This document shows positions 1-64,000 of a stretch of 64,000 bases of DNA, one piece after another. Position 1 is the first letter of the stretch; each line of letters opens with the position of its first letter. This DNA comes from Caldimonas thermodepolymerans. GTDB lineage: Bacteria > Pseudomonadota > Gammaproteobacteria > Burkholderiales > Burkholderiaceae_C. The notes under the pieces were generated by a model. That model was not told the origin of the DNA. It saw only the letters and a program-made list of their open reading frames with translations, and searched no databases. Position numbers and translations under genes: made by a program. The stretch covers positions 1 to 64,000 of the forward strand of contig NZ_CP064338.1 in assembly GCF_015476235.1 (NCBI RefSeq), in the 5' to 3' direction.

Positions 1-26
1 CCGGGTTTTCGAGCAGGCCCGAAGTC

Positions 27-35
27 TGTGGATAA
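27..35 (-). promoter_or_regulatory. DnaA box upstream of dnaA
   Basis: The + strand reads TGTGGATAA, the exact complement of the consensus DnaA box TTATCCACA. It lies 65 bp upstream of the dnaA start codon, where autoregulatory and origin boxes usually occur. One perfect box does not by itself define oriC. Confidence 0.75.
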
Positions 36-86
36 CCTGTCGGGAAGGGGGCGTTGGGGGGTAGAATCGCCCGGCTCGAGAGAAGG

Positions 87-95
87 TTTTCCACA
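87..95 (+). promoter_or_regulatory. DnaA box overlapping the dnaA leader
   Basis: TTTTCCACA is one mismatch from the DnaA box consensus and ends 4 bp before the dnaA ATG, directly after a purine-rich AGAGAAGG that may be the ribosome binding site. DnaA bound here would block expression of its own gene, a known autoregulatory arrangement. Confidence 0.55.
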
Positions 96-99
96 ATAC

Positions 100-1524
100 A
101 TGAGCTCCGACCTCTGGCAACGCTGCTGCGAGCGCCTCGCGGCAGAGATGCCCGAACAGCAATTCAACACCTGGATCCGCCCCCTGCCGCCCGGCACGGT
201 CACGACCGCAGAGGCCGGCCCGGTGGTGAGCGTGCGCGTGCCCAACCGCTTCAAGCTGGACTGGATCCGCAACCAGTACGCGCCGCGCATCGAAAGCCTG
301 CTGGCCGACCTGGCCGGCTGCCCGGTCAAGCTGGAGCTCTCGCTGGCGCCGCGCGAGGCGCCGCCCGTGAACCACCGCCCGGTGCTGGCCACGGCCGGTG
401 CCGGCCCGGTGCCCGCGGCCCAGGCCTACAACGGCGCGGCCCCCGCCCGAGCAGCCGCCGCGGTGGCGGCACCGGCCGCGCCTGCGGCCAGCAACCCGGC
501 CTCGCGCAGCCGGCTCAACCCCAGCCTGACCTTCGACACCCTGGTGCCGGGCCGGGCCAACCAGATGGCGCGCACCGCCGCGCTGCACGTGGCCGGCGCC
601 CCCGGCCAGATGTACAACCCGCTGTTCATCTACGGCGGCGTGGGCCTGGGCAAGACCCACCTGATCCACGCCGTCGGCAACGCGCTGCTGGCCGACCGGC
701 CGGACGCGCGCGTGCTGTACCTGCACGCCGAGCAGTTCATCTCCGACGTCGTCAAGAACTACCAGCGCAAGACCTTCGACGAGCTCAAGGCCAAGTACCA
801 CTCGCTGGACCTGCTGCTGATCGACGACGTGCAGTTCTTCGCCGGCAAGGACCGCACCCAGGAAGAGTTCTTCAACGCCTTCGAGGCGCTGCTGGCCAAG
901 CGGGCGCACATCATCATGACCAGCGACACCTACCCCAAGGGGCTGGCCGACATCGACGAGCGCCTGACCTCGCGCTTCGACTCGGGCCTGACGGTGGCCA
1001 TCGAGCCGCCCGAGCTGGAGATGCGCGTGGCCATCCTGATCAAGAAGGCCGAAGCCGAGGGCGCGGTGATGCCCGAGGACGTGGCCTTCTTCGTCGCCAA
1101 GAACGTGCGCGCCAACGTGCGCGAGCTCGAAGGCGCGCTGCGCAAGATCCTGGCTTATTCACGGTTTTCCCACAAGGAAATCAACATCCAGCTGGCGCGC
1201 GAGGCGCTCAAGGACCTGCTGTCGATCCAGAACCGGCAGATCTCGGTGGAGAACATCCAGAAGACGGTGGCCGACTTCTACAAGATCAAGGTCGCCGACA
1301 TGTACTCCAAGAAACGCCCCGCCAGCATCGCCCGCCCGCGCCAGATCGCCATGTACCTGGCCAAGGAGCTGACGCAGAAGAGCCTGCCCGAGATCGGCGA
1401 GCTGTTCGGCGGGCGCGACCACACCACGGTGCTGCATGCCGTGCGCAAGATCGGCAGCGAGCGCACCAAGAACACCGAACTCAACCAGCAGCTGCACGTG
1501 CTGGAACAGACCTTGAAGGGCTGA
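100..1524 (+). CDS. dnaA: Chromosomal replication initiator protein DnaA
   Basis: DnaA binds DnaA boxes at oriC as an ATP complex, melts the origin and loads the DnaB helicase. The 474-residue product has the usual four parts: an N-terminal DnaB-interaction domain (about 1-85), an Ala/Pro-rich linker (about 85-140), an AAA+ ATPase with Walker A GGVGLGKT (179-186) and Walker [10 protein letters not shown], and a C-terminal DNA-binding domain with the signature [12 protein letters not shown]. The ATG at 100 is chosen because it gives the standard N-terminus MSSDLWQRC; the reading frame stays open 24 codons upstream, but that stretch does not resemble DnaA. dnaN and gyrB follow on the same strand. 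Confidence 0.98.
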
Positions 1525-1781
1525 AGACGGTGCTGTGCCCCTTCATGCCCCAAAGGGACTCGTGCGGTCAAGTGACAACCCTGGGGACAACTTTCGAACA
1601 AGCGCCAGGATGTCCACAGCGCGGCCGCCGAAGGCGAAGTTGTTGTACGCCGCCGCGAAAGTTTCCGGCGTCGCGCTGCACATGGTTGTCATGGAGCTAA
1701 AGCGTTGACGCGACAAGACAAAATAACGTTTTCCACAAGAAACCTGCCGCTCTACTACGGCTACCACCTCAAGAGGCTCAA
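1525..1781. promoter_or_regulatory. dnaA-dnaN spacer with DnaA-box-like sequences
   Basis: This 257-bp spacer holds no convincing gene. It contains TTTTCCACA at 1729-1737, one mismatch from a DnaA box, and a weaker ATGTCCACA at 1610-1618. It is a candidate part of oriC or of a DnaA-controlled dnaN promoter. No clear AT-rich unwinding element is visible apart from a short AT-richer stretch at about 1715-1740. Confidence 0.45.
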
Positions 1782-2888
1782 ATGATTGTGTTGAAAGCAC
1801 CCCAGGACAAAGTGCTCGGCGCCCTGCAGGCCGTCTCCGGCATCGTGGAGCGACGCCACACTTTGCCGATCCTGGCGAACGTGTTGATCCGCAAGACTGG
1901 TAGCCAGGTCGAGTTCACCACCAGCGACCTCGAGATCCAGGTGCGCACCACCGCCGAATTCGAGGGCGACGCGGGCAGCTTCAACACCTCCGTCGGCGCG
2001 CGCAAGCTGATCGACATCCTGCGCGCCCTGCCTTCGGACCAGACCGTCTCGCTGTCGGCCAGCCAGAACAAGCTGACCCTGCAGGGCGGCAAGAGCCGCT
2101 TCACGCTGCAGACCCTGCCGGCGGAAGACTTCCCGCTGGTGCAGGAAGCCGCCGACTTCGGCCCCACCTTCAGCGTCCCGCAGAAGACCCTCAAGGGCCT
2201 GATCGGCCAGGTGCACTTCGCGATGGCGGTGCACGACATCCGCTACTACCTCAACGGCATCCTGTTCGTCGCCGAAGGCAAGCAGCTGACGCTGGTGGCC
2301 ACCGACGGCCACCGCCTGGCGCTGGCCCAGGCCACGCTGGAAGTCGAGATACCGCGCCAGGAAGTGATCCTGCCGCGCAAGACCGTGCTGGAGCTGCAGC
2401 GCCTGCTCAAGGACGAGGACACGCCGATCGAGATGCGCTTTGCCGGCAACCAGGCCAAGTTCAGCTTCAGCGGCATGGAGTTCGTCACCAAGCTGGTCGA
2501 GGGCAAGTTCCCCGACTACAACCGGGTCATCCCCAAGAACCACAAGAACAGCGTCATCCTCGGCCGTGCGCCGCTGCTGGCCAGCCTGCAGCGCGCCGCC
2601 ATCCTGACCAGCGAGAAGTTCAAGGGCGTGCGCCTGAGCTTCGAGCCCGGCGTGCTGCGCATCGCCTCCAGCAACGCCGAGCAGGAAGAGGCCAAGGAAG
2701 AACTCGAAATCGACTACGGCGGCGACAGCATCGAGATCGGCTTCAACGTCACCTACCTGGTCGACGTGCTGGCCAACATGGGCCAGGACATGGTCAAGAT
2801 CGAGCTGCAGGACGCCAACAGCTCGGCCCTGATCACCATCCCCGATCACGCCGGCTTCAAGTACGTGGTGATGCCGATGCGGATCTGA
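1782..2888 (+). CDS. dnaN: DNA polymerase III subunit beta (sliding clamp)
   Basis: The beta clamp is a ring-shaped dimer that tethers DNA polymerase III to the template. The 368-residue length is normal for the family and the sequence is recognisable throughout: N-terminus MIVLKAPQDKVLGALQAVSG, the central LVATDGHRLALA segment, FPDYNRVIPK, and the C-terminal YVVMPMRI ending that closes the protein-binding pocket (consensus M-P-M-R). It lies between dnaA and gyrB on the same strand, the conserved order in many bacteria. Confidence 0.98.
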   Translation: MIVLKAPQDKVLGALQAVSGIVERRHTLPILANVLIRKTGSQVEFTTSDLEIQVRTTAEFEGDAGSFNTSVGARKLIDILRALPSDQTVSLSASQNKLTLQGGKSRFTLQTLPAEDFPLVQEAADFGPTFSVPQKTLKGLIGQVHFAMAVHDIRYYLNGILFVAEGKQLTLVATDGHRLALAQATLEVEIPRQEVILPRKTVLELQRLLKDEDTPIEMRFAGNQAKFSFSGMEFVTKLVEGKFPDYNRVIPKNHKNSVILGRAPLLASLQRAAILTSEKFKGVRLSFEPGVLRIASSNAEQEEAKEELEIDYGGDSIEIGFNVTYLVDVLANMGQDMVKIELQDANSSALITIPDHAGFKYVVMPMRI

Positions 2889-2956
2889 GCCGGGCCGCGG
2901 GCGCGCCTCCCGTGACCGACACCGAGCGGGCTTGCGGCCCGCTCCAGCGTTTTTGA

Positions 2957-5515
<2,559 letters not shown>

Positions 5516-5551
5516 CGCATCCGTGTAGAGAGCTACATATGGTGAGAAAGT

Positions 5552-5582
5552 GAACCTCAATAGCTGAGACAGCCTGAGGTTC
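5552..5582 (+). terminator. Hairpin downstream of gyrB
   Basis: GAACCTCA (5552-5559) and TGAGGTTC (5575-5582) form a perfect 8-bp stem with a 15-nt loop, 37 bp after the gyrB stop. No T-run follows, so it is not a textbook intrinsic terminator. It could be a processing or attenuating hairpin. Confidence 0.4.
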
Positions 5583-5670
5583 CCCTCCCTCCTAACCGGA
5601 GGTGCATGCTTCGTCCGTCAAGAGCTGCAACTTCTGGCCAGCTTTCATTGTGAGGTCGTAAGCTTCCCCG

Positions 5671-6531
5671 TCAAGCAGGCATTTCAAAAGTAGAACTTCC
5701 GGCGACGCGTTGGCGGTACTCGGCCGGGGTCAGATCGCCGAGCGAATCGTGGGGACGCTCCTCGTTGTACTCGAGCATCCACCAGTACGCGGCCTCGCGC
5801 ACGTCGTCGAGGCGGGTGAACAGGTGCTGGTCCAGGACCTCCTCGCGGAAGGTCCGATTGAAGCGTTCGATGTAGGCGTTCTGGTTGGGCTTGCCGGGCT
5901 GGATGTACCGGATGGCCATGCCGTTGAGCTTGGCCCACTGCACGAAGGCCTCGCCCAGGAACTCCGGGCCGTTGTTGGTACGCAGGACCTGCGGCAGGCC
6001 GTGGTCGCGCTTGAGCTGCTCGAAGATGCGGACCAGGCGCGTGGACGAGATCGAGGTGTCGACCTCGATGTGCAGCGCCTCGCGGTTGAAGTCGTCGACC
6101 ACGTTGAAGGTCCGGAAGCGGCGGCCACACGCCAGCGCGTCGGCCATGAAATCCGCTGACCAGACGGCATCGGGCAGCAGGGGAACGTAGAGCGGTACGC
6201 GTTCGCGCTTGGGCAGCCGCTGCTTGGCCTTGCGGCGCAGATTGAGCTTCATCGCCTTGTACACTCGGTAGATTCGCTTGTGGTTCCAGTCCGGACGCGC
6301 ACGGCGCAGGACCTTGCAACACTTCCAGAAGCCGCGGCTCGGGCGATTCTCGACCACCTCGGCCAGGGCCGCGATGATCTCGGCATCCCGTACCGTCCAG
6401 TGCACCGGCGGCTGGTACCACGCTGCCCGCGACAACCCAACGCAATCACAGGACCGGCTCAGGGGCCGCGTGCGCACCTCGACCAGGTACCGCACGGCCT
6501 CGCGCTTCTGCTCCGGCCCTACAGTTTTTTT
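5671..6531 (-). CDS. IS3-family transposase OrfB, second catalytic Asp replaced by Asn
   Basis: This is the catalytic DDE integrase part of the transposase, normally made as an OrfAB fusion after a -1 shift at the A7 run (6525-6531). It has an HTH_21-type N-terminal region, then a retroviral-integrase-type core with the first Asp in WSADFMAD and the Glu in NAYIERFNRTFRE. The second Asp normally lies in R-T-D-N-G-P-E. Here the motif reads RTNNGPEF, with codon AAC at 5974-5976 in place of GAC. Loss of a metal-binding Asp should abolish transposition by this copy. The frame is otherwise open, so the change looks recent. Confidence 0.85.
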   Translation of the reverse strand, partial: KKTVGPEQKREAVRYLVEVRTRPLSRSCDCVGLSRAAWYQPPVHWTVRDAEIIAALAEVVENRPSRGFWKCCKVLRRARPDWNHKRIYRVYKAMKLNLRRKAKQRLPKRERVPLYVPLLPDAVWSADFMADALACGRRFRTFNVVDDFNREALHIEVDTSISSTRLVRIFEQLKRDHGLPQVLRTNNGPEFLGEAFVQWAKLNGMAIRYIQPGKPNQNAYIERFNRTFREEVLDQHLFTRLDDVREAAYWWMLEYNEERPHDSLGDLTPAEYRQRVAGSSTFEMPA

Positions 6532-6785
6532 GCGATCAGATCCTTCATCGCGGCGTTGTCGAGCGCCAGCTCGGCGTACATCCGCTTGAGCCTGGCGTTC
6601 TCCGCTTCCAGGTCCTTGACACGCCGCAGCTCGGAGGCCTCCAGGCCGCCGTACTTCGACTTCCACTTGTAGTAGGTCGGAACGCTGATGCCGGCCTGCC
6701 GGCAGATGTCCTTGACCGGCACGCCGGCGTCGGCCTGCTTGAGGATCGAGACGATCTGGGTCTCGGTGAAACGGGACTTCTTCAT
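6519..6785 (-). CDS. IS3-family transposase OrfA
   Basis: An 88-residue helix-turn-helix protein of the HTH_8/InsE type, starting MKKSRFTETQIVSILKQAD, followed by a leucine-zipper-like coiled coil (LEAENARLKRMYAEL). OrfA proteins bind the IS ends and regulate transposition. Its last codons GCA AAA AAA CTG TAG contain seven consecutive A residues (minus strand, 6531-6525), the classic slippery A AAA AAA site for the -1 frameshift that makes OrfAB. Confidence 0.9.
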   Translation of the reverse strand: MKKSRFTETQIVSILKQADAGVPVKDICRQAGISVPTYYKWKSKYGGLEASELRRVKDLEAENARLKRMYAELALDNAAMKDLIAKKL

Positions 6786-6858
6786 GGAACCTCCTGGCTG
6801 GGGAAAACATGCCAGAAAGTTCTACTTATGGGGTGTCTGCGGATCGGGGAAGCTTACG

Positions 6859-7517
6859 CTTGAGCGGGCTGTCGCGAATTTCGGTACTTCCAAAGTTGGT
6901 CGTAGCGCGGCTGTCGCTTTTTTCTGACTTAGCGGTCGCGTTTGTCGCGTTTTTCTGGCTAAGACGAGGTCGCGAGCGCACGGCCATGGGACGGACCATT
7001 GCAAGGCAGCCCTCCGTTCACAGTTGCTCGCCGCTGATGTCCAGCAAACTAGGAGATTCGCAAAAAATCCTAGTTCTCTAGACAGGTAATGCACCGGTCT
7101 CTTCAGTCTCTCCAAACGGTTAGCTCATTACTTCTTGCAAGCTCCGGGCACTGCTAAGCTAATGCGGCTACGGCACCGGGAGACGGTAAAGGCACGCACG
7201 CGTTCGCACGCCTGAGGCGGAGTCGACTAGGGCGGTCGGGCTACGCGAGCGCAGCCCGTCCCGAAGTCCAGGAGCCCCGCGCGAGGTATCGCGTCACGCA
7301 GGGAACGCCCTTGCTGAACTCGTCGCAAACGCCCCTGTGGGTAGCTACGACGTCGGTAGTCCGTTTGCAGTTCAGGAGGGCCAGCGTATCGCTGGTTGTC
7401 CACCTCAGGGCAACCGGTTCCTGCCGCGGCTTGGAAGATGTGCCCGACCGACGAATCGCCACGGAGCGGCCAACAGAGTGAGCTTCCCCGACCACCGGCC
7501 TGCGGAGACTATTGAAG
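6859..7517. other. Non-coding, repeat-bearing stretch right of the IS3 element
   Basis: About 660 bp with no believable gene; open frames here are short, lack ribosome binding sites and match no family I recognise. Base composition is more even than in the neighbouring core genes. It holds a pair of 19-bp imperfect direct repeats (6913-6931 and 6944-6962, 16 of 19 bases identical, both of the form GTCGC-T-run-CTG). It also has an inverted repeat, AACTAGGA/TCCTAGTT (7047-7054, 7068-7075), and small hairpins near 7381-7415. It looks like remnant accessory DNA. Confidence 0.5.
7381..7395. promoter_or_regulatory. Palindromes upstream of the XRE regulator
   Basis: CCAGCGTATCGCTGG is a perfect palindrome (6-bp arms, 3-nt centre). 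It is followed at 7394-7415 by a second stem, GGTTGTCC/GGGCAACC. They lie about 120 bp before the XRE gene and could be its operator or a leader structure. The link to the regulator is inferred from position only. Confidence 0.3.
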
Positions 7518-7889
7518 ATGAGAACCCTCTCCGACATTGCCTCGCGACTGCGGCAGCAAGCCAAGCAGATGAAGGTCACCCAGGAGGAGCTGAGGCGACG
7601 TTCTGGCATTTCCAGGCAGACCCTGACCAACATGCTGAACGGCCACACCGACTACCGGGTTAACACGCTGCTTGCAGTGGCCGACCGCCTCGGACTCGAG
7701 CTCGTCTTGGTGCCGAAGGTATCAGCGCCAGCCCTGGAGGCGGGGCCACCGCGTCCGTCGGTCGTCAAAACCCGTGTGCGGGCGGCACTAGAAGGTCAGC
7801 GCACCCTTCACGCCCCGCGGCCCAGGACCGTGACAGGTGCCCCGGGGCCGGAAGACGCCATGTCACCCAAGGCGCCCAAGAAGCGTTGA
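7518..7889 (+). CDS. XRE-family helix-turn-helix regulator
   Basis: A 123-residue protein with one Cro/C1-type HTH (about residues 18-60: KVTQEELRRRSGISRQTL, then a recognition helix and TLLAVADRLGLELVLVP). This is the fold of phage repressors and of antitoxins such as HigA and HipB. The ATG at 7518 is preferred over the TTG six bases upstream. The tail beyond residue 75 is Pro/Arg/Lys-rich and probably disordered. No toxin or partner gene lies beside it. It stands alone in the poorly coding stretch right of the IS3 element, which suggests a relic of a mobile element. Its target is unknown. Confidence 0.75.
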   Translation: MRTLSDIASRLRQQAKQMKVTQEELRRRSGISRQTLTNMLNGHTDYRVNTLLAVADRLGLELVLVPKVSAPALEAGPPRPSVVKTRVRAALEGQRTLHAPRPRTVTGAPGPEDAMSPKAPKKR

Positions 7890-8262
7890 ACTCTCCGGGC
7901 AGCACCCTGGTCTTGAACGCACAATCCTGCAAACCTGCCGGGGTCTCGCAGCGCTGAGTATTGCCGGGCATGACGTGTCTCCCTAGAGTGAGACGCACCA
8001 TGGTCGAGCAAGTCCGTCATCCCTGCACCATCGTTACTGTGCCGGTGTGCCCGCCGGTACAGATGCATGGTTGCCCCCCGGGTCAAGCGGCTGCGAGCCC
8101 ATGCGCACCCCTCAAGCAACCTCCTTCCCGGGTTGACTTCCGCTGGCTCGCAACTGCGGGGCCAGCAGGACAAGCAGCCAGGCAGATTCCTGAGCGTTGC
8201 ACCTTCGCCGCGCCGCGCATTTCCGCTGAGTTCTTCTCCCGGTTCCTGTGTTTCGTGAACGA

Positions 8263-8301
8263 CCTAAAACGCAACGCGCCTCGCGGCGCATCTGTTTTAG
8301 G
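8263..8301. other. Nested stem-loop in intergenic DNA
   Basis: CCTAAAAC (8263-8270) pairs with GTTTTAGG (8294-8301). Between them GCGCC-TCGC-GGCGC forms a second stem, giving a two-tier hairpin. No T-run follows on either strand, so a structural RNA or protein-binding role is as likely as termination. Confidence 0.4.
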
Positions 8302-8622
8302 TGTCACGTGCGTGCCTACACGTTGCACGTTCAAAGAACACAGAGGACATGGCTATGGCTTACGGCACCAGAGGCGGTCTGGCAACGCTCGACCGCGGTA
8401 TCCGCAAGATTGCACGCACCTTTGGCAGGACCGCAACGCTTACGCATTCACCTCGGGTGCGTACCTCGTCAATTTGTTGCTCATGGCTCCATCCTCTCAA
8501 GGTTTGGAGCCTCCGGGAAAGGCGGGGCGATTCAGTTGATTTACATAGACTCGAGTTCGCAGGTTATGGGGCTATCTACATCCGGCCTGCCCCGCCCAGG
8601 GGCGTGGCCCTCGACACGCCAT

Positions 8623-8649
8623 GGAAGGCCCGATCGCGTCGGGCCTTCC
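8623..8649 (+). terminator. Intrinsic terminator-like hairpin before the Nudix gene
   Basis: GGAAGGCCCGA (8623-8633) and TCGGGCCTTCC (8639-8649) form a perfect 11-bp stem with a 5-nt loop, followed by TTCGTTCG. The partial T-tract favours rightward transcripts. No confident gene lies immediately upstream, so its client is unknown. Confidence 0.6.
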
Positions 8650-8691
8650 TTCGTTCGTGGGAGGATTCGGGTCCGCCACCAGACGGCATTC

Positions 8692-9117
8692 ATGGAACCC
8701 ATGCACCAGATCCGCATCGCGACGGCCTGCTTCGTCAACGACCGCAACGAGCTGCTCGTCGTGCGCAAGAGGAACACCACCCGCTGGATGCTCCCCGGCG
8801 GCAAGCTCGACGGGGACGAGTCGGCGGTCGAGGCGGTGCGGCGGGAGCTGAAGGAGGAACTGCAGCTCGACGTGCCGGCGGCTGCCCTGACGCCCTTGGG
8901 CCGCTTCGAGGAGATGGCGGCGAACGAGCCGGACACCCGCGTGCGGGCCGAGGTGTTCGTCGCGCAGGTGCCCGAGGGCCAGGTGCCGCGGCCGGCGGCG
9001 GAGATCGCCGAGATGCAGTGGCTGCCGATGCAGCCGCCGGCACCGCCCGGGGTGGCGCCGCTGCTGGCAGGGCACATCCTGCCGGCCTTGCGGCGGCGCC
9101 ATGGCGAGGCAGGCTGA
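8692..9117 (+). CDS. Nudix hydrolase
   Basis: Nudix enzymes hydrolyse nucleoside diphosphates linked to another group, often as housecleaning enzymes. The 141-residue protein carries the Nudix box at residues 37-59: G-x5-E (GKLDGDE), seven residues, then RELKEELQL. Its last position G is replaced by Q, as in some subfamilies. The N-terminal strand TACFVNDRNELLVVRKRNT and the WMLPGG lead-in are typical. ATG at 8692 is chosen; ATG at 8701 is an alternative three codons in. A hairpin terminator just upstream isolates it from earlier transcription. The substrate cannot be told. Confidence 0.85.
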   Translation: MEPMHQIRIATACFVNDRNELLVVRKRNTTRWMLPGGKLDGDESAVEAVRRELKEELQLDVPAAALTPLGRFEEMAANEPDTRVRAEVFVAQVPEGQVPRPAAEIAEMQWLPMQPPAPPGVAPLLAGHILPALRRRHGEAG

Positions 9118-9122
9118 CCGGG

Positions 9123-10421
9123 TCACGGGGATCGGGAACGCGCCTGAAGCGCCTGTGCCCGTCCCAGCCACAGCCCCAGCAGCGCCCACACCAGCGCCAG
9201 CGGCACGACCACGCCGACCAGCCCGCCCAGCGCCAGGCCCAGCCGCCCCAGCATCCCCTCGGTCTGCGCGCCGACCACGTCGCCGGCGCGGTAGACGAAG
9301 GTGTCGATGAAGGCCTTGGCCTTGTACTTGTCCTCGCGGCTGACGACGGGAAACAGCGTCTCGCGCGCGGGCCGCGTGATGCCGCGCTGCACCGCGCGGT
9401 TGGCCGCTTCCAGCAGCACCAGCACGGTAAACGAACCGTAGAGCGCCAGGCCGACGAAGCCGAGCGCGGTGACCGCCGGCAGCAGGGCGAGCGCCACGCC
9501 CAGCCCGAAGCGCTGGATGATGCGGCCGGTCAGGGCCAGCTGCAGCGCCAGCACCGCGATCTGCGTCCACATGTCGATCTGGCCCAGCGTCGCGGTGCGC
9601 ACGTCGGTGTGTTCGGAGGTGGCGGCCACCATCTGCAGGCGCGTGAAGTAGATGAAGGTGGCGACCACCGTCATCAGCAGCACGTAGGCGGCAATGCCGG
9701 CCAGGTAATGCGAGCGGCACACGGCCCACAGCCCGGCCCAGGCGCTGCCGCCGATGCGTTCGGGCCCGGTGGCCCTGGCCGGCGTGGACGGTGCATCGGC
9801 CGGCGGCCCTGCCCGGTCCGGGGCCAGGCGCACCAGCCACCAGGCACACGACAGGGCGAGCAGCAGGAAGCCGCCTGCGACCAGCAGCAGGTTCGGCGTG
9901 CCCAGCGGCCGGGCCAGCTGCGACGCCAGCCACGGCCCGAAGATCGCGCCCAGCGTGCCGCCGACCGAGACCGGGGCGAAGCAGCGCCGGGCCTGCTCGC
10001 TGGTGAAGCGGTCGGCCATCAGCGCCCAGAACACCATGGTCGCGAACAGGTTGAACACGCTGAACCAGACGTAGAACACCTGCCCGCTGGTCTGGCCGAC
10101 CGCCTCGGGCGTGAACCGCAGCAAGGCCCAGAAGCCCGCCAGGCACAGCACGAAGAAGCCGTAGGTGGCGCCGATGAACTGCAGGCGCTTGAAGCGCGCC
10201 ACCAGCCAGCCGAACAGCGGGTTGACGGCCAAGGTCACCACCGCGGTGCCGATGAACAGCCAGCGGATGCCCTCGATGCCGCGCTGCATGCCGAGCGCGT
10301 CCCGTGCCGGCCGCAGCAGCATCAGCGCGGTAAGCACGCAGAAGAAGAACAGCGCGGCGACCAGGACCGGCCCCAGCTCCTCGCGGCGCACGCCGGACAG
10401 GGCGATCCGCGCGCGGCCCAT
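9123..10421 (-). CDS. MFS-type membrane carrier, NTP/NDP-exchanger-like
   Basis: A 432-residue integral membrane protein with about 12 hydrophobic helices. Features such as LMLLRPARDALGMQRGIEG near the N-terminus and DKYKAKAFIDTFVYRAGD near the C-terminus are found in the bacterial group annotated as NTP/NDP exchange (ATP:ADP antiporter-like) carriers. Free-living members are not shown to exchange nucleotides, so the substrate is open. It converges on the Nudix gene with a 5-bp gap and lies 4 bp downstream of the SDR gene on the same strand, probably one transcript with it. Confidence 0.75.
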   Translation of the reverse strand: MGRARIALSGVRREELGPVLVAALFFFCVLTALMLLRPARDALGMQRGIEGIRWLFIGTAVVTLAVNPLFGWLVARFKRLQFIGATYGFFVLCLAGFWALLRFTPEAVGQTSGQVFYVWFSVFNLFATMVFWALMADRFTSEQARRCFAPVSVGGTLGAIFGPWLASQLARPLGTPNLLLVAGGFLLLALSCAWWLVRLAPDRAGPPADAPSTPARATGPERIGGSAWAGLWAVCRSHYLAGIAAYVLLMTVVATFIYFTRLQMVAATSEHTDVRTATLGQIDMWTQIAVLALQLALTGRIIQRFGLGVALALLPAVTALGFVGLALYGSFTVLVLLEAANRAVQRGITRPARETLFPVVSREDKYKAKAFIDTFVYRAGDVVGAQTEGMLGRLGLALGGLVGVVVPLALVWALLGLWLGRAQALQARSRSP

Positions 10422-10425
10422 CGCG

Positions 10426-11298
10426 TCACGCGAGCGGGGTGCCGGTCGCGCGCTCGAGCGCGGCGAGCAGCTGGTCCTGGAAGCGCACGTCGTGGACGGC
10501 GGGGTGCGGTTCCTCGCGCTGCAGGTGGTACCAGTAGCCGCCGCTGGTCAGCGCCTCGGGATCGTCGCTGACGGCAAGCCACTCCTGCGTCGCATGGCCC
10601 TGGCGCAGGTCGTCCGGCGCGGCGGGGCCGCCCATGCGGGTGGGCACCCAGCCCGGGTTCACGGCGTTGCTGCAGACGTCCGGCCACCGGCGCGCGACCG
10701 CCGCGGCCAGGGTGGTGACGTAGAGCTTGCTGTCGGCATAGCTGCCGGTGGCGCGCCGGCCGGTCCAGTCCATGCCGGCAAGGTCGGTGCTGCCGCTGCG
10801 GTGCAGGGCGCTGCTGAGGTAGATCAGCCGCTGCGGGCGCCGGACCAGCGCGGTCAGCAGGTACGGCGCGACGGTGTTGACCACCAGCACCTGCGGCCCG
10901 GACAGCACGCCGGCGTTGTGGATCACGGCATCCATGCGACCGAGCTCGTTGACCTGCCGGGCCAGGTCGCGCGCCTGCCGCAGGTCGGACAGGTCGCCGA
11001 CGGTGACGGCCGCGCCGCGCTCCAGCAGCGGCTGCACCGCCGACATCCGTTCCCGGGAGCGCACGTGCACGACGACCTCGTGTCCCTGGGACAACAGCGT
11101 CTCGGCGGCGAGGTATCCCAGCCCGGTCGACGAGCCGGTGATGAACACCCGCTTGCGGGCCGGGCGTTCCGGGCGTGGATTGGTGGCTCCCATCGGCGTG
11201 CTCCGGGAAGCGGGCGACTGCGCGCGGGCGGCGCCGGCCGGCCACAGCGATCCGGCGCCCAGCGTCGCGCTCGCGAAAAGGAAGCTCCGGCGGTCCAT
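10426..11298 (-). CDS. SDR-family oxidoreductase with a Tat signal peptide
   Basis: A 290-residue short-chain dehydrogenase. The start at 11298 is chosen because GAGGAGG sits 8 bases before it, whereas two upstream ATGs in frame overlap or crowd this site. It then begins MDRRSFLFASATLGAG, a twin-arginine signal motif (RRSFLF) with an A-x-A cleavage region near AARAQS. The Rossmann motif TGSSTGLG follows, then HNAG, a catalytic serine in YLSSALH and YADSK (Tyr-x3-Lys). Export of a folded NAD(P)-binding SDR to the periplasm is unusual. It is probably cotranscribed with the MFS carrier. Confidence 0.8.
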   Translation of the reverse strand: MDRRSFLFASATLGAGSLWPAGAARAQSPASRSTPMGATNPRPERPARKRVFITGSSTGLGYLAAETLLSQGHEVVVHVRSRERMSAVQPLLERGAAVTVGDLSDLRQARDLARQVNELGRMDAVIHNAGVLSGPQVLVVNTVAPYLLTALVRRPQRLIYLSSALHRSGSTDLAGMDWTGRRATGSYADSKLYVTTLAAAVARRWPDVCSNAVNPGWVPTRMGGPAAPDDLRQGHATQEWLAVSDDPEALTSGGYWYHLQREEPHPAVHDVRFQDQLLAALERATGTPLA

Positions 11299-11441
11299 GC
11301 GCATGACCTCCTCTCGCATGTTCGCCGCCGGCCCGGGGGCGGGCCGTTGCGGTCCTGGTCAGAGCCTGCCGGTGCCGGGCAAGTTCCGGCGCGAGCCCGG
11401 GCGGGCCATGGCCGCAGGCCGAAGGCGGGCCTGCGAAGGAT

Positions 11442-11562
11442 ATACAGAGGCCGGGATCCTGTATGCATCATTTTGGAAGTCGGCCGCCCCTGGCCGCACC
11501 AAAGGTATGCGCGCATGACCCAACGCCGAGCGCCAGGCGGCCCGGATGTATGGCACACATCC
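11442..11562. promoter_or_regulatory. Inverted repeats upstream of the aminotransferase operon
   Basis: The 297-bp spacer between the divergent SDR and aminotransferase genes has two operator-like inverted repeats: ATACAG...CTGTAT (11442-11464, 11-bp spacer) and GGATGT...ACATCC (11544-11562, 7-bp spacer). The second lies 34 bp before the aminotransferase ATG, where a repressor would overlap the promoter or leader. Which regulator binds is unknown; the GntR at 14970-15686 is the nearest candidate. Confidence 0.35.
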
Positions 11563-11595
11563 TGCGTGGATGGGCCGGCAACCCGACCCACCACC

Positions 11596-12726
11596 ATGCG
11601 CCCCTTCGAACAACGTAACCGGTACTTCGACCAGCTCTGCAACACGCCCGGCCTGATGTGGCTGGGGCAGAACACCAACCACTTCGATCCGCACCCGAGC
11701 GTGATCCAGGCGGTGCAGGACGCGCTCGCCGACGGCAGCTACCACGCCTACGCGCCGCCGTGCGGCTTCGAGGAGCTGCGCGAGCTGGTCCTGCAGGACG
11801 TCGGGTTGCCCGATGCCTGCTGCTTCGTCACCGACGGCGGCGTGGAAGGCCTCTACAACGTCTGCAGCAACCTCTGCCGGCCGGGCCAGGACTTCGTGAC
11901 CACCGACCCGAGCTGGGCCTGGCCGATCCACTTCGCGCGCAAGGCGGGGGCCCGCATCGTCGAGCTGCCGATCTTCGACGAGAGGCAGGGCTACAAGCTC
12001 GCCGCCGAGCAGCTGCGCGCGGCCGTGGGCCCGGACACCGGCGTGATCTACCTGGTGGACCCGAACAACCCGCTGGGCACCTGCCACACGGCCGAGGAGA
12101 TCCAGGCGTTCACCGACATCGCGCGTTCGGTCGGCGCCTACTTCATCCACGATGCGACCTACTCGCAGTTCGCCGACGGCTTCACGCCCGCCTACCGCTA
12201 CTACCCCGAGAAGAGCATCGTGATGTACAGCTTCTCGAAGTGGGCCGGGCTCGCCGGCCTGCGCCTGGGCGCGGCGATCGCCTGCACCGACATCATCGAG
12301 AGGCTGGCCACCGCGCCGCCCAACAACCTGGGCTGCAACGTGCTGTCGCAGCGCGCGGCGATCGCGGCCCTGAAGAGCAAGGCCGAGTGGTTCCCGCAGG
12401 TCAAGGCGCGCCTGCGCCGCAACCAGGCGGCCGTGCACGAGGCGGTGCAGCAGGTGCCGGGCTTGCGCGTGCTGGTCTATCCCTCGCATGCCAACCTGCT
12501 GGTGATCGACACCTCCGAAGCGGGCGTGACGCCCGAGGCGCTGGTGGCGGCCTACGGCGAGGCCGGGATCATGATCCGCCAGGGCACCTACCACACGAAG
12601 CGCTTCGGCGACCGCTTCATCAAGGTCAGCCTGTCGGTGCCCGAGGCATGGGCCGACCGCTTCTGCGCGCTGCTGCCCGGGATGGTCGAGCAAGCCCGCC
12701 ACACCACCGCCCCCGCCCTGTTCTGA
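11596..12726 (+). CDS. Class I/II PLP-dependent aminotransferase
   Basis: A 376-residue fold-type I aminotransferase of the histidinol-phosphate or aspartate aminotransferase type, expected to move an amino group between an amino acid and a 2-oxo acid. The PLP lysine is in SFSKWAGLAGLRLG, and the cofactor-binding DPNNPLGT and the HDATYSQF segment (Asp to the pyridine N) are clear. The ATG at 11596 gives MRPFEQRNRYFDQ; the frame is open further upstream but without family similarity. It is the first gene of a tight cluster, 13 bp ahead of an alpha/beta hydrolase. The substrate is unknown; a product 2-oxo acid could feed the decarboxylase at 20721-21881. Confidence 0.85.
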   Translation: MRPFEQRNRYFDQLCNTPGLMWLGQNTNHFDPHPSVIQAVQDALADGSYHAYAPPCGFEELRELVLQDVGLPDACCFVTDGGVEGLYNVCSNLCRPGQDFVTTDPSWAWPIHFARKAGARIVELPIFDERQGYKLAAEQLRAAVGPDTGVIYLVDPNNPLGTCHTAEEIQAFTDIARSVGAYFIHDATYSQFADGFTPAYRYYPEKSIVMYSFSKWAGLAGLRLGAAIACTDIIERLATAPPNNLGCNVLSQRAAIAALKSKAEWFPQVKARLRRNQAAVHEAVQQVPGLRVLVYPSHANLLVIDTSEAGVTPEALVAAYGEAGIMIRQGTYHTKRFGDRFIKVSLSVPEAWADRFCALLPGMVEQARHTTAPALF

Positions 12727-12739
12727 AGGAGAGCCTGCG

Positions 12740-13621
12740 ATGCCTTACATCACCGCGCGCGACGGCGTGCGCCTGTACTACGAAGAGGCAGGCAGCGGCA
12801 CGCCGATCGTCTTCGTGCACGAGTTCGGCGGCGACAGCCGCAGCTGGGAACCGCAGATGCGTTACTTCACGCGGCGCTACCGCTGCATCACCTATGCGGC
12901 ACGCGGCTACCTGCCCTCGGACGTGCCGGAGGACGTGGAGCGCTACTCGCAGCAGATCGCGGTCGACGACATCGCCGACGTGATGGATGGCCTGGGCATC
13001 GACTCGGCCCACGTCGTCGGCCTGTCGATGGGCGGCTTCGCGACGCTGCACTTCGGCCTGCGCTACGCGGCGCGGGCGCGCTCGCTGGTGGTGGCCGGCG
13101 CGGGCTACGGTGCCGAGAAGCAGTACGAGGAGTACTTCCGCAACGTCTCGCTGGAAGTGGCGCGCAAGTTCGAGGAGCTGGGCGCGCCGGAATTTTCGAA
13201 GACCTACGCGCAGGCCGCCTCGCGCATCATCTTCCAGGTCAAGGACCCGCGCGGCTGGCAGGAGTTTGCCGACATGCTGGCCGAGCATTCCTCGATCGGC
13301 TCGGCGCGCACGATGCAGGGCGTGCAGGCACGCCGCCCGTCGATCTACGACCTCGAGGCCGAGCTGCGCCGGATGCAGGTGCCCACGTTGGTGATCGTCG
13401 GTGACGAGGACGACCACTGCCTGCAGCCCGGCATCTTCCTGAAGAAGACCGTGCCTGCCAGCGGCCTGCTGGTGCTGCCCAAGGCCGGGCACACGATCAA
13501 CCTCGAGGAGCCGGCGCTGTTCAACCAGTTCGTCGGGGACTTCCTCGCCACCGTCGAGCAGGGCAAGTGGCTGCCGCGCGACCCGCGCAGCCAGCCGGCC
13601 GAGATCATGAAGACCTCATGA
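12740..13621 (+). CDS. Alpha/beta-fold hydrolase
   Basis: A 293-residue serine hydrolase of the alpha/beta type. It shows the oxyanion-hole segment VFVHEFGGDSRSW (25-37), the nucleophile elbow GLSMGG (Ser96), an acid in VIVGDEDDHC and the catalytic His in PKAGHTINLEEP. Such enzymes cleave esters, amides or C-C bonds of small acids. It begins after AAGGAGAG with good spacing and overlaps the next gene by 4 bp (ATGA), so the two are translationally coupled. A role in ring or amide opening in the pathway is an inference from context. Confidence 0.85.
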   Translation: MPYITARDGVRLYYEEAGSGTPIVFVHEFGGDSRSWEPQMRYFTRRYRCITYAARGYLPSDVPEDVERYSQQIAVDDIADVMDGLGIDSAHVVGLSMGGFATLHFGLRYAARARSLVVAGAGYGAEKQYEEYFRNVSLEVARKFEELGAPEFSKTYAQAASRIIFQVKDPRGWQEFADMLAEHSSIGSARTMQGVQARRPSIYDLEAELRRMQVPTLVIVGDEDDHCLQPGIFLKKTVPASGLLVLPKAGHTINLEEPALFNQFVGDFLATVEQGKWLPRDPRSQPAEIMKTS

Positions 13622-14853
13622 GGGCCGCCGACAACGTCAGCGAGCAGCGCCTGAACCAGCGCCTGGCCGCGCTGGCCCGCCTGGGGGCCACGCCCGCCGG
13701 CGGGGTGAACCGCCCGGCGCTGTCGCTGGCCGATGCGCAGGCCCAGGAGCTGATGGCGCGCTGGGGCCAGGACATCGGCCTCGAGCCGAGCCGGGATGCG
13801 GCGGGCAACTTCTTCCTGCGCCTGCCGGGCGGCCCCGAGGGCGCCGCGCCGGTGCTGAGCGGCTCGCACCTGGACAGCCAGCCCACCGGCGGGCGCTACG
13901 ACGGCGTCTATGGCGTGGTGGCCGCGCTGGAGGCTGCACAGGCGCTGCTGGAGGCCGGCGTGCCGCGCCGGCGGCCGCTGGACGTGGTGGCGTGGATGAA
14001 CGAGGAAGGCTCGCGCTTTGCGCCCGGCATGATGGGCTCGTCGGTGTTCGCCGGCGCGCGCACGCTGGACGAGATCGGCGCGGTGTGCGACAGCCAGGGC
14101 CTCAGCGTGGCCGAGGCGCTGCGTGCCACCGCGCTGCGCCTGGCCCACATCCCCGGGCGTCCGCTGGGCGGCGCGGTGCATGCCTACGTGGAGGCCCACA
14201 TCGAGCAAGGCCCGGTGCTGGACCGCGCGGGCGTTCCCGTCGGCATCGTGACCGGGATCCAGGGCAAGCACACCTTCCGCGTCGAGGTCGACGGCGAGGC
14301 GGCCCACGCCGGCACCTCCTGCCGCGCCGAGCGCCGCGACGCGCTGCTCGCGGCGCTGGCGATGGTGCGTGCGCTGACCGAGGTGATGCACGACGCCGAG
14401 GACATCGTGAAGTTCACCGTGGGCCGCTTCGAGGTGATGCCCAATGCGCCTTCGGTGGTGCCGGCGCGGGTGGTGTTCTCGATCGACCTGCGCCACCCGG
14501 ACACCGGGACGCTGCGGCGCCTGAGTGCCCAGGTCCAGCCGCTGTGCGAGGCCCATGCGGGGCCGTGCACGGTGCAGGTCACGCGCCTGTCGGCGGCGGA
14601 CTCGCTGGTGTTCCCGCCCGAGATGCAGCAGCGCGTGAAGCAGGCCGCCGAGGCGCTGGGCATCCCGGCCATCGCGCTGCCTTCGGCCGCCGGGCACGAT
14701 GCGCGCTACCTGCACGGGATCGCGCCCTCGGCGATGGTGTTCGTGCCCAGCCGCGACGGCATCACGCACAACGAGGCGGAGTACACCGACTCCGCCGACC
14801 TGGCCGCGGGTGCCCGCGTGCTGACCGAGGTGCTGCAGGGGCTGCTGGCCTGA
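13618..14853 (+). CDS. M20-type amidase, hydantoinase/carbamoylase family
   Basis: A 411-residue zinc hydrolase of the family holding N-carbamoyl-L-amino acid hydrolase, beta-ureidopropionase and allantoate amidohydrolase. Metal ligands are visible in GSHLDSQ (His84), GGRYDG (Asp95) and NEEGSRF (Glu129/130). The dimerisation/lid domain contains GIQGKHTFRVEVDGEAAHAG, and the C-terminal AGHDA and THNEAEYT are typical. The ATG at 13618 overlaps the hydrolase stop. Enzymes of this family release CO2 and ammonia from N-carbamoyl groups. This points to a nitrogen-rich, ureido- or amide-bearing substrate. Confidence 0.85.
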   Translation: MRAADNVSEQRLNQRLAALARLGATPAGGVNRPALSLADAQAQELMARWGQDIGLEPSRDAAGNFFLRLPGGPEGAAPVLSGSHLDSQPTGGRYDGVYGVVAALEAAQALLEAGVPRRRPLDVVAWMNEEGSRFAPGMMGSSVFAGARTLDEIGAVCDSQGLSVAEALRATALRLAHIPGRPLGGAVHAYVEAHIEQGPVLDRAGVPVGIVTGIQGKHTFRVEVDGEAAHAGTSCRAERRDALLAALAMVRALTEVMHDAEDIVKFTVGRFEVMPNAPSVVPARVVFSIDLRHPDTGTLRRLSAQVQPLCEAHAGPCTVQVTRLSAADSLVFPPEMQQRVKQAAEALGIPAIALPSAAGHDARYLHGIAPSAMVFVPSRDGITHNEAEYTDSADLAAGARVLTEVLQGLLA

Positions 14854-14927
14854 GCGCGGGCCGCGCCCGCCGCCCCCCGGCCTTTCCGGTTGACTCTCCG
14901 TCCCCGACACCCCGGTGTCGGTTCCCC

Positions 14928-14964
14928 GGCCCATGGCGCTGTGCGCGTCGTGGGCCGTCTTTTT
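14928..14964 (+). terminator. Intrinsic terminator after the carbamoylase gene
   Basis: GGCCCATG (14928-14935) pairs with CGTGGGCC (14949-14956, one G-T pair). GTCTTTTT follows at once, ending in a run of five T. A second small hairpin, CCGACACC/GGTGTCGG, lies just upstream at 14904-14921. Together they end the 11596-14853 transcript ahead of the opposing GntR gene. Confidence 0.7.
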
Positions 14965-14969
14965 GCCGC

Positions 14970-15686
14970 TCAGCCCGGCAGCTGGCTGGAGACCGCCGAG
15001 ATCAGGTCGACCATGTCGTCCTGCAGCAGCGTGACGTGGTTGGCCGCGGCGGAGAACGCGGCTTCCGGGTCGTGCCGCTCGATGGCGTCGAGGATGGCCT
15101 GATGCTCGCCGATGGTCGAACGCATGCGGCCCGGGTGGTAGGTGACGTGGCGGCGGTAGAAGGCCACGCGCTTGCGCAGCAGCCGCGTCTGTGCGGCGAG
15201 GTAGTGGGTGTTGGACGCGTCGTACAGCGCGTCGTGGAAGTGCTGGTTGACTTCGTAGAACAGGTCGCGGTTGTCGCTGTCGACCAGCCCCCTGAGCTGT
15301 TCCTGCAGCTCCTGCAGGCGACGGCGCTGCGCGGGCGTGGCGCGCCGTGCTGCATAGCGTGCGCACAGGCCTTCGAGCACCGACATCATCTGGAACATCT
15401 CCAGGATCACGGGCATCGACAGGCTGGTGACGTACACGCCGTTGGTGCCCTTCATCTCGACCAGGCCGGTGCCGGCCAGCGCGCGCAGCGCCTCGCGCAC
15501 CGGCGTGCGCGAGACCTTGTAGCGCTCGACCAGCTCGGCCTCGTCCAGCCGCGTGCCCGGGCGCAGCGTGCCGTTGAGGATCTGTTCTTCGAGGTTCTCG
15601 CGCAGCTCCTCGCTCAGCGTGGGGGCGCGCTCGCGCGTGCGCTCCCGGCCGGGCGGGACGTCGCGGGTGGCAAGGGTCTGCTCCAT
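14970..15686 (-). CDS. GntR-family regulator, FCD (FadR) subfamily
   Basis: A 238-residue transcription factor with an N-terminal winged HTH (EEQILNGTLRPGTRLDEAEL, then SRTPVREALRALAGTGLV) and an all-helical FCD ligand-binding domain. Its conserved metal/ligand residues include the N-x3-H of FYEVNQHFHDALYDAS and a late His (ANHVTLL). Members usually repress operons for organic-acid or amino-acid catabolism and release DNA on binding a small ligand. It is divergent from the SDR-ABC-enzyme operon, across a 335-bp region with strong palindromes, and is the likely local regulator. Confidence 0.9.
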   Translation of the reverse strand: MEQTLATRDVPPGRERTRERAPTLSEELRENLEEQILNGTLRPGTRLDEAELVERYKVSRTPVREALRALAGTGLVEMKGTNGVYVTSLSMPVILEMFQMMSVLEGLCARYAARRATPAQRRRLQELQEQLRGLVDSDNRDLFYEVNQHFHDALYDASNTHYLAAQTRLLRKRVAFYRRHVTYHPGRMRSTIGEHQAILDAIERHDPEAAFSAAANHVTLLQDDMVDLISAVSSQLPG

Positions 15687-16021
15687 GCAGTCTCCGATGG
15701 GTCTTGGGTTCCGTGAGGAAGGCGGTGGCCTCGCGCGGCCGCCGTGGTGGAGCCGTCCTCAGCAGTATTCGCGCCACCTTGCAGGCAGGCCTGCACGGGC
15801 CGCGGCGAGCTATCTCGGTGCGGGTGCACCTGCACCGTGAATCCAGAACGGGCATTTCCGTATGCACGTGCATCGATATGAGGCGCGTTGCACGGGGACT
15901 CGCGCATCCGCAAGCAGCGAAGGCTGTGTTCCGGCTGGCACGGTTAGTGCGTAAGGGAAGCCCATCGCGAGGGCCGCCCGAGGGCGCCCCGCCTTCCCTG
16001 AACCCCAGACCACGCACCGAC
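15687..16021. promoter_or_regulatory. Divergent control region with two palindromes
   Basis: This 335-bp spacer between the GntR gene and the divergent operon has no gene. At 15816-15837 there is a 22-bp inverted repeat centred on GGTGCACC and perfect except for one pair. At 15862-15873 there is a perfect 12-bp palindrome ATGCACGTGCAT. The centres are 41 bp apart, about four helical turns, which would suit cooperative binding of a GntR dimer pair. Assignment to the neighbouring GntR protein is inferred. Confidence 0.5.
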
Positions 16022-16879
16022 ATGACCTCTCTGACGCTGACCGGCAAGACCGCTCTCATCACTGGCGCCTCCAAGGGCATCGGACTGGCGACCGCCTGGA
16101 CCTTTGCCGAAGCCGGGGCCCGGCACCTGCACCTGGCCGCGCGCGACGGCGCCGCGCTGGAGGCCGCAAAGCGGGAAATCGAGGCCCGGCACCCGGGCAC
16201 GCAGGTCAGCACGCACGCGCTGGACCTGTCGGCGCCCGGCGCGATGAAGGCGCTGGCCGACGCGGCCGGCGACGTGGACATCCTGATCAACAACGCGGGC
16301 GACATGCCCTCCGGCCCGCTGGAATCGCTCGACTGGGACCTGCTGCGCCGCGCGCTGTCGCTGAAGCTGGTCGGCTACATGGAGCTCAGCTGCTACGTCT
16401 ACGAAGGCATGAAGCGCCGCGGCAGCGGCGTAATCATCAACGACATCGGCAACTCCGGCGAGAACTACGACGCCAACTACATCGCGGGCTCGGCGTGCAA
16501 CGCCGGCGTGATGGCCTTCACCCGCGCGCTGGGCGGCGTGAGCCTGGACCACGGCGTGCGCGTGGTCGGCGTGAACCCCGGCCCGGTCGCCACCGACCGC
16601 ATGGTCAAGATCATGAGGCGCCGCGCGATCGACAACTTCGGCGACGAAAGCCGCTGGCAGGAACTGTTCGACGCCTACCCCGGCGGCCGTCCGGCCGAGG
16701 CGCGAGAGATCGCCGAGCTGATGCTGTTCCTCGCCTCCGACCACGCGCAGTACATCACCGGCACGGTGGTGACGATCGACGGCGGCATCGCCGCGCGCGG
16801 CTCGGTCATCAAGACCAGCAACTACGCCGCCAACCGCGCGGCGCGCCTGGCTGCCCAGGCCTCCGCCCAGGCGGCCTGA
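16022..16879 (+). CDS. SDR-family protein lacking the canonical Tyr-x3-Lys
   Basis: A 285-residue Rossmann-fold short-chain dehydrogenase relative with TGASKGIG (14-21), a DILINNAG segment and the C-terminal ITGTVVTIDGG of classical SDRs. In place of S...Y-x3-K it reads NSGENYDANYIAGSACNAG. The residue four after the Tyr is Ser, so the catalytic Lys is absent, and the Ser-to-Tyr spacing is shorter than usual. It may use another lysine or a different chemistry. The ATG at 16022 is chosen by similarity. It heads the operon that continues with the ABC importer. Confidence 0.8.
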   Translation: MTSLTLTGKTALITGASKGIGLATAWTFAEAGARHLHLAARDGAALEAAKREIEARHPGTQVSTHALDLSAPGAMKALADAAGDVDILINNAGDMPSGPLESLDWDLLRRALSLKLVGYMELSCYVYEGMKRRGSGVIINDIGNSGENYDANYIAGSACNAGVMAFTRALGGVSLDHGVRVVGVNPGPVATDRMVKIMRRRAIDNFGDESRWQELFDAYPGGRPAEAREIAELMLFLASDHAQYITGTVVTIDGGIAARGSVIKTSNYAANRAARLAAQASAQAA

Positions 16880-16902
16880 GTCCGACGCAGCAGGACTTCG
16901 CC

Positions 16903-17730
16903 ATGGCCACGCCCCTTCCATTGCCTGCCACGCCCGCCGCCCGGCCCGCGGAGGGCGGGGCCTCCCGACCGCCGCGCCGGCGCCTGCCGCCCGAGGTGCT
17001 GATGAGCACGCTGTCGGTGCTGTCCATCGTCGCCCTGTGGTACCTCGCGACGCTCGCGCTGCCGCCCTCGGTGCTGCCGCCGCCGCACACGGTGGTGAAG
17101 TCGATGGCCGAGCTCGCCGGCACGGACGAGTTGTGGAGCGACATCCGCATCTCGCTGACGCGCATCGCGTTCGCCTTTGCGCTGGGCATGGGCATCTCGC
17201 TGCTGCTCGGCTTCGCGATGGCGACCTCCGAGCGCGCCGGCATGTTCTTCCGCGTCTGGGTGGTGTGCGGCATCACGGTGCCGGCCATCGTGACCATCCT
17301 GACGATCTACATGGTCATGGGCATGAACGACCGCGCCGCGGTCGTCGGCGCGGCGCTCACCGTGGTGCCCTTCCTCGCGATCAACATCCGCGAGGGCATC
17401 AAGAGCATCGACATGCGCCTGATCCACATGGGGCGCATCTTCCGCGCCAGCCGGCGCCAGCTGATCGGCTCGGTGATGCTGCCGCAGGTCGCGCCGATGC
17501 TGCTGGCCTCGGCCCGCTTCGGCCTGGGCCTGGTCTGGAAGATGGTGCTGTTCGTCGAGCTGCTGGGCCGCAGCGACGGCGTGGGCTACCGCATCGAGCA
17601 CTACTTCCAGATGTTCGACATGACGCAGGTGCTGGCCTACGCGCTGAGCTTCCTGATCGTGATGATGTTCATCGAGGTGTTCGTCTTCGGGCTCATCGAG
17701 AAGCACATCTTCCGCTGGCGCCATGGCTGA
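16903..17730 (+). CDS. ABC transporter permease, NitT/TauT (SsuC/TauC) type
   Basis: A 275-residue inner-membrane permease with about six helices and the EAA-type loop (DMRLIHMGRIFRASRRQLIGSVMLPQVAP) that contacts the ATPase. This family imports nitrate, taurine, sulfonates, pyrimidine precursors or similar small anions. It begins 23 bp after the SDR stop and overlaps the ATPase start by 8 bp (17723-17730). The substrate cannot be read from the permease alone. Confidence 0.88.
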   Translation: MATPLPLPATPAARPAEGGASRPPRRRLPPEVLMSTLSVLSIVALWYLATLALPPSVLPPPHTVVKSMAELAGTDELWSDIRISLTRIAFAFALGMGISLLLGFAMATSERAGMFFRVWVVCGITVPAIVTILTIYMVMGMNDRAAVVGAALTVVPFLAINIREGIKSIDMRLIHMGRIFRASRRQLIGSVMLPQVAPMLLASARFGLGLVWKMVLFVELLGRSDGVGYRIEHYFQMFDMTQVLAYALSFLIVMMFIEVFVFGLIEKHIFRWRHG

Positions 17731-18553
17731 CGCGGCCGTGTCGACTTCCTCCCGCAACGCTTCCACAGGACGCCCCATGTCGCAGATCGCCCTCGTCAAC
17801 GTCGGCAAGACCTACCGCGCGGCCCGTCGCGAGCCGCTGCACGTGCTGCGCGGCATCGACCTGTCCATCGAGGCCGGCGAGGTGGTCGGCCTGGTGGGCC
17901 CGTCGGGCTGCGGCAAGTCGACCATCCTGAACATCGTCGCCGGCCTGGATGCGGACTACACCGGCCGCGTGACGATCCAGGGCCGCCCGATGTCCGAGCA
18001 GCTGGATGCGGGCTTCCGCGTCTCCTACGTGTTCCAGGAATCGCGCCTGCTGCCCTGGTACACGATCGCGCAGAACATCGAGTTCGCGCTGCGTGCGGCG
18101 AACTTCCCGCGCAGCGAGTGGAAGGAACGCACCCTCGCGGTGCTGGACCTGGTGGGCCTGTCCCGCTTCAAGGACTTCTACCCGGGACAGCTCTCGGGCG
18201 GCATGCAGCAGCGGGCCTCGATCGCGCGCGCCTTCTCGGTGGACCCGGACATCCTGCTGATGGACGAACCCTTCAGCGCGCTGGACGAGCTCACCGCGCG
18301 CAAGCTGCGCCAGAGCCTGCTCGACATCTGGGAGAAGTTCCGCTCGACCATCCTGTTCGTCAGCCACAACGCCTACGAGTCCACCTTCCTCGCGGACCGG
18401 ATCATCGTGATGAGCAGCAACCCCGGCGGAAAGATCGCCGAGGAGATCGACCTTCGGGACGTGCCCCGTCCGCGCTCCTACGACGACCCGGCCCTGTTCG
18501 AGAAGAGCAAGGAGGTCATCCGCGTGCTCGACCGCCGCCCGGTCGAGGCCTGA
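17723..18553 (+). CDS. ABC transporter ATP-binding protein, NitT/TauT type
   Basis: A 276-residue ATPase. Walker A GPSGCGKST (59-67), Q-loop FQESRLLPW, signature LSGGMQQRASIARA, Walker B ILLMDEPFSALD and the switch His in LFVSHNAYES are all present. Start 17723 overlaps the permease. An internal ATG at 17777 (MSQIALVNVGKTY) would give the standard N-terminus and is a possible true start. It powers the importer formed with the permease at 16903-17730 and the binding protein at 18631-19638. Confidence 0.9.
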   Translation: MADAAVSTSSRNASTGRPMSQIALVNVGKTYRAARREPLHVLRGIDLSIEAGEVVGLVGPSGCGKSTILNIVAGLDADYTGRVTIQGRPMSEQLDAGFRVSYVFQESRLLPWYTIAQNIEFALRAANFPRSEWKERTLAVLDLVGLSRFKDFYPGQLSGGMQQRASIARAFSVDPDILLMDEPFSALDELTARKLRQSLLDIWEKFRSTILFVSHNAYESTFLADRIIVMSSNPGGKIAEEIDLRDVPRPRSYDDPALFEKSKEVIRVLDRRPVEA

Positions 18554-18630
18554 ACCCACGAGAGGCACGCACCGCCACCCCGCCCCACCGTTTCCTGACC
18601 GTCCCCGCCCCTGCACTGGAGCAACGCCCC

Positions 18631-19638
18631 ATGAAGCCCACCACCAACCTCAAAGCCCTGCTCGGCGGCGTCGCTGCCGCGCTGACCCTGCACTTCGCAC
18701 CCCTGGCCCAGGCCCAGACCGCCGCGCCCAAGGGCGACGGCGGCACCATCCGCATGCTGATCAACCCGGCGGGCACGATGTCGATCCCGCCGCTGGTGAT
18801 CAAGCAGTACAACCTCGACAGGAAGTACAACATCAACGTCGAGACCGTCCCGTACAGCAACAACAACTCGGCCGCGGTCGCGCTGCAGAGCAAGAGCACC
18901 GACGTCGTGATCCTCGACTGGCTGGCCACCGCGCGCCTGAAGGCCGGCGGCATCAACGTGGTCGGCGTCGCGCCCTTCCTCACCTACGTCAACAGCATCA
19001 TCGTGCCGGTCGACTCGCCGGCCAGGACGATCGCCGACCTGAAGGGCATGAAGGTCGGCGCGCACAACAAGACCGGCTTCGACTGGGTCATCACCGTGGC
19101 GGCCGCGAAGAAGAAGTACGGCATCGACCTGAACAAGCAGGTCACGCTGCACGAAGGCGCGGTGCCGCTGTTGCGCGGCCTGATGGAACAGGGCGAGCTG
19201 CAGGCCACCGGCATGTGGAACTCGCTGGCGCCCGAGATGCTGGCCACCGGCAAGTTCCGCACGCTGGCCACCATCCGCGAGATCTCCGACAGCATGGGCC
19301 TGCCCACCGTGCCGTTCCTGTTCTTCGGCATGCGCGAGGAGTACGCCAAAGCCAACCCGGCCAACGTGCGCGCCTTCGTCGCCGCCTACCAGGACGCCGT
19401 CAGGATCATGAAGACCGACGACAAGCTGTGGGAGGACACCGGCAAGCGCATGAAGCTGTCGCCGCAGGCCACCGAGTTCTTCAAGCAGCAGGTGCGCAAC
19501 GACCTGCTGACCGCCTTCACGCCCGAGATGGCCCAGGGCCTGTCCGACACGCTCGACGCGATGGTCGAGGTCGCCGGTCCCGAGGTCATCGGCATGAGCA
19601 AGCTGCCCGAAGGCCTGATCACCCTCGAATACCAGTAA
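18631..19638 (+). CDS. ABC transporter substrate-binding protein, NitT/TauT (NMT1-like)
   Basis: A 335-residue periplasmic binding protein with a Sec signal peptide (positive start, hydrophobic core, LAQAQT cleavage region). Segments such as SKSTDVVILDWLATARLKAGG, IADLKGMKVGAHNKTG and a two-lobe layout fit the SsuA/TauA/ThiY superfamily. It captures the operon substrate for the permease and ATPase. It lies 77 bp after the ATPase and 75 bp before the oxygenase gene. The ligand is unknown. Confidence 0.88.
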   Translation: MKPTTNLKALLGGVAAALTLHFAPLAQAQTAAPKGDGGTIRMLINPAGTMSIPPLVIKQYNLDRKYNINVETVPYSNNNSAAVALQSKSTDVVILDWLATARLKAGGINVVGVAPFLTYVNSIIVPVDSPARTIADLKGMKVGAHNKTGFDWVITVAAAKKKYGIDLNKQVTLHEGAVPLLRGLMEQGELQATGMWNSLAPEMLATGKFRTLATIREISDSMGLPTVPFLFFGMREEYAKANPANVRAFVAAYQDAVRIMKTDDKLWEDTGKRMKLSPQATEFFKQQVRNDLLTAFTPEMAQGLSDTLDAMVEVAGPEVIGMSKLPEGLITLEYQ

Positions 19639-19713
19639 GCCCTGACGGTCGATTCGTCACCGCGACGCCGCGCGGGTCCGCGCGGTGTCCCCCGTTCCCT
19701 GTGGAGATGCATC

Positions 19714-20709
19714 GTGAACAGCCCCTTTGAAGCCCGGACCATATCGACCGCCAGCCTGCCGATGATCGACATCAGCGGCCTGTCGTCGTCGAAGCACGAG
19801 GACCGCAAGGCGGTCGGCGCGCAGATCCGCGCCGCCTGCATCGAGTACGGCTTCTTCTACGTGTCCGGCCACGGCGTGCCGCAAGGCCTGATGGATGCGG
19901 CCCTGGAACAGACCCGCGCCTTCTTCGCGCAGCCCGACGAGCAAAAGGCCAAGGTGGCGCGCACCAAGTCGTTCTGCAACCGCGGCTGGGACCCGCTGAA
20001 GGCCGAGTCGCTGGGCCTGGACGTGCCGGACAACAAGGAAACCCTGTTCCTGGGCCTGGACCTGCCGCTGGACCACCCGGCGGTCGTCGCGCGCCGCTTC
20101 AACCACGGCCCGAACCAGTGGCCCGAGGGCCTGCCCGGCTTCAAGACCACGATGCGCGCCTACCACGCCGCCCTGCGCGACGTGAGCGAACGCATGATGG
20201 TCGGCCTCGCGCTGGCGCTGGACCTGCCCGAGGACTACTTCGAGGACTTCAACGACACCCCGCTGTCGACGATGCGCCTGCTGCACTACCCGCCGCAGCC
20301 GGTCAACGCCGGCAGGGAGCAGGTCGGCGCCGGCGCGCACACCGACTTCGGCGCGCTCACCTTCCTGCTGCAGGACGAGAACGGCGGCCTGCAGGTGCAG
20401 GGCCTGGACGGCGAGTGGATCAGCGCCCCGCCGATCCCCGGCACCTATGTCTTCAACATCGGCGACGCGATCGCGCGCTGGACCAACGACCTGTTCCGCT
20501 CGACGCTGCACCGCGTGATCAACGTCTCGGGCAAGGAGCGCTACTCGGTGCCGTTCTTCTACTCCGGCAACCCCGACCACGTGCTCGAGTGCCTGCCCGG
20601 CTGCCTGAAGGCCGGCGAGTCGCCCAGGTACCCGGCCGTGACCGTCGAGAAGCACATGCAGGAGTGCTACCGCCGCGCCCGCGAGGCCGCCTCCAGCTAC
20701 GTCGGTTGA
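19714..20709 (+). CDS. 2OG-Fe(II) oxygenase, isopenicillin-N-synthase-like
   Basis: A 331-residue non-haem iron oxygenase. The DIOX_N domain carries the EYGFFYVSGHGV motif. The jelly-roll core has the iron triad His209-x-Asp211 (GAHTDFGALTF) and His266 (STLHRVIN), with Arg276-x-Ser278 to bind 2-oxoglutarate. GTG at 19714 is taken as start because GGAGA lies six bases upstream. It probably hydroxylates or oxidatively cleaves the imported compound. Two further genes of this family occur in the window (50896-51903 and 54528-55550). Confidence 0.85.
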   Translation: MNSPFEARTISTASLPMIDISGLSSSKHEDRKAVGAQIRAACIEYGFFYVSGHGVPQGLMDAALEQTRAFFAQPDEQKAKVARTKSFCNRGWDPLKAESLGLDVPDNKETLFLGLDLPLDHPAVVARRFNHGPNQWPEGLPGFKTTMRAYHAALRDVSERMMVGLALALDLPEDYFEDFNDTPLSTMRLLHYPPQPVNAGREQVGAGAHTDFGALTFLLQDENGGLQVQGLDGEWISAPPIPGTYVFNIGDAIARWTNDLFRSTLHRVINVSGKERYSVPFFYSGNPDHVLECLPGCLKAGESPRYPAVTVEKHMQECYRRAREAASSYVG

Positions 20710-20720
20710 GGACGCGCGAG

Positions 20721-21881
20721 ATGCCGACGCTGCTCAAGCGCTTCGACTTCCTGGCCGCGCTGGCCGGTGTGGCGCGCGACGACCTGGTCGTCACCAACCT
20801 GGCCAACACCGCCACCGAGTGGCATGCGGCCCGGCCCTCGCACGCCAACCTGTATGCGGTGGGCATGGGCCTGGTCACGTCCTATGCGCTGGGCGTGGCG
20901 CTGGCGCGGCCCGAGCAGTCGGTCATCGCGCTCGACGGCGACGGCGGCATCTTCTTCGACACCTCCATCCTGGGCACGATCGCCGCCGCGGGCGCGGCCA
21001 ACCTCACGGTGGTGGTGTTCGACAACGGCGGCTACGTCTCCACCGGCCGGCTGCCCGACGTGGCCTCGCTGGCCGCGCGCGTGGACATCGCGACGCTGGC
21101 GCGTGCCTACGGCCTCGCGCACGTGCACACGGTCGAGCAGCCCGAGGCGCTGGTGGCCTGCGTGCGCGAGGCACGCGAGACGGCCGCGCCGACGCTGGTC
21201 GTCGTGAAGGTCAATGCCGAGCAGGCGTTCGTCGGCCCGTTGCCGATGGACCTGAAGGAAAACAAGTACCAGTTCGTGCGCCACGTCGAGCAGGCTGCGG
21301 GCATCCGCATCCTCAAGCCCTCGGCCAAGGAACACGGCGCACGCCCGGCCGCCGACCCGGCCAGCCACGCCGACGCCCAGGCGGGCTTCGCGCACACGCT
21401 CCATGCCGCCCTGAAGGACAACGGCATCGACTTCGTGATCGGCCTGCCCTGCTCGGGCTTCAGCGGCGCGCAGTCGCTGCTGATGCAGGACCGCGAGATC
21501 CGCTACCTGCCGGTCGCCCACGAAGGCACCGGCGTGGGCATCTGCGCCGGCGCGTGGCTCGGCGGCAAGCGCCCGGCCGCGCTGATCGAGAACTTCGGCC
21601 TGTTCGCCTCGGTGTACCACCTGCTGCGCGGCCACTTCAGCCACGGCATCCCGACATTGCTGATGACGGAATACCGCGGCGACACCGGCGACCAGGAGTT
21701 CTTCGCCGAGACCGGCGAGGTCACGCCCGACCTGCTCAGGGCCATGCGCGTGAACCACCGCGTCATCGCCGATGCCGCGCAGCTGATGCCCGCGGTGCGC
21801 GACGCCTGGCGCTGGATGGACGCCTGCCTGCGTCCCTTCGCGATCCTGCCCACCTTCGAGCTCACGCGCCTGAAGCGCTGA
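20721..21881 (+). CDS. Fused thiamine-diphosphate decarboxylase (ComE-ComD order)
   Basis: A 386-residue protein joining the two halves found as separate subunits in sulfopyruvate decarboxylase. The N-terminal half (about 20-170) is the ThDP-binding domain, with GDG at 73-75 and the Asn-containing end of the motif at VVFDN (98-102). The C-terminal half (about 222-386) is the pyrimidine-binding domain, with the activating glutamate in [12 protein letters not shown] (Glu268). Usual decarboxylases have the opposite order. It should decarboxylate a 2-oxo acid to an aldehyde, a fitting donor for the aldehyde dehydrogenase at 23386-24843. It begins 11 bp after the oxygenase. Confidence 0.85.
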
Positions 21882-21901
21882 GCCGCCCTGCCGGAACACC
21901 C

Positions 21902-23338
21902 ATGCGCACGCTGCTTTCCCACATCGGCCGGCTCTACACCTGCGACCGCCACGACCGCGTGCTTGCCGATGCGTACGTGGTGGTCGAAGGCGAGCGCATC
22001 GTCGAGGTCGGCCAGGGCCGGCCCGAGGGCCACTTCGACCAGCGCATCGACCTGCGCGGCCAGGTCGTCATCCCCGGCCTCGTCAACCTGCACCATCACT
22101 TCTTCCAGACGCTCACCCGCGCGATCCCGCGTGCGTTGTCGGGCCACCTGATCGACTGGCTGCGCGCGATGTACCCGCTGTGGGCCGGCTTCACGCCCGA
22201 GGACCTGAACGCCGCGACGCAGGCGACGATGGCCGAGCTGATGCTCACCGGCGCCACCATCAGCGTCGACCACGCCTACCTGATGCCCGGCGGCCGCGCG
22301 GCATACACCGACGCGATCGTCGAGGGTGCATGCACGGCCGGCATGCGCCTGCACCTGGTGCGGGGCTGCATGACGGTGATGGAGGACCGCCTCGAACAGG
22401 AACTTACCCCGCTGATCGGACCGCGCGCCGGCGGCCTGGTGGACGACGAGGACGAGGTGCTGGCCGACATGGCGCGCGCGATCGACACCTACCACGACAC
22501 CGGCTGGGGCGCGCGCGTGACGATCGCGCTCGGCCCCACCACCGCCACCTACCCGCGCCTGGACTTCATGCGCCGCATCGCCGGGCTGGCGAACGAGCAT
22601 GGTTGCGGCCTGCACATGCACTTCCACCCGCGCCCCGACGAGCGCGCCTGGTGCCGCGAGCAGTACGGCAAGCGCCCGATCGAGCTGCTGGACGAAGCCG
22701 GTTGGCTGCGCCCGGGCACCTGGTTCGCGCACAGCACGCGCGTCGACGCCGACGACATGCGCCAGATGGCCGAGGCCGGCGTCGCGGTCGCGCATTGCCC
22801 GCGCATGATCGTGCGCCTGGGCGCGCGCGTCACGCCCGTGCACGAGATGCTCGCCGCCGGCGTGCGCGTGGGCTTCGGCGTCGATGGCGGCGCCAGCAAC
22901 GACAGCAGCTCCATGCTCGGCGAGCTGCGCCTGGCGTTGCTGCTGCACCGCGTGGCCGGCGGCGAAGGCACGGTGCCCTGGCAGCAGTGGCTCTCGCCCT
23001 ACCGGGCGCTGACGATGGCCACGCGCGATGCGGCCGCCGTCCTCGGCCGCAGCGACATCGGCCGCATCGAGCTCGGCTGCTGCGCCGACATCGCCGCCTT
23101 CGACATGTCGCCGGTCGCCTTCGCCGGCGCCCGCACCGACTGGCTCTCGGGCCTGCTGGTCGCCGGCGACGACAGCCGGGCGTCGCTGACCATGATCGGC
23201 GGCGCGATCCGCGTGCTGCACGGCCGCCTGGTCTGGGACGACGAGCAGCAGCTGCGCGCGCGCGTCGACGCCGCCACCCAGCGCCTGATCGAGCGCGCCC
23301 AGCGCCTCACCGGCCTGGACTACCTGCAGATGGCCTGA
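21902..23338 (+). CDS. Amidohydrolase of the 8-oxoguanine deaminase / AtzB-TrzN group
   Basis: A 478-residue metal-dependent hydrolase. The TIM-barrel shows the first metal motif LHHHFFQT (His64, His66), a strand motif LHMHFHPR, and [13 protein letters not shown] with the metal-binding Asp. N- and C-terminal strands form the small beta domain. The [11 protein letters not shown] signature is typical of 8-oxoguanine deaminase and hydroxyatrazine ethylaminohydrolase relatives, which remove amino groups from N-heterocycles. It follows the decarboxylase by 20 bp. Its presence suggests a heterocyclic or guanidino-type nitrogen in the pathway substrate. Confidence 0.85.
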
Positions 23339-23385
23339 GCGCGGCGCGCACCGGCCCACCTTCATCCGCTGAACGGACCGATTCC

Positions 23386-24843
23386 ATGAGCACGACCTCC
23401 CCCCTGCACGGCGTCGACCTGCTGATCGACAACGAGTGGCGCCCGGCCCTGTCGGGCCGTCGCCTCGACGTGCCCAACCCGGCCACCGGCGAGGCCTTCG
23501 TCACCGTGGCCCACGCCGGCATCGAGGACCTCGACATCGCGCTGGCCGCTGCGCAGCGCGGCTTTGCCACCTGGCGCGCGATGTCGCCGTACGACCGCAG
23601 CGCGATCATGCGCCGGGCGGCCGCGATCCTGCGCGAGCGCACCCCCGGGATCGCCAGCCTGCTGACGCAGGAACAGGGCAAGCCGGTCGCCGAATCGGTG
23701 GTCGAGCTGCGCGCCGCCGCCGACATCATCGAGTGGTTCGCCGAGGAAGGCCGCCGCACCTACGGGCGCCTGATCCCGGGCCGGTCGCCGCAGGTCACGC
23801 AGAAGGTCATCAAGGAGCCGGTCGGCCCGGTGGCCGCCTTCACGCCCTGGAACTTCCCGGTCAACCAGGCCGTGCGCAAGATCTCGGCCGCGCTGGCTGC
23901 CGGCTGCTCCATCCTGCTCAAGGGCCCCGAGGAAACGCCGGCCTCCTGTGCCGAGTTGGTGCGCGCGTACGTCGATGCCGGCCTGCCGCCGGGCGTGGTC
24001 GGCCTGGTCTACGGCACGCCGGCCGAGATCTCGGGCTACCTGATCCCGCACCCGGTGATCCGCAAGATCTCCTTCACCGGCTCCACCGCGGTGGGCAAGC
24101 AGCTCGCGGCGCTGGCCGGCAGCGCGATGAAGCGCGTGACGATGGAGCTCGGTGGCCACGCACCGGCGATCATCTTTGCCGATGCCGACCTCGACGCCGC
24201 GGCCGGGCAGCTCGTCCTGATGAAGTTCCGCAACGCGGGCCAGACCTGCATCGCCGCGACCCGCTTCCTCGTGCACGAGTCGGTGCACGACGCCTTCCTC
24301 GAGCGCTTCCTCGCCAAGGTCGCGCAGATCAAGGTCGGCAACGGCCTCGACGAAGGCGTGACGATGGGCCCGCTGGCCAACGTGCGGCGCGTGCAGGCGA
24401 TGGAGGTGCTGATCGGAGACGCCCTGGCCAAGGGCGCGCAGCTCGCCTGCGGCGGGCACCGCATCGGCAGCGCCGGCAACTTCTTCGCGCCGACCGTGCT
24501 GACCGGCGTGACCCCCGACATGCGCGCGATGAACGAGGAACCCTTCGGCCCGCTCGCACTGGTGCGCCGCTTCAGCTGCTTCGAGGAGGTCGAACAGGAG
24601 ATCAACCGCCTGCCGTACGGCCTGGCCACCTACGCCTACACGCGCGACGCCGCGACGATCGCGAGCCTGACCCACGTCGTCGAAAGCGGCATGCTGTCGA
24701 TCAACCACCTGGGCCTGGCGCTGCCCGAGACCCCGTTCGGCGGCGTCAAGGACTCGGGCTACGGCTCCGAAGGCGGGCTGGAAGCGGTCGAGACCTACCT
24801 CGTCACCAAGTTCGTGTCGGAGTACCAGCCGCCGTCGGGATGA
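23386..24843 (+). CDS. NAD(P)-dependent aldehyde dehydrogenase (succinate-semialdehyde type)
   Basis: A 485-residue ALDH. The [10 protein letters not shown] segment, the glutamate motif MELGGHAP and the catalytic cysteine in [11 protein letters not shown] are all intact, and FTGSTAVGK shapes the cofactor site. It is closest by motif to GabD-like semialdehyde dehydrogenases. It ends the operon 16022-24843 and probably oxidises the aldehyde released by the ThDP decarboxylase at 20721-21881. It converges with the Mrr-like gene at a 17-bp gap. Confidence 0.9.
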
Positions 24844-24860
24844 GGCCAGCCAGGGTCGGA

Positions 24861-25868
24861 CTACGACGCCTGGCGTTCCACCAGCGCGGCGATGGTGCCG
24901 TTGAGCGGCAGCGTCGTGCGGCACGCCGGATACCGCGTGCAGCCCCAGAAGGGCTTGCCCCCCTGGCGCGGGCGGCGCAGCACCAGCTTGATCCCGCAGT
25001 TCACGCAGGTCGGGCGCCAGTACTCGCCCTGCAGCGCGACGTCGAGCAGGGCCTGCTGCTGCTCGGCCGAGCGCGAGCGGATCAGCTTCAGCAGCGCGTC
25101 GACGTCCAGCAGGTTGATGCCGTTTTCCTTCGCGAACGCGACGGCCTCGTCGGTGAAGCGCGAGGTGGTCGCGAACTGGCCGCGTACCACGCCGTGGGCT
25201 GCCATCACGCCGCGCAGCTCGCGCACCTTGTCGACGCCCACGCGCTTGCCGTGCCAGTGCTTGCACTGCACGATGGTCACCGGCTTGTCGGGCTGGTAGC
25301 GCGTGTAGACCCAGAGGTCGACGCCGCCGTCGGCACCGTGCGACTGGCTGCGCGTGCGAAACCCTGCCTGCGTGAAGAGCGCCTCGACCACGGCCTCGAA
25401 GCGGCGCCATTCGATCAGGTCGAACACCTCGGCGCTCCAAGCCGTCGGCCGGGGGGGCTCGGCGGGCGTGGCGACGGCCTCGGCCTCCTGGGCGGTCGCC
25501 TCATGCCCGGCAGGACGCGATGCGGCAGGCGTGCGCGAGGCCGTGGACGCCGGCGCATCGTTCGATGCGGTGGCGCTGCGGGCGCGTTCGCGGGCCTGCC
25601 ACCACAGCAGCAGCGCGCCCGCGATGGCCATCAGCCAGCCCAGCGGCGCGACGGCCTTGAACATCGATGCGACATGCCCGCCGCGGGCAAACAGCGGCAC
25701 CAGTGCGATGGCGCCGCCGACGACCAGCAATTGCAGCGCGGCCCCTTCCCTGCGCCGGCTGCGGCGCCCGTTGCGGGCGTGCCTTGGTTTCACGGACTCC
25801 TCCCTTTCCTGGTCCCTGGCTGGACCAGCGGGATTTGTAACCAAACGCAATGGCGGTTGCATCCCCAC
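24861..25868 (-). CDS. Membrane-anchored Mrr-like nuclease with topoisomerase-type zinc ribbon
   Basis: A 335-residue protein. Two hydrophobic helices (about 45-60 and 75-91) are followed by an Ala/Pro-rich linker. A restriction-endonuclease-type (Mrr_cat) PD-(D/E)XK domain comes next, with GADGGVDL (Asp184) and VQCKHW (Gln201, Lys203). A C-terminal four-cysteine zinc ribbon (CVNCGIKL...GCTRYPAC) is like that of topoisomerase I. Proteins of this layout are widespread and their role, defence or DNA quality control at the membrane, is unsettled. The N-terminus is uncertain; a GTG at 25793 (VKPRHARNG) is an alternative start. Confidence 0.8.
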   Translation of the reverse strand: MGMQPPLRLVTNPAGPARDQEREESVKPRHARNGRRSRRREGAALQLLVVGGAIALVPLFARGGHVASMFKAVAPLGWLMAIAGALLLWWQARERARSATASNDAPASTASRTPAASRPAGHEATAQEAEAVATPAEPPRPTAWSAEVFDLIEWRRFEAVVEALFTQAGFRTRSQSHGADGGVDLWVYTRYQPDKPVTIVQCKHWHGKRVGVDKVRELRGVMAAHGVVRGQFATTSRFTDEAVAFAKENGINLLDVDALLKLIRSRSAEQQQALLDVALQGEYWRPTCVNCGIKLVLRRPRQGGKPFWGCTRYPACRTTLPLNGTIAALVERQAS

Positions 25869-26095
25869 TCAGGGGGAACCCCGCGGTTACATGTGACGTA
25901 TTGCGCAGATCGGCGCTGGCCGGCCTGGATCGCCCGCGTGGCAGCGGGCTGCCGGTGCAGCGAGGCCCCGCGCCACGGACGCACACGACGACCGGCCCGC
26001 GCCGGCCGCGGGGGATTGCCGCGGCCTGCCCCGGTCCGGACAATCCGTCGGCCGCCGGGCCGGCGCCCGGCCTTCGTCGGACGCCTTCCTGACCC

Positions 26096-26744
26096 ATGTC
26101 CACCCCGATCGCGATCCTGGCCACCGGCCACACCTTCGATGCCCTGCGTGCCCGCCACGGCGACTTCCACGACTGGATCGCCGCGGGGCTGGGGCCCGAC
26201 GTCGCGAGCGTCACGCTCGACGTGCGCGCCGGCGCGCCCTTGCCGGAACCACGTTCGCTGCCCGGCGTGGCTGCGCAAGGCGGTCGCAGGCGGGCTGCCA
26301 GTGCTCGGCATCTGCTACGGCCACCAGCTGCTGGCACATGCCTTCGGCGGGCAGGTGGCCGACCATCCGGACGGCCTCGAACTCGGCACGCATGCCGTGC
26401 ACCTGAGCGCGGCGGCCGCGGACGACCCGCTGTTCTCGGCCCTGCCCCCGAGCTTCGACGCGCACCTGGTGCACCGCCAGTCGGTGCGCACGTTGCCGGC
26501 GGGCGCGCAGCTGCTGGCCGGCAACGCGCACGAGCCGCACCAGGCGTTCCGCCTCGGGCGCTGCGCCTGGGGCGTGCAGTTCCACCCCGAGTTCGGCGAA
26601 ACCGCCATGCAGGCCTACGTCGACGCGCTGGCACCGGCGCACGGCATCATCCCGGGCCCGGTGCGGGCCACGCCGCAGGCGGCGGCGTTGTTGCGGCGGT
26701 TTGCACAGGTCGTGCGCAGGTTGGACGGCGGGGCGTCAGGCTGA
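26096..26744 (+). pseudogene. Class I glutamine amidotransferase (GATase1), broken by deletion and frameshift
   Basis: The gene starts MSTPIAILATGHTFDALR in one frame, as in GuaA-like stand-alone amidotransferases. After about 26240 the family similarity moves to another frame, which carries AWLRKAVAGGLPVLGICYGH with the nucleophile Cys, and continues to the His-x-Glu of VQFHPEFGE. Between the two parts the conserved segment of about 20 residues holding the TGS-type loop is missing. A deletion of roughly 60-70 bp that also shifts the frame explains this. The product should be inactive unless the assembly is wrong here. Confidence 0.75.
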
Positions 26745-26971
26745 GCGGATCCTGCCGACGCCTTGCGCAGCTTTCAGGCAAGGCTTGAGGCGCATCCCCC
26801 GCGACGGCGGGCATGACGTCGAGATCGGACAAGGGGGGCCACCGACTGTGCGCTATGCGTCACGATTCGTGGCCCGCTTGGGGGGAGGAGCGTTGACGGC
26901 GCCAGGCGCTGCCCTGGACGATTGCAGTCGTACCATCATCGCAGCAATCGGTCTCCCTTGCAGTACGCATC

Positions 26972-28786
26972 ATGGCCGTCCTGATCCCTGCCCGTGGCAG
27001 CTGCGTGTCGCGCATGACCACCGGCGAGCGCCGGCTGTCGGAACGACTCGAAGACAAACTCGATGACGACTACCTCGTGTGGTACGACGTGCCGGTCGGA
27101 CCGCGCCAGGTGCATCCCGATTTCATCGTCCTGCACCCGAGCCGTGGACTGTTGATTCTCGAGGTGAAGGATTGGCGGCTGGACACCATCCGTCAGGCCG
27201 ACCGGGAAACCTGGGTCATCGCGCCGGGTGGCGAGCTCAAGTCCGTTCCCAACCCGTTTGCGCAGGCGAGGCACCATGCGCACGAAGTGATCGACGCCCT
27301 CTCGCGCGATCGTCAGCTCGTCCATCCCGATGGCCCCTACCGGGGCAAGCCGGCATTTCCGTGGAGCTATGGCGTGGTGTTCACGCACATCACGCGCAAG
27401 CAGTTCATGGCTGCGGAACTGCACCATGCGATCGAGCCGCATCGCGTGATCTGTGCCGACGAGATGACGGAGTCGATCGACCCCGAAGCGTTCCAGAGCC
27501 GGTTGTGGGAGATGTTCCCGTACCTGATGGGCCGTCCGCTTTCCCTGCCGCAGATCGACCGGATCCGCTGGATCCTGTTCCCGCAGCTGCGCATTCCCGA
27601 GCAGGCCAGCTTGTTCGACGAGCGGGATGCGCAAGCTGAAGTGCCCGACATCGTGCGCGTCATGGACCTGCAGCAGGAGCAGCTGGCCCGCAGCCTGGGC
27701 GAGGGGCACCGCGTCGTGCACGGGGTGGCCGGCTCGGGCAAGACCATGATTCTCACCTACCGCGCCGAGCTGCTGGCACGCAGCAATGCTGCGGGCAAGC
27801 CCATCCTGGTGCTTTGCTACAACGAACCGCTCGCCGTCCGGCTGGCGGCGATGATGCGCGCCAAGGGGCTGAACGAACGCGTCGTGGCGGTGCATTTCCA
27901 CAAGTGGTGCCGCGACCAGCTGGTCACCTACGGACAGGAGTTGCCGTCCCCGAACCTGCCGGTGGACGCCAAGATGGCCGAGATGGTCGATCGCGTGATC
28001 CGGGGTGTCGAGCGCGGGCACATCCCGTCCGGGCAGTACCACGCGGTGATGATCGACGAGGGACACGATTTCGAGCCTGCGTGGTTCAAGCTGGTGGTGC
28101 AGATGGTGGACCCGGGCACGCACAGCCTGCTCGTGCTGTACGACGACGCACAGAGCATCTACGGCCGTTCGCGCTCAGGGCGGCGCTTCAGCTTCAAGAG
28201 CGTGGGCATCCAGGCGCAGGGTCGCACGACCATCCTCAAGGTGAACTACCGCAACACGCGCCAGATTCTTGAGACCGCGAGTGCTGCTGCGGCCGAGCTG
28301 CTGGCTCCTGACCAGACGGAGGCGGCGGCTGGCGGAGATGATGACGACCATGTGCCGCGGCTGCAGCCCGTGAGTTGTGGCCGCGAAGGGCCGCAGCCGC
28401 TGATCGTCGACCTGCCGACACTGCCGCAACGAGCCGAGCGACTGGCCGAGTGGTTGGCCAGCATGCACCAATCCGGACACGCTTGGGGCGACATGGCGGT
28501 GCTATGCCGCGACTGGCGCACCATGGACGTTTGCGAGGCGGCGCTGCGTCGCCGCCAGCTGCCGCACCTGGTGCGCCGCAAGACCGGTCAGTTCGATCCG
28601 CTGGCGGATCACATCCACGTCATGACCATGCACGCCAGCAAGGGCCTGGAGTTTCCGGTGGTGGCCTTGCTGGGTGAACGCCGGGAGGCGCATGCGCAGG
28701 ACCGTGAAGCAGCTCTGGAAGAAGGCCGCCTGCTCTACGTGGCCGCAACACGGGCGACGCAGCGGCTGGCGATGGCGACCGGGTAG
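26972..28786 (+). CDS. NERD-domain UvrD/Rep-like DNA helicase
   Basis: A 604-residue protein. The N-terminal NERD nuclease-related domain has PDFIVLHPSRGLLILEVKDW (Asp50, Glu64, Lys66 of a PD-(D/E)XK fold). The superfamily 1 helicase that follows has Walker A GVAGSGKT (251-258), Walker B MIDEGHDF (360-367), an Arg-finger region VNYRNTRQ and motif V MTMHASKGLEFPVV. It is about half the length of UvrD. Such fusions are thought to process or degrade foreign DNA, though many have no assigned role. An ATG at 27014 is a possible later start. It sits between the broken amidotransferase and a convergent antiporter gene. Confidence 0.85.
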   Translation: MAVLIPARGSCVSRMTTGERRLSERLEDKLDDDYLVWYDVPVGPRQVHPDFIVLHPSRGLLILEVKDWRLDTIRQADRETWVIAPGGELKSVPNPFAQARHHAHEVIDALSRDRQLVHPDGPYRGKPAFPWSYGVVFTHITRKQFMAAELHHAIEPHRVICADEMTESIDPEAFQSRLWEMFPYLMGRPLSLPQIDRIRWILFPQLRIPEQASLFDERDAQAEVPDIVRVMDLQQEQLARSLGEGHRVVHGVAGSGKTMILTYRAELLARSNAAGKPILVLCYNEPLAVRLAAMMRAKGLNERVVAVHFHKWCRDQLVTYGQELPSPNLPVDAKMAEMVDRVIRGVERGHIPSGQYHAVMIDEGHDFEPAWFKLVVQMVDPGTHSLLVLYDDAQSIYGRSRSGRRFSFKSVGIQAQGRTTILKVNYRNTRQILETASAAAAELLAPDQTEAAAGGDDDDHVPRLQPVSCGREGPQPLIVDLPTLPQRAERLAEWLASMHQSGHAWGDMAVLCRDWRTMDVCEAALRRRQLPHLVRRKTGQFDPLADHIHVMTMHASKGLEFPVVALLGERREAHAQDREAALEEGRLLYVAATRATQRLAMATG

Positions 28787-28855
28787 GTGCGCCACCTCCT
28801 GCTACGGGTCGCGGATCCGTTCTGCGGCGGTGTGCCCTGAAGGTGACGTGCGGCA

Positions 28856-28882
28856 AGAAAAAGCCGGGCACGCGGCCCGGCT
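28856..28882 (-). terminator. Intrinsic terminator of the antiporter gene
   Basis: On the minus strand AGCCGGGC pairs with GCCCGGCT (28875-28882 with 28862-28869, 5-nt loop), followed directly by a T-run (AAAAA at 28857-28861 on the + strand). It lies 16 bp beyond the stop of the Na+/H+ antiporter. Confidence 0.75.
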
Positions 28883-28897
28883 CGCATGGGGTCAGGC

Positions 28898-30154
28898 TCA
28901 GCCCGGCTGGGGGCCGGCGGCATTGCAGCGCCGCACCAGCTCGCCCAGCGTCGTGGCCTGCACCAGCAGGCTGAAGATCACCACCACGTAAGTCACGCCG
29001 ATCACCATGTCGCGGCCCTCGAAGGCGGGCAGCGACAGCGCCAGCGCGATCGAGATGCCGCCGCGCAGGCCGCCCCAGGTCATGATCTTCACGGCGTGCG
29101 GCGAGGACTGGCGGAAGTTGCGCAGCGCAGCCAGCGGGATGCCGACGCTGGCCAGGCGCGCGACCAGCACCACCGGCACCGCGGCGATGCCCAGCCAGAT
29201 GTCGCTCCAGTGGAAGGCCAACGCGATCACCTCCAGGCCGATCAGGCCGAACAGCACCAGGTTGAGCAGCTCGTCCAGCAGATGCCAGAAGTTGTCGAGG
29301 TGCTCGCGCGTCTTCTCGCTCATGTGCTTCGCCGCGCCGTGGTTGCCCAGCACCAGGCCCATGATGACCACCGCCAGCGGCGCCGAGACGTGCAGCAGCT
29401 CCGCCAGGCTGTAGCCGGCCGTCGCCATCGCCAGCGTGATGAGGATCTCGATCCCGTAGCTGTCCAGGTCGCGCAGCAGGAACGAGGCGCCGTAGCCGAC
29501 CGCCAGTCCCACCACCAGCGCACCGATCACTTCGCGCGCCAGCGCCGAGGCGATCGACGAGGCCGACAGCTCGGCGGTGCCCGAGGCCAGGCCCACCAGG
29601 GTCAGGAAGGCCACCACCGCGGTGCCGTCGTTGAACAGCGACTCGCCGGTGATCTTGGCCTCGACGGCAGGCGACGCCCCGGCGTTCTTGAGCACCGCCA
29701 GCACCGCGATCGGGTCGGTGGGCGAGATCAGCGCGCCGAAGGCCAGGCACCACAGCAGGCTGATGTTGAAGCCGAAGGCCTGCGCCACGTAGTAGAAGCC
29801 CAGGCCGACGACGGCGGTGGAGATCAACACGCCGACCGTGGCCAGCAGGAACACCGGCAGCCGGTGCTCGCGCAGCTTGCCCAGGTCCACGTGCAGCGCG
29901 CCGGCGAACAGCAGCAGGCTCAGCAGGCCGTGGAAGACGACGTCCGTGAAGTCGATCTGCGAGGCCAGCTCCTGCGCCTTGCGTGCCAGGTGCGCGTCCG
30001 GGAACAGGGTTGCGATACCGGCGACCACGGCCGACACCAGCAGGCCCACCGCGGTGATGCCCAGCGTGTCGGGCAGGCGCACGAAGCGATGGTTGAGATA
30101 GCCGAAGATGGCCACCAGGGTGAACAGGACACCGACACCTTGGAATACGGTCAT
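28898..30154 (-). CDS. CPA1-type sodium/proton antiporter
   Basis: A 418-residue polytopic membrane protein with about 12 helices, of the NhaP/CPA1 superfamily. It would exchange Na+ (or K+) for H+ and help pH and salt homeostasis. The key segment LIGESLFNDGTAV, with its conserved N-D ion-binding pair, is represented by ITGESLFNDGTAV; FGALISPTDPIAVLAVL and TWGGLRGGISIALAL are also typical. ATG at 30154 (MTVFQGVGVL) is preferred, because the frame upstream adds 28 residues unlike the family. It is flanked by nuclease-helicase genes with which it has no evident link. Confidence 0.88.
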   Translation of the reverse strand: MTVFQGVGVLFTLVAIFGYLNHRFVRLPDTLGITAVGLLVSAVVAGIATLFPDAHLARKAQELASQIDFTDVVFHGLLSLLLFAGALHVDLGKLREHRLPVFLLATVGVLISTAVVGLGFYYVAQAFGFNISLLWCLAFGALISPTDPIAVLAVLKNAGASPAVEAKITGESLFNDGTAVVAFLTLVGLASGTAELSASSIASALAREVIGALVVGLAVGYGASFLLRDLDSYGIEILITLAMATAGYSLAELLHVSAPLAVVIMGLVLGNHGAAKHMSEKTREHLDNFWHLLDELLNLVLFGLIGLEVIALAFHWSDIWLGIAAVPVVLVARLASVGIPLAALRNFRQSSPHAVKIMTWGGLRGGISIALALSLPAFEGRDMVIGVTYVVVIFSLLVQATTLGELVRRCNAAGPQPG

Positions 30155-30436
30155 GGCGCGAGGAAGAAGAAATGGGGTCTGCGATTTTGCCGCAGGCGAT
30201 CCGCAGGAGCAGAGCACGGTTGGCGCCATGGCCACCATCCAGCGCAGCGGGAGTGAGGGTGATGCATACGCCGGGTGCCCTCATGGCGTGGACGGACCGC
30301 GGTTGAAGGGGTCGTTTGCTACGGATTTCCTGGACTGGTTTGCTAGCGCGCTCTGACGGGTTGAGCTAATGTAAGCGTCACCCAGTTGCGGCGCCGATGG
30401 GATTGCCGCATCAAGCTTGCAGGCGTTTTGTCAAAG

Positions 30437-32413
30437 ATGGATCGGGCGGATTATTCAGCGAGTCTTAGCGAGTTCTTAACGAGTCTTCCCGATTCCATCA
30501 TTGGCCGGCTCACCCAGCGTTCGCGTTTTCCGGTCGAAAACGCACAAGTCCGCGCCTGGGCAGAACAAGTCGCCCTCCTGAAGGATGTTCTTCGGCCCTA
30601 TGCCGGCGAGGGCAGGATCTACTTTGAGTACGCCGTCCCTCGCTTAGGCAAGCGGATTGACACGGTGCTGGTCCTGCGCGGCTTGGTGTTTGTGATCGAG
30701 TTCAAAGTGGGCGAAAGGCGGTTCGCCCGCTACGCGTGCGACCAAGTTTGGGACTATGCGCTCGATCTGAAGAACTTTCACGAGACGTCCCACGACAAGG
30801 TATTGGTTCCTGTGCTGGTGGTGACCGAAGCGCCGCCCACTGCAGCATCGCCACGCGTGCGCAAAGCGCGGGACGGCGTTGTCGAGCCGCTGTTGTGCAA
30901 CAAGCACACACTGGCTCCCGCCATCGAGAACATGCTGACAACACAGGCGGCAACGCCTTGGGACGTGGATGCGTGGGAAGCTGGCCGTTACCGACCGACG
31001 CCGACAATCGTGGAAGCCGCCATGGCCCTCTACGCCGGGCATGGTGTGGCCGAAATTGCACGAAGTGATGCAGGTGCCAAGAACCTCGGCCAAACCACCC
31101 AAGCGGTGGAATCGATCATTGCAGAGTGCCGAGCTCGGCAGAAGAAGGCCATTTGCTTCGTGACCGGCGTTCCGGGGGCTGGCAAAACGCTGGTAGGGCT
31201 CAACATTGCGACCCGGCACGCCGACGCGGGCGAGTTGCACAGCGTGTTTCTTTCGGGCAATGGACCGCTGGTTCGCGTCCTACAGGAGGCGCTGGCGCGC
31301 GATCAGGTGCAACGCGAACGACAGCGCGGCCGCTCGGTTACAAAAAGCCAAGTGACGCAACGCGTGAAAGCCTTCGTGCAGAACGTCCACCATTTCCGGG
31401 ACGAGTATCTGCGCGATGCACGTCCGCCTTCTGACCACATTGCCGTCTTCGACGAGGCGCAACGCGCCTGGAATGCTGAGCAGACCGCGGCGTTCATGGA
31501 GCGCAAGAAGAACAAACCCGGCTTCACGATGTCGGAGCCAGAGTTCTTGATCTCATGCCTGGATCGACACCCGGGTTGGGCGGTCATCGTTTGCTTGGTG
31601 GGTGGCGGACAAGAGATCAACACGGGCGAGGCTGGTATCTCCGAATGGCTGGCAGCCGTGCTGCGGTCGTTCCCGCATTGGGAAGTGCACATCTCTGCGG
31701 AACTACATGACAGCGAATACGCGGCTGAAACCGCCTTGGTGGCGCTGCAGTCGAATGGCAGGGTGCAGACGAACCCGGATTTGCACCTGAGCGTTTCGAT
31801 GCGCTCCTTCCGTGCGGAGAACGTCTCCACCCTGGTCAAGCGCGTGTTGGACCTGGATATGCGGGGGGCGCGGGAAGCGTGGATGACGCTTCGCGATCGC
31901 TATCCCATCGTGCTTTGTCGCAGCGTCCCTCGTGCCAAAGCCTGGCTGCGCGAGCAAGCGCGTGGCAGCGAACGCTATGGGCTGGTGGTGTCTTCACAAG
32001 CACAGCGGCTGCGGCCCCACGCGATTCACGTCAAGTCGCCTGTGGACCCCGTCCACTGGTTCTTGCACGGCAAGGACGATGTGCGCTCTTCCTACTACAT
32101 GGAAGACGTCGCCACAGAGTTTCAGGTGCAAGGTCTGGAACTCGATTGGGCCGGCGTGGTGTGGGATGGCGATTTTCGGAAGTCATCCCACGGCTGGGAG
32201 CATTACTCCTTCGTTGGCACTCGCTGGCAACGCATCCGTGCCGCGGATCGCCAAGCGTTTCAGAAGAACGCTTACCGGGTACTTCTCACACGTGCGCGCC
32301 AAGGCATGGTGATCGTGGTCCCGGAAGGCGACGAGGCCGATCCGACGCGCGATCCTCGGTACTACGACGAGACGTTCCATTACCTCCAGGACATCGGCTT
32401 TCCCGTTCTGTAA
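30437..32413 (+). CDS. PD-(D/E)XK nuclease fused to a DUF2075 helicase-like ATPase
   Basis: A 658-residue protein. Residues about 55-115 form a PD-(D/E)XK nuclease-like domain: RIDTVLVL (Asp75), VIEFK (Glu88, Lys90) and a following CDQVWDY (Gln103). From about 235 a DUF2075/Schlafen-type P-loop ATPase follows, with Walker A GVPGAGKT (244-251), Walker B IAVFDEAQ (Asp339, Glu340) and the C-terminal motif NAYRVLLTRARQGMVIVVP. DUF2075 proteins are often seen in defence and mobile regions, but I know of no assigned role for this fusion. Codon use is less GC-biased than in neighbours, which suggests transfer. Start M30437 is likely; the frame is open 17 codons upstream. Confidence 0.8.
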   Translation: MDRADYSASLSEFLTSLPDSIIGRLTQRSRFPVENAQVRAWAEQVALLKDVLRPYAGEGRIYFEYAVPRLGKRIDTVLVLRGLVFVIEFKVGERRFARYACDQVWDYALDLKNFHETSHDKVLVPVLVVTEAPPTAASPRVRKARDGVVEPLLCNKHTLAPAIENMLTTQAATPWDVDAWEAGRYRPTPTIVEAAMALYAGHGVAEIARSDAGAKNLGQTTQAVESIIAECRARQKKAICFVTGVPGAGKTLVGLNIATRHADAGELHSVFLSGNGPLVRVLQEALARDQVQRERQRGRSVTKSQVTQRVKAFVQNVHHFRDEYLRDARPPSDHIAVFDEAQRAWNAEQTAAFMERKKNKPGFTMSEPEFLISCLDRHPGWAVIVCLVGGGQEINTGEAGISEWLAAVLRSFPHWEVHISAELHDSEYAAETALVALQSNGRVQTNPDLHLSVSMRSFRAENVSTLVKRVLDLDMRGAREAWMTLRDRYPIVLCRSVPRAKAWLREQARGSERYGLVVSSQAQRLRPHAIHVKSPVDPVHWFLHGKDDVRSSYYMEDVATEFQVQGLELDWAGVVWDGDFRKSSHGWEHYSFVGTRWQRIRAADRQAFQKNAYRVLLTRARQGMVIVVPEGDEADPTRDPRYYDETFHYLQDIGFPVL

Positions 32414-32416
32414 GTG

Positions 32417-33411
32417 CTATTTCGCAGCGGCATCGCCTGCGACGCCCCCTGCCCGCCGCACCGCAAACCGCTCCCGCCACTGCCCCGGCGTCATTCCGAA
32501 CTCCGCCTTGAACGCGCGGCTGAAGGACGACTCGCTGTCGTAGCCCACGGCGCCGGCGACCTGGGCGAGGTGCAGGTGCTCCTGGCACAGCAGCCGCGAG
32601 GCCACCGTCAGGCGCAGTTTCTTGAGGTAGGCGATGGGCGTCTGGCCGGTCAGTTGCGCGAAGCGCTCGGCAAGCGCGCTGCGGCCCAGGTGCACCTGGC
32701 TGGCAAGCCGTGCCACGGTCCAGTCGTGCGCGGGGCGTTCGTGCATGAGGGCCAGGCAGCGGGCCACCTGCGGGTCGCGCAGGCCGGCCAGCCAGCCGCT
32801 GCCGGCCATGGGCAGGTCTTCGACGTAGCTGCGCAGCGCTTCCAGGAACAGGGATTCCGCCACGCGCGCCGAGACGGCGGCGGCGCCCGCCTCGTCGCGT
32901 TGCGCTTGCGCGAGCGCGTAGCCCACCGATGCGCGCAGCCAGCCCCGCTGTCGCGCGTGCCCAGCCGCGCGCGGAAGAACCTGGGCAGGGCCGCGAGCAG
33001 CGGGTCCGGCGCATCGCCTTCGTAGGACAGCCAGCTGCACGCCAGCACGCAGGCCTCGCCGTCGCCGCCGTACCTGAGTCCCTGGAGGCTGGGCAGCTTC
33101 GGGTCGACCATGTGCCCGAGGTCCACGGTCGCGTGCCGGACCTCGCTGCACAGCGCGTGCAGGTCGCCGTGGGCGAACACGGCCAGGTCGCCCGCCTCCA
33201 GCGCCACGGGCACGTCGCCTTCCAGGCAGACCCAGCAGCGGCCTTCCAGCACCATGTGCATGATCGCGAGGTGGCGTGCGTCCGGGCGCAGGGCCGGCGC
33301 CATCATCAGCGACTGTGGCACGGCCACGCCCCAGGGACGGTGGAAGCGGCCGTGCAGGAACAGCGCGCCTTCCAGGCGCAGCAGGCGCAGCAGCTGGGAA
33401 AGGGTGTCCAT
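32417..33411 (-). pseudogene. AraC-family regulator with a frameshift
   Basis: The N-terminal cupin-type sensor domain (MDTLSQLLRLLRLEGALFLHG to PLLAALPRFFRARLGTR) and the C-terminal half with two HTH units (WTVARLASQVHLGRSALAERF; LAQVAGAVGYDSESSFSRAFK) are in different frames. They switch near 32940-32950, next to a GGGG run. One missing base would explain it. The lost junction matches the expected R-G-W-L-x-A-S sequence of this family, so an intact gene existed recently, or the sequence has a single-base error. Related regulators often control a neighbouring oxidoreductase or DsrE-like gene; here DsrE lies divergently upstream. Confidence 0.75.
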
Positions 33412-33585
33412 GGCGGGGCTCCGGCGGTGTGGGCGGCGGATGGTGCGCTGCGCCAGCCCCCGCTGGGCCGCATGGTGCGGCAAGCCGGACGCCTGGACAA
33501 GAGAGGCGGAGCCGCCGCAAGGCACAAGGGCCGGCGGGCGGCCGATCATGCGGCTTCCCGTATCCGCAACACCGAGGAGACCACC

Positions 33586-33954
33586 ATGTCCCAGGACCCC
33601 CGCGAACTCGTCGTGCTCGTCACCCGCGGCACCGACCACGAACTGTCGTCCGTCGCCTTCACCATCGCCTGCGGCGGGATCACCGCCGGCCTGAAGGTGA
33701 CGGCCTTCCTCACCAGCGCCGCCGTGGACCTGGTGCGCCGCAACGCGGCGGACATGGCGCACGTGCCGCCGCTCGATCCGCTGCGCCAGCTCATGACGGA
33801 CTTCATGGCGCGCGGCGGCACCATCATCGCCTGCCCGCCCTGCGTGAAGGCGAGCGGCTACACGCAGGCGGACTTCATCGACGGCGTGGAAGTGGCCGGC
33901 GCCAGCGTGATCCACGAGAAGTTCAGGAACGGGGCGGCCAGCCTTTCGTTCTGA
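33586..33954 (+). CDS. DsrE-family protein
   Basis: A 122-residue cytoplasmic protein of the DsrE/DsrF-like fold, seen in sulfur-relay and peroxiredoxin-like small proteins. The pattern VVLVTRGTDHELSSVAFTIACG, a Rossmann-like core and CPPCVKASGY with two cysteines near the C-terminus fit the family. GAGGAGA precedes ATG 33586 at good spacing. It is divergent from the frameshifted AraC gene, which may have been its regulator. Its substrate is unknown. Confidence 0.8.
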   Translation: MSQDPRELVVLVTRGTDHELSSVAFTIACGGITAGLKVTAFLTSAAVDLVRRNAADMAHVPPLDPLRQLMTDFMARGGTIIACPPCVKASGYTQADFIDGVEVAGASVIHEKFRNGAASLSF

Positions 33955-33963
33955 ATATCGCAA

Positions 33964-33993
33964 CGCCCGAGGCGCGGCATGCTGCCTCGGGCG
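33964..33993. terminator. Hairpin between convergent DsrE and RidA genes
   Basis: CGCCCGAGGC (33964-33973) and GCCTCGGGCG (33984-33993) form a 10-bp stem with a 10-nt loop, placed between two convergent stops. No T-run is present on either side, so termination is inferred from position and stem strength. Confidence 0.5.
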
Positions 33994-34024
33994 GCCCTGC
34001 GGGCGCCGTGCCGGAACGCGCCGC

Positions 34025-34465
34025 TCAGGCGGGCAGCACGGCGGTCGCCTCGACCTCGAACAGCATGCCGTCCAGCGCCAGCCGTGGCACCGGGATCAGC
34101 GTGCAGGCCGGTTTCATCGCCGGGCCGAAGGCGCGCTCCAGCTCCTCGCCGAAGATGCGCAGGCGCTCCTCGGTGTGGTCGACCACCAGCACCGTGAGCC
34201 GGGCGACGTCCTGCGTGCCGGCGCCGGCCGCCTCCAGCGCGATGCGGAGGTTCCCGAAGGCCTGGCGCACCTGGGCGCGGAAGTCCGCTGGCAGCCGGCC
34301 CTGGGCGTCTTCGCCGCCCTGCCCCGACAGCAGCACGAGGCGCGCCCCGGGGTGGACGGCAGCCAGGTGCGAGTAGCCGTTCGGCGCGGGGTCGTACAGG
34401 CCGGCCGGGTTGACGAGGGTGAAGGCGCGCCGGGTGGAGGCGGCGCGCAACGCAGCGTTGGACAT
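34025..34465 (-). CDS. RidA-family (YjgF/UK114) protein
   Basis: A 146-residue member of the RidA superfamily. Canonical RidA hydrolyses reactive enamine/imine intermediates; divergent subgroups have other or unknown roles. The family pattern is visible in LVLLSGQGGEDAQG, QVRQAFGNLRIALEAAGAG and VEATAVLP, but the canonical catalytic arginine region near the C-terminus (I-E-x-E-A-x-A) is altered to FEVEATA. ATG 34465 is chosen because GGAGAACC precedes it; the frame extends six codons upstream. The next gene, on the same strand 96 bp upstream, is UDG-like. Confidence 0.82.
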   Translation of the reverse strand: MSNAALRAASTRRAFTLVNPAGLYDPAPNGYSHLAAVHPGARLVLLSGQGGEDAQGRLPADFRAQVRQAFGNLRIALEAAGAGTQDVARLTVLVVDHTEERLRIFGEELERAFGPAMKPACTLIPVPRLALDGMLFEVEATAVLPA

Positions 34466-34561
34466 GGTCGGTTCTCCTTGCAAAGTCTGCGGCGCTGCGG
34501 ACCAGCGCCAGCCCTGCCAGGACGACGCGGCGGGTCCGGGTGTGACATGCCGGCGACCGCT

Positions 34562-35185
34562 TCAACTGCCCAGCAGCCGTGCCACGCGCGCCTGCAGCCG
34601 CGGCACGACCTCGGCCTCGAACCACGGGTGCCGGGCCAGCCAGACGTTGTTGCGCGGACTGGGGTGCGGCAGCACCACCACGTCGGCATCGTCGGCAGAG
34701 GCGGTGCTGCGCACGGCCTGTGCCAGGTCGCCGCGCCATCCGGGCAGGTGCCAGGCGAGCGCGTGGTGGCCGATCACCAGCGTCAGCTCCAGGTGCGGCA
34801 GCCCCGCCAGCAACCGGGTACGCCAGCGCGGGGCGCATTCGGGGCGTGGCGGCAGGTCGCCCGAGCGGCCGCGGCCGGGGTAGCAGAAGCCCATCGGCAG
34901 GATGGCCACGCGCCGCGCGTCATGGAACTCGGCGGAGGACAGGCCCAGCCAGCGGCGCAGGCGCTCGCCGCTCGCGTCATGGAACGGGATGCCCGTCTCG
35001 TGCACGCGTCGCCCCGGCGCCTGCGCGGCGATCAGCAGGCGCGCGTCGGGATGCGCCTGCAGCACCGGCCGCGGGCCGGCCGGCAGCTGCGGGCCGCAGC
35101 AGGTGCAGGCGCGCACCTCGGCGAGCAGCCGGTCGAAGGCGGCGGCATGGGGCGGCGCGGCGGGCAGCGTGGTCATGCGGGGCAT
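34562..35185 (-). CDS. Uracil-DNA glycosylase family protein
   Basis: A 207-residue protein with the UDG-superfamily core. AAQAPGRRVHETGIPFHDASG is the nucleotide-binding and water-activating loop region, CYPGRG follows, and HPSPRN carries the minor-groove loop. The four-cysteine cluster of family 4 enzymes is not evident, although ACTCCGP near residue 33 is reminiscent of it. It probably removes deaminated bases or acts on a related substrate. The upstream end lies 19 bp inside the left flank of the IS5 composite element, so its native promoter may have been displaced. Confidence 0.8.
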   Translation of the reverse strand: MPRMTTLPAAPPHAAAFDRLLAEVRACTCCGPQLPAGPRPVLQAHPDARLLIAAQAPGRRVHETGIPFHDASGERLRRWLGLSSAEFHDARRVAILPMGFCYPGRGRSGDLPPRPECAPRWRTRLLAGLPHLELTLVIGHHALAWHLPGWRGDLAQAVRSTASADDADVVVLPHPSPRNNVWLARHPWFEAEVVPRLQARVARLLGS

Positions 35186-35206
35186 CGGCAGGTCGCGGCC
35201 ATCTTA

Positions 35207-36079
35207 GAGCGGCTAACAAAACGCTGTCATCGCGCGGGTCGGCTGAGCCGTTTGACGCACCATGGGACAAAGCAAGAACAAGCAGATCAGCGCGGTGCTA
35301 TGGAAGAAGATCAAGCCGCTGCTGCCGCAGGTCAAGCCTTCGCCGAAGGGCGGCCGGCCTCGACTTGACGACGAACTGGCACTCAACGGCATCCTGTTCG
35401 TGCTGCGCACTGGCATTCCTTGGGAAGATCTACCCCAGGAACTGGGCTTCGGCAGCGGCATGACGTGCTGGCGCAGGCTGCGTGAGTGGCAAAAAGCCGG
35501 TGTATGGCACCGCTTGCACATGCTGTTGCTGGCCGACCTTCGCGGCGCGGGCCGCCTGGACTTCAGCCGCGTCAGCCTGGATGGGGCCAGCGTCCCCAGC
35601 CCCCGGGGGGCCCGCATACGGGGCCCAATCCCACCGACCGCGGCAAACTCGGCAGCAAGCGCCACCTCGTCACGGATCGCAAAGGCATCCCGCTGATGTT
35701 CTGTGTCACCGGCGCCAACCGGCACGACTCGGTGGTGTTCGAGGACCTTGTCGATGCGATGCCGGCGGTGGCTGGCCGGCGTGGTCGCCCGCGTGCGCGT
35801 CCCGACAAGCTGCATGCCGACAAAGGGTACGACTTCCCACGCTGCCGGCAGCACCTGCACCAACGTGGCATCAAAGTCCGCATCGCTCGCAAGGGCCGCG
35901 AGAGCAAAGACCGGCTCGGCCGCTATCGCTGGGTGGTCGAACGCACTCATGCCTGGATCGCCTCCTTCGGCAAGCTTCGTATCCGCTTCGAGCGCAGCAT
36001 CGATACCCATCTGGCTCTGCTGTCCCTGGCCTGTTGCGTCATCTGCCTGCGTAGCCTCGCACCGTTTTGTTAGCCGCTC
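35207..36079 (+). mobile_element. IS5-family insertion sequence, copy 1
   Basis: 873 bp with terminal inverted repeats GAGCGGCTAACAAAACG at the left and its complement at the right end (CGTTTTGTTAGCCGCTC, ending at 36079). One internal base step (C versus G) follows the shared 17 bases. Three-base TNA targets are known for the IS1031 subgroup; flanks here are TTA and TAA. It is identical in sequence to copy 2, 7269 bp to the right. Confidence 0.92.
35262..36073 (+). CDS. IS5-family transposase in two frames (copy 1)
   Basis: The N-terminal part (35262-35696, 144 codons) runs MGQSKNKQISAVLWKKIKPL to the first catalytic Asp in VSLDGASV. From about 35610 the family continues in the -1 frame: GGPHTGPNPTDRGKLGSKRH, second Asp in GANRHDSVVFEDL and the Glu in YRWVVERTHAWI, to a stop at 36071-36073. 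The switch lies at C5-G6-C3 (35600-35613), a plausible -1 slippery site. Two-frame transposases made by frameshifting are known in IS5 subgroups. The same shift is present in copy 2, so it is inherited, not a sequencing slip. Confidence 0.85.
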
Positions 36080-36082
36080 TAA

Positions 36083-36330
36083 GCCTGATCGCCGCCTCCA
36101 GGTCGCCGCTGGCGAGCGCCGACCCTTGCTTGCTTTGGGCTTCGGCCAACGCATGGAGCAGCCACTTGTCATGCATCGGACCCAGATGTTGGTTCAGCAG
36201 CACGTCGGCGTACCATGACGCCGGTCAGTACCGACCTCCTCGGCGGCAACGAGCCGCAGCATCAGCGTCTCGGTCTTGTCTGTCGTGGAAGTATCGACTC
36301 TGAACCCTTCTTGGGTATGGGCAAGCCAGC
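36083..36330 (-). pseudogene. Unidentified gene remnant cut by IS5 copy 1
   Basis: On the minus strand, downstream of metR, two adjacent frames each carry protein-like sequence. One reads DKTETLMLRLVAAEEVGTD and ends at a stop. The other reads WYADVLLNQHLGPMHDKWLL and runs with acceptable codons to the IS5 end, where it is cut. I do not recognise a family. It looks like part of the donor DNA picked up with metRE and truncated by the IS. Confidence 0.35.
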
Positions 36331-36337
36331 CTCGCAC

Positions 36338-37252
36338 TCACAACAGATCGATGCCTGGCAACTGCTTCTGGCACTTCTCACGCATGATGTGCACCAGTTC
36401 GGGCACGTAGGGTCGCGCGGCCATGGCCTTGGGCGCGAGCGCGTACAGCTCGCTCCACAGCCCCTTGGTGCCGATGCGCTTGGCGATCACGTAGTCGTGG
36501 TCGACGTAGCTCTTGACGCCCCAGTTGGGGAGCGCCGCGACACCCCGGCGGCTGGCCACGAGCTGCAGGATGGCGATCGTGAGCTCCGCGGTACGTCGCT
36601 GGAACGGCACGCCGGCCGGCCGCAACACCTCGCGGATCACGTCGATGCGTTCCTCAGGCACCGGATAGGTGATGAGCGTCTCCCCTGCGAAGTCTTCGGC
36701 TTGCAGCCTGCGGCGATGTCGCAGCCGGTGCTCGTTGGACAGCACCGCCTGGATCTCGTAGCGAAAGAGGGGCCAGCTCGCGATGCCTCGCGGCAGCCGG
36801 TCGGGCGCAGACCCCACGACGAGCTCGCACTTGCCCTGGGCCAGCAGGCTGATCGGTTCGCTGTGAAAGCCAGCGACGAGATCCAGCTCCACCTCGGGCC
36901 ATCGCCTTCGGAACTCGTCCATCACGGGCATCAGCCAGTCGAAGCAGGTGTGGCACTCCAGCGCGATGCGCAATTCGCCGCGGGTGTCCCCTGCCAGGCG
37001 CATGAGATCGCGTTCGGCCTCCGCGACTTGGCCGAGCACCTGCCGGGCCAGCTCCAGCAGCCGCTCTCCCGCCGGGGTGAAGCGCAAGCCCTGGCTGGTG
37101 CGCCGCAGGAGTTCCAACCCGTAGTGCTCCTCCAGCGCCCGGACCTGGTGAGACAGGGCCGATTGGGTGAGATGGACGCGCTCGGCCGCCGTCGCCATCT
37201 TCCCCGTGTCGGCAATGGCGAGCAGGGAACGCAGATGGCGCAGTTCGATCAT
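36338..37252 (-). CDS. metR: LysR-type regulator of methionine synthesis, MetR
   Basis: A 304-residue LysR-family activator. The N-terminal winged HTH (MIELRHLRSLLAIADTGKMATA, then LTQSALSHQVRALEEHYGLELLRR) and the effector domain match MetR closely, including ALECHTCFDWLMPVMDEFR. MetR senses homocysteine and activates metE. The start at 37252 gives the conserved MIELRHLRSL. It is divergent from metE across a 100-bp region with MetR-like sites. The pair lies between two IS5 copies and may have been acquired as a unit. Confidence 0.93.
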   Translation of the reverse strand: MIELRHLRSLLAIADTGKMATAAERVHLTQSALSHQVRALEEHYGLELLRRTSQGLRFTPAGERLLELARQVLGQVAEAERDLMRLAGDTRGELRIALECHTCFDWLMPVMDEFRRRWPEVELDLVAGFHSEPISLLAQGKCELVVGSAPDRLPRGIASWPLFRYEIQAVLSNEHRLRHRRRLQAEDFAGETLITYPVPEERIDVIREVLRPAGVPFQRRTAELTIAILQLVASRRGVAALPNWGVKSYVDHDYVIAKRIGTKGLWSELYALAPKAMAARPYVPELVHIMREKCQKQLPGIDLL

Positions 37253-37352
37253 GGTACTTGAGCCAGATTCAAGTTCTGCTGAAAACATTTCGCTTGATTC
37301 AAGCAGTGTGGCAGACCAGACTGTGCAGCGTCAACACTCACGCTGTCATGTC
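37253..37352. promoter_or_regulatory. metR-metE divergent control region with MetR-type sites
   Basis: The 100-bp spacer has three dyads: ACTTGA-7-TCAAGT (37256-37274), TGAAAACATTTCG (37280-37292), which misses the MetR consensus TGAA-N5-TTCA by one base, and a perfect 13-bp palindrome GCTTGATTCAAGC (37292-37304). Multiple MetR sites upstream of metE are known from enterobacteria. The assignment here is by position and similarity. Confidence 0.65.
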
Positions 37353-39650
37353 ATGCCATACACCCATGTCCTCGGATATCCGCGCATCGGCGCGCGCCGC
37401 GAGCTGAAGTTCGCTCTCGAGTCCTGCTGGAAAGGCGAAACCAACACGGAGCAGCTCGAAGAGGTCGCCGCCCGCCTGCGGCTTGCTCACTGGCAACGCC
37501 AACGCGATGCCGGCCTCGACCTGCTGACCGCAGGCGACTTCACCCTCTATGACCACGTCCTCGACCACGCACTGATGTTCGGTGCCTTACCCCGGCGCTT
37601 CCGGAGTGTGGTCGGGGAAACGGGCACCGCCACCGTCTTTGCGCTGGCCAGGGGCACGTCCACCGAGCCGGCCCTCGAGATGACCAAATGGTTCGACACC
37701 AACTACCACTACCTCGTGCCTGAGCTCGAGCGGGGGATGTCGTTCGAGCTGGACGCCCGTCGCTACCTCGAACACGTGCGCGAGGCCCAGGCGGTGCTGC
37801 CCGGCGTCAAGCCGGTGCTGCTCGGGCCGGTGACCTTCCTGTGGCTGTCGAAGACGGTCGATGGCAGCGACCGGCTGGCGCTGCTGCCCGGGTTGATCGG
37901 TGCCTACCGCGGCCTGCTGGCCGAACTGGCGGCGCACGACGTCGCGTGGGTGCAAGTGGACGAGCCCGTGCTGGGACTGGAACTGGACGAGCCGTGGAAG
38001 CGCGCCTTGCGCCAGGCGTACGAGGCGCTGCAGGGGGCGCCGCGTCCCCGGCTCCTCGCCGCCACCTACTTCACGGGCATCGACCACCAGCTGGACCTGG
38101 TACGGGAGCTGCCCGTGGATGGCTGGCACATCGACGCCGTGCGCGCGCCGCAGCAGGCGCAAACCGTGGCGCAGGCGCTGGACGGCGAGCAGGTGCTGTC
38201 CGTCGGCATCGTCGACGGGCGCAACGTGTGGCGCACCCACCTCGGCGACGCCCTCGCCCGCCTGCGGCCGCTGCACGAGCGGCTTGGTGAACGCCTGTGG
38301 CTCGCGCCATCGTGCTCGCTGTTGCACGTGCCGCACAGCGTGGCGCAGGAATCCCGGCTGGATCCGGAGGTGCGGCGCTGGCTGGCGTTCGCCGACGAGA
38401 AACTGGACGAGGTCGTCACGCTGGCCCGGGCGCTGGAGCATGGAGAGGACGCGGTGCGCGAGCGGCTGGCCGAGAGCGACGCCTCGCTGGCCAGCCGGCG
38501 GCACTGCCGACGCATCCCCCACGCCACCGTGGCGAAGCGGCTGCAACAACTCCACCCCCGAATGGCCGAGCGCGCGAAACCGTATGCCGAGCGCCAGCAG
38601 CTGCAGCGCCAGGCGCTGGACCTGCCGGTGCTGCCGACCACGACCATCGGCTCCTTTCCGCAAACGCCAGAGATTCGCCGGGCACGGGCGGCGCACAAGC
38701 AAGGGCGGCTGGGCGCCTATGACTACCTGCAAACGATGCGCGCCGAGGTGCGCCGCGCGATTGAGGAGCAGGAACGCCTGGGCCTGGACGTGCTGGTCCA
38801 CGGCGAGCCCGAGCGCAACGACATGGTGGAGTACTTCGCGCAGCACCTGTTTGGCTTCGCCATCAGCGAGCACGGCTGGGTGCAAAGCTATGGCTCGCGC
38901 TGCGTCAAGCCGCCCATCCTCTACGGCGACGTGTTCCGGCCAGACCCGATCACGGTGGACACCGCTCGCTATGCGCAGCAGCTCACCGACAAGCCGGTCA
39001 AGGGCATGCTGACGGGTCCCGTGACCATGCTGCAGTGGTCCTTTGTGCGCGACGACCAGCCGCGTGAGCGCACGGCCTTGCAACTGGCCCTGGCGATCCG
39101 CGACGAGGTGCAGGACCTGGAGGCTGCCGGGATACGGATCATCCAGATCGACGAACCCGCGTTCCGGGAGGGGCTGCCGCTCAAAGCGAGCGAATGGCCC
39201 GCCTACCTCGACTGGGCGGTGCGCGCGTTCAAGCTCGCCTCGTGCGGGGTGCGCGACGACACCCAGATCCACACCCACATGTGCTACTCGGAGTTTCACG
39301 ACATCCTGCCGGCGATCGCCGCGCTCGACGCCGACGTCATCACGATAGAGACGTCGCGATCGCGCATGGAGTTGCTCGATGCGTTCCGCGACTTCGCCTA
39401 TCCAAACGCGATCGGTCCCGGCGTCTACGACATCCATTCGCCGCGCGTGCCGGGCGTCGACGAGATGCTCGCGCTCATCGAGCGGGCGTGCGAGGTGGTG
39501 GATCCGGCCCGGTTGTGGATCAATCCGGACTGCGGACTCAAGACCCGCGGCTGGGCGGAAACGCGCGCAGCGCTGGCCAACATGGTGCAGGCCGCCTGTG
39601 TCATGCGTGAACGTCTTAAGGCACGGAGGTCGACGGACGCAGCCGTGTAA
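37353..39650 (+). CDS. metE: Cobalamin-independent methionine synthase MetE
   Basis: MetE transfers the methyl group of 5-methyltetrahydropteroyltriglutamate to homocysteine without B12. The 765-residue protein is full length: two similar barrels, with the N-terminal YPRIGARRELKFALESCWKG and the C-terminal catalytic half beginning near LPTTTIGSFPQT. Zinc ligands are present in HTHMCYSEF (His and Cys), ITIETSRS (Glu) and INPDCGLKTR (Cys). ATG 37353 starts MPYTHVLGYPRIG. It is divergent from metR, enclosed with it by IS5 copies, and is followed by IS debris. Confidence 0.96.
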   Translation: MPYTHVLGYPRIGARRELKFALESCWKGETNTEQLEEVAARLRLAHWQRQRDAGLDLLTAGDFTLYDHVLDHALMFGALPRRFRSVVGETGTATVFALARGTSTEPALEMTKWFDTNYHYLVPELERGMSFELDARRYLEHVREAQAVLPGVKPVLLGPVTFLWLSKTVDGSDRLALLPGLIGAYRGLLAELAAHDVAWVQVDEPVLGLELDEPWKRALRQAYEALQGAPRPRLLAATYFTGIDHQLDLVRELPVDGWHIDAVRAPQQAQTVAQALDGEQVLSVGIVDGRNVWRTHLGDALARLRPLHERLGERLWLAPSCSLLHVPHSVAQESRLDPEVRRWLAFADEKLDEVVTLARALEHGEDAVRERLAESDASLASRRHCRRIPHATVAKRLQQLHPRMAERAKPYAERQQLQRQALDLPVLPTTTIGSFPQTPEIRRARAAHKQGRLGAYDYLQTMRAEVRRAIEEQERLGLDVLVHGEPERNDMVEYFAQHLFGFAISEHGWVQSYGSRCVKPPILYGDVFRPDPITVDTARYAQQLTDKPVKGMLTGPVTMLQWSFVRDDQPRERTALQLALAIRDEVQDLEAAGIRIIQIDEPAFREGLPLKASEWPAYLDWAVRAFKLASCGVRDDTQIHTHMCYSEFHDILPAIAALDADVITIETSRSRMELLDAFRDFAYPNAIGPGVYDIHSPRVPGVDEMLALIERACEVVDPARLWINPDCGLKTRGWAETRAALANMVQAACVMRERLKARRSTDAAV

Positions 39651-39807
39651 TCCGCCGCAAGTGATCGCAGCAACGGCAGCATCCCGCGTCCGACTCCACA
39701 TCGGAATCCGGCGACGGGATTGGGTATGACCCACTCGCTGCTTGCATGGCGCCACAGGTCGGCACGAGGGGCCCGGGGCCGTGCGCTGCTGGCCCGAGCG
39801 CACGCGC

Positions 39808-39945
39808 CTGACGGACCCGCAGGCCGTGACCTTGTTGAAGAGCATCCATGCCGAGGTCAAGGCTGCCTACGGCTCTCGGCGCATGCACCGCCAACTGCAG
39901 GGTCGAGGTCATCGGATCGGCCTGCGCCGTGTGCAGCGGCTGATA
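39808..39945 (+). pseudogene. Fragment of an IS3-family OrfB
   Basis: About 46 codons (LTDPQAVTLLKSIHAEVKAA, YGSRRMHRQLQGRGHRIGLRRVQRLI) match the HTH_21 region at the start of IS3-family OrfB proteins. Nothing of the DDE core remains. It is a different element from the IS3 copy at 5657-6858. Confidence 0.65.
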
Positions 39946-40019
39946 TCAGCAAGCATGCCGCTCAGCACGCCATGGCCGCATACGAACGGCCCGCTGGAAG
40001 ACGAAATTCGACGGGCACC

Positions 40020-40202
40020 ATCAAAGATGGCTCGCCCCAGCTGGTGGCTGTTCAGCAGGTGACGAAACTGCAGGATCGTGGTGGCGTCGGGCACCGGCTC
40101 GCGGCCCAGGTCGATGCCAACGAAAGCGCGCAGCGCCGCCGAGTCGTACAGCGCCTCCTCGCACGCCGCATCGGCCGCCGCTGCCAAGGTCATCTGCTTC
40201 AT
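40020..40202 (-). pseudogene. Internally deleted fragment of a different IS5-group transposase
   Basis: The minus strand encodes MKQMTLAAAAD joined directly to DAACEEALYDSAALRAFVGI and DLGREPVPDATTILQFRHLL. In intact IS5-group transposases these two blocks are separated by some 60 residues, so an internal deletion is evident. Sequence after LGRAIFD no longer matches. It is unrelated to the intact IS5 copies that flank the region. Confidence 0.65.
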
Positions 40203-41030
40203 CGTCATCCTCGCATCTTGCATCGACACCTCCAACGCATGTCACTACGATGCGGTGGGCTTGATCAGCGTTTCCTTAGGGTAATTCCTAAGCAAACCGG
40301 ACCAAATCTGAGAGGATTTGGTCATGAAGCGATGTCCCGGATGTGCAGGTTGTCGGCACTATCGCCTGGGGGACGGACGTCTGAAGTGCCGCGCTTGCGG
40401 GCTGCGTTTCACGTGGACGTCGGTGTGGGACTCGGTACGACTGCCCACAGCGACGAAGGCACGCCTGCTGGAGTTGTTCGTGCTGGGCGTGCCGTCGTAC
40501 CGGCAGCGGTTCCTGTCCGATACCAGCGCGGTCTCGCGGGAGCGGTTCTACCGACTGGTGCGTGGCTGCTGTGCGCTGGTGGAGCAACTGCGCGAGCCGT
40601 TCGAAGGCGCCATCGAGTGCGACGAGACCACCTTCGGTGGCGCCCGCAAGGGCAAGCGGGGCTGGGGCGCGGCGGGCAAGGTGATCGTGTTCGGGCTCGT
40701 CAAGCGCAACGGCTGCGTCAAGGCGATGCCGATCCCGGCCCATGACCGGGCATCGATCATGCGTGAGATCGAGGCGCACACCCGAGAAGGCGCGCTCTAC
40801 TACACCGACGAGTGGCAGGCCTATGCCACGCTGAAGCTGCGCGGCGAACACGTGATGATCCGCAAGGAGAAGGGTCGGCCTGCCGGGCGAGATCACATCA
40901 ACGGCATCGAGGGCTTCTGGAGCTACGCCAAGAACTGGCTCTACATGTATCGTGGCGTGCCCCGGCAATACTTCCACCTGTACCTGGCCGAAGTTTGCTA
41001 CCGGTTCAATCACCGGCACGAGAACCTGCA

Positions 41031-42379
41031 GGGGTTGTCTGAATTTTTGTGTGTGAGGCGGTTTTTGAATCTTTCCTCGTGCCGCTCAGCGCGGCGCGAG
41101 GGTGAAGCGGTCTCCGTACAGTATCGCGAACTGGTTCATCGCTGATTTCCACTCCCTGCTTGCCCGCTTCCAGTCGGCGGTGACGTTGCGCAGGGCCAGC
41201 CAGATCAGCTTGGTCGCAGCCTCGTCCGTCGGGAAATGCCCGCGGCTCTTGATGATCTTGCGCAGCCGCGAATGCACGCTCTCGATGGCGTTGGTCGTGT
41301 AGATGATCCGCCGCACCTCGGGCGGGAACGCGAAGAACGGGATCACCCGACTCCACGCCCGCCGCCAGGCCGCAACGACGGTCGGGAAGCGTTGGCCCCA
41401 AGGGCCTTGCTCGAACGCCCCCAGCTCGGCTTCTGCGGCCTCCGCGCTCGGCGCGGTGTAGATCGGCTTGATGGCCGCGGCCAGCGCCTTGCGGTCCTTC
41501 CAGCTCGCGTAATCGAGGCTGTTGCGGATCAGGTGCACGATGCAGGTCTGCAGCGTCGTGGCCGGGAACACCGCCTCCAGAGCCTCGGGAAGGCCCTTCA
41601 GCCCATCGGCGACGCCGATCAGAATGTCCTGCGTGCCACGGGTCTTCAGGTCGTTGAAGACCTTCATCCAGAACTTGGCGCCTTCCGTGTTCTCGATCCA
41701 CAGCCCGAGGATGTCACGGGTGCCGTCCGGCAGCACGCCCAGGGCCAGGTACACCGCCTTGTTCCGCACCACGCCGTCCTCGCGGATCTTCACCCGCAGG
41801 GCGTCGAAGAACACCACCGGATACATCGGCTCCAGCGGCCGGGCCTGCCAGGCCCCCACCTCGGCCATCACCTCGTCGGTAACCGCACTGATGAACTCTG
41901 GCGACACCTCGACCGCGTACATCTCGGCCAGATGCCCTTGGATCTCGCGCACCGACATGCCGCGGGCGTACATCGAGATGATCCGGTCATCAAAGCCGGC
42001 GAAGCGTCGCTCGTGCTTCGGGATGAGTTGTGGTTCGAAGCTGCCGGCCCGGTCACGGGGTACGTCGATCCGCAGCGGCCCCTCGTCGGTCAGCACGGTC
42101 TTGCCGCTGCGGCCGTTGCGGTGGTTCCCCCGACCGCCCTCGGGGCTGGCCAGGTGCACGCCCAGCTCGGCGCCCAAGGCGCGCTCGATCACGGCCTTCT
42201 TCAACTTCTGGAACACGGCCCCGACGCCGGCGGCGTCCATCGGGCCAGGGATCAGCTTCTCAAGCAACTCGTCGGGAAGGATGGCGTCCGGCTTCGCGGC
42301 AGGGGGGTCTTCTTGCGTGGCATGGGGGCTCCTGAACATCGTCATGGTAGGCCCCTCACACAAAAATCCTGACACCCTC
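41031..42379 (-). mobile_element. IS256-family insertion sequence inside IS1595
   Basis: 1349 bp. The left end GGGGTTGTCTGAATTTTTG and the complement of the right end GAGGGTGTCAGGATTTTTG are imperfect inverted repeats continuing through TGTGAGG. The element is flanked by the 8-bp direct repeat AACCTGCA (41023-41030 and 42380-42387), the size expected for IS256-family insertion. Confidence 0.93.
41086..42345 (-). CDS. IS256-family (mutator-type) transposase
   Basis: A 419-residue DDE transposase with the mutator signature region. Catalytic residues are seen in VVFFDALRVKIRED (Asp), IGVADGLKGLPEAL (Asp) and NAIESVHSRLRK (Glu). The start is taken at 42345 (MTMFRSPHA), leaving a normal leader inside the left terminal repeat; codons upstream cross the IS end. 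No frameshift or internal stop is visible, so this is probably an active copy and the most recent insertion in the stack. Confidence 0.93.
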   Translation of the reverse strand: MTMFRSPHATQEDPPAAKPDAILPDELLEKLIPGPMDAAGVGAVFQKLKKAVIERALGAELGVHLASPEGGRGNHRNGRSGKTVLTDEGPLRIDVPRDRAGSFEPQLIPKHERRFAGFDDRIISMYARGMSVREIQGHLAEMYAVEVSPEFISAVTDEVMAEVGAWQARPLEPMYPVVFFDALRVKIREDGVVRNKAVYLALGVLPDGTRDILGLWIENTEGAKFWMKVFNDLKTRGTQDILIGVADGLKGLPEALEAVFPATTLQTCIVHLIRNSLDYASWKDRKALAAAIKPIYTAPSAEAAEAELGAFEQGPWGQRFPTVVAAWRRAWSRVIPFFAFPPEVRRIIYTTNAIESVHSRLRKIIKSRGHFPTDEAATKLIWLALRNVTADWKRASREWKSAMNQFAILYGDRFTLAPR

Positions 42380-42475
42380 AACCTGCAACCCTTGCTGTAC
42401 AAGCTTCTCAAGCAGATCTCCATCCAGGAACTACGTCCAATTCTGGTCCGGAAAGGTTAGGAATTACCTTCCTTA

Positions 42476-43348
42476 GAGCGGCTAACAAAACGCTGTCATC
42501 GCGCGGGTCGGCTGAGCCGTTTGACGCACCATGGGACAAAGCAAGAACAAGCAGATCAGCGCGGTGCTATGGAAGAAGATCAAGCCGCTGCTGCCGCAGG
42601 TCAAGCCTTCGCCGAAGGGCGGCCGGCCTCGACTTGACGACGAACTGGCACTCAACGGCATCCTGTTCGTGCTGCGCACTGGCATTCCTTGGGAAGATCT
42701 ACCCCAGGAACTGGGCTTCGGCAGCGGCATGACGTGCTGGCGCAGGCTGCGTGAGTGGCAAAAAGCCGGTGTATGGCACCGCTTGCACATGCTGTTGCTG
42801 GCCGACCTTCGCGGCGCGGGCCGCCTGGACTTCAGCCGCGTCAGCCTGGATGGGGCCAGCGTCCCCAGCCCCCGGGGGGCCCGCATACGGGGCCCAATCC
42901 CACCGACCGCGGCAAACTCGGCAGCAAGCGCCACCTCGTCACGGATCGCAAAGGCATCCCGCTGATGTTCTGTGTCACCGGCGCCAACCGGCACGACTCG
43001 GTGGTGTTCGAGGACCTTGTCGATGCGATGCCGGCGGTGGCTGGCCGGCGTGGTCGCCCGCGTGCGCGTCCCGACAAGCTGCATGCCGACAAAGGGTACG
43101 ACTTCCCACGCTGCCGGCAGCACCTGCACCAACGTGGCATCAAAGTCCGCATCGCTCGCAAGGGCCGCGAGAGCAAAGACCGGCTCGGCCGCTATCGCTG
43201 GGTGGTCGAACGCACTCATGCCTGGATCGCCTCCTTCGGCAAGCTTCGTATCCGCTTCGAGCGCAGCATCGATACCCATCTGGCTCTGCTGTCCCTGGCC
43301 TGTTGCGTCATCTGCCTGCGTAGCCTCGCACCGTTTTGTTAGCCGCTC
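42476..43348 (+). mobile_element. IS5-family insertion sequence, copy 2
   Basis: 873 bp, identical to copy 1 and in the same orientation, with GAGCGGCTAACAAAACG at the left end and its complement ending at 43348. It is flanked by TTA on both sides (42473-42475, 43349-43351). The left TTA is also part of the IS1595 target repeat, which shows that this IS5 copy was present before IS1595 arrived. Confidence 0.92.
42531..43342 (+). CDS. IS5-family transposase in two frames (copy 2)
   Basis: Identical to the copy 1 transposase: an upstream part of 144 codons ending at 42965, with the catalytic DDE continuation in the -1 frame up to the stop at 43340-43342. The switch is at the C5-G6-C3 run (42869-42882). 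Identity of both copies over the whole length implies recent duplication or ongoing gene conversion. Confidence 0.85.
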
Positions 43349-43399
43349 TTAGGCGCGACCCCTATTCCCCACGGGCAGCGCGCGCATCGCGCGGGGCGC

Positions 43400-44158
43400 T
43401 CAGGCCACCGAGGCGAGGAACTGTTTCAGCTCGGGTGTCTGCGGTGCGGCAAACAGCGATTCCGGCGGGCCCATCTCGTGCACCTTGCCCTGGTGCATGA
43501 AGATCACGCGGTCGCTGACCTTGCGCGCGAAGTTCATCTCGTGCGTGACCATCAGCAGCGTCATGCCGTCGGCAGCCAGCGATTCCACTACGCCGAGCAC
43601 CTCGCCGACCAGTTCCGGGTCCAGCGCCGAGGTGATCTCGTCGCACAGCAGGATGCCCGGGTCCATCGCCAGCGCGCGGGCGATCGCGACGCGCTGCTGC
43701 TGGCCGCCCGAGAGCTGGTCGGGGTAAGCATCGAACTTCTCGCCCAGGCCGACGCGATCGAGCAGCTTGCGCGCCTTGCGTTCCAGCGCCGCGTCGGACT
43801 CCTTCTTCACCAGGCGCGGCGCCAGCATCACGTTGCGGCCCACGGTCAGGTGCGGGAACAGGTTGAATTGCTGGAAGATCATGCCGACCTGCTGGCGCAG
43901 CGCGCGCATCGCGGCGGCATCGCCATGCACCAGCGGGCGGCCCTGCACTTCCAGCTCGCCGTGGTCGAAGGTCTCCAGCCCGTTGACGCAGCGCAGCAGC
44001 GTGCTCTTGCCCGAGCCGCTCCTGCCGATGATGGCGATCACCTCGCCCGGCGCGACCGTCAGGTCGATGCCCTTGAGCACCTCGTTGGTGCCGTACGACT
44101 TGCGCAGCCCCCGGATGCGGACGGCGGCAGCGCCCTTCGGATCAGTGTCTGTGGACAT
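43400..44158 (-). CDS. Polar amino acid ABC transporter ATP-binding protein (GlnQ/HisP type)
   Basis: A 252-residue ATPase with Walker [10 protein letters not shown] (45-53), the Q-loop in [15 protein letters not shown] characteristic of amino-acid importers, signature [14 protein letters not shown], Walker [15 protein letters not shown] and switch His MVTHEMNFA. It is the last gene of a minus-strand operon (GntR, binding protein, two permeases, ATPase) and overlaps the upstream permease gene by 17 bp. The right edge of the IS5 composite lies 49 bp beyond its stop. Confidence 0.93.
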
Positions 44159-44795
44159 GCAGTTTGCTCTCGAGTACGCGCGAGTAGTGGCTGATCGGGA
44201 AGCACAGCGTGAAGTACATCAGCGCCACGCAGCCGTAGACCAGGAAGGGCTGGAAGGTCGCGTTGGTGATCATCGTGCCGGCCTTGGTCAGCTCGACGAA
44301 GCCGATGACCGAGGCCAGCGCCGTGCCCTTGATGACCTGCACCAAAAAGCCCACGGTGGGCGCGACCGCCAGGCGCATGGCCTGCGGCAGCACCACGTGG
44401 CGCATCTGCTCCATGTAGCCGAGCGCCAGGCTCTGCGCCGCTTCCCACTGGCCGCGCGGCACCGCGCGCACGCAGCCGTGCCAGATCTCGCACAGGAAGG
44501 CGCTGGTGTAGAGCGTCAGCGCCAGCGACGCGGCGAACCAGGAGGAGGTCTCCACGCCGAACAGCGCCAGCCCGAAGTAGGCCAGGAACAGCTGCATCAG
44601 CAGCGGCGTGCCCTGGAACAGCTGCACGTAGGCAGCGATGGCCCGCTGCAGCCAGGGCCGCTCCAGCGTGCGCAGCAGCAGGAGCACCAGGCCCACCAGG
44701 CCGCCGCCGACGAAGGCGATCAGCGACAGCACCACCGTCCAGCGCGCGGCCAGCAGCAGGTTGCGCAGGATGTCCCACAGGGTGAACTCAACCAC
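44142..44795 (-). CDS. Polar amino acid ABC transporter permease
   Basis: A 217-residue permease of the His/Glu/Gln/Arg/opine family with about five helices and the conserved loop GQWEAAQSLALGYMEQMRHVVLPQAMR that docks to the ATPase. It forms a heteromeric channel with the permease encoded at 44788-45459, with an 8-bp gene overlap. Direction is import. Confidence 0.92.
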   Translation of the reverse strand: MVEFTLWDILRNLLLAARWTVVLSLIAFVGGGLVGLVLLLLRTLERPWLQRAIAAYVQLFQGTPLLMQLFLAYFGLALFGVETSSWFAASLALTLYTSAFLCEIWHGCVRAVPRGQWEAAQSLALGYMEQMRHVVLPQAMRLAVAPTVGFLVQVIKGTALASVIGFVELTKAGTMITNATFQPFLVYGCVALMYFTLCFPISHYSRVLESKLHVHRH

Positions 44796-45459
44796 GGCGG
44801 CCTCCGTACAGCAGCCGGCCGCCCAGCCAGTTCAGCGCGTGGCGCACGGCCACGGCCAGCACCAGGTACATCGCGGTGGCGACGATGAAGGCCTCGAAGG
44901 CGCGGAAGTTGCGGCTCTGGATCAGGTTGGCCGCGTAGCTCAGTTCCTCGGTGGCGATCTGGCCGCACACTGCCGAGCCCAGCATCACGATGATGATCTG
45001 CGACACCAGCGCCGGCCACACGCGCCGCAGCGCGGGTGGCAGCACCACGTGCAGGAAGGTCTGCGCGCGCGTGAGCGCCAGGCTCGCGGCCGCCTCGAAC
45101 TGCCCGCGCGGCGTGGCCTGCACGCCGGCGCGCACGATCTCGGCGGCGTAGGCGCCCAGGTTGACCACCATCGCGATCACGCTCGAGCTCTCGGGCGTGA
45201 GCCGGAAGCCCAGCGCCGGCAGGCCGAAGAAGATGAAGAACAGCTGCACGATGAAGGGCGTGTTGCGGATCAGCTCCACGTAGGCCGCGACCAGCCAGCG
45301 CAGCGGCGCGGCGCCTTCGGTGCGCGCCCAGGCGCAGGCGATGCCGAGCACCATGCCGAACACGGCCGACACCGCGGTCAGCGCGAGCGTCCACGCTGCG
45401 CCGGTCAGCAGCAGCGGCCATTCGGCGAGCACCGCGAGGAAATCGAGTTCGATGGACAT
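44788..45459 (-). CDS. Polar amino acid ABC transporter permease
   Basis: A 223-residue permease, paralogue of its downstream neighbour, with the family motif VELIRNTPFIVQLFFIFFGLP and coupling loop GQFEAAASLALTRAQTFLHV. ATG 45459 (MSIELDFLA) is preferred to an in-frame GTG three codons upstream. It follows the binding protein gene with a 71-bp gap in the same operon. Confidence 0.92.
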   Translation of the reverse strand: MSIELDFLAVLAEWPLLLTGAAWTLALTAVSAVFGMVLGIACAWARTEGAAPLRWLVAAYVELIRNTPFIVQLFFIFFGLPALGFRLTPESSSVIAMVVNLGAYAAEIVRAGVQATPRGQFEAAASLALTRAQTFLHVVLPPALRRVWPALVSQIIIVMLGSAVCGQIATEELSYAANLIQSRNFRAFEAFIVATAMYLVLAVAVRHALNWLGGRLLYGGRRG

Positions 45460-45530
45460 GCGAAACACCGCTCAGGTCGGCGGCAGCGCCCGCGTGCGTG
45501 GCGCGCCGCCGTGGGGATGGCCGACGGGGC

Positions 45531-46325
45531 TCACTCCGGCAGGTTGCCGGCCGGACGCTTGAGCCACTTCTGCGCCAGCTGGTCGAGTTCGCCGGCGGCC
45601 TTGGCCTCGGCGATGATCGCGTTGACCTTCGCGCGCAGCGCGTCCTCGCCCTTGGCCACGCCGATGTAGTTCGGGCTGTCCTTGAGCAGCAGCTTGTATT
45701 CGGTGCGCAGGCCGGGGTTGCGCTGCATCATGTTCTCGGCCACCGACACGCCGGTGGCCACCAGCTGCGTCTGGCCCGAGACGTAGGCCGAGACGGTGGC
45801 GTTGTTGTCCTCGAAGCGGCGGATGTCGGTGCCGGCCGGGGCGACCTTGGTCAGCTCCTGGTCCTCGATCGCGCCGCGCGTGACGGCGATGGACTTGCCG
45901 GCCAGGTCCGCAGGCGACTTCACGGTGATCGAGGTCGGGCCGAACACCGCCTGGAAGAACGGCGAGTACGCGGCGGTGAAGTCGATCACCTTCTCGCGCT
46001 CGGGGTTCTTGCCCAGCGTCGAGATCACCAGGTCGGCCTTGCGGCTCTGCAGGTACGGGATGCGGTTGGCGCTGGTCACCGGCACCAGCTCGAGGCGCAC
46101 GCCCATCTTCTGCGCGATGAGCGCGGCCATGTCCACGTCCAGGCCCTGAGGCTTCAGGTCCACGCCGACGAAGCCGTAGGGCGGGAAGTCGGTCGGGATC
46201 GCGATGCGGATCAGCTTGTTCTTCTCGATGGCCTGCAATGCCGACTGCGCGTGCGCGCTGCCGAAGACACAGGCCAGGGCCAGGCCGGCGGCCGTGGCGA
46301 GGAGATGACGCTTGGAAGTGTTCAT
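45531..46325 (-). CDS. Polar amino acid ABC transporter substrate-binding protein
   Basis: A 264-residue periplasmic protein of the SBP_bac_3 family. A Sec signal (MNTSKRHLLATAAGLALACV, cleavage after AHA) is followed by IRIAIPTDFPPYGFVG, GLDVDMAALIAQKMGV and VISTLGKNPEREKVIDFTAAY, all typical of amino-acid binding proteins. Its start overlaps the stop of the GntR gene by 4 bp (ATGA), so regulator and binding protein are cotranscribed. The exact ligand is unknown. Confidence 0.92.
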   Translation of the reverse strand: MNTSKRHLLATAAGLALACVFGSAHAQSALQAIEKNKLIRIAIPTDFPPYGFVGVDLKPQGLDVDMAALIAQKMGVRLELVPVTSANRIPYLQSRKADLVISTLGKNPEREKVIDFTAAYSPFFQAVFGPTSITVKSPADLAGKSIAVTRGAIEDQELTKVAPAGTDIRRFEDNNATVSAYVSGQTQLVATGVSVAENMMQRNPGLRTEYKLLLKDSPNYIGVAKGEDALRAKVNAIIAEAKAAGELDQLAQKWLKRPAGNLPE

Positions 46326-47032
46326 GGGAGCGGCTCCTGGGTGAGTGGAAGGGGACGGAAAGGTGCCGGCGCCACCGGCGCGAGCGCGGCGCGCAGCTGG
46401 TCCAGCGGATCGGTCGCGGCGCGCTGCGGGCGCAGCGCCTGCTGCACGTGGCCGATGTGGTCGGCCATCAGCGCCTCGGCGCGGGCGATGTCGCCGGCCT
46501 CGAGCGCACTGACGATCTCCACGTGTTCCTGGCACGACTGGTGCGCGTCGTGCGTGGACTGGTAGAGCATCGCGATCAGCGTCGTGCGCGCGGTGTAGTC
46601 GCGCAGCGTCTCGGCCAGCAGGCGGTTGCCCAGGCACTCGGCGAGGCAGACGTGGAAGTCGCCCAGCAGGTAGCTGCGCAGGCCCACGTCGCCCCTGAGC
46701 GAGCGCTTTTCCTCGCGCAGGTGGCGCTTGAGCTTGTCGAGCTTGGCGCGGTCCATCGGCGCGGCGTGGCGGATCAGCCCGGTCTCGATCACGCGCCGGG
46801 CCTCGAAGGCTTCGCGCGCCTCGCTCTCGGTGGGCTGCATGACGAACCAGCCGCGGCGGGCACTGACGGTGACGATGCCGCGTGCGGCCAGCTGCATCAG
46901 CGCCTCGCGCACCAGGGTGCGGCTGCAGCCGAACAGCAGCGACAGCGCCTGCTCGCCCAGGCGGCTGCCGGGGGCGAGCTTCTGCGCCAGGATGGCCTCG
47001 ACGATGCGGTTCGCGATGTCGCTGGAGTTCAT
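46322..47032 (-). CDS. GntR-family regulator, FCD subfamily
   Basis: A 236-residue regulator with a winged HTH (AILAQKLAPGSRLGEQALS, CSRTLVREALMQLAARGIV) and an FCD domain (LGDFHVCLAECLGN, EHVEIVSALEAGD with conserved His). It is the first gene of the amino-acid importer operon and probably controls it in response to the imported ligand. Confidence 0.9.
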   Translation of the reverse strand: MNSSDIANRIVEAILAQKLAPGSRLGEQALSLLFGCSRTLVREALMQLAARGIVTVSARRGWFVMQPTESEAREAFEARRVIETGLIRHAAPMDRAKLDKLKRHLREEKRSLRGDVGLRSYLLGDFHVCLAECLGNRLLAETLRDYTARTTLIAMLYQSTHDAHQSCQEHVEIVSALEAGDIARAEALMADHIGHVQQALRPQRAATDPLDQLRAALAPVAPAPFRPLPLTQEPLP

Positions 47033-47216
47033 GAGGTGCGATCGGACGTTCGCACCCCGTCATGCGAGAACCGTGCCGTGGTCCTTCAGCCTTGTATGCA
47101 AGCCCTGCGCATCATCGGCGTGCACGGTGGCGGTGCGCATGCGCGGCATGCAGCGGCGCGCGCGCCCCGCGATGGCGCGCGGCGCACGGTGGGCGTGCGC
47201 CAAAGGGCGCGGGCGG

Positions 47217-47552
47217 TCACCAGGTGAGCCGCAGGTGGGCGCGCTTGCCGGCCACGCCGGCCCATTGCTCGTGGCCGTCCATCGGGGCCTTGGCCTGCGT
47301 GAGCGGGCGCCAGCCCGGGGCGCGGGCCAGGCGCGCGTTCAGTTCGACGAACTCGGCCTGCTGCGGGCTCACCTCGGCGGCGTTGACGATCGCGTCCACC
47401 GGGCATTGCGGCACGCACACCGAGCAGTCGATGCAGCCCTCGGGGTCGATCACCACGAAGTTGGGCCCCTCGACGAAGCAGTCCATGGGGCAGACGCTCA
47501 CGCAGTCGGTGTACTTGCACTGGATGCAGGCGTCGGTGACGATGAAGGGCAT
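47217..47552 (-). CDS. fdxA: 7Fe ferredoxin FdxA ([3Fe-4S][4Fe-4S])
   Basis: A 111-residue ferredoxin, a cytoplasmic electron carrier. The two cluster motifs are CIQCKYTDCVSVCPMDCF and CIDCSVCVPQCPVDAI, with the spacing of 7Fe/8Fe ferredoxins such as Azotobacter FdI and the proteobacterial FdxA group. ATG 47552 (MPFIVTDACIQCKYTDC) is chosen by family. It is monocistronic as far as can be seen, and no partner gene lies nearby. Confidence 0.93.
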   Translation of the reverse strand: MPFIVTDACIQCKYTDCVSVCPMDCFVEGPNFVVIDPEGCIDCSVCVPQCPVDAIVNAAEVSPQQAEFVELNARLARAPGWRPLTQAKAPMDGHEQWAGVAGKRAHLRLTW

Positions 47553-47889
47553 GGCAACTCCGGGAACGCAGCCGCCACGATAGCCGTGCGCGGCCGCCTG
47601 CGCTGCGCTGGGGCCTTGTGCGCAGGGCGCCGAAGCTGAAAGCCAGATGAAAGCCTGGCGCCCGGTCGCCCCGGAACCCAGCAGGAAGTGGCCAGAACGG
47701 TGCGCAGACCGCGTTTTCACGCCTGTTCTTGGGGCATCGCGCGCGTATCATGACGGGCGCCGCGCCCACCCACAGCGCGGCTTTTTGCGAGCCAAAGCGA
47801 GCAACTCATCATCGCCCCCCCGGTGCACGACGCCGGCGGTCGGCGTGGCTGGAAGTACGTCATGACCCTGTTCCCGACCGTCCATCCCC
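47553..47889. other. Divergent spacer between fdxA and the TRAP operon
   Basis: 337 bp with no supported gene. A TATCAT at about 47745-47750 could be a -10 element for the TRAP operon, but no clear -35 partner stands out. I see no strong palindrome comparable to those near the oxygenase genes. Confidence 0.4.
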
Positions 47890-48429
47890 ATGTCCCAGTC
47901 CCAACCCTCCGGGTCGGCCGCCGACGCGGCTGCGCGCGCCCCGGTGGCCGAGCCGCGCGCCCTGTTCATTGAAGACTGGCTCACGGTGATCGTGATGGCG
48001 CTGCTGGCGCTCATCACGTTCGCCAACGTGCTGGTCCGCTACTTCACCGACTCCTCGTTCGCCTGGACCGAGGAGTTCTCCATCTTCCTGATGATCCTGC
48101 TGGCCATGGTGGCGGGATCCGCCGCCGTGGCCCGCGACGCCCACATCCGCATCGAGTGGTTCGTCGAGCGCGGCTCCGAGCGTCGCCGCCGGCGCCTGGC
48201 GCAGTTCGGCGCGCTGATGGTGGCCCTGCTGTTCGCGCTGATCGCCGCACTCAGCGTGCGCGTCGTGTGGGACGACTACCGCTTCGAGGAGACGTCTCCC
48301 GGCATCGGCGTGCCGCAGTGGTGGTACTCGATCTGGCTGCCGGTGTGCTGCACGTTGATCACGCTGCGCGCCATCGGCCTGTTCCTGCGCCAGCGCCGGG
48401 CCGCGCAGGCCGCGGAGGGTGACGCATGA
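47890..48429 (+). CDS. TRAP transporter small permease (DctQ type)
   Basis: A 179-residue membrane protein with four helices, matching DctQ: LTVIVMALLALITFANVLVRYF in the first helix and FAWTEEFSIFLMILLAMV in the second. TRAP systems import organic acids or related anions driven by a Na+ gradient. It overlaps the large permease gene by 4 bp. Confidence 0.9.
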   Translation: MSQSQPSGSAADAAARAPVAEPRALFIEDWLTVIVMALLALITFANVLVRYFTDSSFAWTEEFSIFLMILLAMVAGSAAVARDAHIRIEWFVERGSERRRRRLAQFGALMVALLFALIAALSVRVVWDDYRFEETSPGIGVPQWWYSIWLPVCCTLITLRAIGLFLRQRRAAQAAEGDA

Positions 48430-49724
48430 TCGCCACCCTGCTGTTTGCGGCCTTCTTCATCATGATGTTCGTGGGCGTGCCCATCGGGGCCGCCCTGGGC
48501 CTGGCCGGCGCGGCGGCGATCGCGCTGGCCAACTCGGAGGTGCAGTGGTTCGGCCTGCTGGCCGTGCCGCAGAACTTCTACGCGGGCCTGGGCAAGTACC
48601 CGCTGCTGGCCATCCCGATGTTCGTGCTGGTCGGCTCGATCTTCGACCGCTCGGGCGTGGCCGCACGCCTGGTGAACTTCGCGGTGTCCATCGTCGGGCG
48701 CGGGCCTGGCATGCTGCCGCTGGTGGCGATCGCCGTGGCGATGTTCCTCGGCGGCATCTCGGGCTCGGGCCCGGCCAACGCGGCGGCCGTGGGCGGCGTG
48801 ATGATCGCGGCGATGAGCCGCGCCGGCTATCCCGGTTCGTTCTCGGCCAGCGTGGTGGGCGCGGCGGCGTCGACCGACATCCTGATCCCGCCCTCGGTGG
48901 CCTTCATCATCTACTCGGTGCTGGTGCCGGGCGCCTCGGTGCCCGCGCTGTTCGCCGCCGGCATGGTGCCGGGCGTGCTGGCTGGCCTGGCGCTGATCGT
49001 GCCGGCGGTGTGGATGGCGCGCCGCCACGGCATGGGCGCGCTGGAAGCCGACCTGCCCAAGCCGCCGTTCTGGAAGAGCCTGCGCGAAGCCTCCTGGGGG
49101 CTGGCCGCGCCGGTGCTGATCCTGGGCGGCATGCGCGCCGGCTGGTTCACGCCCACCGAGGCCGCGGTGGTCGCGGTGTTCTACGGGCTGTTCGTCGGCA
49201 TGGTGATCCACCGCACGATCGGCGTGCGCGACCTGTTCGTGATCCTGCGCGAGGCGGGGGAGCTCTCCGCGGTGATCCTGCTGGTGGTCTCGCTGGCGGG
49301 CATCTTCGCGTTCTCGCTGTCGACGCTCGGCGTGATCGACCCGATCACCCGTGCCATCGTGAACTCGGGCGTGGGCGAGTACGGCGTGCTGGCGCTGCTG
49401 ATCCTGATGCTGGTGGTGCTGGGCATGTTCCTCGACGGCATCTCGATCTTCCTGATCTTCGTGCCGCTGCTGGCGCCCATCATGCAGCACTACCAGTGGG
49501 ACCCGGTCTGGTTCGGCGTGCTGCTGACGCTCAACGTCGCGCTGGGCCAGTTCACCCCGCCGCTGGCGGTGAACCTGATGGTCTCGTGCCGCATCGCCGG
49601 CGTGCCGATGGAATCGACCACGCGCTGGGTGATCCCGATGATCGTCGCGATGATCATCGTGATGATCGCGGTGATCGCGTTCCCGCAGGTCGCCTTGTGG
49701 CTGCCGACCGCCCTCGGCTATTGA
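48426..49724 (+). CDS. TRAP transporter large permease (DctM type)
   Basis: A 432-residue polytopic protein with about 12-13 helices and typical DctM segments: FFIMMFVGVPIGAALGLAGA, GGISGSGPANAAAVGGVMI, VGAAASTDILIPPSVAFIIY and FTPPLAVNLMV. It forms the transport channel with the small permease and receives ligand from the DctP protein 67 bp downstream. Confidence 0.93.
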   Translation: MIATLLFAAFFIMMFVGVPIGAALGLAGAAAIALANSEVQWFGLLAVPQNFYAGLGKYPLLAIPMFVLVGSIFDRSGVAARLVNFAVSIVGRGPGMLPLVAIAVAMFLGGISGSGPANAAAVGGVMIAAMSRAGYPGSFSASVVGAAASTDILIPPSVAFIIYSVLVPGASVPALFAAGMVPGVLAGLALIVPAVWMARRHGMGALEADLPKPPFWKSLREASWGLAAPVLILGGMRAGWFTPTEAAVVAVFYGLFVGMVIHRTIGVRDLFVILREAGELSAVILLVVSLAGIFAFSLSTLGVIDPITRAIVNSGVGEYGVLALLILMLVVLGMFLDGISIFLIFVPLLAPIMQHYQWDPVWFGVLLTLNVALGQFTPPLAVNLMVSCRIAGVPMESTTRWVIPMIVAMIIVMIAVIAFPQVALWLPTALGY

Positions 49725-49791
49725 TGACAGAGACAACCACCCCCGGGCCGCACGTCGGCCAGGATTTCATCCCAACCAGGAGACTCGTCCC

Positions 49792-50823
49792 ATGAAGAAA
49801 CGCACTTTCACCGCTTCCCTGCTCGCCGCCGTGGCGGCGGTGGCCTTCAGCGCCCCGGCGCTGGCCCAGAACTACAAGAGCGAGTACCGCATGTCGCTGG
49901 TGCTGGGCACGGCCTTCCCGTGGGGCAAGGGCGGCGAGATCTGGGCCAACAAGGTCCGCGAGCGCACCAACGGCCGCATCAACATCAAGCTCTACCCCGG
50001 CGTGTCGCTGCTGCAGGGCGACCAGACCCGCGAGTTCTCGGCGCTGCGCCAGGGCGTGATCGACATGGCCGTGGGCTCGACCATCAACTGGTCGCCGCAG
50101 GTCAAGCAGCTGAACCTGTTCTCGCTGCCGTTCCTGTTCCCCGACTACGCCGCGGTGGATGCCGTGACGCAGGGCGAGGTCGGCAAGCGCATCTTCCAGA
50201 CGCTGGAGAAGTCCGGCGTGGTGCCGCTGGCCTGGGGCGAGAACGGCTACCGCGAGATCTCCAACTCCAAGCGCCCGATCCGCACGCCCGACGACCTGAA
50301 GGGCCTGAAGATCCGCGTGGTGGGCTCGCCGCTGTTCCTCGACACCTTCACCGCGCTGGGCGCCAACCCCACCCAGATGAGCTGGGCCGACGCGCAGCCC
50401 GCGTTCGCCAGCGGCGCCGTGGACGGCCAGGAGAACCCGATCTCCGTCTACCAGGCCGCCAAGCTGCACACCGTGAACCAGAAGTACATCACGATGTGGG
50501 GCTACATCAACGACCCGCTGATCTTCGTCGTCAACAAGGACGTCTGGAACTCCTGGACGCCGGAAGACCGCGAGATCGTGCGCCAGGCCGCCATCGAGGC
50601 CGGCCAGGAGGAGATCGCCATCGCGCGCAAGGGCATGGTGGAAGCCGACAAGCCGCTGCTCAAAGAGCTGGAAGCCAACGGCGTGACCGTCACGCAGCTG
50701 ACCGAGCAGGAGCGCGCGGCCTTCGTGAAGGCCACGCGCAGCGTCTACGACAAGTGGAAGAAACAGATCGGCGCCGACCTGGTGGAAGCCGCCGAGAAGG
50801 CGATCGCGGCGCGCAAGAAGTGA
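49792..50823 (+). CDS. TRAP transporter substrate-binding protein (DctP type)
   Basis: A 343-residue periplasmic protein with a clear Sec signal (MKKRTFTASLLAAVAAVAFS, cleavage at ALAQN). The DctP fold is indicated by GGEIWANKVRERTNGRINIK, the DLKGLKIRV segment with the carboxylate-binding arginine, and AFASGAVDGQENP. It ends at a strong terminator. The ligand is unknown; the neighbouring oxygenase and hydrolase genes suggest a carboxylate they act on. Confidence 0.92.
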   Translation: MKKRTFTASLLAAVAAVAFSAPALAQNYKSEYRMSLVLGTAFPWGKGGEIWANKVRERTNGRINIKLYPGVSLLQGDQTREFSALRQGVIDMAVGSTINWSPQVKQLNLFSLPFLFPDYAAVDAVTQGEVGKRIFQTLEKSGVVPLAWGENGYREISNSKRPIRTPDDLKGLKIRVVGSPLFLDTFTALGANPTQMSWADAQPAFASGAVDGQENPISVYQAAKLHTVNQKYITMWGYINDPLIFVVNKDVWNSWTPEDREIVRQAAIEAGQEEIAIARKGMVEADKPLLKELEANGVTVTQLTEQERAAFVKATRSVYDKWKKQIGADLVEAAEKAIAARKK

Positions 50824-50864
50824 TGCGTGCCTGAGGCCCCGGGCCGAGGGGCCTCCCGCCTGAC

Positions 50865-50896
50865 GACAACCCCGCTGCGGCGGGGTTGTCCGTTTT
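50865..50896 (+). terminator. Intrinsic terminator of the TRAP operon
   Basis: GACAACCCCGC (50865-50875) and GCGGGGTTGTC (50880-50890) form an 11-bp stem with loop TGCG, followed by CGTTTT. It separates dctP from the convergent oxygenase gene, whose stop codon abuts the T-run. Confidence 0.88.
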
Positions 50897-51903
50897 CACG
50901 CCGCCACCGGCTGCGCCGCGGCGATGGCGTGTTCCTTCTCCCACATGTAGTCCCCTGCCTGGATGGGCTCGAACAGCGGGCCGTCGCGGCCGACGCAGGT
51001 GGGGATGCAGGCGATCTGGGCGTCGTCGTTGGGGTGCAGGAAGTAGGCGATCGACTGGCGCGGGCGCAGCGGGCTGCCCGGCGGCGGGTTGACCACGCGG
51101 TGGAAGTTGGAGCGCCAGCGGTCGTTGGTCCAGCGCTGCATCATGTCGCCGATGTTGATCACGAAGCCGTCGCGCAGGTAGGGCACGTCCATCCATTCGC
51201 CTGTCAGGCTGCGCACCTGCAGGCCGCCCGGTGCGTCGCTCGGGGCCAGGATCGTGAGGCTGCCGTAATCGGTGTGGGCACCGGCGCGCAGCTGGCCCGG
51301 CAGCGGCTCGACCTTCTGCGCCGGGTAATGGATGGTGCTGAGCACCGAGAAGTGGCGGTCGATCTTGTCGTCGAACCAGTGCTCGGGCAGCCCCAGCGCC
51401 ATCGCGAACAGGCGCATCAGCGTCGCGCCGAGCGCCTCCATCGCGCGGTAGTAGGCGGGGGCGACCGCCGCGAACCCGGCCGGCTGCGAGGGCCAGCGGT
51501 TGGCGCGGTGGAAGCGCGCGGCCGACGGCGTGGTGGCCAGGCGCTCGCCGTCCAGGTGCCCCACCATGAAGTACTCGCGCAGGTCGGGCGGCGCGGTCTC
51601 GCCTTCCTTGGCGGCCAGGCCCGAGGCGGCCATCGCGTGGTAGCCGTGGTGCGTGCCGGGGGCGGCGAGCACCGCCTGCTTGACCTCGGCGGGGGCGGCG
51701 AAGAACTCGCGCGAGACCTCGAACCAGCGGTCCAGCAGGGCCAGGTCCAGCCCGTGGCCGGTGACGACCAGGAAGCCGATCTCGCGGTTGATGCGGTCCA
51801 CCTCCCCGGCCACCGCCTGGCGCTGCGCCGGGGTGCCGTGGAGGAAAGGGGCGATGTCGACCACCGGGACGTGGTCCAGCGCGGCGTGGGGTGGGGTGTG
51901 CAT
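50896..51903 (-). CDS. 2OG-Fe(II) oxygenase, isopenicillin-N-synthase-like
   Basis: A 335-residue non-haem iron enzyme with a DIOX_N domain (EIGFLVVTGHGLD) and iron ligands His210-x-Asp212 (AGAHTDYGSLTIL) and His268 (NFHRVVNP), plus Arg282-x-Ser284 for 2-oxoglutarate. It is related to the product of 54528-55550. ATG 51903 follows AAAGGAAA at close spacing. It is divergent from the hydrolase-GntR pair across a 69-bp gap that holds a perfect palindrome. Substrate unknown; plant and fungal relatives act on small metabolites, and thymine 7-hydroxylase has the same fold. Confidence 0.85.
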   Translation of the reverse strand: MHTPPHAALDHVPVVDIAPFLHGTPAQRQAVAGEVDRINREIGFLVVTGHGLDLALLDRWFEVSREFFAAPAEVKQAVLAAPGTHHGYHAMAASGLAAKEGETAPPDLREYFMVGHLDGERLATTPSAARFHRANRWPSQPAGFAAVAPAYYRAMEALGATLMRLFAMALGLPEHWFDDKIDRHFSVLSTIHYPAQKVEPLPGQLRAGAHTDYGSLTILAPSDAPGGLQVRSLTGEWMDVPYLRDGFVINIGDMMQRWTNDRWRSNFHRVVNPPPGSPLRPRQSIAYFLHPNDDAQIACIPTCVGRDGPLFEPIQAGDYMWEKEHAIAAAQPVAA

Positions 51904-51916
51904 GATTTCCTTTGCT

Positions 51917-51930
51917 GATTGTGCACAATC
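51917..51930. promoter_or_regulatory. Operator-like palindrome GATTGTGCACAATC
   Basis: A perfect 14-bp palindrome between the divergent oxygenase (50896-51903) and hydrolase genes. Its half-site matches part of a sequence at 54382-54393 before the regulator and second oxygenase. T-T-G-T-N2-A-C-A-A dyads are common targets of FCD-type GntR regulators, two of which are encoded within 2.4 kb. Confidence 0.65.
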
Positions 51931-51972
51931 TGTGGTTAATATAATGCACATCCTCACCCGACGCCAACCGCG

Positions 51973-52815
51973 ATGCACAACCCCGCCTCCTCCACCTACC
52001 GCGGCATGGACCGCGCCGCCCTCGACGTGGCTTACAACAACCGTGCCGTGGTGCCGGACTGGGAGGGCTACCTGGCCCGCTGGCGCGCCCGCAGCGACGT
52101 CGTCTACGGCCAGGCCAGCGCCCGCGACCTGGCCTACGGCCCGGCGCCGCGCCAGCGCCTGGACCTGCTGCTGGCGCCCGACCCGCAGGCGCCGACCGTG
52201 CTGTTCCTGCACGGCGGCTACTGGCAGTGGAACGACAAGGAAGGCCAGGCCTTCGTGGCCGAGGGCCTGCTGCCCCGCGGGCTGTCGGTCGCGGTGGGCG
52301 AGTACACGCTGGCGCCGCAGGCCTCGATCGACGACATCTGCGCCGAGGCGCGCGCCCAGGTGGCGTTCCTCGCCGCCGAGCTGCAACGGCGCGGCCGCCG
52401 GCCGCAGCTGCTGCTGTGCGGCATCTCCACCGGCGCACACCTGATGGCCTGCGCGCTGGACCACCCGGCCGTGCGCGGCGCGCTGCTGATCAGCGGCATC
52501 TACGACCTGGAACCGATCCGGCTGTCCTCGCTCAATGACGCGATCGGCATGGACGCCGGCGCGGCGCGGCGCAACTCGCCGCTGCACGCGATTCCCCCGC
52601 AGCTGCCGCCGGTGGTGCTGGCCTTCGGCGCCGAGGAGCGCCCCGAGATCCGCCGTCAGAGCGCCGACTACGCCGCCGCGCTGCAGGCGCTGGGGCACCG
52701 GGTCGAGGTGCTGCCGGTGGCGGGCGCGGACCATTTCTCGGTGCTCGAGACCCTGGCCGATCCGGCCGGCGTGCTGGCGCAGCGCATGCGCCGGCTGGCG
52801 GAGGCCGTGGCATGA
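51973..52815 (+). CDS. Alpha/beta hydrolase, kynurenine-formamidase-like
   Basis: A 280-residue hydrolase with the family motif FLHGGYWQW (oxyanion hole), nucleophile elbow GISTGAH, an acid region LAFGAEERPE and catalytic His in GADHFSVLE. HGGYWQ is typical of arylformamidase-like enzymes, which open N-formyl or amide bonds. It is divergent from an oxygenase gene and overlaps the GntR gene by 4 bp, so enzyme and regulator are coexpressed. Substrate unknown. Confidence 0.85.
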   Translation: MHNPASSTYRGMDRAALDVAYNNRAVVPDWEGYLARWRARSDVVYGQASARDLAYGPAPRQRLDLLLAPDPQAPTVLFLHGGYWQWNDKEGQAFVAEGLLPRGLSVAVGEYTLAPQASIDDICAEARAQVAFLAAELQRRGRRPQLLLCGISTGAHLMACALDHPAVRGALLISGIYDLEPIRLSSLNDAIGMDAGAARRNSPLHAIPPQLPPVVLAFGAEERPEIRRQSADYAAALQALGHRVEVLPVAGADHFSVLETLADPAGVLAQRMRRLAEAVA

Positions 52816-53552
52816 CGCGCGCCGCGCCGCCCGCGCCCGTCGAGCTCGAGGCCGACCGCTTTACCGGCCTGAACGAGATCGAGTCCGGTGTGGCGCGCCA
52901 GATCATCGCGGCCATCGCCGAGCGGCGCCTGATGCCGGGCACGCGGCTGACCGAGGAGGAGATGTCGCGCCTGCTGGGCGTCAGCCGGGAGCGCATCCGG
53001 CGCGTGCTGCTGGTGCTGTCGCAGCACGGCATCCTCGACATCGCCCCGAACCGCGGCGCCTTCGTCGCGGTGCCCACGCCCGCGCAGCGGCGCGAGGCCT
53101 TCGAGCTGCGCCAGCTGCTGGAGCGCCACATCGTCACCGCGCTGTGCGCGCGGCCCCCGGCCGAGCGTCGGCAGATGGCCGCGGCACTGCACGCCCACGT
53201 GCAGGAGGAGCAGGCCGCCGGCACCGCGCGCGACCGCGCCCTGCAGATCCGCCTGTCGGGCGACTTCCACCTCAAGCTCGCGGCGCTGCACGGCAACGCG
53301 CAGATGCTGCGCACGCTGCGCGAGACCATGCGCCGCATGTCGCTGGCACTGGCCGCGCAGCCGCCGCTGCAGGCCGACCTGGACTGCTCGATCAACGAGC
53401 ACCTGCCGCTGGTCGAGGCCATCGAACGCGGCGATGCCGCGCAGGCCGCGCAGCTGATGGACGGGCACCTCGCCCACGTCGAGCAGCACCTGGTCGAGCC
53501 CGGGCGCGGCGACGACAGTCCGCTGGCGCGGGCCTTCAAGCCGGCGCGCTGA
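52812..53552 (+). CDS. GntR-family regulator, FCD subfamily
   Basis: A 246-residue transcription factor with a winged HTH (AAIAERRLMPGTRLTEEEMS, VSRERIRRVLLVLSQHGIL) and an FCD domain (SGDFHLKLAALHGNAQML, NEHLPLVEAIERGDA). It is translationally coupled to the hydrolase gene. It faces the second GntR gene, which it meets tail to tail with a 9-bp gap. A candidate binder of the palindrome at 51917-51930. Confidence 0.9.
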   Translation: MTRAAPPAPVELEADRFTGLNEIESGVARQIIAAIAERRLMPGTRLTEEEMSRLLGVSRERIRRVLLVLSQHGILDIAPNRGAFVAVPTPAQRREAFELRQLLERHIVTALCARPPAERRQMAAALHAHVQEEQAAGTARDRALQIRLSGDFHLKLAALHGNAQMLRTLRETMRRMSLALAAQPPLQADLDCSINEHLPLVEAIERGDAAQAAQLMDGHLAHVEQHLVEPGRGDDSPLARAFKPAR

Positions 53553-53561
53553 ACGGCCGCG

Positions 53562-54287
53562 TCAGGCGCGCGCGCGGCGGCCGGCCGGCACGCCCGGCGC
53601 GGCGCCGACCGGCACCTGCTGGATCGCGCGCACCAGGTCCACCTTGGGCGGGTCGACGTGCACCAGGTCCAGCGCCCCTTCGATCGCGTACAGGCAGCGC
53701 TCCATCGCCAGCGCCGCCGCGTCGCTGTTGCCTTCTTCCAGCCGGTCGACGATCTCGCGCTGGTGCTCGATCGCGCTGCCCAGCGTGCGCGGCCCGCCGT
53801 AGAGGGCCACGATCAGCGAGGTGCGCAGGATCAGCGACTCCAGCGCCGACACCAGCGCGCCGTTGTGCGCGAGCTGGGCCAGGTGGCGGTGGAACTCCCC
53901 CGAGGCGCGGATCGCGCCCTGCCGGTCGCCCTGCAGCGCGGCGGTCTCCTGGTCGTGGATGAACTGGCGCAGCTTGTGGATGGACGGGGTGAGGATGGTG
54001 CGCGCCACGATGCCGGTGGTCACGCGCTCGATCACCCGGCGCGCCTCGAACACGTCGCGGGCCTCCTTCGGCGTCGGGCTGGCGATGTAGGCGCCGCGGT
54101 TCTTGCGCAACTCGACGAGCTGTTCATAGGCCAGGCGCTGTAGCACCGGGCGCACCCGGGTGCGGCTGACGCCGAAGGTCTCGGCCAGCGTCTCCTCCGG
54201 GAGCTTGGTGCCCGGGGGCAGCAGGCCGGAGAGGATGGTCACGCGCAGCCGTTCGGCCATCGCGGCTTCGAAAGCCTGGTCATCCAT
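53562..54287 (-). CDS. GntR-family regulator, FCD subfamily
   Basis: A 241-residue regulator, paralogue of its convergent neighbour: winged HTH (TILSGLLPPGTKLPEETLAE, VSRTRVRPVLQRLAYEQLV) and FCD domain (SGEFHRHLAQLAHNGALV, EHQREIVDRLEEGNS). ATG 54287 (MDDQAFEAAMAERL) is chosen because GAGGAGCTCC precedes it. It is divergent from the oxygenase-CapA-ABC genes, across a region with two dyads, and is their likely regulator. Confidence 0.9.
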   Translation of the reverse strand: MDDQAFEAAMAERLRVTILSGLLPPGTKLPEETLAETFGVSRTRVRPVLQRLAYEQLVELRKNRGAYIASPTPKEARDVFEARRVIERVTTGIVARTILTPSIHKLRQFIHDQETAALQGDRQGAIRASGEFHRHLAQLAHNGALVSALESLILRTSLIVALYGGPRTLGSAIEHQREIVDRLEEGNSDAAALAMERCLYAIEGALDLVHVDPPKVDLVRAIQQVPVGAAPGVPAGRRARA

Positions 54288-54380
54288 GCTGGAGCTCCTC
54301 GCCTCGGTGCCTCGCCCGGCACGCCGCGCACCAGGGCGGTGCGGCACGCTGCACGGCGGGGCGGAACAATCCGTGGGCAA

Positions 54381-54426
54381 AGTGTACACAATCGGTCTTT
54401 GATTTGCACAAAATGACTTAAGTCAT
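54381..54426. promoter_or_regulatory. Two dyads upstream of the oxygenase-CapA operon
   Basis: GTGTACAC (54382-54389) continues into AATC, giving TGTACACAATC, very close to half of the 51917-51930 palindrome (TGTGCACAATC). At 54413-54426 there is a perfect 14-bp palindrome ATGACTTAAGTCAT. Both lie between the divergent GntR and oxygenase genes, and the second lies about 100 bp before the oxygenase ATG. Confidence 0.55.
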
Positions 54427-54527
54427 TGTTTTCACGTCAAGGCCGGTTTGTTCATCAAACTGGCACGGGCCTTGCGGTCATGGCGCTTACAACGCATCGA
54501 GAACCACGAGCGAACGAGAGCAACGCC

Positions 54528-55550
54528 ATGAAAATGCACCAGATCCCCGTGATCGACATCGCGCCCTTCCTGCAGGGCGACCCCGAAGGCCGGCGCCAGG
54601 TGGCCCACGAGATGAACCGCGCCTGCGAGGAAATCGGCTTCTTCATGGTCAAGGGTCACGGGGTGGCCCAGGACCTGATCGACGAGACCTACCGCACGGC
54701 CGAGGCCTTCTTCCACCTGCCGCTGGAAGAAAAGCTCACCATCCGCCAGCCGGCCCCGCACATCAGCCGCGGCTACACCCCGCTGGCCGGCGAGAGCCTG
54801 TCGGCCAGCCTGGGCGAGAAGGCCCCCGGCGACCTGAAGGAAATGGTCGACATGGGCCCGATCGACGTGCCCGGCGGAGAGTACTACTCGCGCCCCGAGG
54901 CGGCCAACCACTTCGAGCCCAACCTGTGGCCGGCGCAGCCGGAGAACTTCCGTCCGGTCATGGAGCGCTACTACCGCCGCATGAACCGCCTGGCCAACGA
55001 CCTGATGGCCATCTTCGCGCTTGCGCTGGACCTGCCCGAGGACTTCTTCTTCGACAAGATCGACAAGAGCCTGAGCGCGCTGCGCTTGATCTGCTACCCC
55101 GAGCAGAAGGAGCCGCCGGTGCCCGGCCAGCTGCGCAGCGGCGCCCACACCGACTACGGCACGCTGACCATCCTGACCTCCAACCGCGCGGTCGGCGGCC
55201 TGCAGGCACGCCATCGCGACGGCTACTGGGTCGACGTGATCCCCGAGCCGGGCTGCTTCGTCATCAACATCGGCGACGCGATGCAGGTCTGGACCAACGA
55301 CCGCTGGGTCTCGACGCTGCACCGCGTGGTCAACCCGCCCGCGGCGCTGTCCGGCGACGCCGGCAGCGCGCGCCGCCAGTCGCTGGTGTTCTTCCACCAG
55401 CCCAACTACGACGCCGTGATCGACACGCTGGCCTCGTGCTACGGCCCGGGCCGCCCGAAGCGCTACGACCCGATCACCTTCGGCGAGCACTGGACCCGCA
55501 AGTGGATGGCCACCAAGACCACCCCGGCGGTCCAGCCGATGGCGGCCTGA
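54528..55550 (+). CDS. 2OG-Fe(II) oxygenase, isopenicillin-N-synthase-like
   Basis: A 340-residue enzyme with DIOX_N (EIGFFMVKGHGVAQ) and iron ligands His207-x-Asp209 (SGAHTDYGTLTIL) and His265 (STLHRVVNP), plus Arg283-x-Ser285. It is the first gene of the run oxygenase-CapA-ABC importer. Only 14 bp separate it from the CapA-like gene. It is a paralogue of 50896-51903, with the same layout and VDIAPFL-type N-terminus. It is expected to hydroxylate a compound brought in by the adjacent importer; the substrate is not known. Confidence 0.86.
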   Translation: MKMHQIPVIDIAPFLQGDPEGRRQVAHEMNRACEEIGFFMVKGHGVAQDLIDETYRTAEAFFHLPLEEKLTIRQPAPHISRGYTPLAGESLSASLGEKAPGDLKEMVDMGPIDVPGGEYYSRPEAANHFEPNLWPAQPENFRPVMERYYRRMNRLANDLMAIFALALDLPEDFFFDKIDKSLSALRLICYPEQKEPPVPGQLRSGAHTDYGTLTILTSNRAVGGLQARHRDGYWVDVIPEPGCFVINIGDAMQVWTNDRWVSTLHRVVNPPAALSGDAGSARRQSLVFFHQPNYDAVIDTLASCYGPGRPKRYDPITFGEHWTRKWMATKTTPAVQPMAA

Positions 55551-55564
55551 GCGCGGAGACGGTC

Positions 55565-56668
55565 ATGACCTCTGCCCTGAGCCTGGCCCTCACCGGCGAC
55601 GTGATCCCCGTGCGCCGCCTGGCGCACGCCTCGCCCGAAGCGCGCGCGCACGCCGAGCCGCTGTTCGAGATGCTGCGCGCCGCCGACGTGGCGCTGGGCA
55701 ACTTCGAGATCACGCTGTCGCAGCGCGGAACGCCGCTGGAGAAGCTGCTGAACATCCGCACCGATGCCGCGGTGGCGCAGGACCTCGCGCCCATGGGCTT
55801 CGACGTGCTCAACATCGCCAACAACCACACCGTCGACTACGGCTGGGAGGGGCTCGAGGACACGAAGCACGCGCTGCTGGCCGCCGGCGTGCAGCCGGTC
55901 GGCGTGGGCGCCACGCTGGCCGAGGCCTCGACGCCGGTGCAGCTCGAGGTGCAGGGCCGTCGCGTGGTGATCCTCGGCTACTCGTGCCTGCTGCCCACCG
56001 GCATGTCCGCGAGCGAGCGCCGCCCGGGCCTGGCGCCGCTGCACGTGGAGACCGGCTACGAGGTCGATCCCTACTACCAGATGGAAGAGCCGGGCGACCC
56101 GTCCTGCGTGCGCATCCGCACCCGGGTGCGCGAGGCCGACCTGGCGCGTGCCGTGGCCGACGTGCGCCGCTGGCGCGAACACGCCGACGTGCTGGTGGTC
56201 ACCATCCACTGGGGCTACGGCTCGGGCGAGGAGCTCGCCGAGTACCAGCAGCCCCTGGCCCATGCGCTGATCGACGCCGGCGCCGACCTGATCCATGGCC
56301 ACCACCCGCATGCGGTGCATGCGATCGGCCATCACCGCGGCAAGCCCATCCTCTACAGCCTGGGCACCTTCCTCGGCCAGCAGATCTTCCTGCCGGCCTC
56401 CGACGCGGTGCAGGCCCTGTGGGCCGGCATGTCGCCCGACGGTTACCTCGCGCAGGTCGAGGTCGGCGCGGACGGCAGCTGCGCGCTGACGCTGACCCCG
56501 CACACGCTGAACGCCGAGCGCCTGCCGGTGGTCGCCACCGGCGCCGACTTCGAGCGCATTGCCGCGCGCCTGCAACGCCTGAGCGCGCCGCACGGCACCG
56601 AGGTGGTCGTCGACGGCGGCCGCCTGCGCGCACGACCCGCGGCCGCCCCCGTGGCGCTGACCGCCTGA
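55565..56668 (+). CDS. CapA-family metallophosphatase-like protein
   Basis: A 367-residue protein of the CapA/PgsA calcineurin-like fold. Metal-binding motifs appear in order: LTGDVIP, GNFEITLS, IANNHTVDYG, TIHWGYGSGEEL and HGHHPHAVH. CapA proteins are linked to poly-gamma-glutamate capsules. This one lacks an N-terminal membrane anchor or signal and stands in a catabolic operon, so a soluble phosphoesterase or amide-hydrolase role is more likely. It lies between the oxygenase and the importer genes. Confidence 0.82.
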   Translation: MTSALSLALTGDVIPVRRLAHASPEARAHAEPLFEMLRAADVALGNFEITLSQRGTPLEKLLNIRTDAAVAQDLAPMGFDVLNIANNHTVDYGWEGLEDTKHALLAAGVQPVGVGATLAEASTPVQLEVQGRRVVILGYSCLLPTGMSASERRPGLAPLHVETGYEVDPYYQMEEPGDPSCVRIRTRVREADLARAVADVRRWREHADVLVVTIHWGYGSGEELAEYQQPLAHALIDAGADLIHGHHPHAVHAIGHHRGKPILYSLGTFLGQQIFLPASDAVQALWAGMSPDGYLAQVEVGADGSCALTLTPHTLNAERLPVVATGADFERIAARLQRLSAPHGTEVVVDGGRLRARPAAAPVALTA

Positions 56669-56722
56669 CCGACCCGATTCATTCGCTTCCCAACCCTTAC
56701 CCACACCTCACAGGAGCCCCAC

Positions 56723-57709
56723 ATGTCCCACTCGCGCCCCCTCTTCTCCCGCCGCCTCGCCCTGGGCGCCCTCGCTGCTGCCGCGCTGTCGGCCTCCGGC
56801 CTGGCACTGGCCGCCGATGCGCCCAAGACGATCGCCGTGAGCTTCCCCAACGCCTCCACCATCGGCGCCGTGCAGGTGTCGCTGGACCAGGCCAAGAAGA
56901 AGGGCGCCGAGCTGGGCTATCAGGTCGTGGTCGACGACCCGGGCTCGGACATGAACAAGCAGATCAACACGCTCAAGACCTGGATCCAGGCCAAGGTGCC
57001 GGTGATCGTCTGCGTGGTGCCGCAGCCCAAGGTGTTCGAGGCCATCGCCAAGCAGGCGCGCGCCGCCGGCATCAAGTGGATCACCTACGGCGAGCAGCTC
57101 GAGAACCAGGACGCCACCGTCGGCTACGCACAGTACGACGACGGCAAGCGCCTGGGCGAGGCCGCCGGCGAATGGATCGAGAAGAACTTCACCGCCGAGG
57201 AACCGGCCAAGGTCGCCATCCTGGGCTACGAGAAGTTCACCTGGGGCCAGCTGCGCGGCAAGGGCATCACCGACGGCCTGCAGTCCAAGACGAGCAAGTT
57301 CACCATCGTGGCCCGCCAGGACGCCATCAACCCGACCGAAGGCATGAGCGCCACGCGCGCCATCCTGCAGGCCAACCCCAAGGTCAACGTGATCCTGGGC
57401 GTGGAAGACCCGGCCACCGAAGGCGCCTACAAGGCCTGGGTCGCGGCCGGCCGTGCCAAGGACGATCCCAAGGGCTTCATCGGCGGCATGGACGGCACCG
57501 CGCCGGCGCTGCAGCTGCTCAAGGAAGGCAACAACGTCTACCGCGCCTCGATGGCCATCCCGCTGCGTGCCGTGGGGGATGCCATCGTCACCACGGCCGA
57601 CCGCCTGCTCAAGGGCGAGAAGACCGGCAACACCATCGTGCCGCTGGAGCTGGTGACGCCCAAGTCGCCCAAGGCCCAGGAGTTCCTGGCCGAACAGGGC
57701 GCCCTCTGA
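56723..57709 (+). CDS. Sugar-type ABC transporter substrate-binding protein (RbsB-like)
   Basis: A 328-residue periplasmic binding protein of the Peripla_BP_4 type. It has an N-terminal signal with twin arginine (SRRLALGALAAAAL) and cleavage near LALAADA, then IAVSFPNASTIGAVQVSLDQA and the VILGVEDPATEGAYKAW hinge region. Ligands of this group include sugars, autoinducer-2 and purine nucleosides. It starts the importer completed by the two genes that follow. Confidence 0.88.
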   Translation: MSHSRPLFSRRLALGALAAAALSASGLALAADAPKTIAVSFPNASTIGAVQVSLDQAKKKGAELGYQVVVDDPGSDMNKQINTLKTWIQAKVPVIVCVVPQPKVFEAIAKQARAAGIKWITYGEQLENQDATVGYAQYDDGKRLGEAAGEWIEKNFTAEEPAKVAILGYEKFTWGQLRGKGITDGLQSKTSKFTIVARQDAINPTEGMSATRAILQANPKVNVILGVEDPATEGAYKAWVAAGRAKDDPKGFIGGMDGTAPALQLLKEGNNVYRASMAIPLRAVGDAIVTTADRLLKGEKTGNTIVPLELVTPKSPKAQEFLAEQGAL

Positions 57710-57745
57710 CGCCTGTCCCGCAACCCGCCTGACGGAAATCCTGCC

Positions 57746-59251
57746 ATGCCCTTCGAGGTGATCAATCTGCGCAAGTCCTACGGCGGGGTCGAGGTCCTCA
57801 AGGGCATCGACCTCAAGATCGCCGACGGCGAGATCCACGCGCTGCTGGGTGCCAACGGCGCGGGCAAGTCCACGCTGATCAAGTGCATCGCCGGTGCCGT
57901 GCAGCCGGACGACGGCCAGATCCACGTCGGGCGCGAACGCTTCCGCAGCCTCACGCCGCGCGAGGCGCGTCAGGCGGGCATCACGGTCATCTACCAGGAC
58001 CTCTCGCTGGCCGCGAGCCTGACGGTGGCCGACAACGTGTTCCTCGGCCAGGAGCTGCGCGTCGGCCCCTTCGTGCGCCGCCGTGCGCAGGAGGCCGAGA
58101 CCGCGGTGTGGCTGGACAAGCTCGGCATCGACCTCGACCCCTCGACGGTGCTGACCGGCATCGGCCACGCCGAGCTGCAGGCCATCGAGATCATCAAGTC
58201 GCTGCGCACCCGCCCGCGCCTGCTGATCCTCGACGAGCCGACCGCGGCGCTCAGCGAGCGCGAGGCCGCGCGCCTGCGCCAGCACCTGCTGGCGCTCAAG
58301 GGCCAGGACCTGCCCATCCTCTACGTCACGCACCGCATGAACGAAGTGTTCGAGCTGGCCGACCGCTTCACCGTGCTGCGCGGCGGGCAGGTCGCGCTGG
58401 CCGGCGAGGTGCGCGCGCACGACCGCGAGGAGATCATCGGCGCCATCGTCGGCCGCCAGATGCAGGCAGCCACGCCGCCGGAGGCCCAGGCCGGCGTGCA
58501 GGCCGCGCCGCTGCTCGAGGCCCGCGGCCTGCTGGCCGGCGGCATCGGCCCGGTGGACCTCCAGGTGCGCCCCGGCGAGATCCTCGGCGTGTTCGGCCTG
58601 GTGGGTTCCGGCCGCACCGAGCTGCTCGAGGCGCTGTTCACCGCACGGCCCAGCTATGCCGGCGAGCTGCGCATCGAGGGCCGGCCGGTGCGCCTCAAGG
58701 GCCCGGCGCAGGCCGTGGCCGCCGGCGTCGCGCTGGTGCCGGCCGACCGGCCGCGCAACAGCGTGTTCGCCTCGCTTTCCGCGCAGGAAAACTGGAGCCT
58801 GCCGAACCTGTCGGTGCTCGGCCGCTTCGGCCTGCGTCGCCCGGGCGCCGAGCGTGCCGGCTTCGACCGCATGGCCGAGCAGCTGGACCTGCGCCCGCGC
58901 CGCGCCGACCTGGAGGCGGGGCGCTTCTCCGGCGGCAACCAGCAGAAGCTGGTGCTGGGCCGCTGGCTGGACCGCGCTGGCTGCCGCGTGCTGCTGCTCG
59001 ACGAGCCGACCCAGGGCGTCGACGTCGGCGTGCGGCGCGACCTCTACGACGGGCTGGAGCGCTTCGTCGCCGGCGGCGAGCGCGCCGCGATCGTGACCTC
59101 CTCCGAACCCGATGAACTGATCCAGCTCGCGCACCGCGTGATCGTGCTCGCCCACGGCAAGGTGGCCGGCGAGCTGCGCGGCGCGCAGATCACCGAGAGC
59201 AACCTGCTCGAGCTGGCGCACCACTCTCCCGAACCGGCCCTGGCCTCCTGA
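57746..59251 (+). CDS. Sugar-type ABC transporter ATP-binding protein (RbsA/MglA-like)
   Basis: A 501-residue double ATPase. The N-terminal half has Walker A GANGAGKS (35-42) and Walker B LLILDEPTAALSE. The C-terminal half has a degenerate Walker A (GLVGSGRTELLE) with signature SGGNQQKLVLGRWL and LLLDEPTQGVDVG, as is standard for RbsA. The signature loop of the first half is GIGHAELQAIEI instead of the usual L-S-x-x-x-x-Q pattern. It lies 36 bp after the binding protein gene. Confidence 0.92.
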   Translation: MPFEVINLRKSYGGVEVLKGIDLKIADGEIHALLGANGAGKSTLIKCIAGAVQPDDGQIHVGRERFRSLTPREARQAGITVIYQDLSLAASLTVADNVFLGQELRVGPFVRRRAQEAETAVWLDKLGIDLDPSTVLTGIGHAELQAIEIIKSLRTRPRLLILDEPTAALSEREAARLRQHLLALKGQDLPILYVTHRMNEVFELADRFTVLRGGQVALAGEVRAHDREEIIGAIVGRQMQAATPPEAQAGVQAAPLLEARGLLAGGIGPVDLQVRPGEILGVFGLVGSGRTELLEALFTARPSYAGELRIEGRPVRLKGPAQAVAAGVALVPADRPRNSVFASLSAQENWSLPNLSVLGRFGLRRPGAERAGFDRMAEQLDLRPRRADLEAGRFSGGNQQKLVLGRWLDRAGCRVLLLDEPTQGVDVGVRRDLYDGLERFVAGGERAAIVTSSEPDELIQLAHRVIVLAHGKVAGELRGAQITESNLLELAHHSPEPALAS

Positions 59252-59283
59252 ACCGACCCGGCCCCCGACGAAAGCGACTTCCC

Positions 59284-60354
59284 ATGTCCTCGACTTCCGC
59301 CCTTCCTTCCGCGTCTCCCGCGCCTGCTCCTGCGCGCCTGGGCTCCTGGTTCAAGCGCCTGGGCAACATCGACTTCGCGCTCAACAACATCCTGCTGCTG
59401 GCGCTGATCCTGCTGTGCGCCGTGTTCGCCGTGCAGTCGCCGGTGTTCTTCACCTGGTCCAACGCCGAGATCATCCTGACCAACAACGCCGCCATCGGCG
59501 TGCTGGTCGCGGCGATGACGCTGCTGGCCATCGCGGGCCACGTGGACCTGTCGGTGGGCTCCAACATCGCGCTGTCGTCGATGATCGCCGCGCTGTGCAT
59601 GACCGAATGGGAATGCTCCGCGCCGGTGGCCATCGCCGCGGGCATCGGCACCGGCGCGCTGGCCGGCGCGGCCAACGGCGTGATGTGCGCGCTGCTGCGC
59701 TTCAACCCCATCATCGTGACGCTCGGGATGCTGGGCATCCTGCGCGGCGCGACGCTGCTGATCAACAACACCGAGGTCTATGGCCTGGGCGACGCCTTCA
59801 ACACGCTGGGCAACGGCGCCTTCCTCGGCGTGCCGGTGCTGCTGTGGATCGTCGTGGCCTGCTTCGCCGCCTCGGCGCTGTTCATCTCGCTGACCACCTG
59901 GGGCCGCTACATCTACGCGATCGGCATCAACGCCCACGCGGCCTTCCTCGCCGCGCTGCCGGTGCGCGCGCTGCCCTTCGCGCTGTACGTGATCACCGGC
60001 GCCGCCGCGGGCCTGGCCGGCGTGATGCTGGCCGCGCGGGTCGACGGCTCCTCGCCCGGCTCGATGGGCCTGCAGATGGAGCTGCAGGCGCTGACCATCA
60101 TCCTGCTGGGCGGCGTGGCCTTCGCCGGCGGCCGCGGGCGCATGACCGGCGTGATCATCGCGTGGATCTTCCTCGGCGTGCTGAGCAACGGCCTGACCCT
60201 GCTCAACGTCACGCCCTTCGTGCAGCTGGTCGCCTCCGGCCTGGCGCTGGTGTTCGCCGCCGCGCTGGACACGCTGGGCACCGTGATCGCCCCGCGCCTG
60301 GAGCAGCGCCGCCGCGCGCTGGAACAGCAGCGCGCCCAGGCCGCACGCGCATGA
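59284..60354 (+). CDS. Sugar-type ABC transporter permease (RbsC-like)
   Basis: A 356-residue permease of the BPD_transp_2 family with 8-10 helices. Typical segments are AGHVDLSVGSNIALSSMIAA, FNPIIVTLGMLGILRGATLL and LGGVAFAGGRGRMTGVIIAW. It closes the importer genes. The porin gene lies 134 bp downstream, on the same strand, and may serve uptake of the same compound through the outer membrane. Confidence 0.92.
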   Translation: MSSTSALPSASPAPAPARLGSWFKRLGNIDFALNNILLLALILLCAVFAVQSPVFFTWSNAEIILTNNAAIGVLVAAMTLLAIAGHVDLSVGSNIALSSMIAALCMTEWECSAPVAIAAGIGTGALAGAANGVMCALLRFNPIIVTLGMLGILRGATLLINNTEVYGLGDAFNTLGNGAFLGVPVLLWIVVACFAASALFISLTTWGRYIYAIGINAHAAFLAALPVRALPFALYVITGAAAGLAGVMLAARVDGSSPGSMGLQMELQALTIILLGGVAFAGGRGRMTGVIIAWIFLGVLSNGLTLLNVTPFVQLVASGLALVFAAALDTLGTVIAPRLEQRRRALEQQRAQAARA

Positions 60355-60488
60355 GCTGAGCGTCCGCCTTCCCCGTTTCACGCACGTCCGACCGCACGTC
60401 GCAGTGGCCTGGGCCGCCGCGGCGCGGGGCGGGCTGTGCCCGGCACCCGGACCGATTCCCTTTTCCCAACCCCTGCAAGAGGACTTAC

Positions 60489-61502
60489 ATGCACATGATC
60501 CGCCCCCTGATCGCTTCGGTCGCCTGCGCTGTCGCCACCTTCGGCACGGCGGCCCAGGCCGAAAGCCAGGTGAACCTCTACGGCGTCGTCAGCACCGACT
60601 TCGTCAGCGCCAGCAACGTCTACGAGAACGGCAAGTCCAGCCGCCGCACCTCGCTGGACGGCGGCCGCTGGGCGCCGTCGCGCTTCGGCCTGCGCGGCAG
60701 CGAGGACCTGGGCGGTGGCCTGAGCGCCACCTTCAACCTGGAAGCGGGCCTGTCGCCCGACACCGGCGCGGCCGCCGGCACCTTCTGGAACCGCGGCTCG
60801 CACGTGGGCCTGAAGGGTGACTTCGGCCAGGTCACGTTCGGCCGCCAGTGGAACCTGAACGACGACGTGATGTGCGGCTACTTCATCTGCGGTGGCTACG
60901 CGGCGTTCAGCTACACCGAGTTCGGCTGGCTGAGCGACACCGTCAACAACAGCGTCAAGTACTACTCGCCCAGCTTCGGCGGCGTGCAGCTCGGCGTGCT
61001 CTACGGCTTCGGCGAGCAGCCGGGCAGCACCTCGGCAGGCAGCACGCTCGAGCTGTCCGGCACCTACAGCGCCGGTCCGCTGAGCGTGGGCCTGACGCAC
61101 CACCAGTCCAAGGCGCTGGTGGGCAGCGAGAAGGACAAGCTGACCTCGCTGGGCGCCAGCTACAGCTTCGGCGAGCTGCGCGCGCGCCTGGCCTACGCGG
61201 TCAGCGACTTCGAGGCCTCGGGACTGGACGAAGCGGCGACCTACGACCTGGGCATCGACTGGTTCGGCCTGCCCTCGACCCGCCTGTCGCTGGACTATGT
61301 CGCGCGCGACCTGAAGGGCTCGGGCGACGACAGCCACTTCATCCGCCTGGTCGGCGACTACTCGCTGTCCAAGCGCACCGGCTTCACGGCCAACGTGATC
61401 TACCTGAAGAACCGCGGTGACGCGGCCGAAGCCTTCTACGGCGAGGGCGCGCCGGGCCAGAGCCAGACCGTGTTCACGGTGGGCGTGCGCCACAGCTTCT
61501 GA
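60489..61502 (+). CDS. Gram-negative porin (betaproteobacterial trimeric type)
   Basis: A 337-residue outer-membrane protein with a Sec signal (cleavage after AAQA, then ESQVNLYGVVSTDFVSA). It has alternating amphipathic beta strands, the SRFGLRGSEDLGGGL segment and FGRQWN turn shared by Burkholderiales porins, and a C-terminal phenylalanine (GVRHSF) needed for assembly. It is preceded by AAGAGGA. It follows the ABC importer and ends before a terminator facing the CaiB gene. Confidence 0.93.
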   Translation: MHMIRPLIASVACAVATFGTAAQAESQVNLYGVVSTDFVSASNVYENGKSSRRTSLDGGRWAPSRFGLRGSEDLGGGLSATFNLEAGLSPDTGAAAGTFWNRGSHVGLKGDFGQVTFGRQWNLNDDVMCGYFICGGYAAFSYTEFGWLSDTVNNSVKYYSPSFGGVQLGVLYGFGEQPGSTSAGSTLELSGTYSAGPLSVGLTHHQSKALVGSEKDKLTSLGASYSFGELRARLAYAVSDFEASGLDEAATYDLGIDWFGLPSTRLSLDYVARDLKGSGDDSHFIRLVGDYSLSKRTGFTANVIYLKNRGDAAEAFYGEGAPGQSQTVFTVGVRHSF

Positions 61503-61570
61503 GCGCGCAGGCTCCGCGCCCCGGCGCCTGGCGCCGGGGCGGGAGGGAACGTGCCTGAACCGGCAGGACC

Positions 61571-61594
61571 AGGACCCCGCCCCGGCGGGGTCCT
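61571..61594. terminator. Hairpin terminator between porin and CaiB genes
   Basis: AGGACCCCG (61571-61579) pairs with CGGGGTCCT (61586-61594), with GTCCTTTCC following. It is placed between convergent stops and may serve both genes. A second GC-rich stem (near 61518-61542) lies closer to the porin stop. Confidence 0.6.
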
Positions 61595-61608
61595 GTCCTT
61601 TCCGGGGC

Positions 61609-62793
61609 TCAGGCCACGACCCCGGCGGCGCGCAGGGCCTGCACCTCGGCCTCGGTGTAGCCCAGCGTCGCCAGCACCTCGTCGGTGTGCGCGCCGACGG
61701 ACGGCGGCCCTGCACGCACTGGCAGGCGGGTGCCGTCCAGCATCAGCGGCAGCAGCACGGTCTTCACCTCGCGGCCGTCGGGCAGCGGCATCGGCGCCAG
61801 CCCGCCGGTGGCGTCGAGGTGCGGGTCCTCCAGCAGCTCGTGCGGCGCGCGGATGGGCGCGTACGGCAGCCCGCGGCTTTCGAACGCCTGCGCGATGTCG
61901 ACCGCCTGGCGCGTGGCCAGGCGCTCGCGCAGCAGCGGCATCAGCCATGACCGGGCCATGACGCGCTGGTTGTTGGTCGCCAGGCGCTCGTCGTCGCGCA
62001 GGTCGGCAAAACCGAGCGCATCGCAGAACGCCTGCCACTGCGTGTCCGACACCACCGCGAGGAAGATCTGCTCGCCGCCGGCCACCGTGAACACGTCGTA
62101 GATGCCCCAGGCCGAGACGCGCGCGGGCATCGGCGCGGCGGGCCGGCCCGTCAGCGCGTACTGCATCATGTGCGAGGCCACCAGCAGGACGTTGTTCTCG
62201 AACAGCGAGCTCAGCACTTCCTGGCCGCGGCCGGTGCGCTCGCGCTCGCGCAGCGCCGCCATCGCGCCGATGGCGCCGAACATGCCGCCCATGATGTCGT
62301 TGACCGACGCCCCGGCGCGCAGCGGGTCGCCGGGGCGGCCGGTCATGTAGGCGAGTCCGCCCATCATCTGCACCACCTCGTCCAGCGCGGTGCGGTGTTC
62401 GTAGGGGCCGGGCAGGAAGCCCTTGTGCGAGACATAGACGAGCCGCTCGTTGAGCTGCGACAGGCGGGCGTAGTCCAGCCCCAGCCGGGCCATCGTGCCG
62501 CTCTTGAAGTTCTCGCTGAAGATGTCGACGCGGGCCGCGAGCCGGCGCACGATCTCCAGGCCGCGCGGGTCGGACACGTCGATCGCGACGCTCTTCTTGT
62601 TGCGGTTGAAGGTCGCGAAGAAGCCCGTGCCGGAGCCCGGCAGCCGGCGCGTCGAGTCGCCCTGCAGCGGCTCGACCTTGATCACGTCCGCGCCCAGGTC
62701 GGCGAGGATCATCCCGCAGGTCGGGCCCATGACCATGTGGGTGAACTCGAGCACCTGTACCCCCGACAGGGGCAGCTCGCGGGCGTCGCTCAT
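61609..62793 (-). CDS. CaiB/BaiF family CoA transferase
   Basis: A 394-residue class III CoA transferase, which moves CoA between carboxylic acids. The family start LSGVQVLEFTHMVMGPTCGM, LADLGADVIKVEP, the catalytic Asp region in FNRNKKSVAIDVSDPRG and GAIGAMAALRERERTGRGQ are clear. ATG 62793 is fixed by a very strong ribosome binding site, GGAGGTGA, 6 bases upstream. It is divergent from a thiolase gene and the two probably act in one acyl-CoA degradation route. Confidence 0.92.
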   Translation of the reverse strand: MSDARELPLSGVQVLEFTHMVMGPTCGMILADLGADVIKVEPLQGDSTRRLPGSGTGFFATFNRNKKSVAIDVSDPRGLEIVRRLAARVDIFSENFKSGTMARLGLDYARLSQLNERLVYVSHKGFLPGPYEHRTALDEVVQMMGGLAYMTGRPGDPLRAGASVNDIMGGMFGAIGAMAALRERERTGRGQEVLSSLFENNVLLVASHMMQYALTGRPAAPMPARVSAWGIYDVFTVAGGEQIFLAVVSDTQWQAFCDALGFADLRDDERLATNNQRVMARSWLMPLLRERLATRQAVDIAQAFESRGLPYAPIRAPHELLEDPHLDATGGLAPMPLPDGREVKTVLLPLMLDGTRLPVRAGPPSVGAHTDEVLATLGYTEAEVQALRAAGVVA

Positions 62794-62991
62794 GCCGTCA
62801 CCTCCTGTTTGGCCGCGTGCGGTTGCCGATGCCGGTACGGTAACCGATGGATCCCCGCCGGGACATCCGGGCATCGGCGAGGACGCTGCCGGGTCCGGCC
62901 GGGCGGCGCGGCCTGCGTCTAGACTGTAGGGCACGACCCACGCACGACAGGCGGCCCGGCCCGGCGTCGCCGACGACAGAGGAGACGAGCA

Positions 62992-64000
62992 ATGACCCAG
63001 GCCTACATCGTGGCGGCGGTGCGCACGGCCGGTGGCCGGCGCGGGGGCCGGCTGTCCGGCTGGCATCCGGTGGAACTCGCGGCGCGCGTGATCGACGCGC
63101 TGGTGGACCGCACCGGCATGGACCCGGCGCTGGTGGACGACGTGCTGATGGGCTGCGTCAGCCAGGTCGGCGAGCAGTCGACCAACGTGGCGCGCAACGC
63201 GGTGCTGGCCTCGCGCCTGCCGCAGTCGGTGCCGGGCACCTCGATCGACCGCCAGTGCGGCTCCTCGCAGCAGGCGCTGCACTTCGCGGCGCAGGCCGTC
63301 ATGTCCGGCACGATGGACGTGGTGATCGCCGCGGGCGTCGAGTCGATGACGCGGGTGCCGATGGGCAGCCCGAGCACCCTGGCCCAGAAGGCCGGCATGG
63401 GGCACTACCAGAGCCCCGAGATCTGCCGCCGCCATGGCGAGGCGGTGTTCAGCCAGTTCACCGGCGCCGAGATGGTGGCGCGCAAGTACGGCCTGTCGAA
63501 GGACACGCTGGACCGCTACGCGCTGCAAAGCCATCAGCGCGCCGCGGCCGCCACGCAGGCCGGGTTGTTCCGCGACGAGATCGTGCCGTTGCCCGTGCGC
63601 GATGCGGACGGGCGCGACACCGGCCAGCTGCACGAGGTGGACGAGGGCATCCGCTTCGATGCGTCGCTGGAGGCGATCGCGCAGGTCAAGCTGCTGCAGG
63701 AAGGCGGCGTGATCACCGCGGCCAATGCCAGCCAGATCTGCGACGGGGCCTCGGGCGTGCTGGTGGTCAACGAGCAGGGCCTCAGGAAGCTGGGGGTCGA
63801 TCCGCTGGCGCGCATCCACCACATGTCGGTGCTGGGGCACGACCCGGTGATCATGCTGGAAGCGCCGATCCCGGCCACGCAGCGGGCCTTGCACAAGGCC
63901 GGCATGCGCCTGCAGGACATCGACCTCTACGAGGTCAACGAAGCCTTCGCGTCGGTGCCGCTGGCCTGGCTGCAGGCGCTGGATGCGGACCCCGAGCGCA
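62992..64000 (+). CDS. Acetyl-CoA acetyltransferase (thiolase), 3' end outside the window
   Basis: The first 336 codons of a thiolase II family protein, still open at the end of the window; family members have about 390 residues. It begins MTQAYIVAAVRTAGGRRGG after AGAGGAGA. The acyl-accepting cysteine is in IDRQCGSSQQA (about Cys88), and NASQICDGASG and YEVNEAFA, with its catalytic-loop Asn and Glu, are present. The His and second Cys motifs (GGAIALGHP, CIGGG) would lie beyond 64000. It cleaves 3-ketoacyl-CoA or condenses acetyl-CoA. Confidence 0.93.
   Translation, partial: MTQAYIVAAVRTAGGRRGGRLSGWHPVELAARVIDALVDRTGMDPALVDDVLMGCVSQVGEQSTNVARNAVLASRLPQSVPGTSIDRQCGSSQQALHFAAQAVMSGTMDVVIAAGVESMTRVPMGSPSTLAQKAGMGHYQSPEICRRHGEAVFSQFTGAEMVARKYGLSKDTLDRYALQSHQRAAAATQAGLFRDEIVPLPVRDADGRDTGQLHEVDEGIRFDASLEAIAQVKLLQEGGVITAANASQICDGASGVLVVNEQGLRKLGVDPLARIHHMSVLGHDPVIMLEAPIPATQRALHKAGMRLQDIDLYEVNEAFASVPLAWLQALDADPER

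Follow-up and report, generated by a model that had tools for sequence, protein, structure and literature searches.

A twelve-gene island of Caldimonas thermodepolymerans that looks like two breakdown modules for nitrogen-containing ring compounds under one genetic switch

What kind of compound is degraded by the genes at positions 11596-24843 of the Caldimonas thermodepolymerans contig NZ_CP064338.1, and do they form a single pathway? The stretch of DNA analysed, called here the window, consists of the first 64,000 nucleotides of this contig; it lies near the replication origin and opens with dnaA, dnaN and gyrB, and defence-like genes are found 3' of the island. The gene list, order, strands and families given in a preliminary description were confirmed, all the named frames being open; its ThDP decarboxylase kept its family and was corrected to a single fused gene (20721-21881) in which the PP (beta) half comes before the PYR (alpha) half. 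The twelve genes look like two breakdown modules for nitrogen-containing ring compounds (M1 and M2) under one genetic switch:

11461..11467, + strand: GTATGCA operator-like word 5' of the aminotransferase operon (word search)
11596..12726, + strand: aminotransferase (class I/II, PRK06225-type), M1; Aminotran_1_2, NF004870 at 456 bits (cut-off 351)
12740..13621, + strand: alpha/beta hydrolase, M1; nearest NCBIfam models PcaD and others, every one below cut-off
13618..14853, + strand: M20 hydantoinase/carbamoylase-family amidase, M1; TIGR01879 at 373.2 bits, above the cut-off of 204
14927..14957, + strand: terminator-like hairpin, then a T-run (hairpin scan against shuffles)
14970..15686, - strand: GntR-family regulator with FCD domain (domain profiles, tree)
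15860..15866, + strand: GTATGCA operator-like word between the GntR and SDR genes, sharing bases with a perfect palindrome (15862-15873; word search)
16022..16879, + strand: SDR oxidoreductase (PRK06125-type), assigned to M1 by linkage in other loci (profile, neighbourhoods)
16903..17730, + strand: ABC permease (NitT/TauT-type), M2 (profile, M2 loci)
17723..18553, + strand: ABC ATPase, M2 (profile, M2 loci)
18631..19638, + strand: NMT1/THI5-type periplasmic binding protein, M2 (profile, M2 loci)
19714..20709, + strand: Fe(II)/2-oxoglutarate (2OG) oxygenase (DIOX_N and 2OG-FeII_Oxy), M2 (domains, HxD...H and RxS)
20721..21881, + strand: fused ThDP-dependent decarboxylase-like enzyme, M2 (PP half precedes PYR half)
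21902..23338, + strand: amidohydrolase, a divergent relative of 8-oxoguanine deaminase/TrzN without the HxxE Glu (profiles, alignment)
23386..24843, + strand: aldehyde dehydrogenase (ALDH); nearest model SSADH, below its cut-off

The 5' end of the carbamoylase gene overlaps the hydrolase gene by 4 bp. Catalytic motifs, as generally defined for these families, were found in the 2OG enzyme, the ThDP enzyme, the carbamoylase, the hydrolase and the aminotransferase (the Lys within SFSKW). The terminator proposed 3' of the carbamoylase does have its hairpin and T-run but is not significant, one being found against a shuffle mean of 1.4. The enzyme families are known, and it is their combination and the compound degraded that appear undescribed. 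The preliminary description knew of no pathway with this gene set, and a text search of open PMC papers retrieved none.

M1, made up of the SDR, aminotransferase, alpha/beta hydrolase and M20 carbamoylase and usually accompanied by an FCD-type GntR, is a conserved unit. The four enzymes were together in all 23 neighbourhoods picked by the aminotransferase (18 genomes and five of the nine plasmid records with the aminotransferase), loci that were chosen by similarity to window proteins and, where related, are not independent. Another locus (L098) was left out, having been picked by the hydrolase alone and carrying neither annotation nor a full M1. Aminotransferase relatives at 76% and 62% identity share an operon with the SDR, hydrolase and carbamoylase, and the hydrolase lies at most 1 kb from the aminotransferase in nine of nine plasmid records with the latter. 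Several genes accompany M1 in single loci: an orthologue (55%) of the window amidohydrolase that adjoins it and has GTATGCA upstream (L106), a PuuE-allantoinase-like protein (L084; 311 of 425 bits, below cut-off) and, scoring above cut-off, an SsuD-type alkanesulfonate monooxygenase (L083). Nucleoside genes occur with M1 in three of the 23 loci, from two lineages, all below cut-off: one nearest to uridine phosphorylase inside the M1 operon of L095 (217 of 280 bits) and, in both L096 and L115, a nucleoside hydrolase of pyrimidine/uridine type (165 of 382 bits). No ThDP or 2OG homologue appeared at 1e-12 in any of the 23 neighbourhoods. At one M1 locus (L097) an annotated ThDP pair sits at the neighbourhood edge.

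M2 (GntR, NitT/TauT-type importer, 2OG oxygenase and fused ThDP decarboxylase) was found in two alphaproteobacterial MAGs (L031 and L032), with 44-67% identity to the window proteins and in a version that carries a GMC oxidoreductase. M1 was absent within 21 kb of either locus, and the L031 genome gave no aminotransferase match at 1e-100. A full-length ThDP orthologue was missing in 119 relatives, and viral contigs held no relative of the fused enzyme; L033 has a partial ThDP match (32%). Among the loci mapped (23 with M1, two with M2) only the window joins both modules, and therefore conservation does not demonstrate a single pathway.

A tree of regulators picked by similarity to the window GntR (open frames >260 were trimmed to the last 240 residues, and two long rows, L106 and L114, are possibly joined falsely) placed those of both modules in one group of 24 rows (99/97), separate from the three other GntRs of the window. 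The M2 regulators, together with that of L116 (98/96), are nested inside the M1 group, and the window regulator clusters with those of L113, L095, L096 and L115 (99/96). GTATGCA was the most widespread 7-mer of the promoter segments (13 of 26 loci); 22 sites were counted in their 10,777 bp, where 0.89 would be expected. In 10 of the 23 M1 loci the segments contain the word in neither spelling. The 64 kb of the window contain four copies, two of them within the 611 bp of window promoter, and the candidate operator sequence at the 11461 and 15860 sites is TGTATGCA. Judged from sequence, enrichment and co-occurrence mark TGTATRCA-type sites as putative operators upstream of both operons. Because the regulators are nested, GTATGCA is common to both modules and the M2-like operon of the window is headed by the SDR of M1, the whole has the appearance of one regulon type; the common regulator group and word argue for co-regulation, which is probable in the window.

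ThDP decarboxylases are recognised by a GDG...N cofactor motif and a Glu in the PYR domain. The island enzyme has GDG at 73, DNGG at 101 and HEG at 267, invariant in three of three rows. As in ComDE and phosphonopyruvate decarboxylase, both halves are recognisable, but they are fused in the order PP-PYR, the PP half aligning with the last part of the TIGR03297 profile (170-359 of 360), and the scores stay below the cut-offs of TIGR03846 (120.6 of 221.5 bits), TIGR03845 (83.5 of 147.95) and TIGR03297 (158 of 312.5). Split relatives share a gene cluster with guanine deaminase, Rieske oxygenases and a molybdopterin hydroxylase, and a split relative from Leisingera carries the annotation comE. The three-row alignments gave structure models of too low a quality to be used (mean pLDDT 53.0 for this enzyme, 32.5 for the binding protein). 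The 2OG enzyme has both its domains and the HxD...H and RxS motifs of Fe(II)/2OG oxygenases, and its closest plasmid homologues (53% and 48%; two of 331 records opened) adjoin genes for HpxO and NCS2 symporters, accompanied by Rieske oxygenases or allantoicase. Mandelate-type side-chain pathways consist of hydroxy acid oxidation, ThDP-dependent decarboxylation and aldehyde oxidation. The same three steps would fit the island, and benzoylformate decarboxylase is among the PDB matches of its ThDP enzyme, which in contrast is of ComDE size, with two domains and reversed halves; the 2OG gene preceding it and the linkage to amidohydrolases are further differences.

The amidohydrolase is a COG0402-like member of its superfamily (PF01979, 152 bits), with the HxH, later His and Asp motif positions kept. 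These motifs and 421.4 bits to NF006055 (8-oxoguanine deaminase) liken it to the 8-oxoguanine deaminase/AtzB/TrzN group, but the cut-off (532) is missed, CP(C/S)SNMRL has become CPRMIVRL, and the Glu of HxxE is Pro (HFHP) both here and in the M1-linked orthologue of L106, whereas HLAE is kept in all ten ordinary relatives aligned (of 14 fetched). Passages of two papers describe this Glu as the proton donor of 8-oxoguanine/guanine deaminase-type amidohydrolases (PMC12828455, PMC4356373). An ordinary 8-oxoguanine deaminase was ruled out by the cut-off and the missing catalytic Glu.

A sulfonated substrate had been entertained in the preliminary description, and a sulfonate or phosphonate pathway via a ComDE- or phosphonopyruvate-decarboxylase-like enzyme could appeal to the NitT/TauT-type importer, the ComDE-like ThDP halves, the comE annotation in Leisingera and the SsuD of L083. 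The last concerns just one of 23 M1 loci, however, while the ThDP cut-offs and those for SsuA and TauA are all missed (binding protein: TIGR01728, 63.3 of 163.5 bits; TIGR01729, 24.3 of 304.25) and no desulfonating or C-P cleaving family occurs among the scanned island genes; sulfonates are an unlikely substrate by these cut-offs, and such a pathway seems to us very improbable. The binding protein matches 177 plasmid records (best among the matches listed ~31%); in the three opened, two adjoining PQQ alcohol dehydrogenase genes and one plasmid replication genes, there was no substrate hint. A purine is a possible substrate. In a purine/allantoin-like route the 2OG enzyme would oxidise the purine, the amidohydrolase would act on the oxidised purine or its ring-opened product and the carbamoylase on an allantoate-like ureide. 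The purine/urate character of both plasmid clusters inspected around the closest 2OG homologues agrees with this, as do the company of the split ThDP relatives, the nearness of the amidohydrolase to 8-oxoguanine deaminase, the PuuE-like protein of L084 and a carbamoylase that narrowly misses the allantoate-amidohydrolase-named subfamily NF006771 (385.9 of 399 bits). Yet this carbamoylase misses the AllC cut-off (TIGR03176, 233.1 of 597.75 bits), the amidohydrolase has neither the score nor the Glu, and 0 of 23 M1 loci contain a homologue of HpxO, allantoicase or ureidoglycolate lyase, and we hold the route to be doubtful. Further substrates considered were indole acetate, the pyrimidine of thiamine (HMP), s-triazine and heterocyclic amino acids of plants; no evidence favoured any of them.

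The order of steps suggested earlier was one linear pathway for one substrate, in which deamination, ureide hydrolysis and transamination to a 2-oxo acid would feed ThDP decarboxylation and ALDH oxidation. Every enzyme is there, the genes are contiguous and the common operator-like word favours co-expression. Scattered occurrence in relatives had been set beforehand as the observation against it, and this is what the neighbourhoods gave, with ThDP/2OG homologues in 0 of 23 M1 loci and two M2 loci without M1. Aminotransferase and fused ThDP enzyme are thus apart in all mapped loci of either kind (23/23 and 2/2), and therefore neither requires the other there; the amidohydrolase, moreover, is without the deaminase Glu. 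We consider this pathway unlikely. Two unrelated modules might also have been inserted adjacently by chance in a variable, origin-proximal region, in line with their separation elsewhere, the dnaA, dnaN and gyrB genes opening the window, the defence-like genes past the island and the 119 relatives without a full-length ThDP orthologue, but the M1 SDR heading the M2-like operon and the regulator group and word common to both modules make a chance association improbable too.

The reading we prefer, with a probability of roughly 0.4, is one inducible regulon built from two modules that are separate elsewhere and directed at a cyclic ureide or pyrimidine-like substrate with an acidic side chain. 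It agrees with the supported part of the earlier proposal, a probably co-regulated catabolic island whose substrate is N-heterocyclic and ureido-forming, and starts from observed gene content, module structure, regulator group, operator-like word and motifs (the amidohydrolase excepted). The FCD-GntR would control two operons, sensing either the substrate or an intermediate formed early, and the M2 importer would take up a small N-heterocycle, which probably carries an acidic side chain and is a cyclic ureide or a modified, pyrimidine-like base. Its side chain may then be shortened in mandelate-pathway fashion: hydroxylation by the 2OG enzyme, oxidation of the alcohol by the SDR (in the version from alphaproteobacteria, by the GMC oxidoreductase), decarboxylation of the 2-oxo acid by the ThDP enzyme and oxidation of the resulting aldehyde by the ALDH. 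The amidohydrolase could open or trim the ring, not by classical Glu-assisted deamination, and M1 would receive a ureido acid from which the carbamoylase frees CO2 and NH3, the hydrolase, aminotransferase and SDR converting the amino acid or enamine to a central metabolite along lines that parallel the Rut pathway. M1 conservation, the M2 unit, the regulator group, GTATGCA, the position of the SDR, the L106 amidohydrolase and the pyrimidine-nucleoside hint speak for this regulon; against it stand the joining of both modules in the window alone, nucleoside genes in just 3/23 loci and below cut-offs, the 10/23 M1 loci without the word, the purine/urate setting of the plasmid 2OG clusters and the PuuE-like protein of L084, and an SDR serving both side-chain oxidation and M1 is a guess. 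If true, it would add a route by which N-heterocycles or modified nucleobases are catabolised, with genes at risk of being mislabelled as 8-oxoguanine deaminase, sulfopyruvate decarboxylase and sulfonate transporters. It would also offer a testable candidate regulon, in which one GntR would act on two operons through one operator-like word, and two unusual enzymes, an amidohydrolase that lacks the usual proton donor and a ThDP enzyme whose halves are reversed.

With considerable doubt, M1 can be seen more broadly as an undescribed Rut-like ureide funnel whose front end can be exchanged (NtaA-type monooxygenase, PuuE-like hydrolase or amidohydrolase without the Glu), the window front end being new chemistry in which the 2OG and reversed-half ThDP enzymes would oxidatively strip a modified nucleobase of its acidic side chain before a new amidohydrolase subfamily opens the ring. 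The Rut pyrimidine pathway comprises RutA-G. Like it, M1 has a ureide hydrolase, an alpha/beta hydrolase and an SDR, joined in other loci by a luciferase-like monooxygenase (9/23), flavin reductase (3/23) and RidA (1/23); unlike it, an M20 carbamoylase takes the place of RutB, the aminotransferase is extra, the importer is of the ABC type, and the M1-linked monooxygenases are of NtaA/DmoA type, with none among the island genes. A RutA-type luciferase-like monooxygenase is likewise absent from the twelve island genes; the rest of the genome was probed by an NtaA-type protein only, and its best match to an NtaA/DmoA-type monooxygenase is at 33%.

The island (11596-24843) is real, and the genes, coordinates and strands named for it in the preliminary description were borne out by frame analysis and family scans. 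One correction to that gene list concerns the ThDP enzyme, which the family scans show to be a single gene (20721-21881). Its PP half aligns with the end of the phosphonopyruvate decarboxylase profile (170-359 of 360 positions) and its PYR half with the ComD-alpha profile; because the PP half comes before the PYR half, the order is reversed with respect to the phosphonopyruvate decarboxylase profile. Known catalytic motifs were found in the 2OG oxygenase, ThDP enzyme, carbamoylase, aminotransferase and alpha/beta hydrolase. The hairpin of the terminator proposed after the carbamoylase is present (14927-14957), but shuffled sequence yields as many. The island brings ordinary enzyme families together in a way that is unusual and probably undescribed. 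We found no paper describing its gene set in the open literature, which is weak evidence of novelty since most subscription papers fall outside that scope.

Some match to the ThDP enzyme (at 0.001) was found in 67 of 120 genomes (the island's own and 119 relatives), a full-length one in the own genome only; the next best among the relatives reaches 34% over residues 9-171. At 1e-30, the own genome was the single hit among 369 drawn from the class. A scan of genome contigs confirmed 3 of 98 stretches, two of them full-length, and none was found in a scan of viral contigs. The two full-length relatives (65-67%) belong to a Tardiphaga and a Pseudolabrys MAG (loci L031 and L032). Seven of 397 genomes drawn from the Tardiphaga order matched, namely the MAG itself and six others, whose matches are to the PP half (about 1e-36). 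Among 72,556 plasmids there were 100 matches, 17 covering at least 80% of the query and none at 60% identity.

The single linear pathway put forward for the whole island is partly right: it has in its favor the signs of common control, but its two modules occur apart, in 23 loci for M1 (SDR, aminotransferase, hydrolase and carbamoylase) and two for M2 (GntR, importer, 2OG oxygenase and fused ThDP enzyme). The aminotransferase (1e-60) appeared in 3 and the hydrolase (1e-40) in 11 of the 120 genomes, own included; the former was also detected in 15/347 genomes of the Tardiphaga order, 3/300 of the own order (own included) and 9/72,556 plasmids, with the hydrolase within 1 kb in all nine. We opened 23 M1 neighbourhoods (L083, L084, L093-L097, L102-L117; 18 genomes and 5 of the 9 plasmids). 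All contained the four enzymes and 20 a GntR homologue. At 1e-12, none had a match to the 2OG or ThDP enzyme; a ThDP pair is annotated at the edge of L097. In L083 and L084, the two genomes besides the own among the 120 in which the aminotransferase appeared, the SDR, aminotransferase, hydrolase and carbamoylase form a single co-directional run (59/76/82/64% and 63/62/73/54% identity, respectively). The SDR of L113 is separated from the other M1 genes by about 6 kb and sits beside the GntR, and L096 gives only fragmented matches to the hydrolase and carbamoylase. The partners of M1 are variable: an NtaA/DmoA-type luciferase-like monooxygenase (9/23; the best homologue in the own genome, which has no close one, is 33%), a class II aldolase (10/23), a flavin reductase (3/23), a GMC oxidoreductase (L114), a PuuE-like protein (L084, 311 of 425 bits), an SsuD-type monooxygenase (L083), a gene nearest to uridine phosphorylase (217 of 280 bits) with deoC and deoA (L095) and a RihC/UriH-like nucleoside hydrolase (L096 and L115, 165 of 382 bits).

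Besides the fused ThDP enzyme, the M2 loci L031 and L032 have in common with the window the GntR (44-46% identity), permease (56-57%), ATPase (63-64%), binding protein (56-58%) and 2OG enzyme (61-66%). The remaining six island genes have no homologue there at 1e-5 within 21 kb; in their place both loci carry a cytosine-deaminase-type amidohydrolase, a GMC oxidoreductase and an Amidohydro_2 protein whose best PDB match is gamma-resorcylate decarboxylase. ThDP pairs that are split and more remote (36-38% identity) adjoin GMC oxidoreductases in L034 and L089-L092, a repeated alphaproteobacterial cluster (LysR, ThDP alpha, ThDP beta, GMC, amidohydrolase, Rieske, molybdopterin hydroxylase, ALDH) that may be a further undescribed pathway for purines or methylpurines; close to its Rhizobium example (L034) are genes for a guanine deaminase and for an importer of the BMP type. 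The 2OG enzyme has homologues in 331 plasmid records. The two opened, from Pseudomonas (L041) and Acinetobacter (L042), hold urate-type clusters with two or three related 2OG oxygenases of no assigned function.

A 27-row tree of GntR proteins places those of the M1 loci, the M2 loci and the island, 24 in all, in a single group (99/97). Within it, those of L031 and L032 are nested with that of the M1 locus L116 (98/96), and the island GntR groups with those of L113, L095 (two), L096 and L115 (99/96). Three other window proteins (26-31% identity to the island GntR) fall outside:
46322-47032, GntR-like protein
52812-53552, GntR-like protein
53562-54389, GntR-like protein
The word GTATGCA, picked up first among those common to both window promoters, is the most widespread 7-mer in the promoter segments (13 of 26 loci). 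These segments (10,777 of 554,752 bp) hold 22 of its 46 sites (0.89 expected) and 13 of the 20 of its sister GTATACA (0.39 expected), figures that represent enrichment and not independent trials because the loci are related. The 64 kb window contains four copies of GTATGCA, no excess over the shuffle mean of 2.49, two of them in the two promoter gaps (276 and 335 bp). Neither spelling occurs in the promoter segments of 10 of the 26 loci. One of these, the M1 locus L106, does carry a TGCATACA site in the intergenic region common to two divergent amidohydrolase genes that lie next to M1 (10609-13784). The window's M2-like operon begins with the SDR of M1. The two modules appear to be of one regulon type, and the island shows signs of common control.

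The island amidohydrolase is nearest to 8-oxoguanine deaminase (NF006055, 421 of 532 bits). Homologues at 1e-70 occur in 24 of the 119 relatives (37-44% identity); the 697 plasmid records that match are all below 60% (best among the matches listed, 41-42%). Its orthologue in L106 (55%, 475 residues) neighbours M1, another amidohydrolase and an ALDH. Both this orthologue and the window protein have the motifs HFHPRPDE and CPRMIxRLGA, where the ordinary relatives (10 aligned of 14 retrieved) and the Methylobacterium plasmid protein of locus L045 have HLAEN and CP(C/S)SNMRLASG. The proton donor of the deaminases considered here is the Glu of HxxE. Guanine and cytosine deaminases use a Glu to donate protons to the ring nitrogen and to the leaving amine (PMC12828455), a role that Glu241 has in TrzN (PMC4356373). 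Modified bases, e.g., N2,N2-dimethylguanine and isocytosine, are among the substrates of this enzyme group (PMC13054789, PMC6186785). Given this role of the Glu, the island enzyme, with HFHPRPDE instead of HLAEN, is probably not a standard deaminase, and its two additional Arg hint at an anionic substrate.

We infer a route for a candidate N-heterocycle, which the importer would take up. In the manner of the mandelate pathway, its side chain would be shortened by the 2OG oxygenase, oxidation of the alcohol, decarboxylation by the ThDP enzyme and the ALDH. The amidohydrolase would open the ring, and the carbamoylase, hydrolase, aminotransferase and SDR would complete the route in the style of the Rut pathway. 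The sulfonated substrate also allowed in the preliminary description is poorly supported. A purine or allantoin is a plausible, though less likely, alternative. In its favor, the two opened plasmid clusters with the nearest 2OG enzymes (L041 and L042; 53% and 48%) are urate- or methylpurine-like, the island carbamoylase falls just short of an allantoate model and L084 has its PuuE-like gene; against it, homologues of HpxO, allantoicase and ureidoglycolate lyase are absent from the 23 M1 loci.

Since dnaA, dnaN and gyrB open the window (28-5515), the island lies in the origin region of the single-contig 3.86 Mb genome, about 6 kb from gyrB. Its right flank (24861-32413) contains defence-like genes, including an Mrr-type nuclease, with a Na/H exchanger between them. 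The helicases of this defence-like set, and a transposase farther along, are:
24861-32413 (within), NERD and UvrD helicase (PADLOC C3a187, 546 bits)
24861-32413 (within), Schlafen-group-3 helicase (PADLOC PDC-S41, 955 bits)
41089-42423, mutator-family transposase
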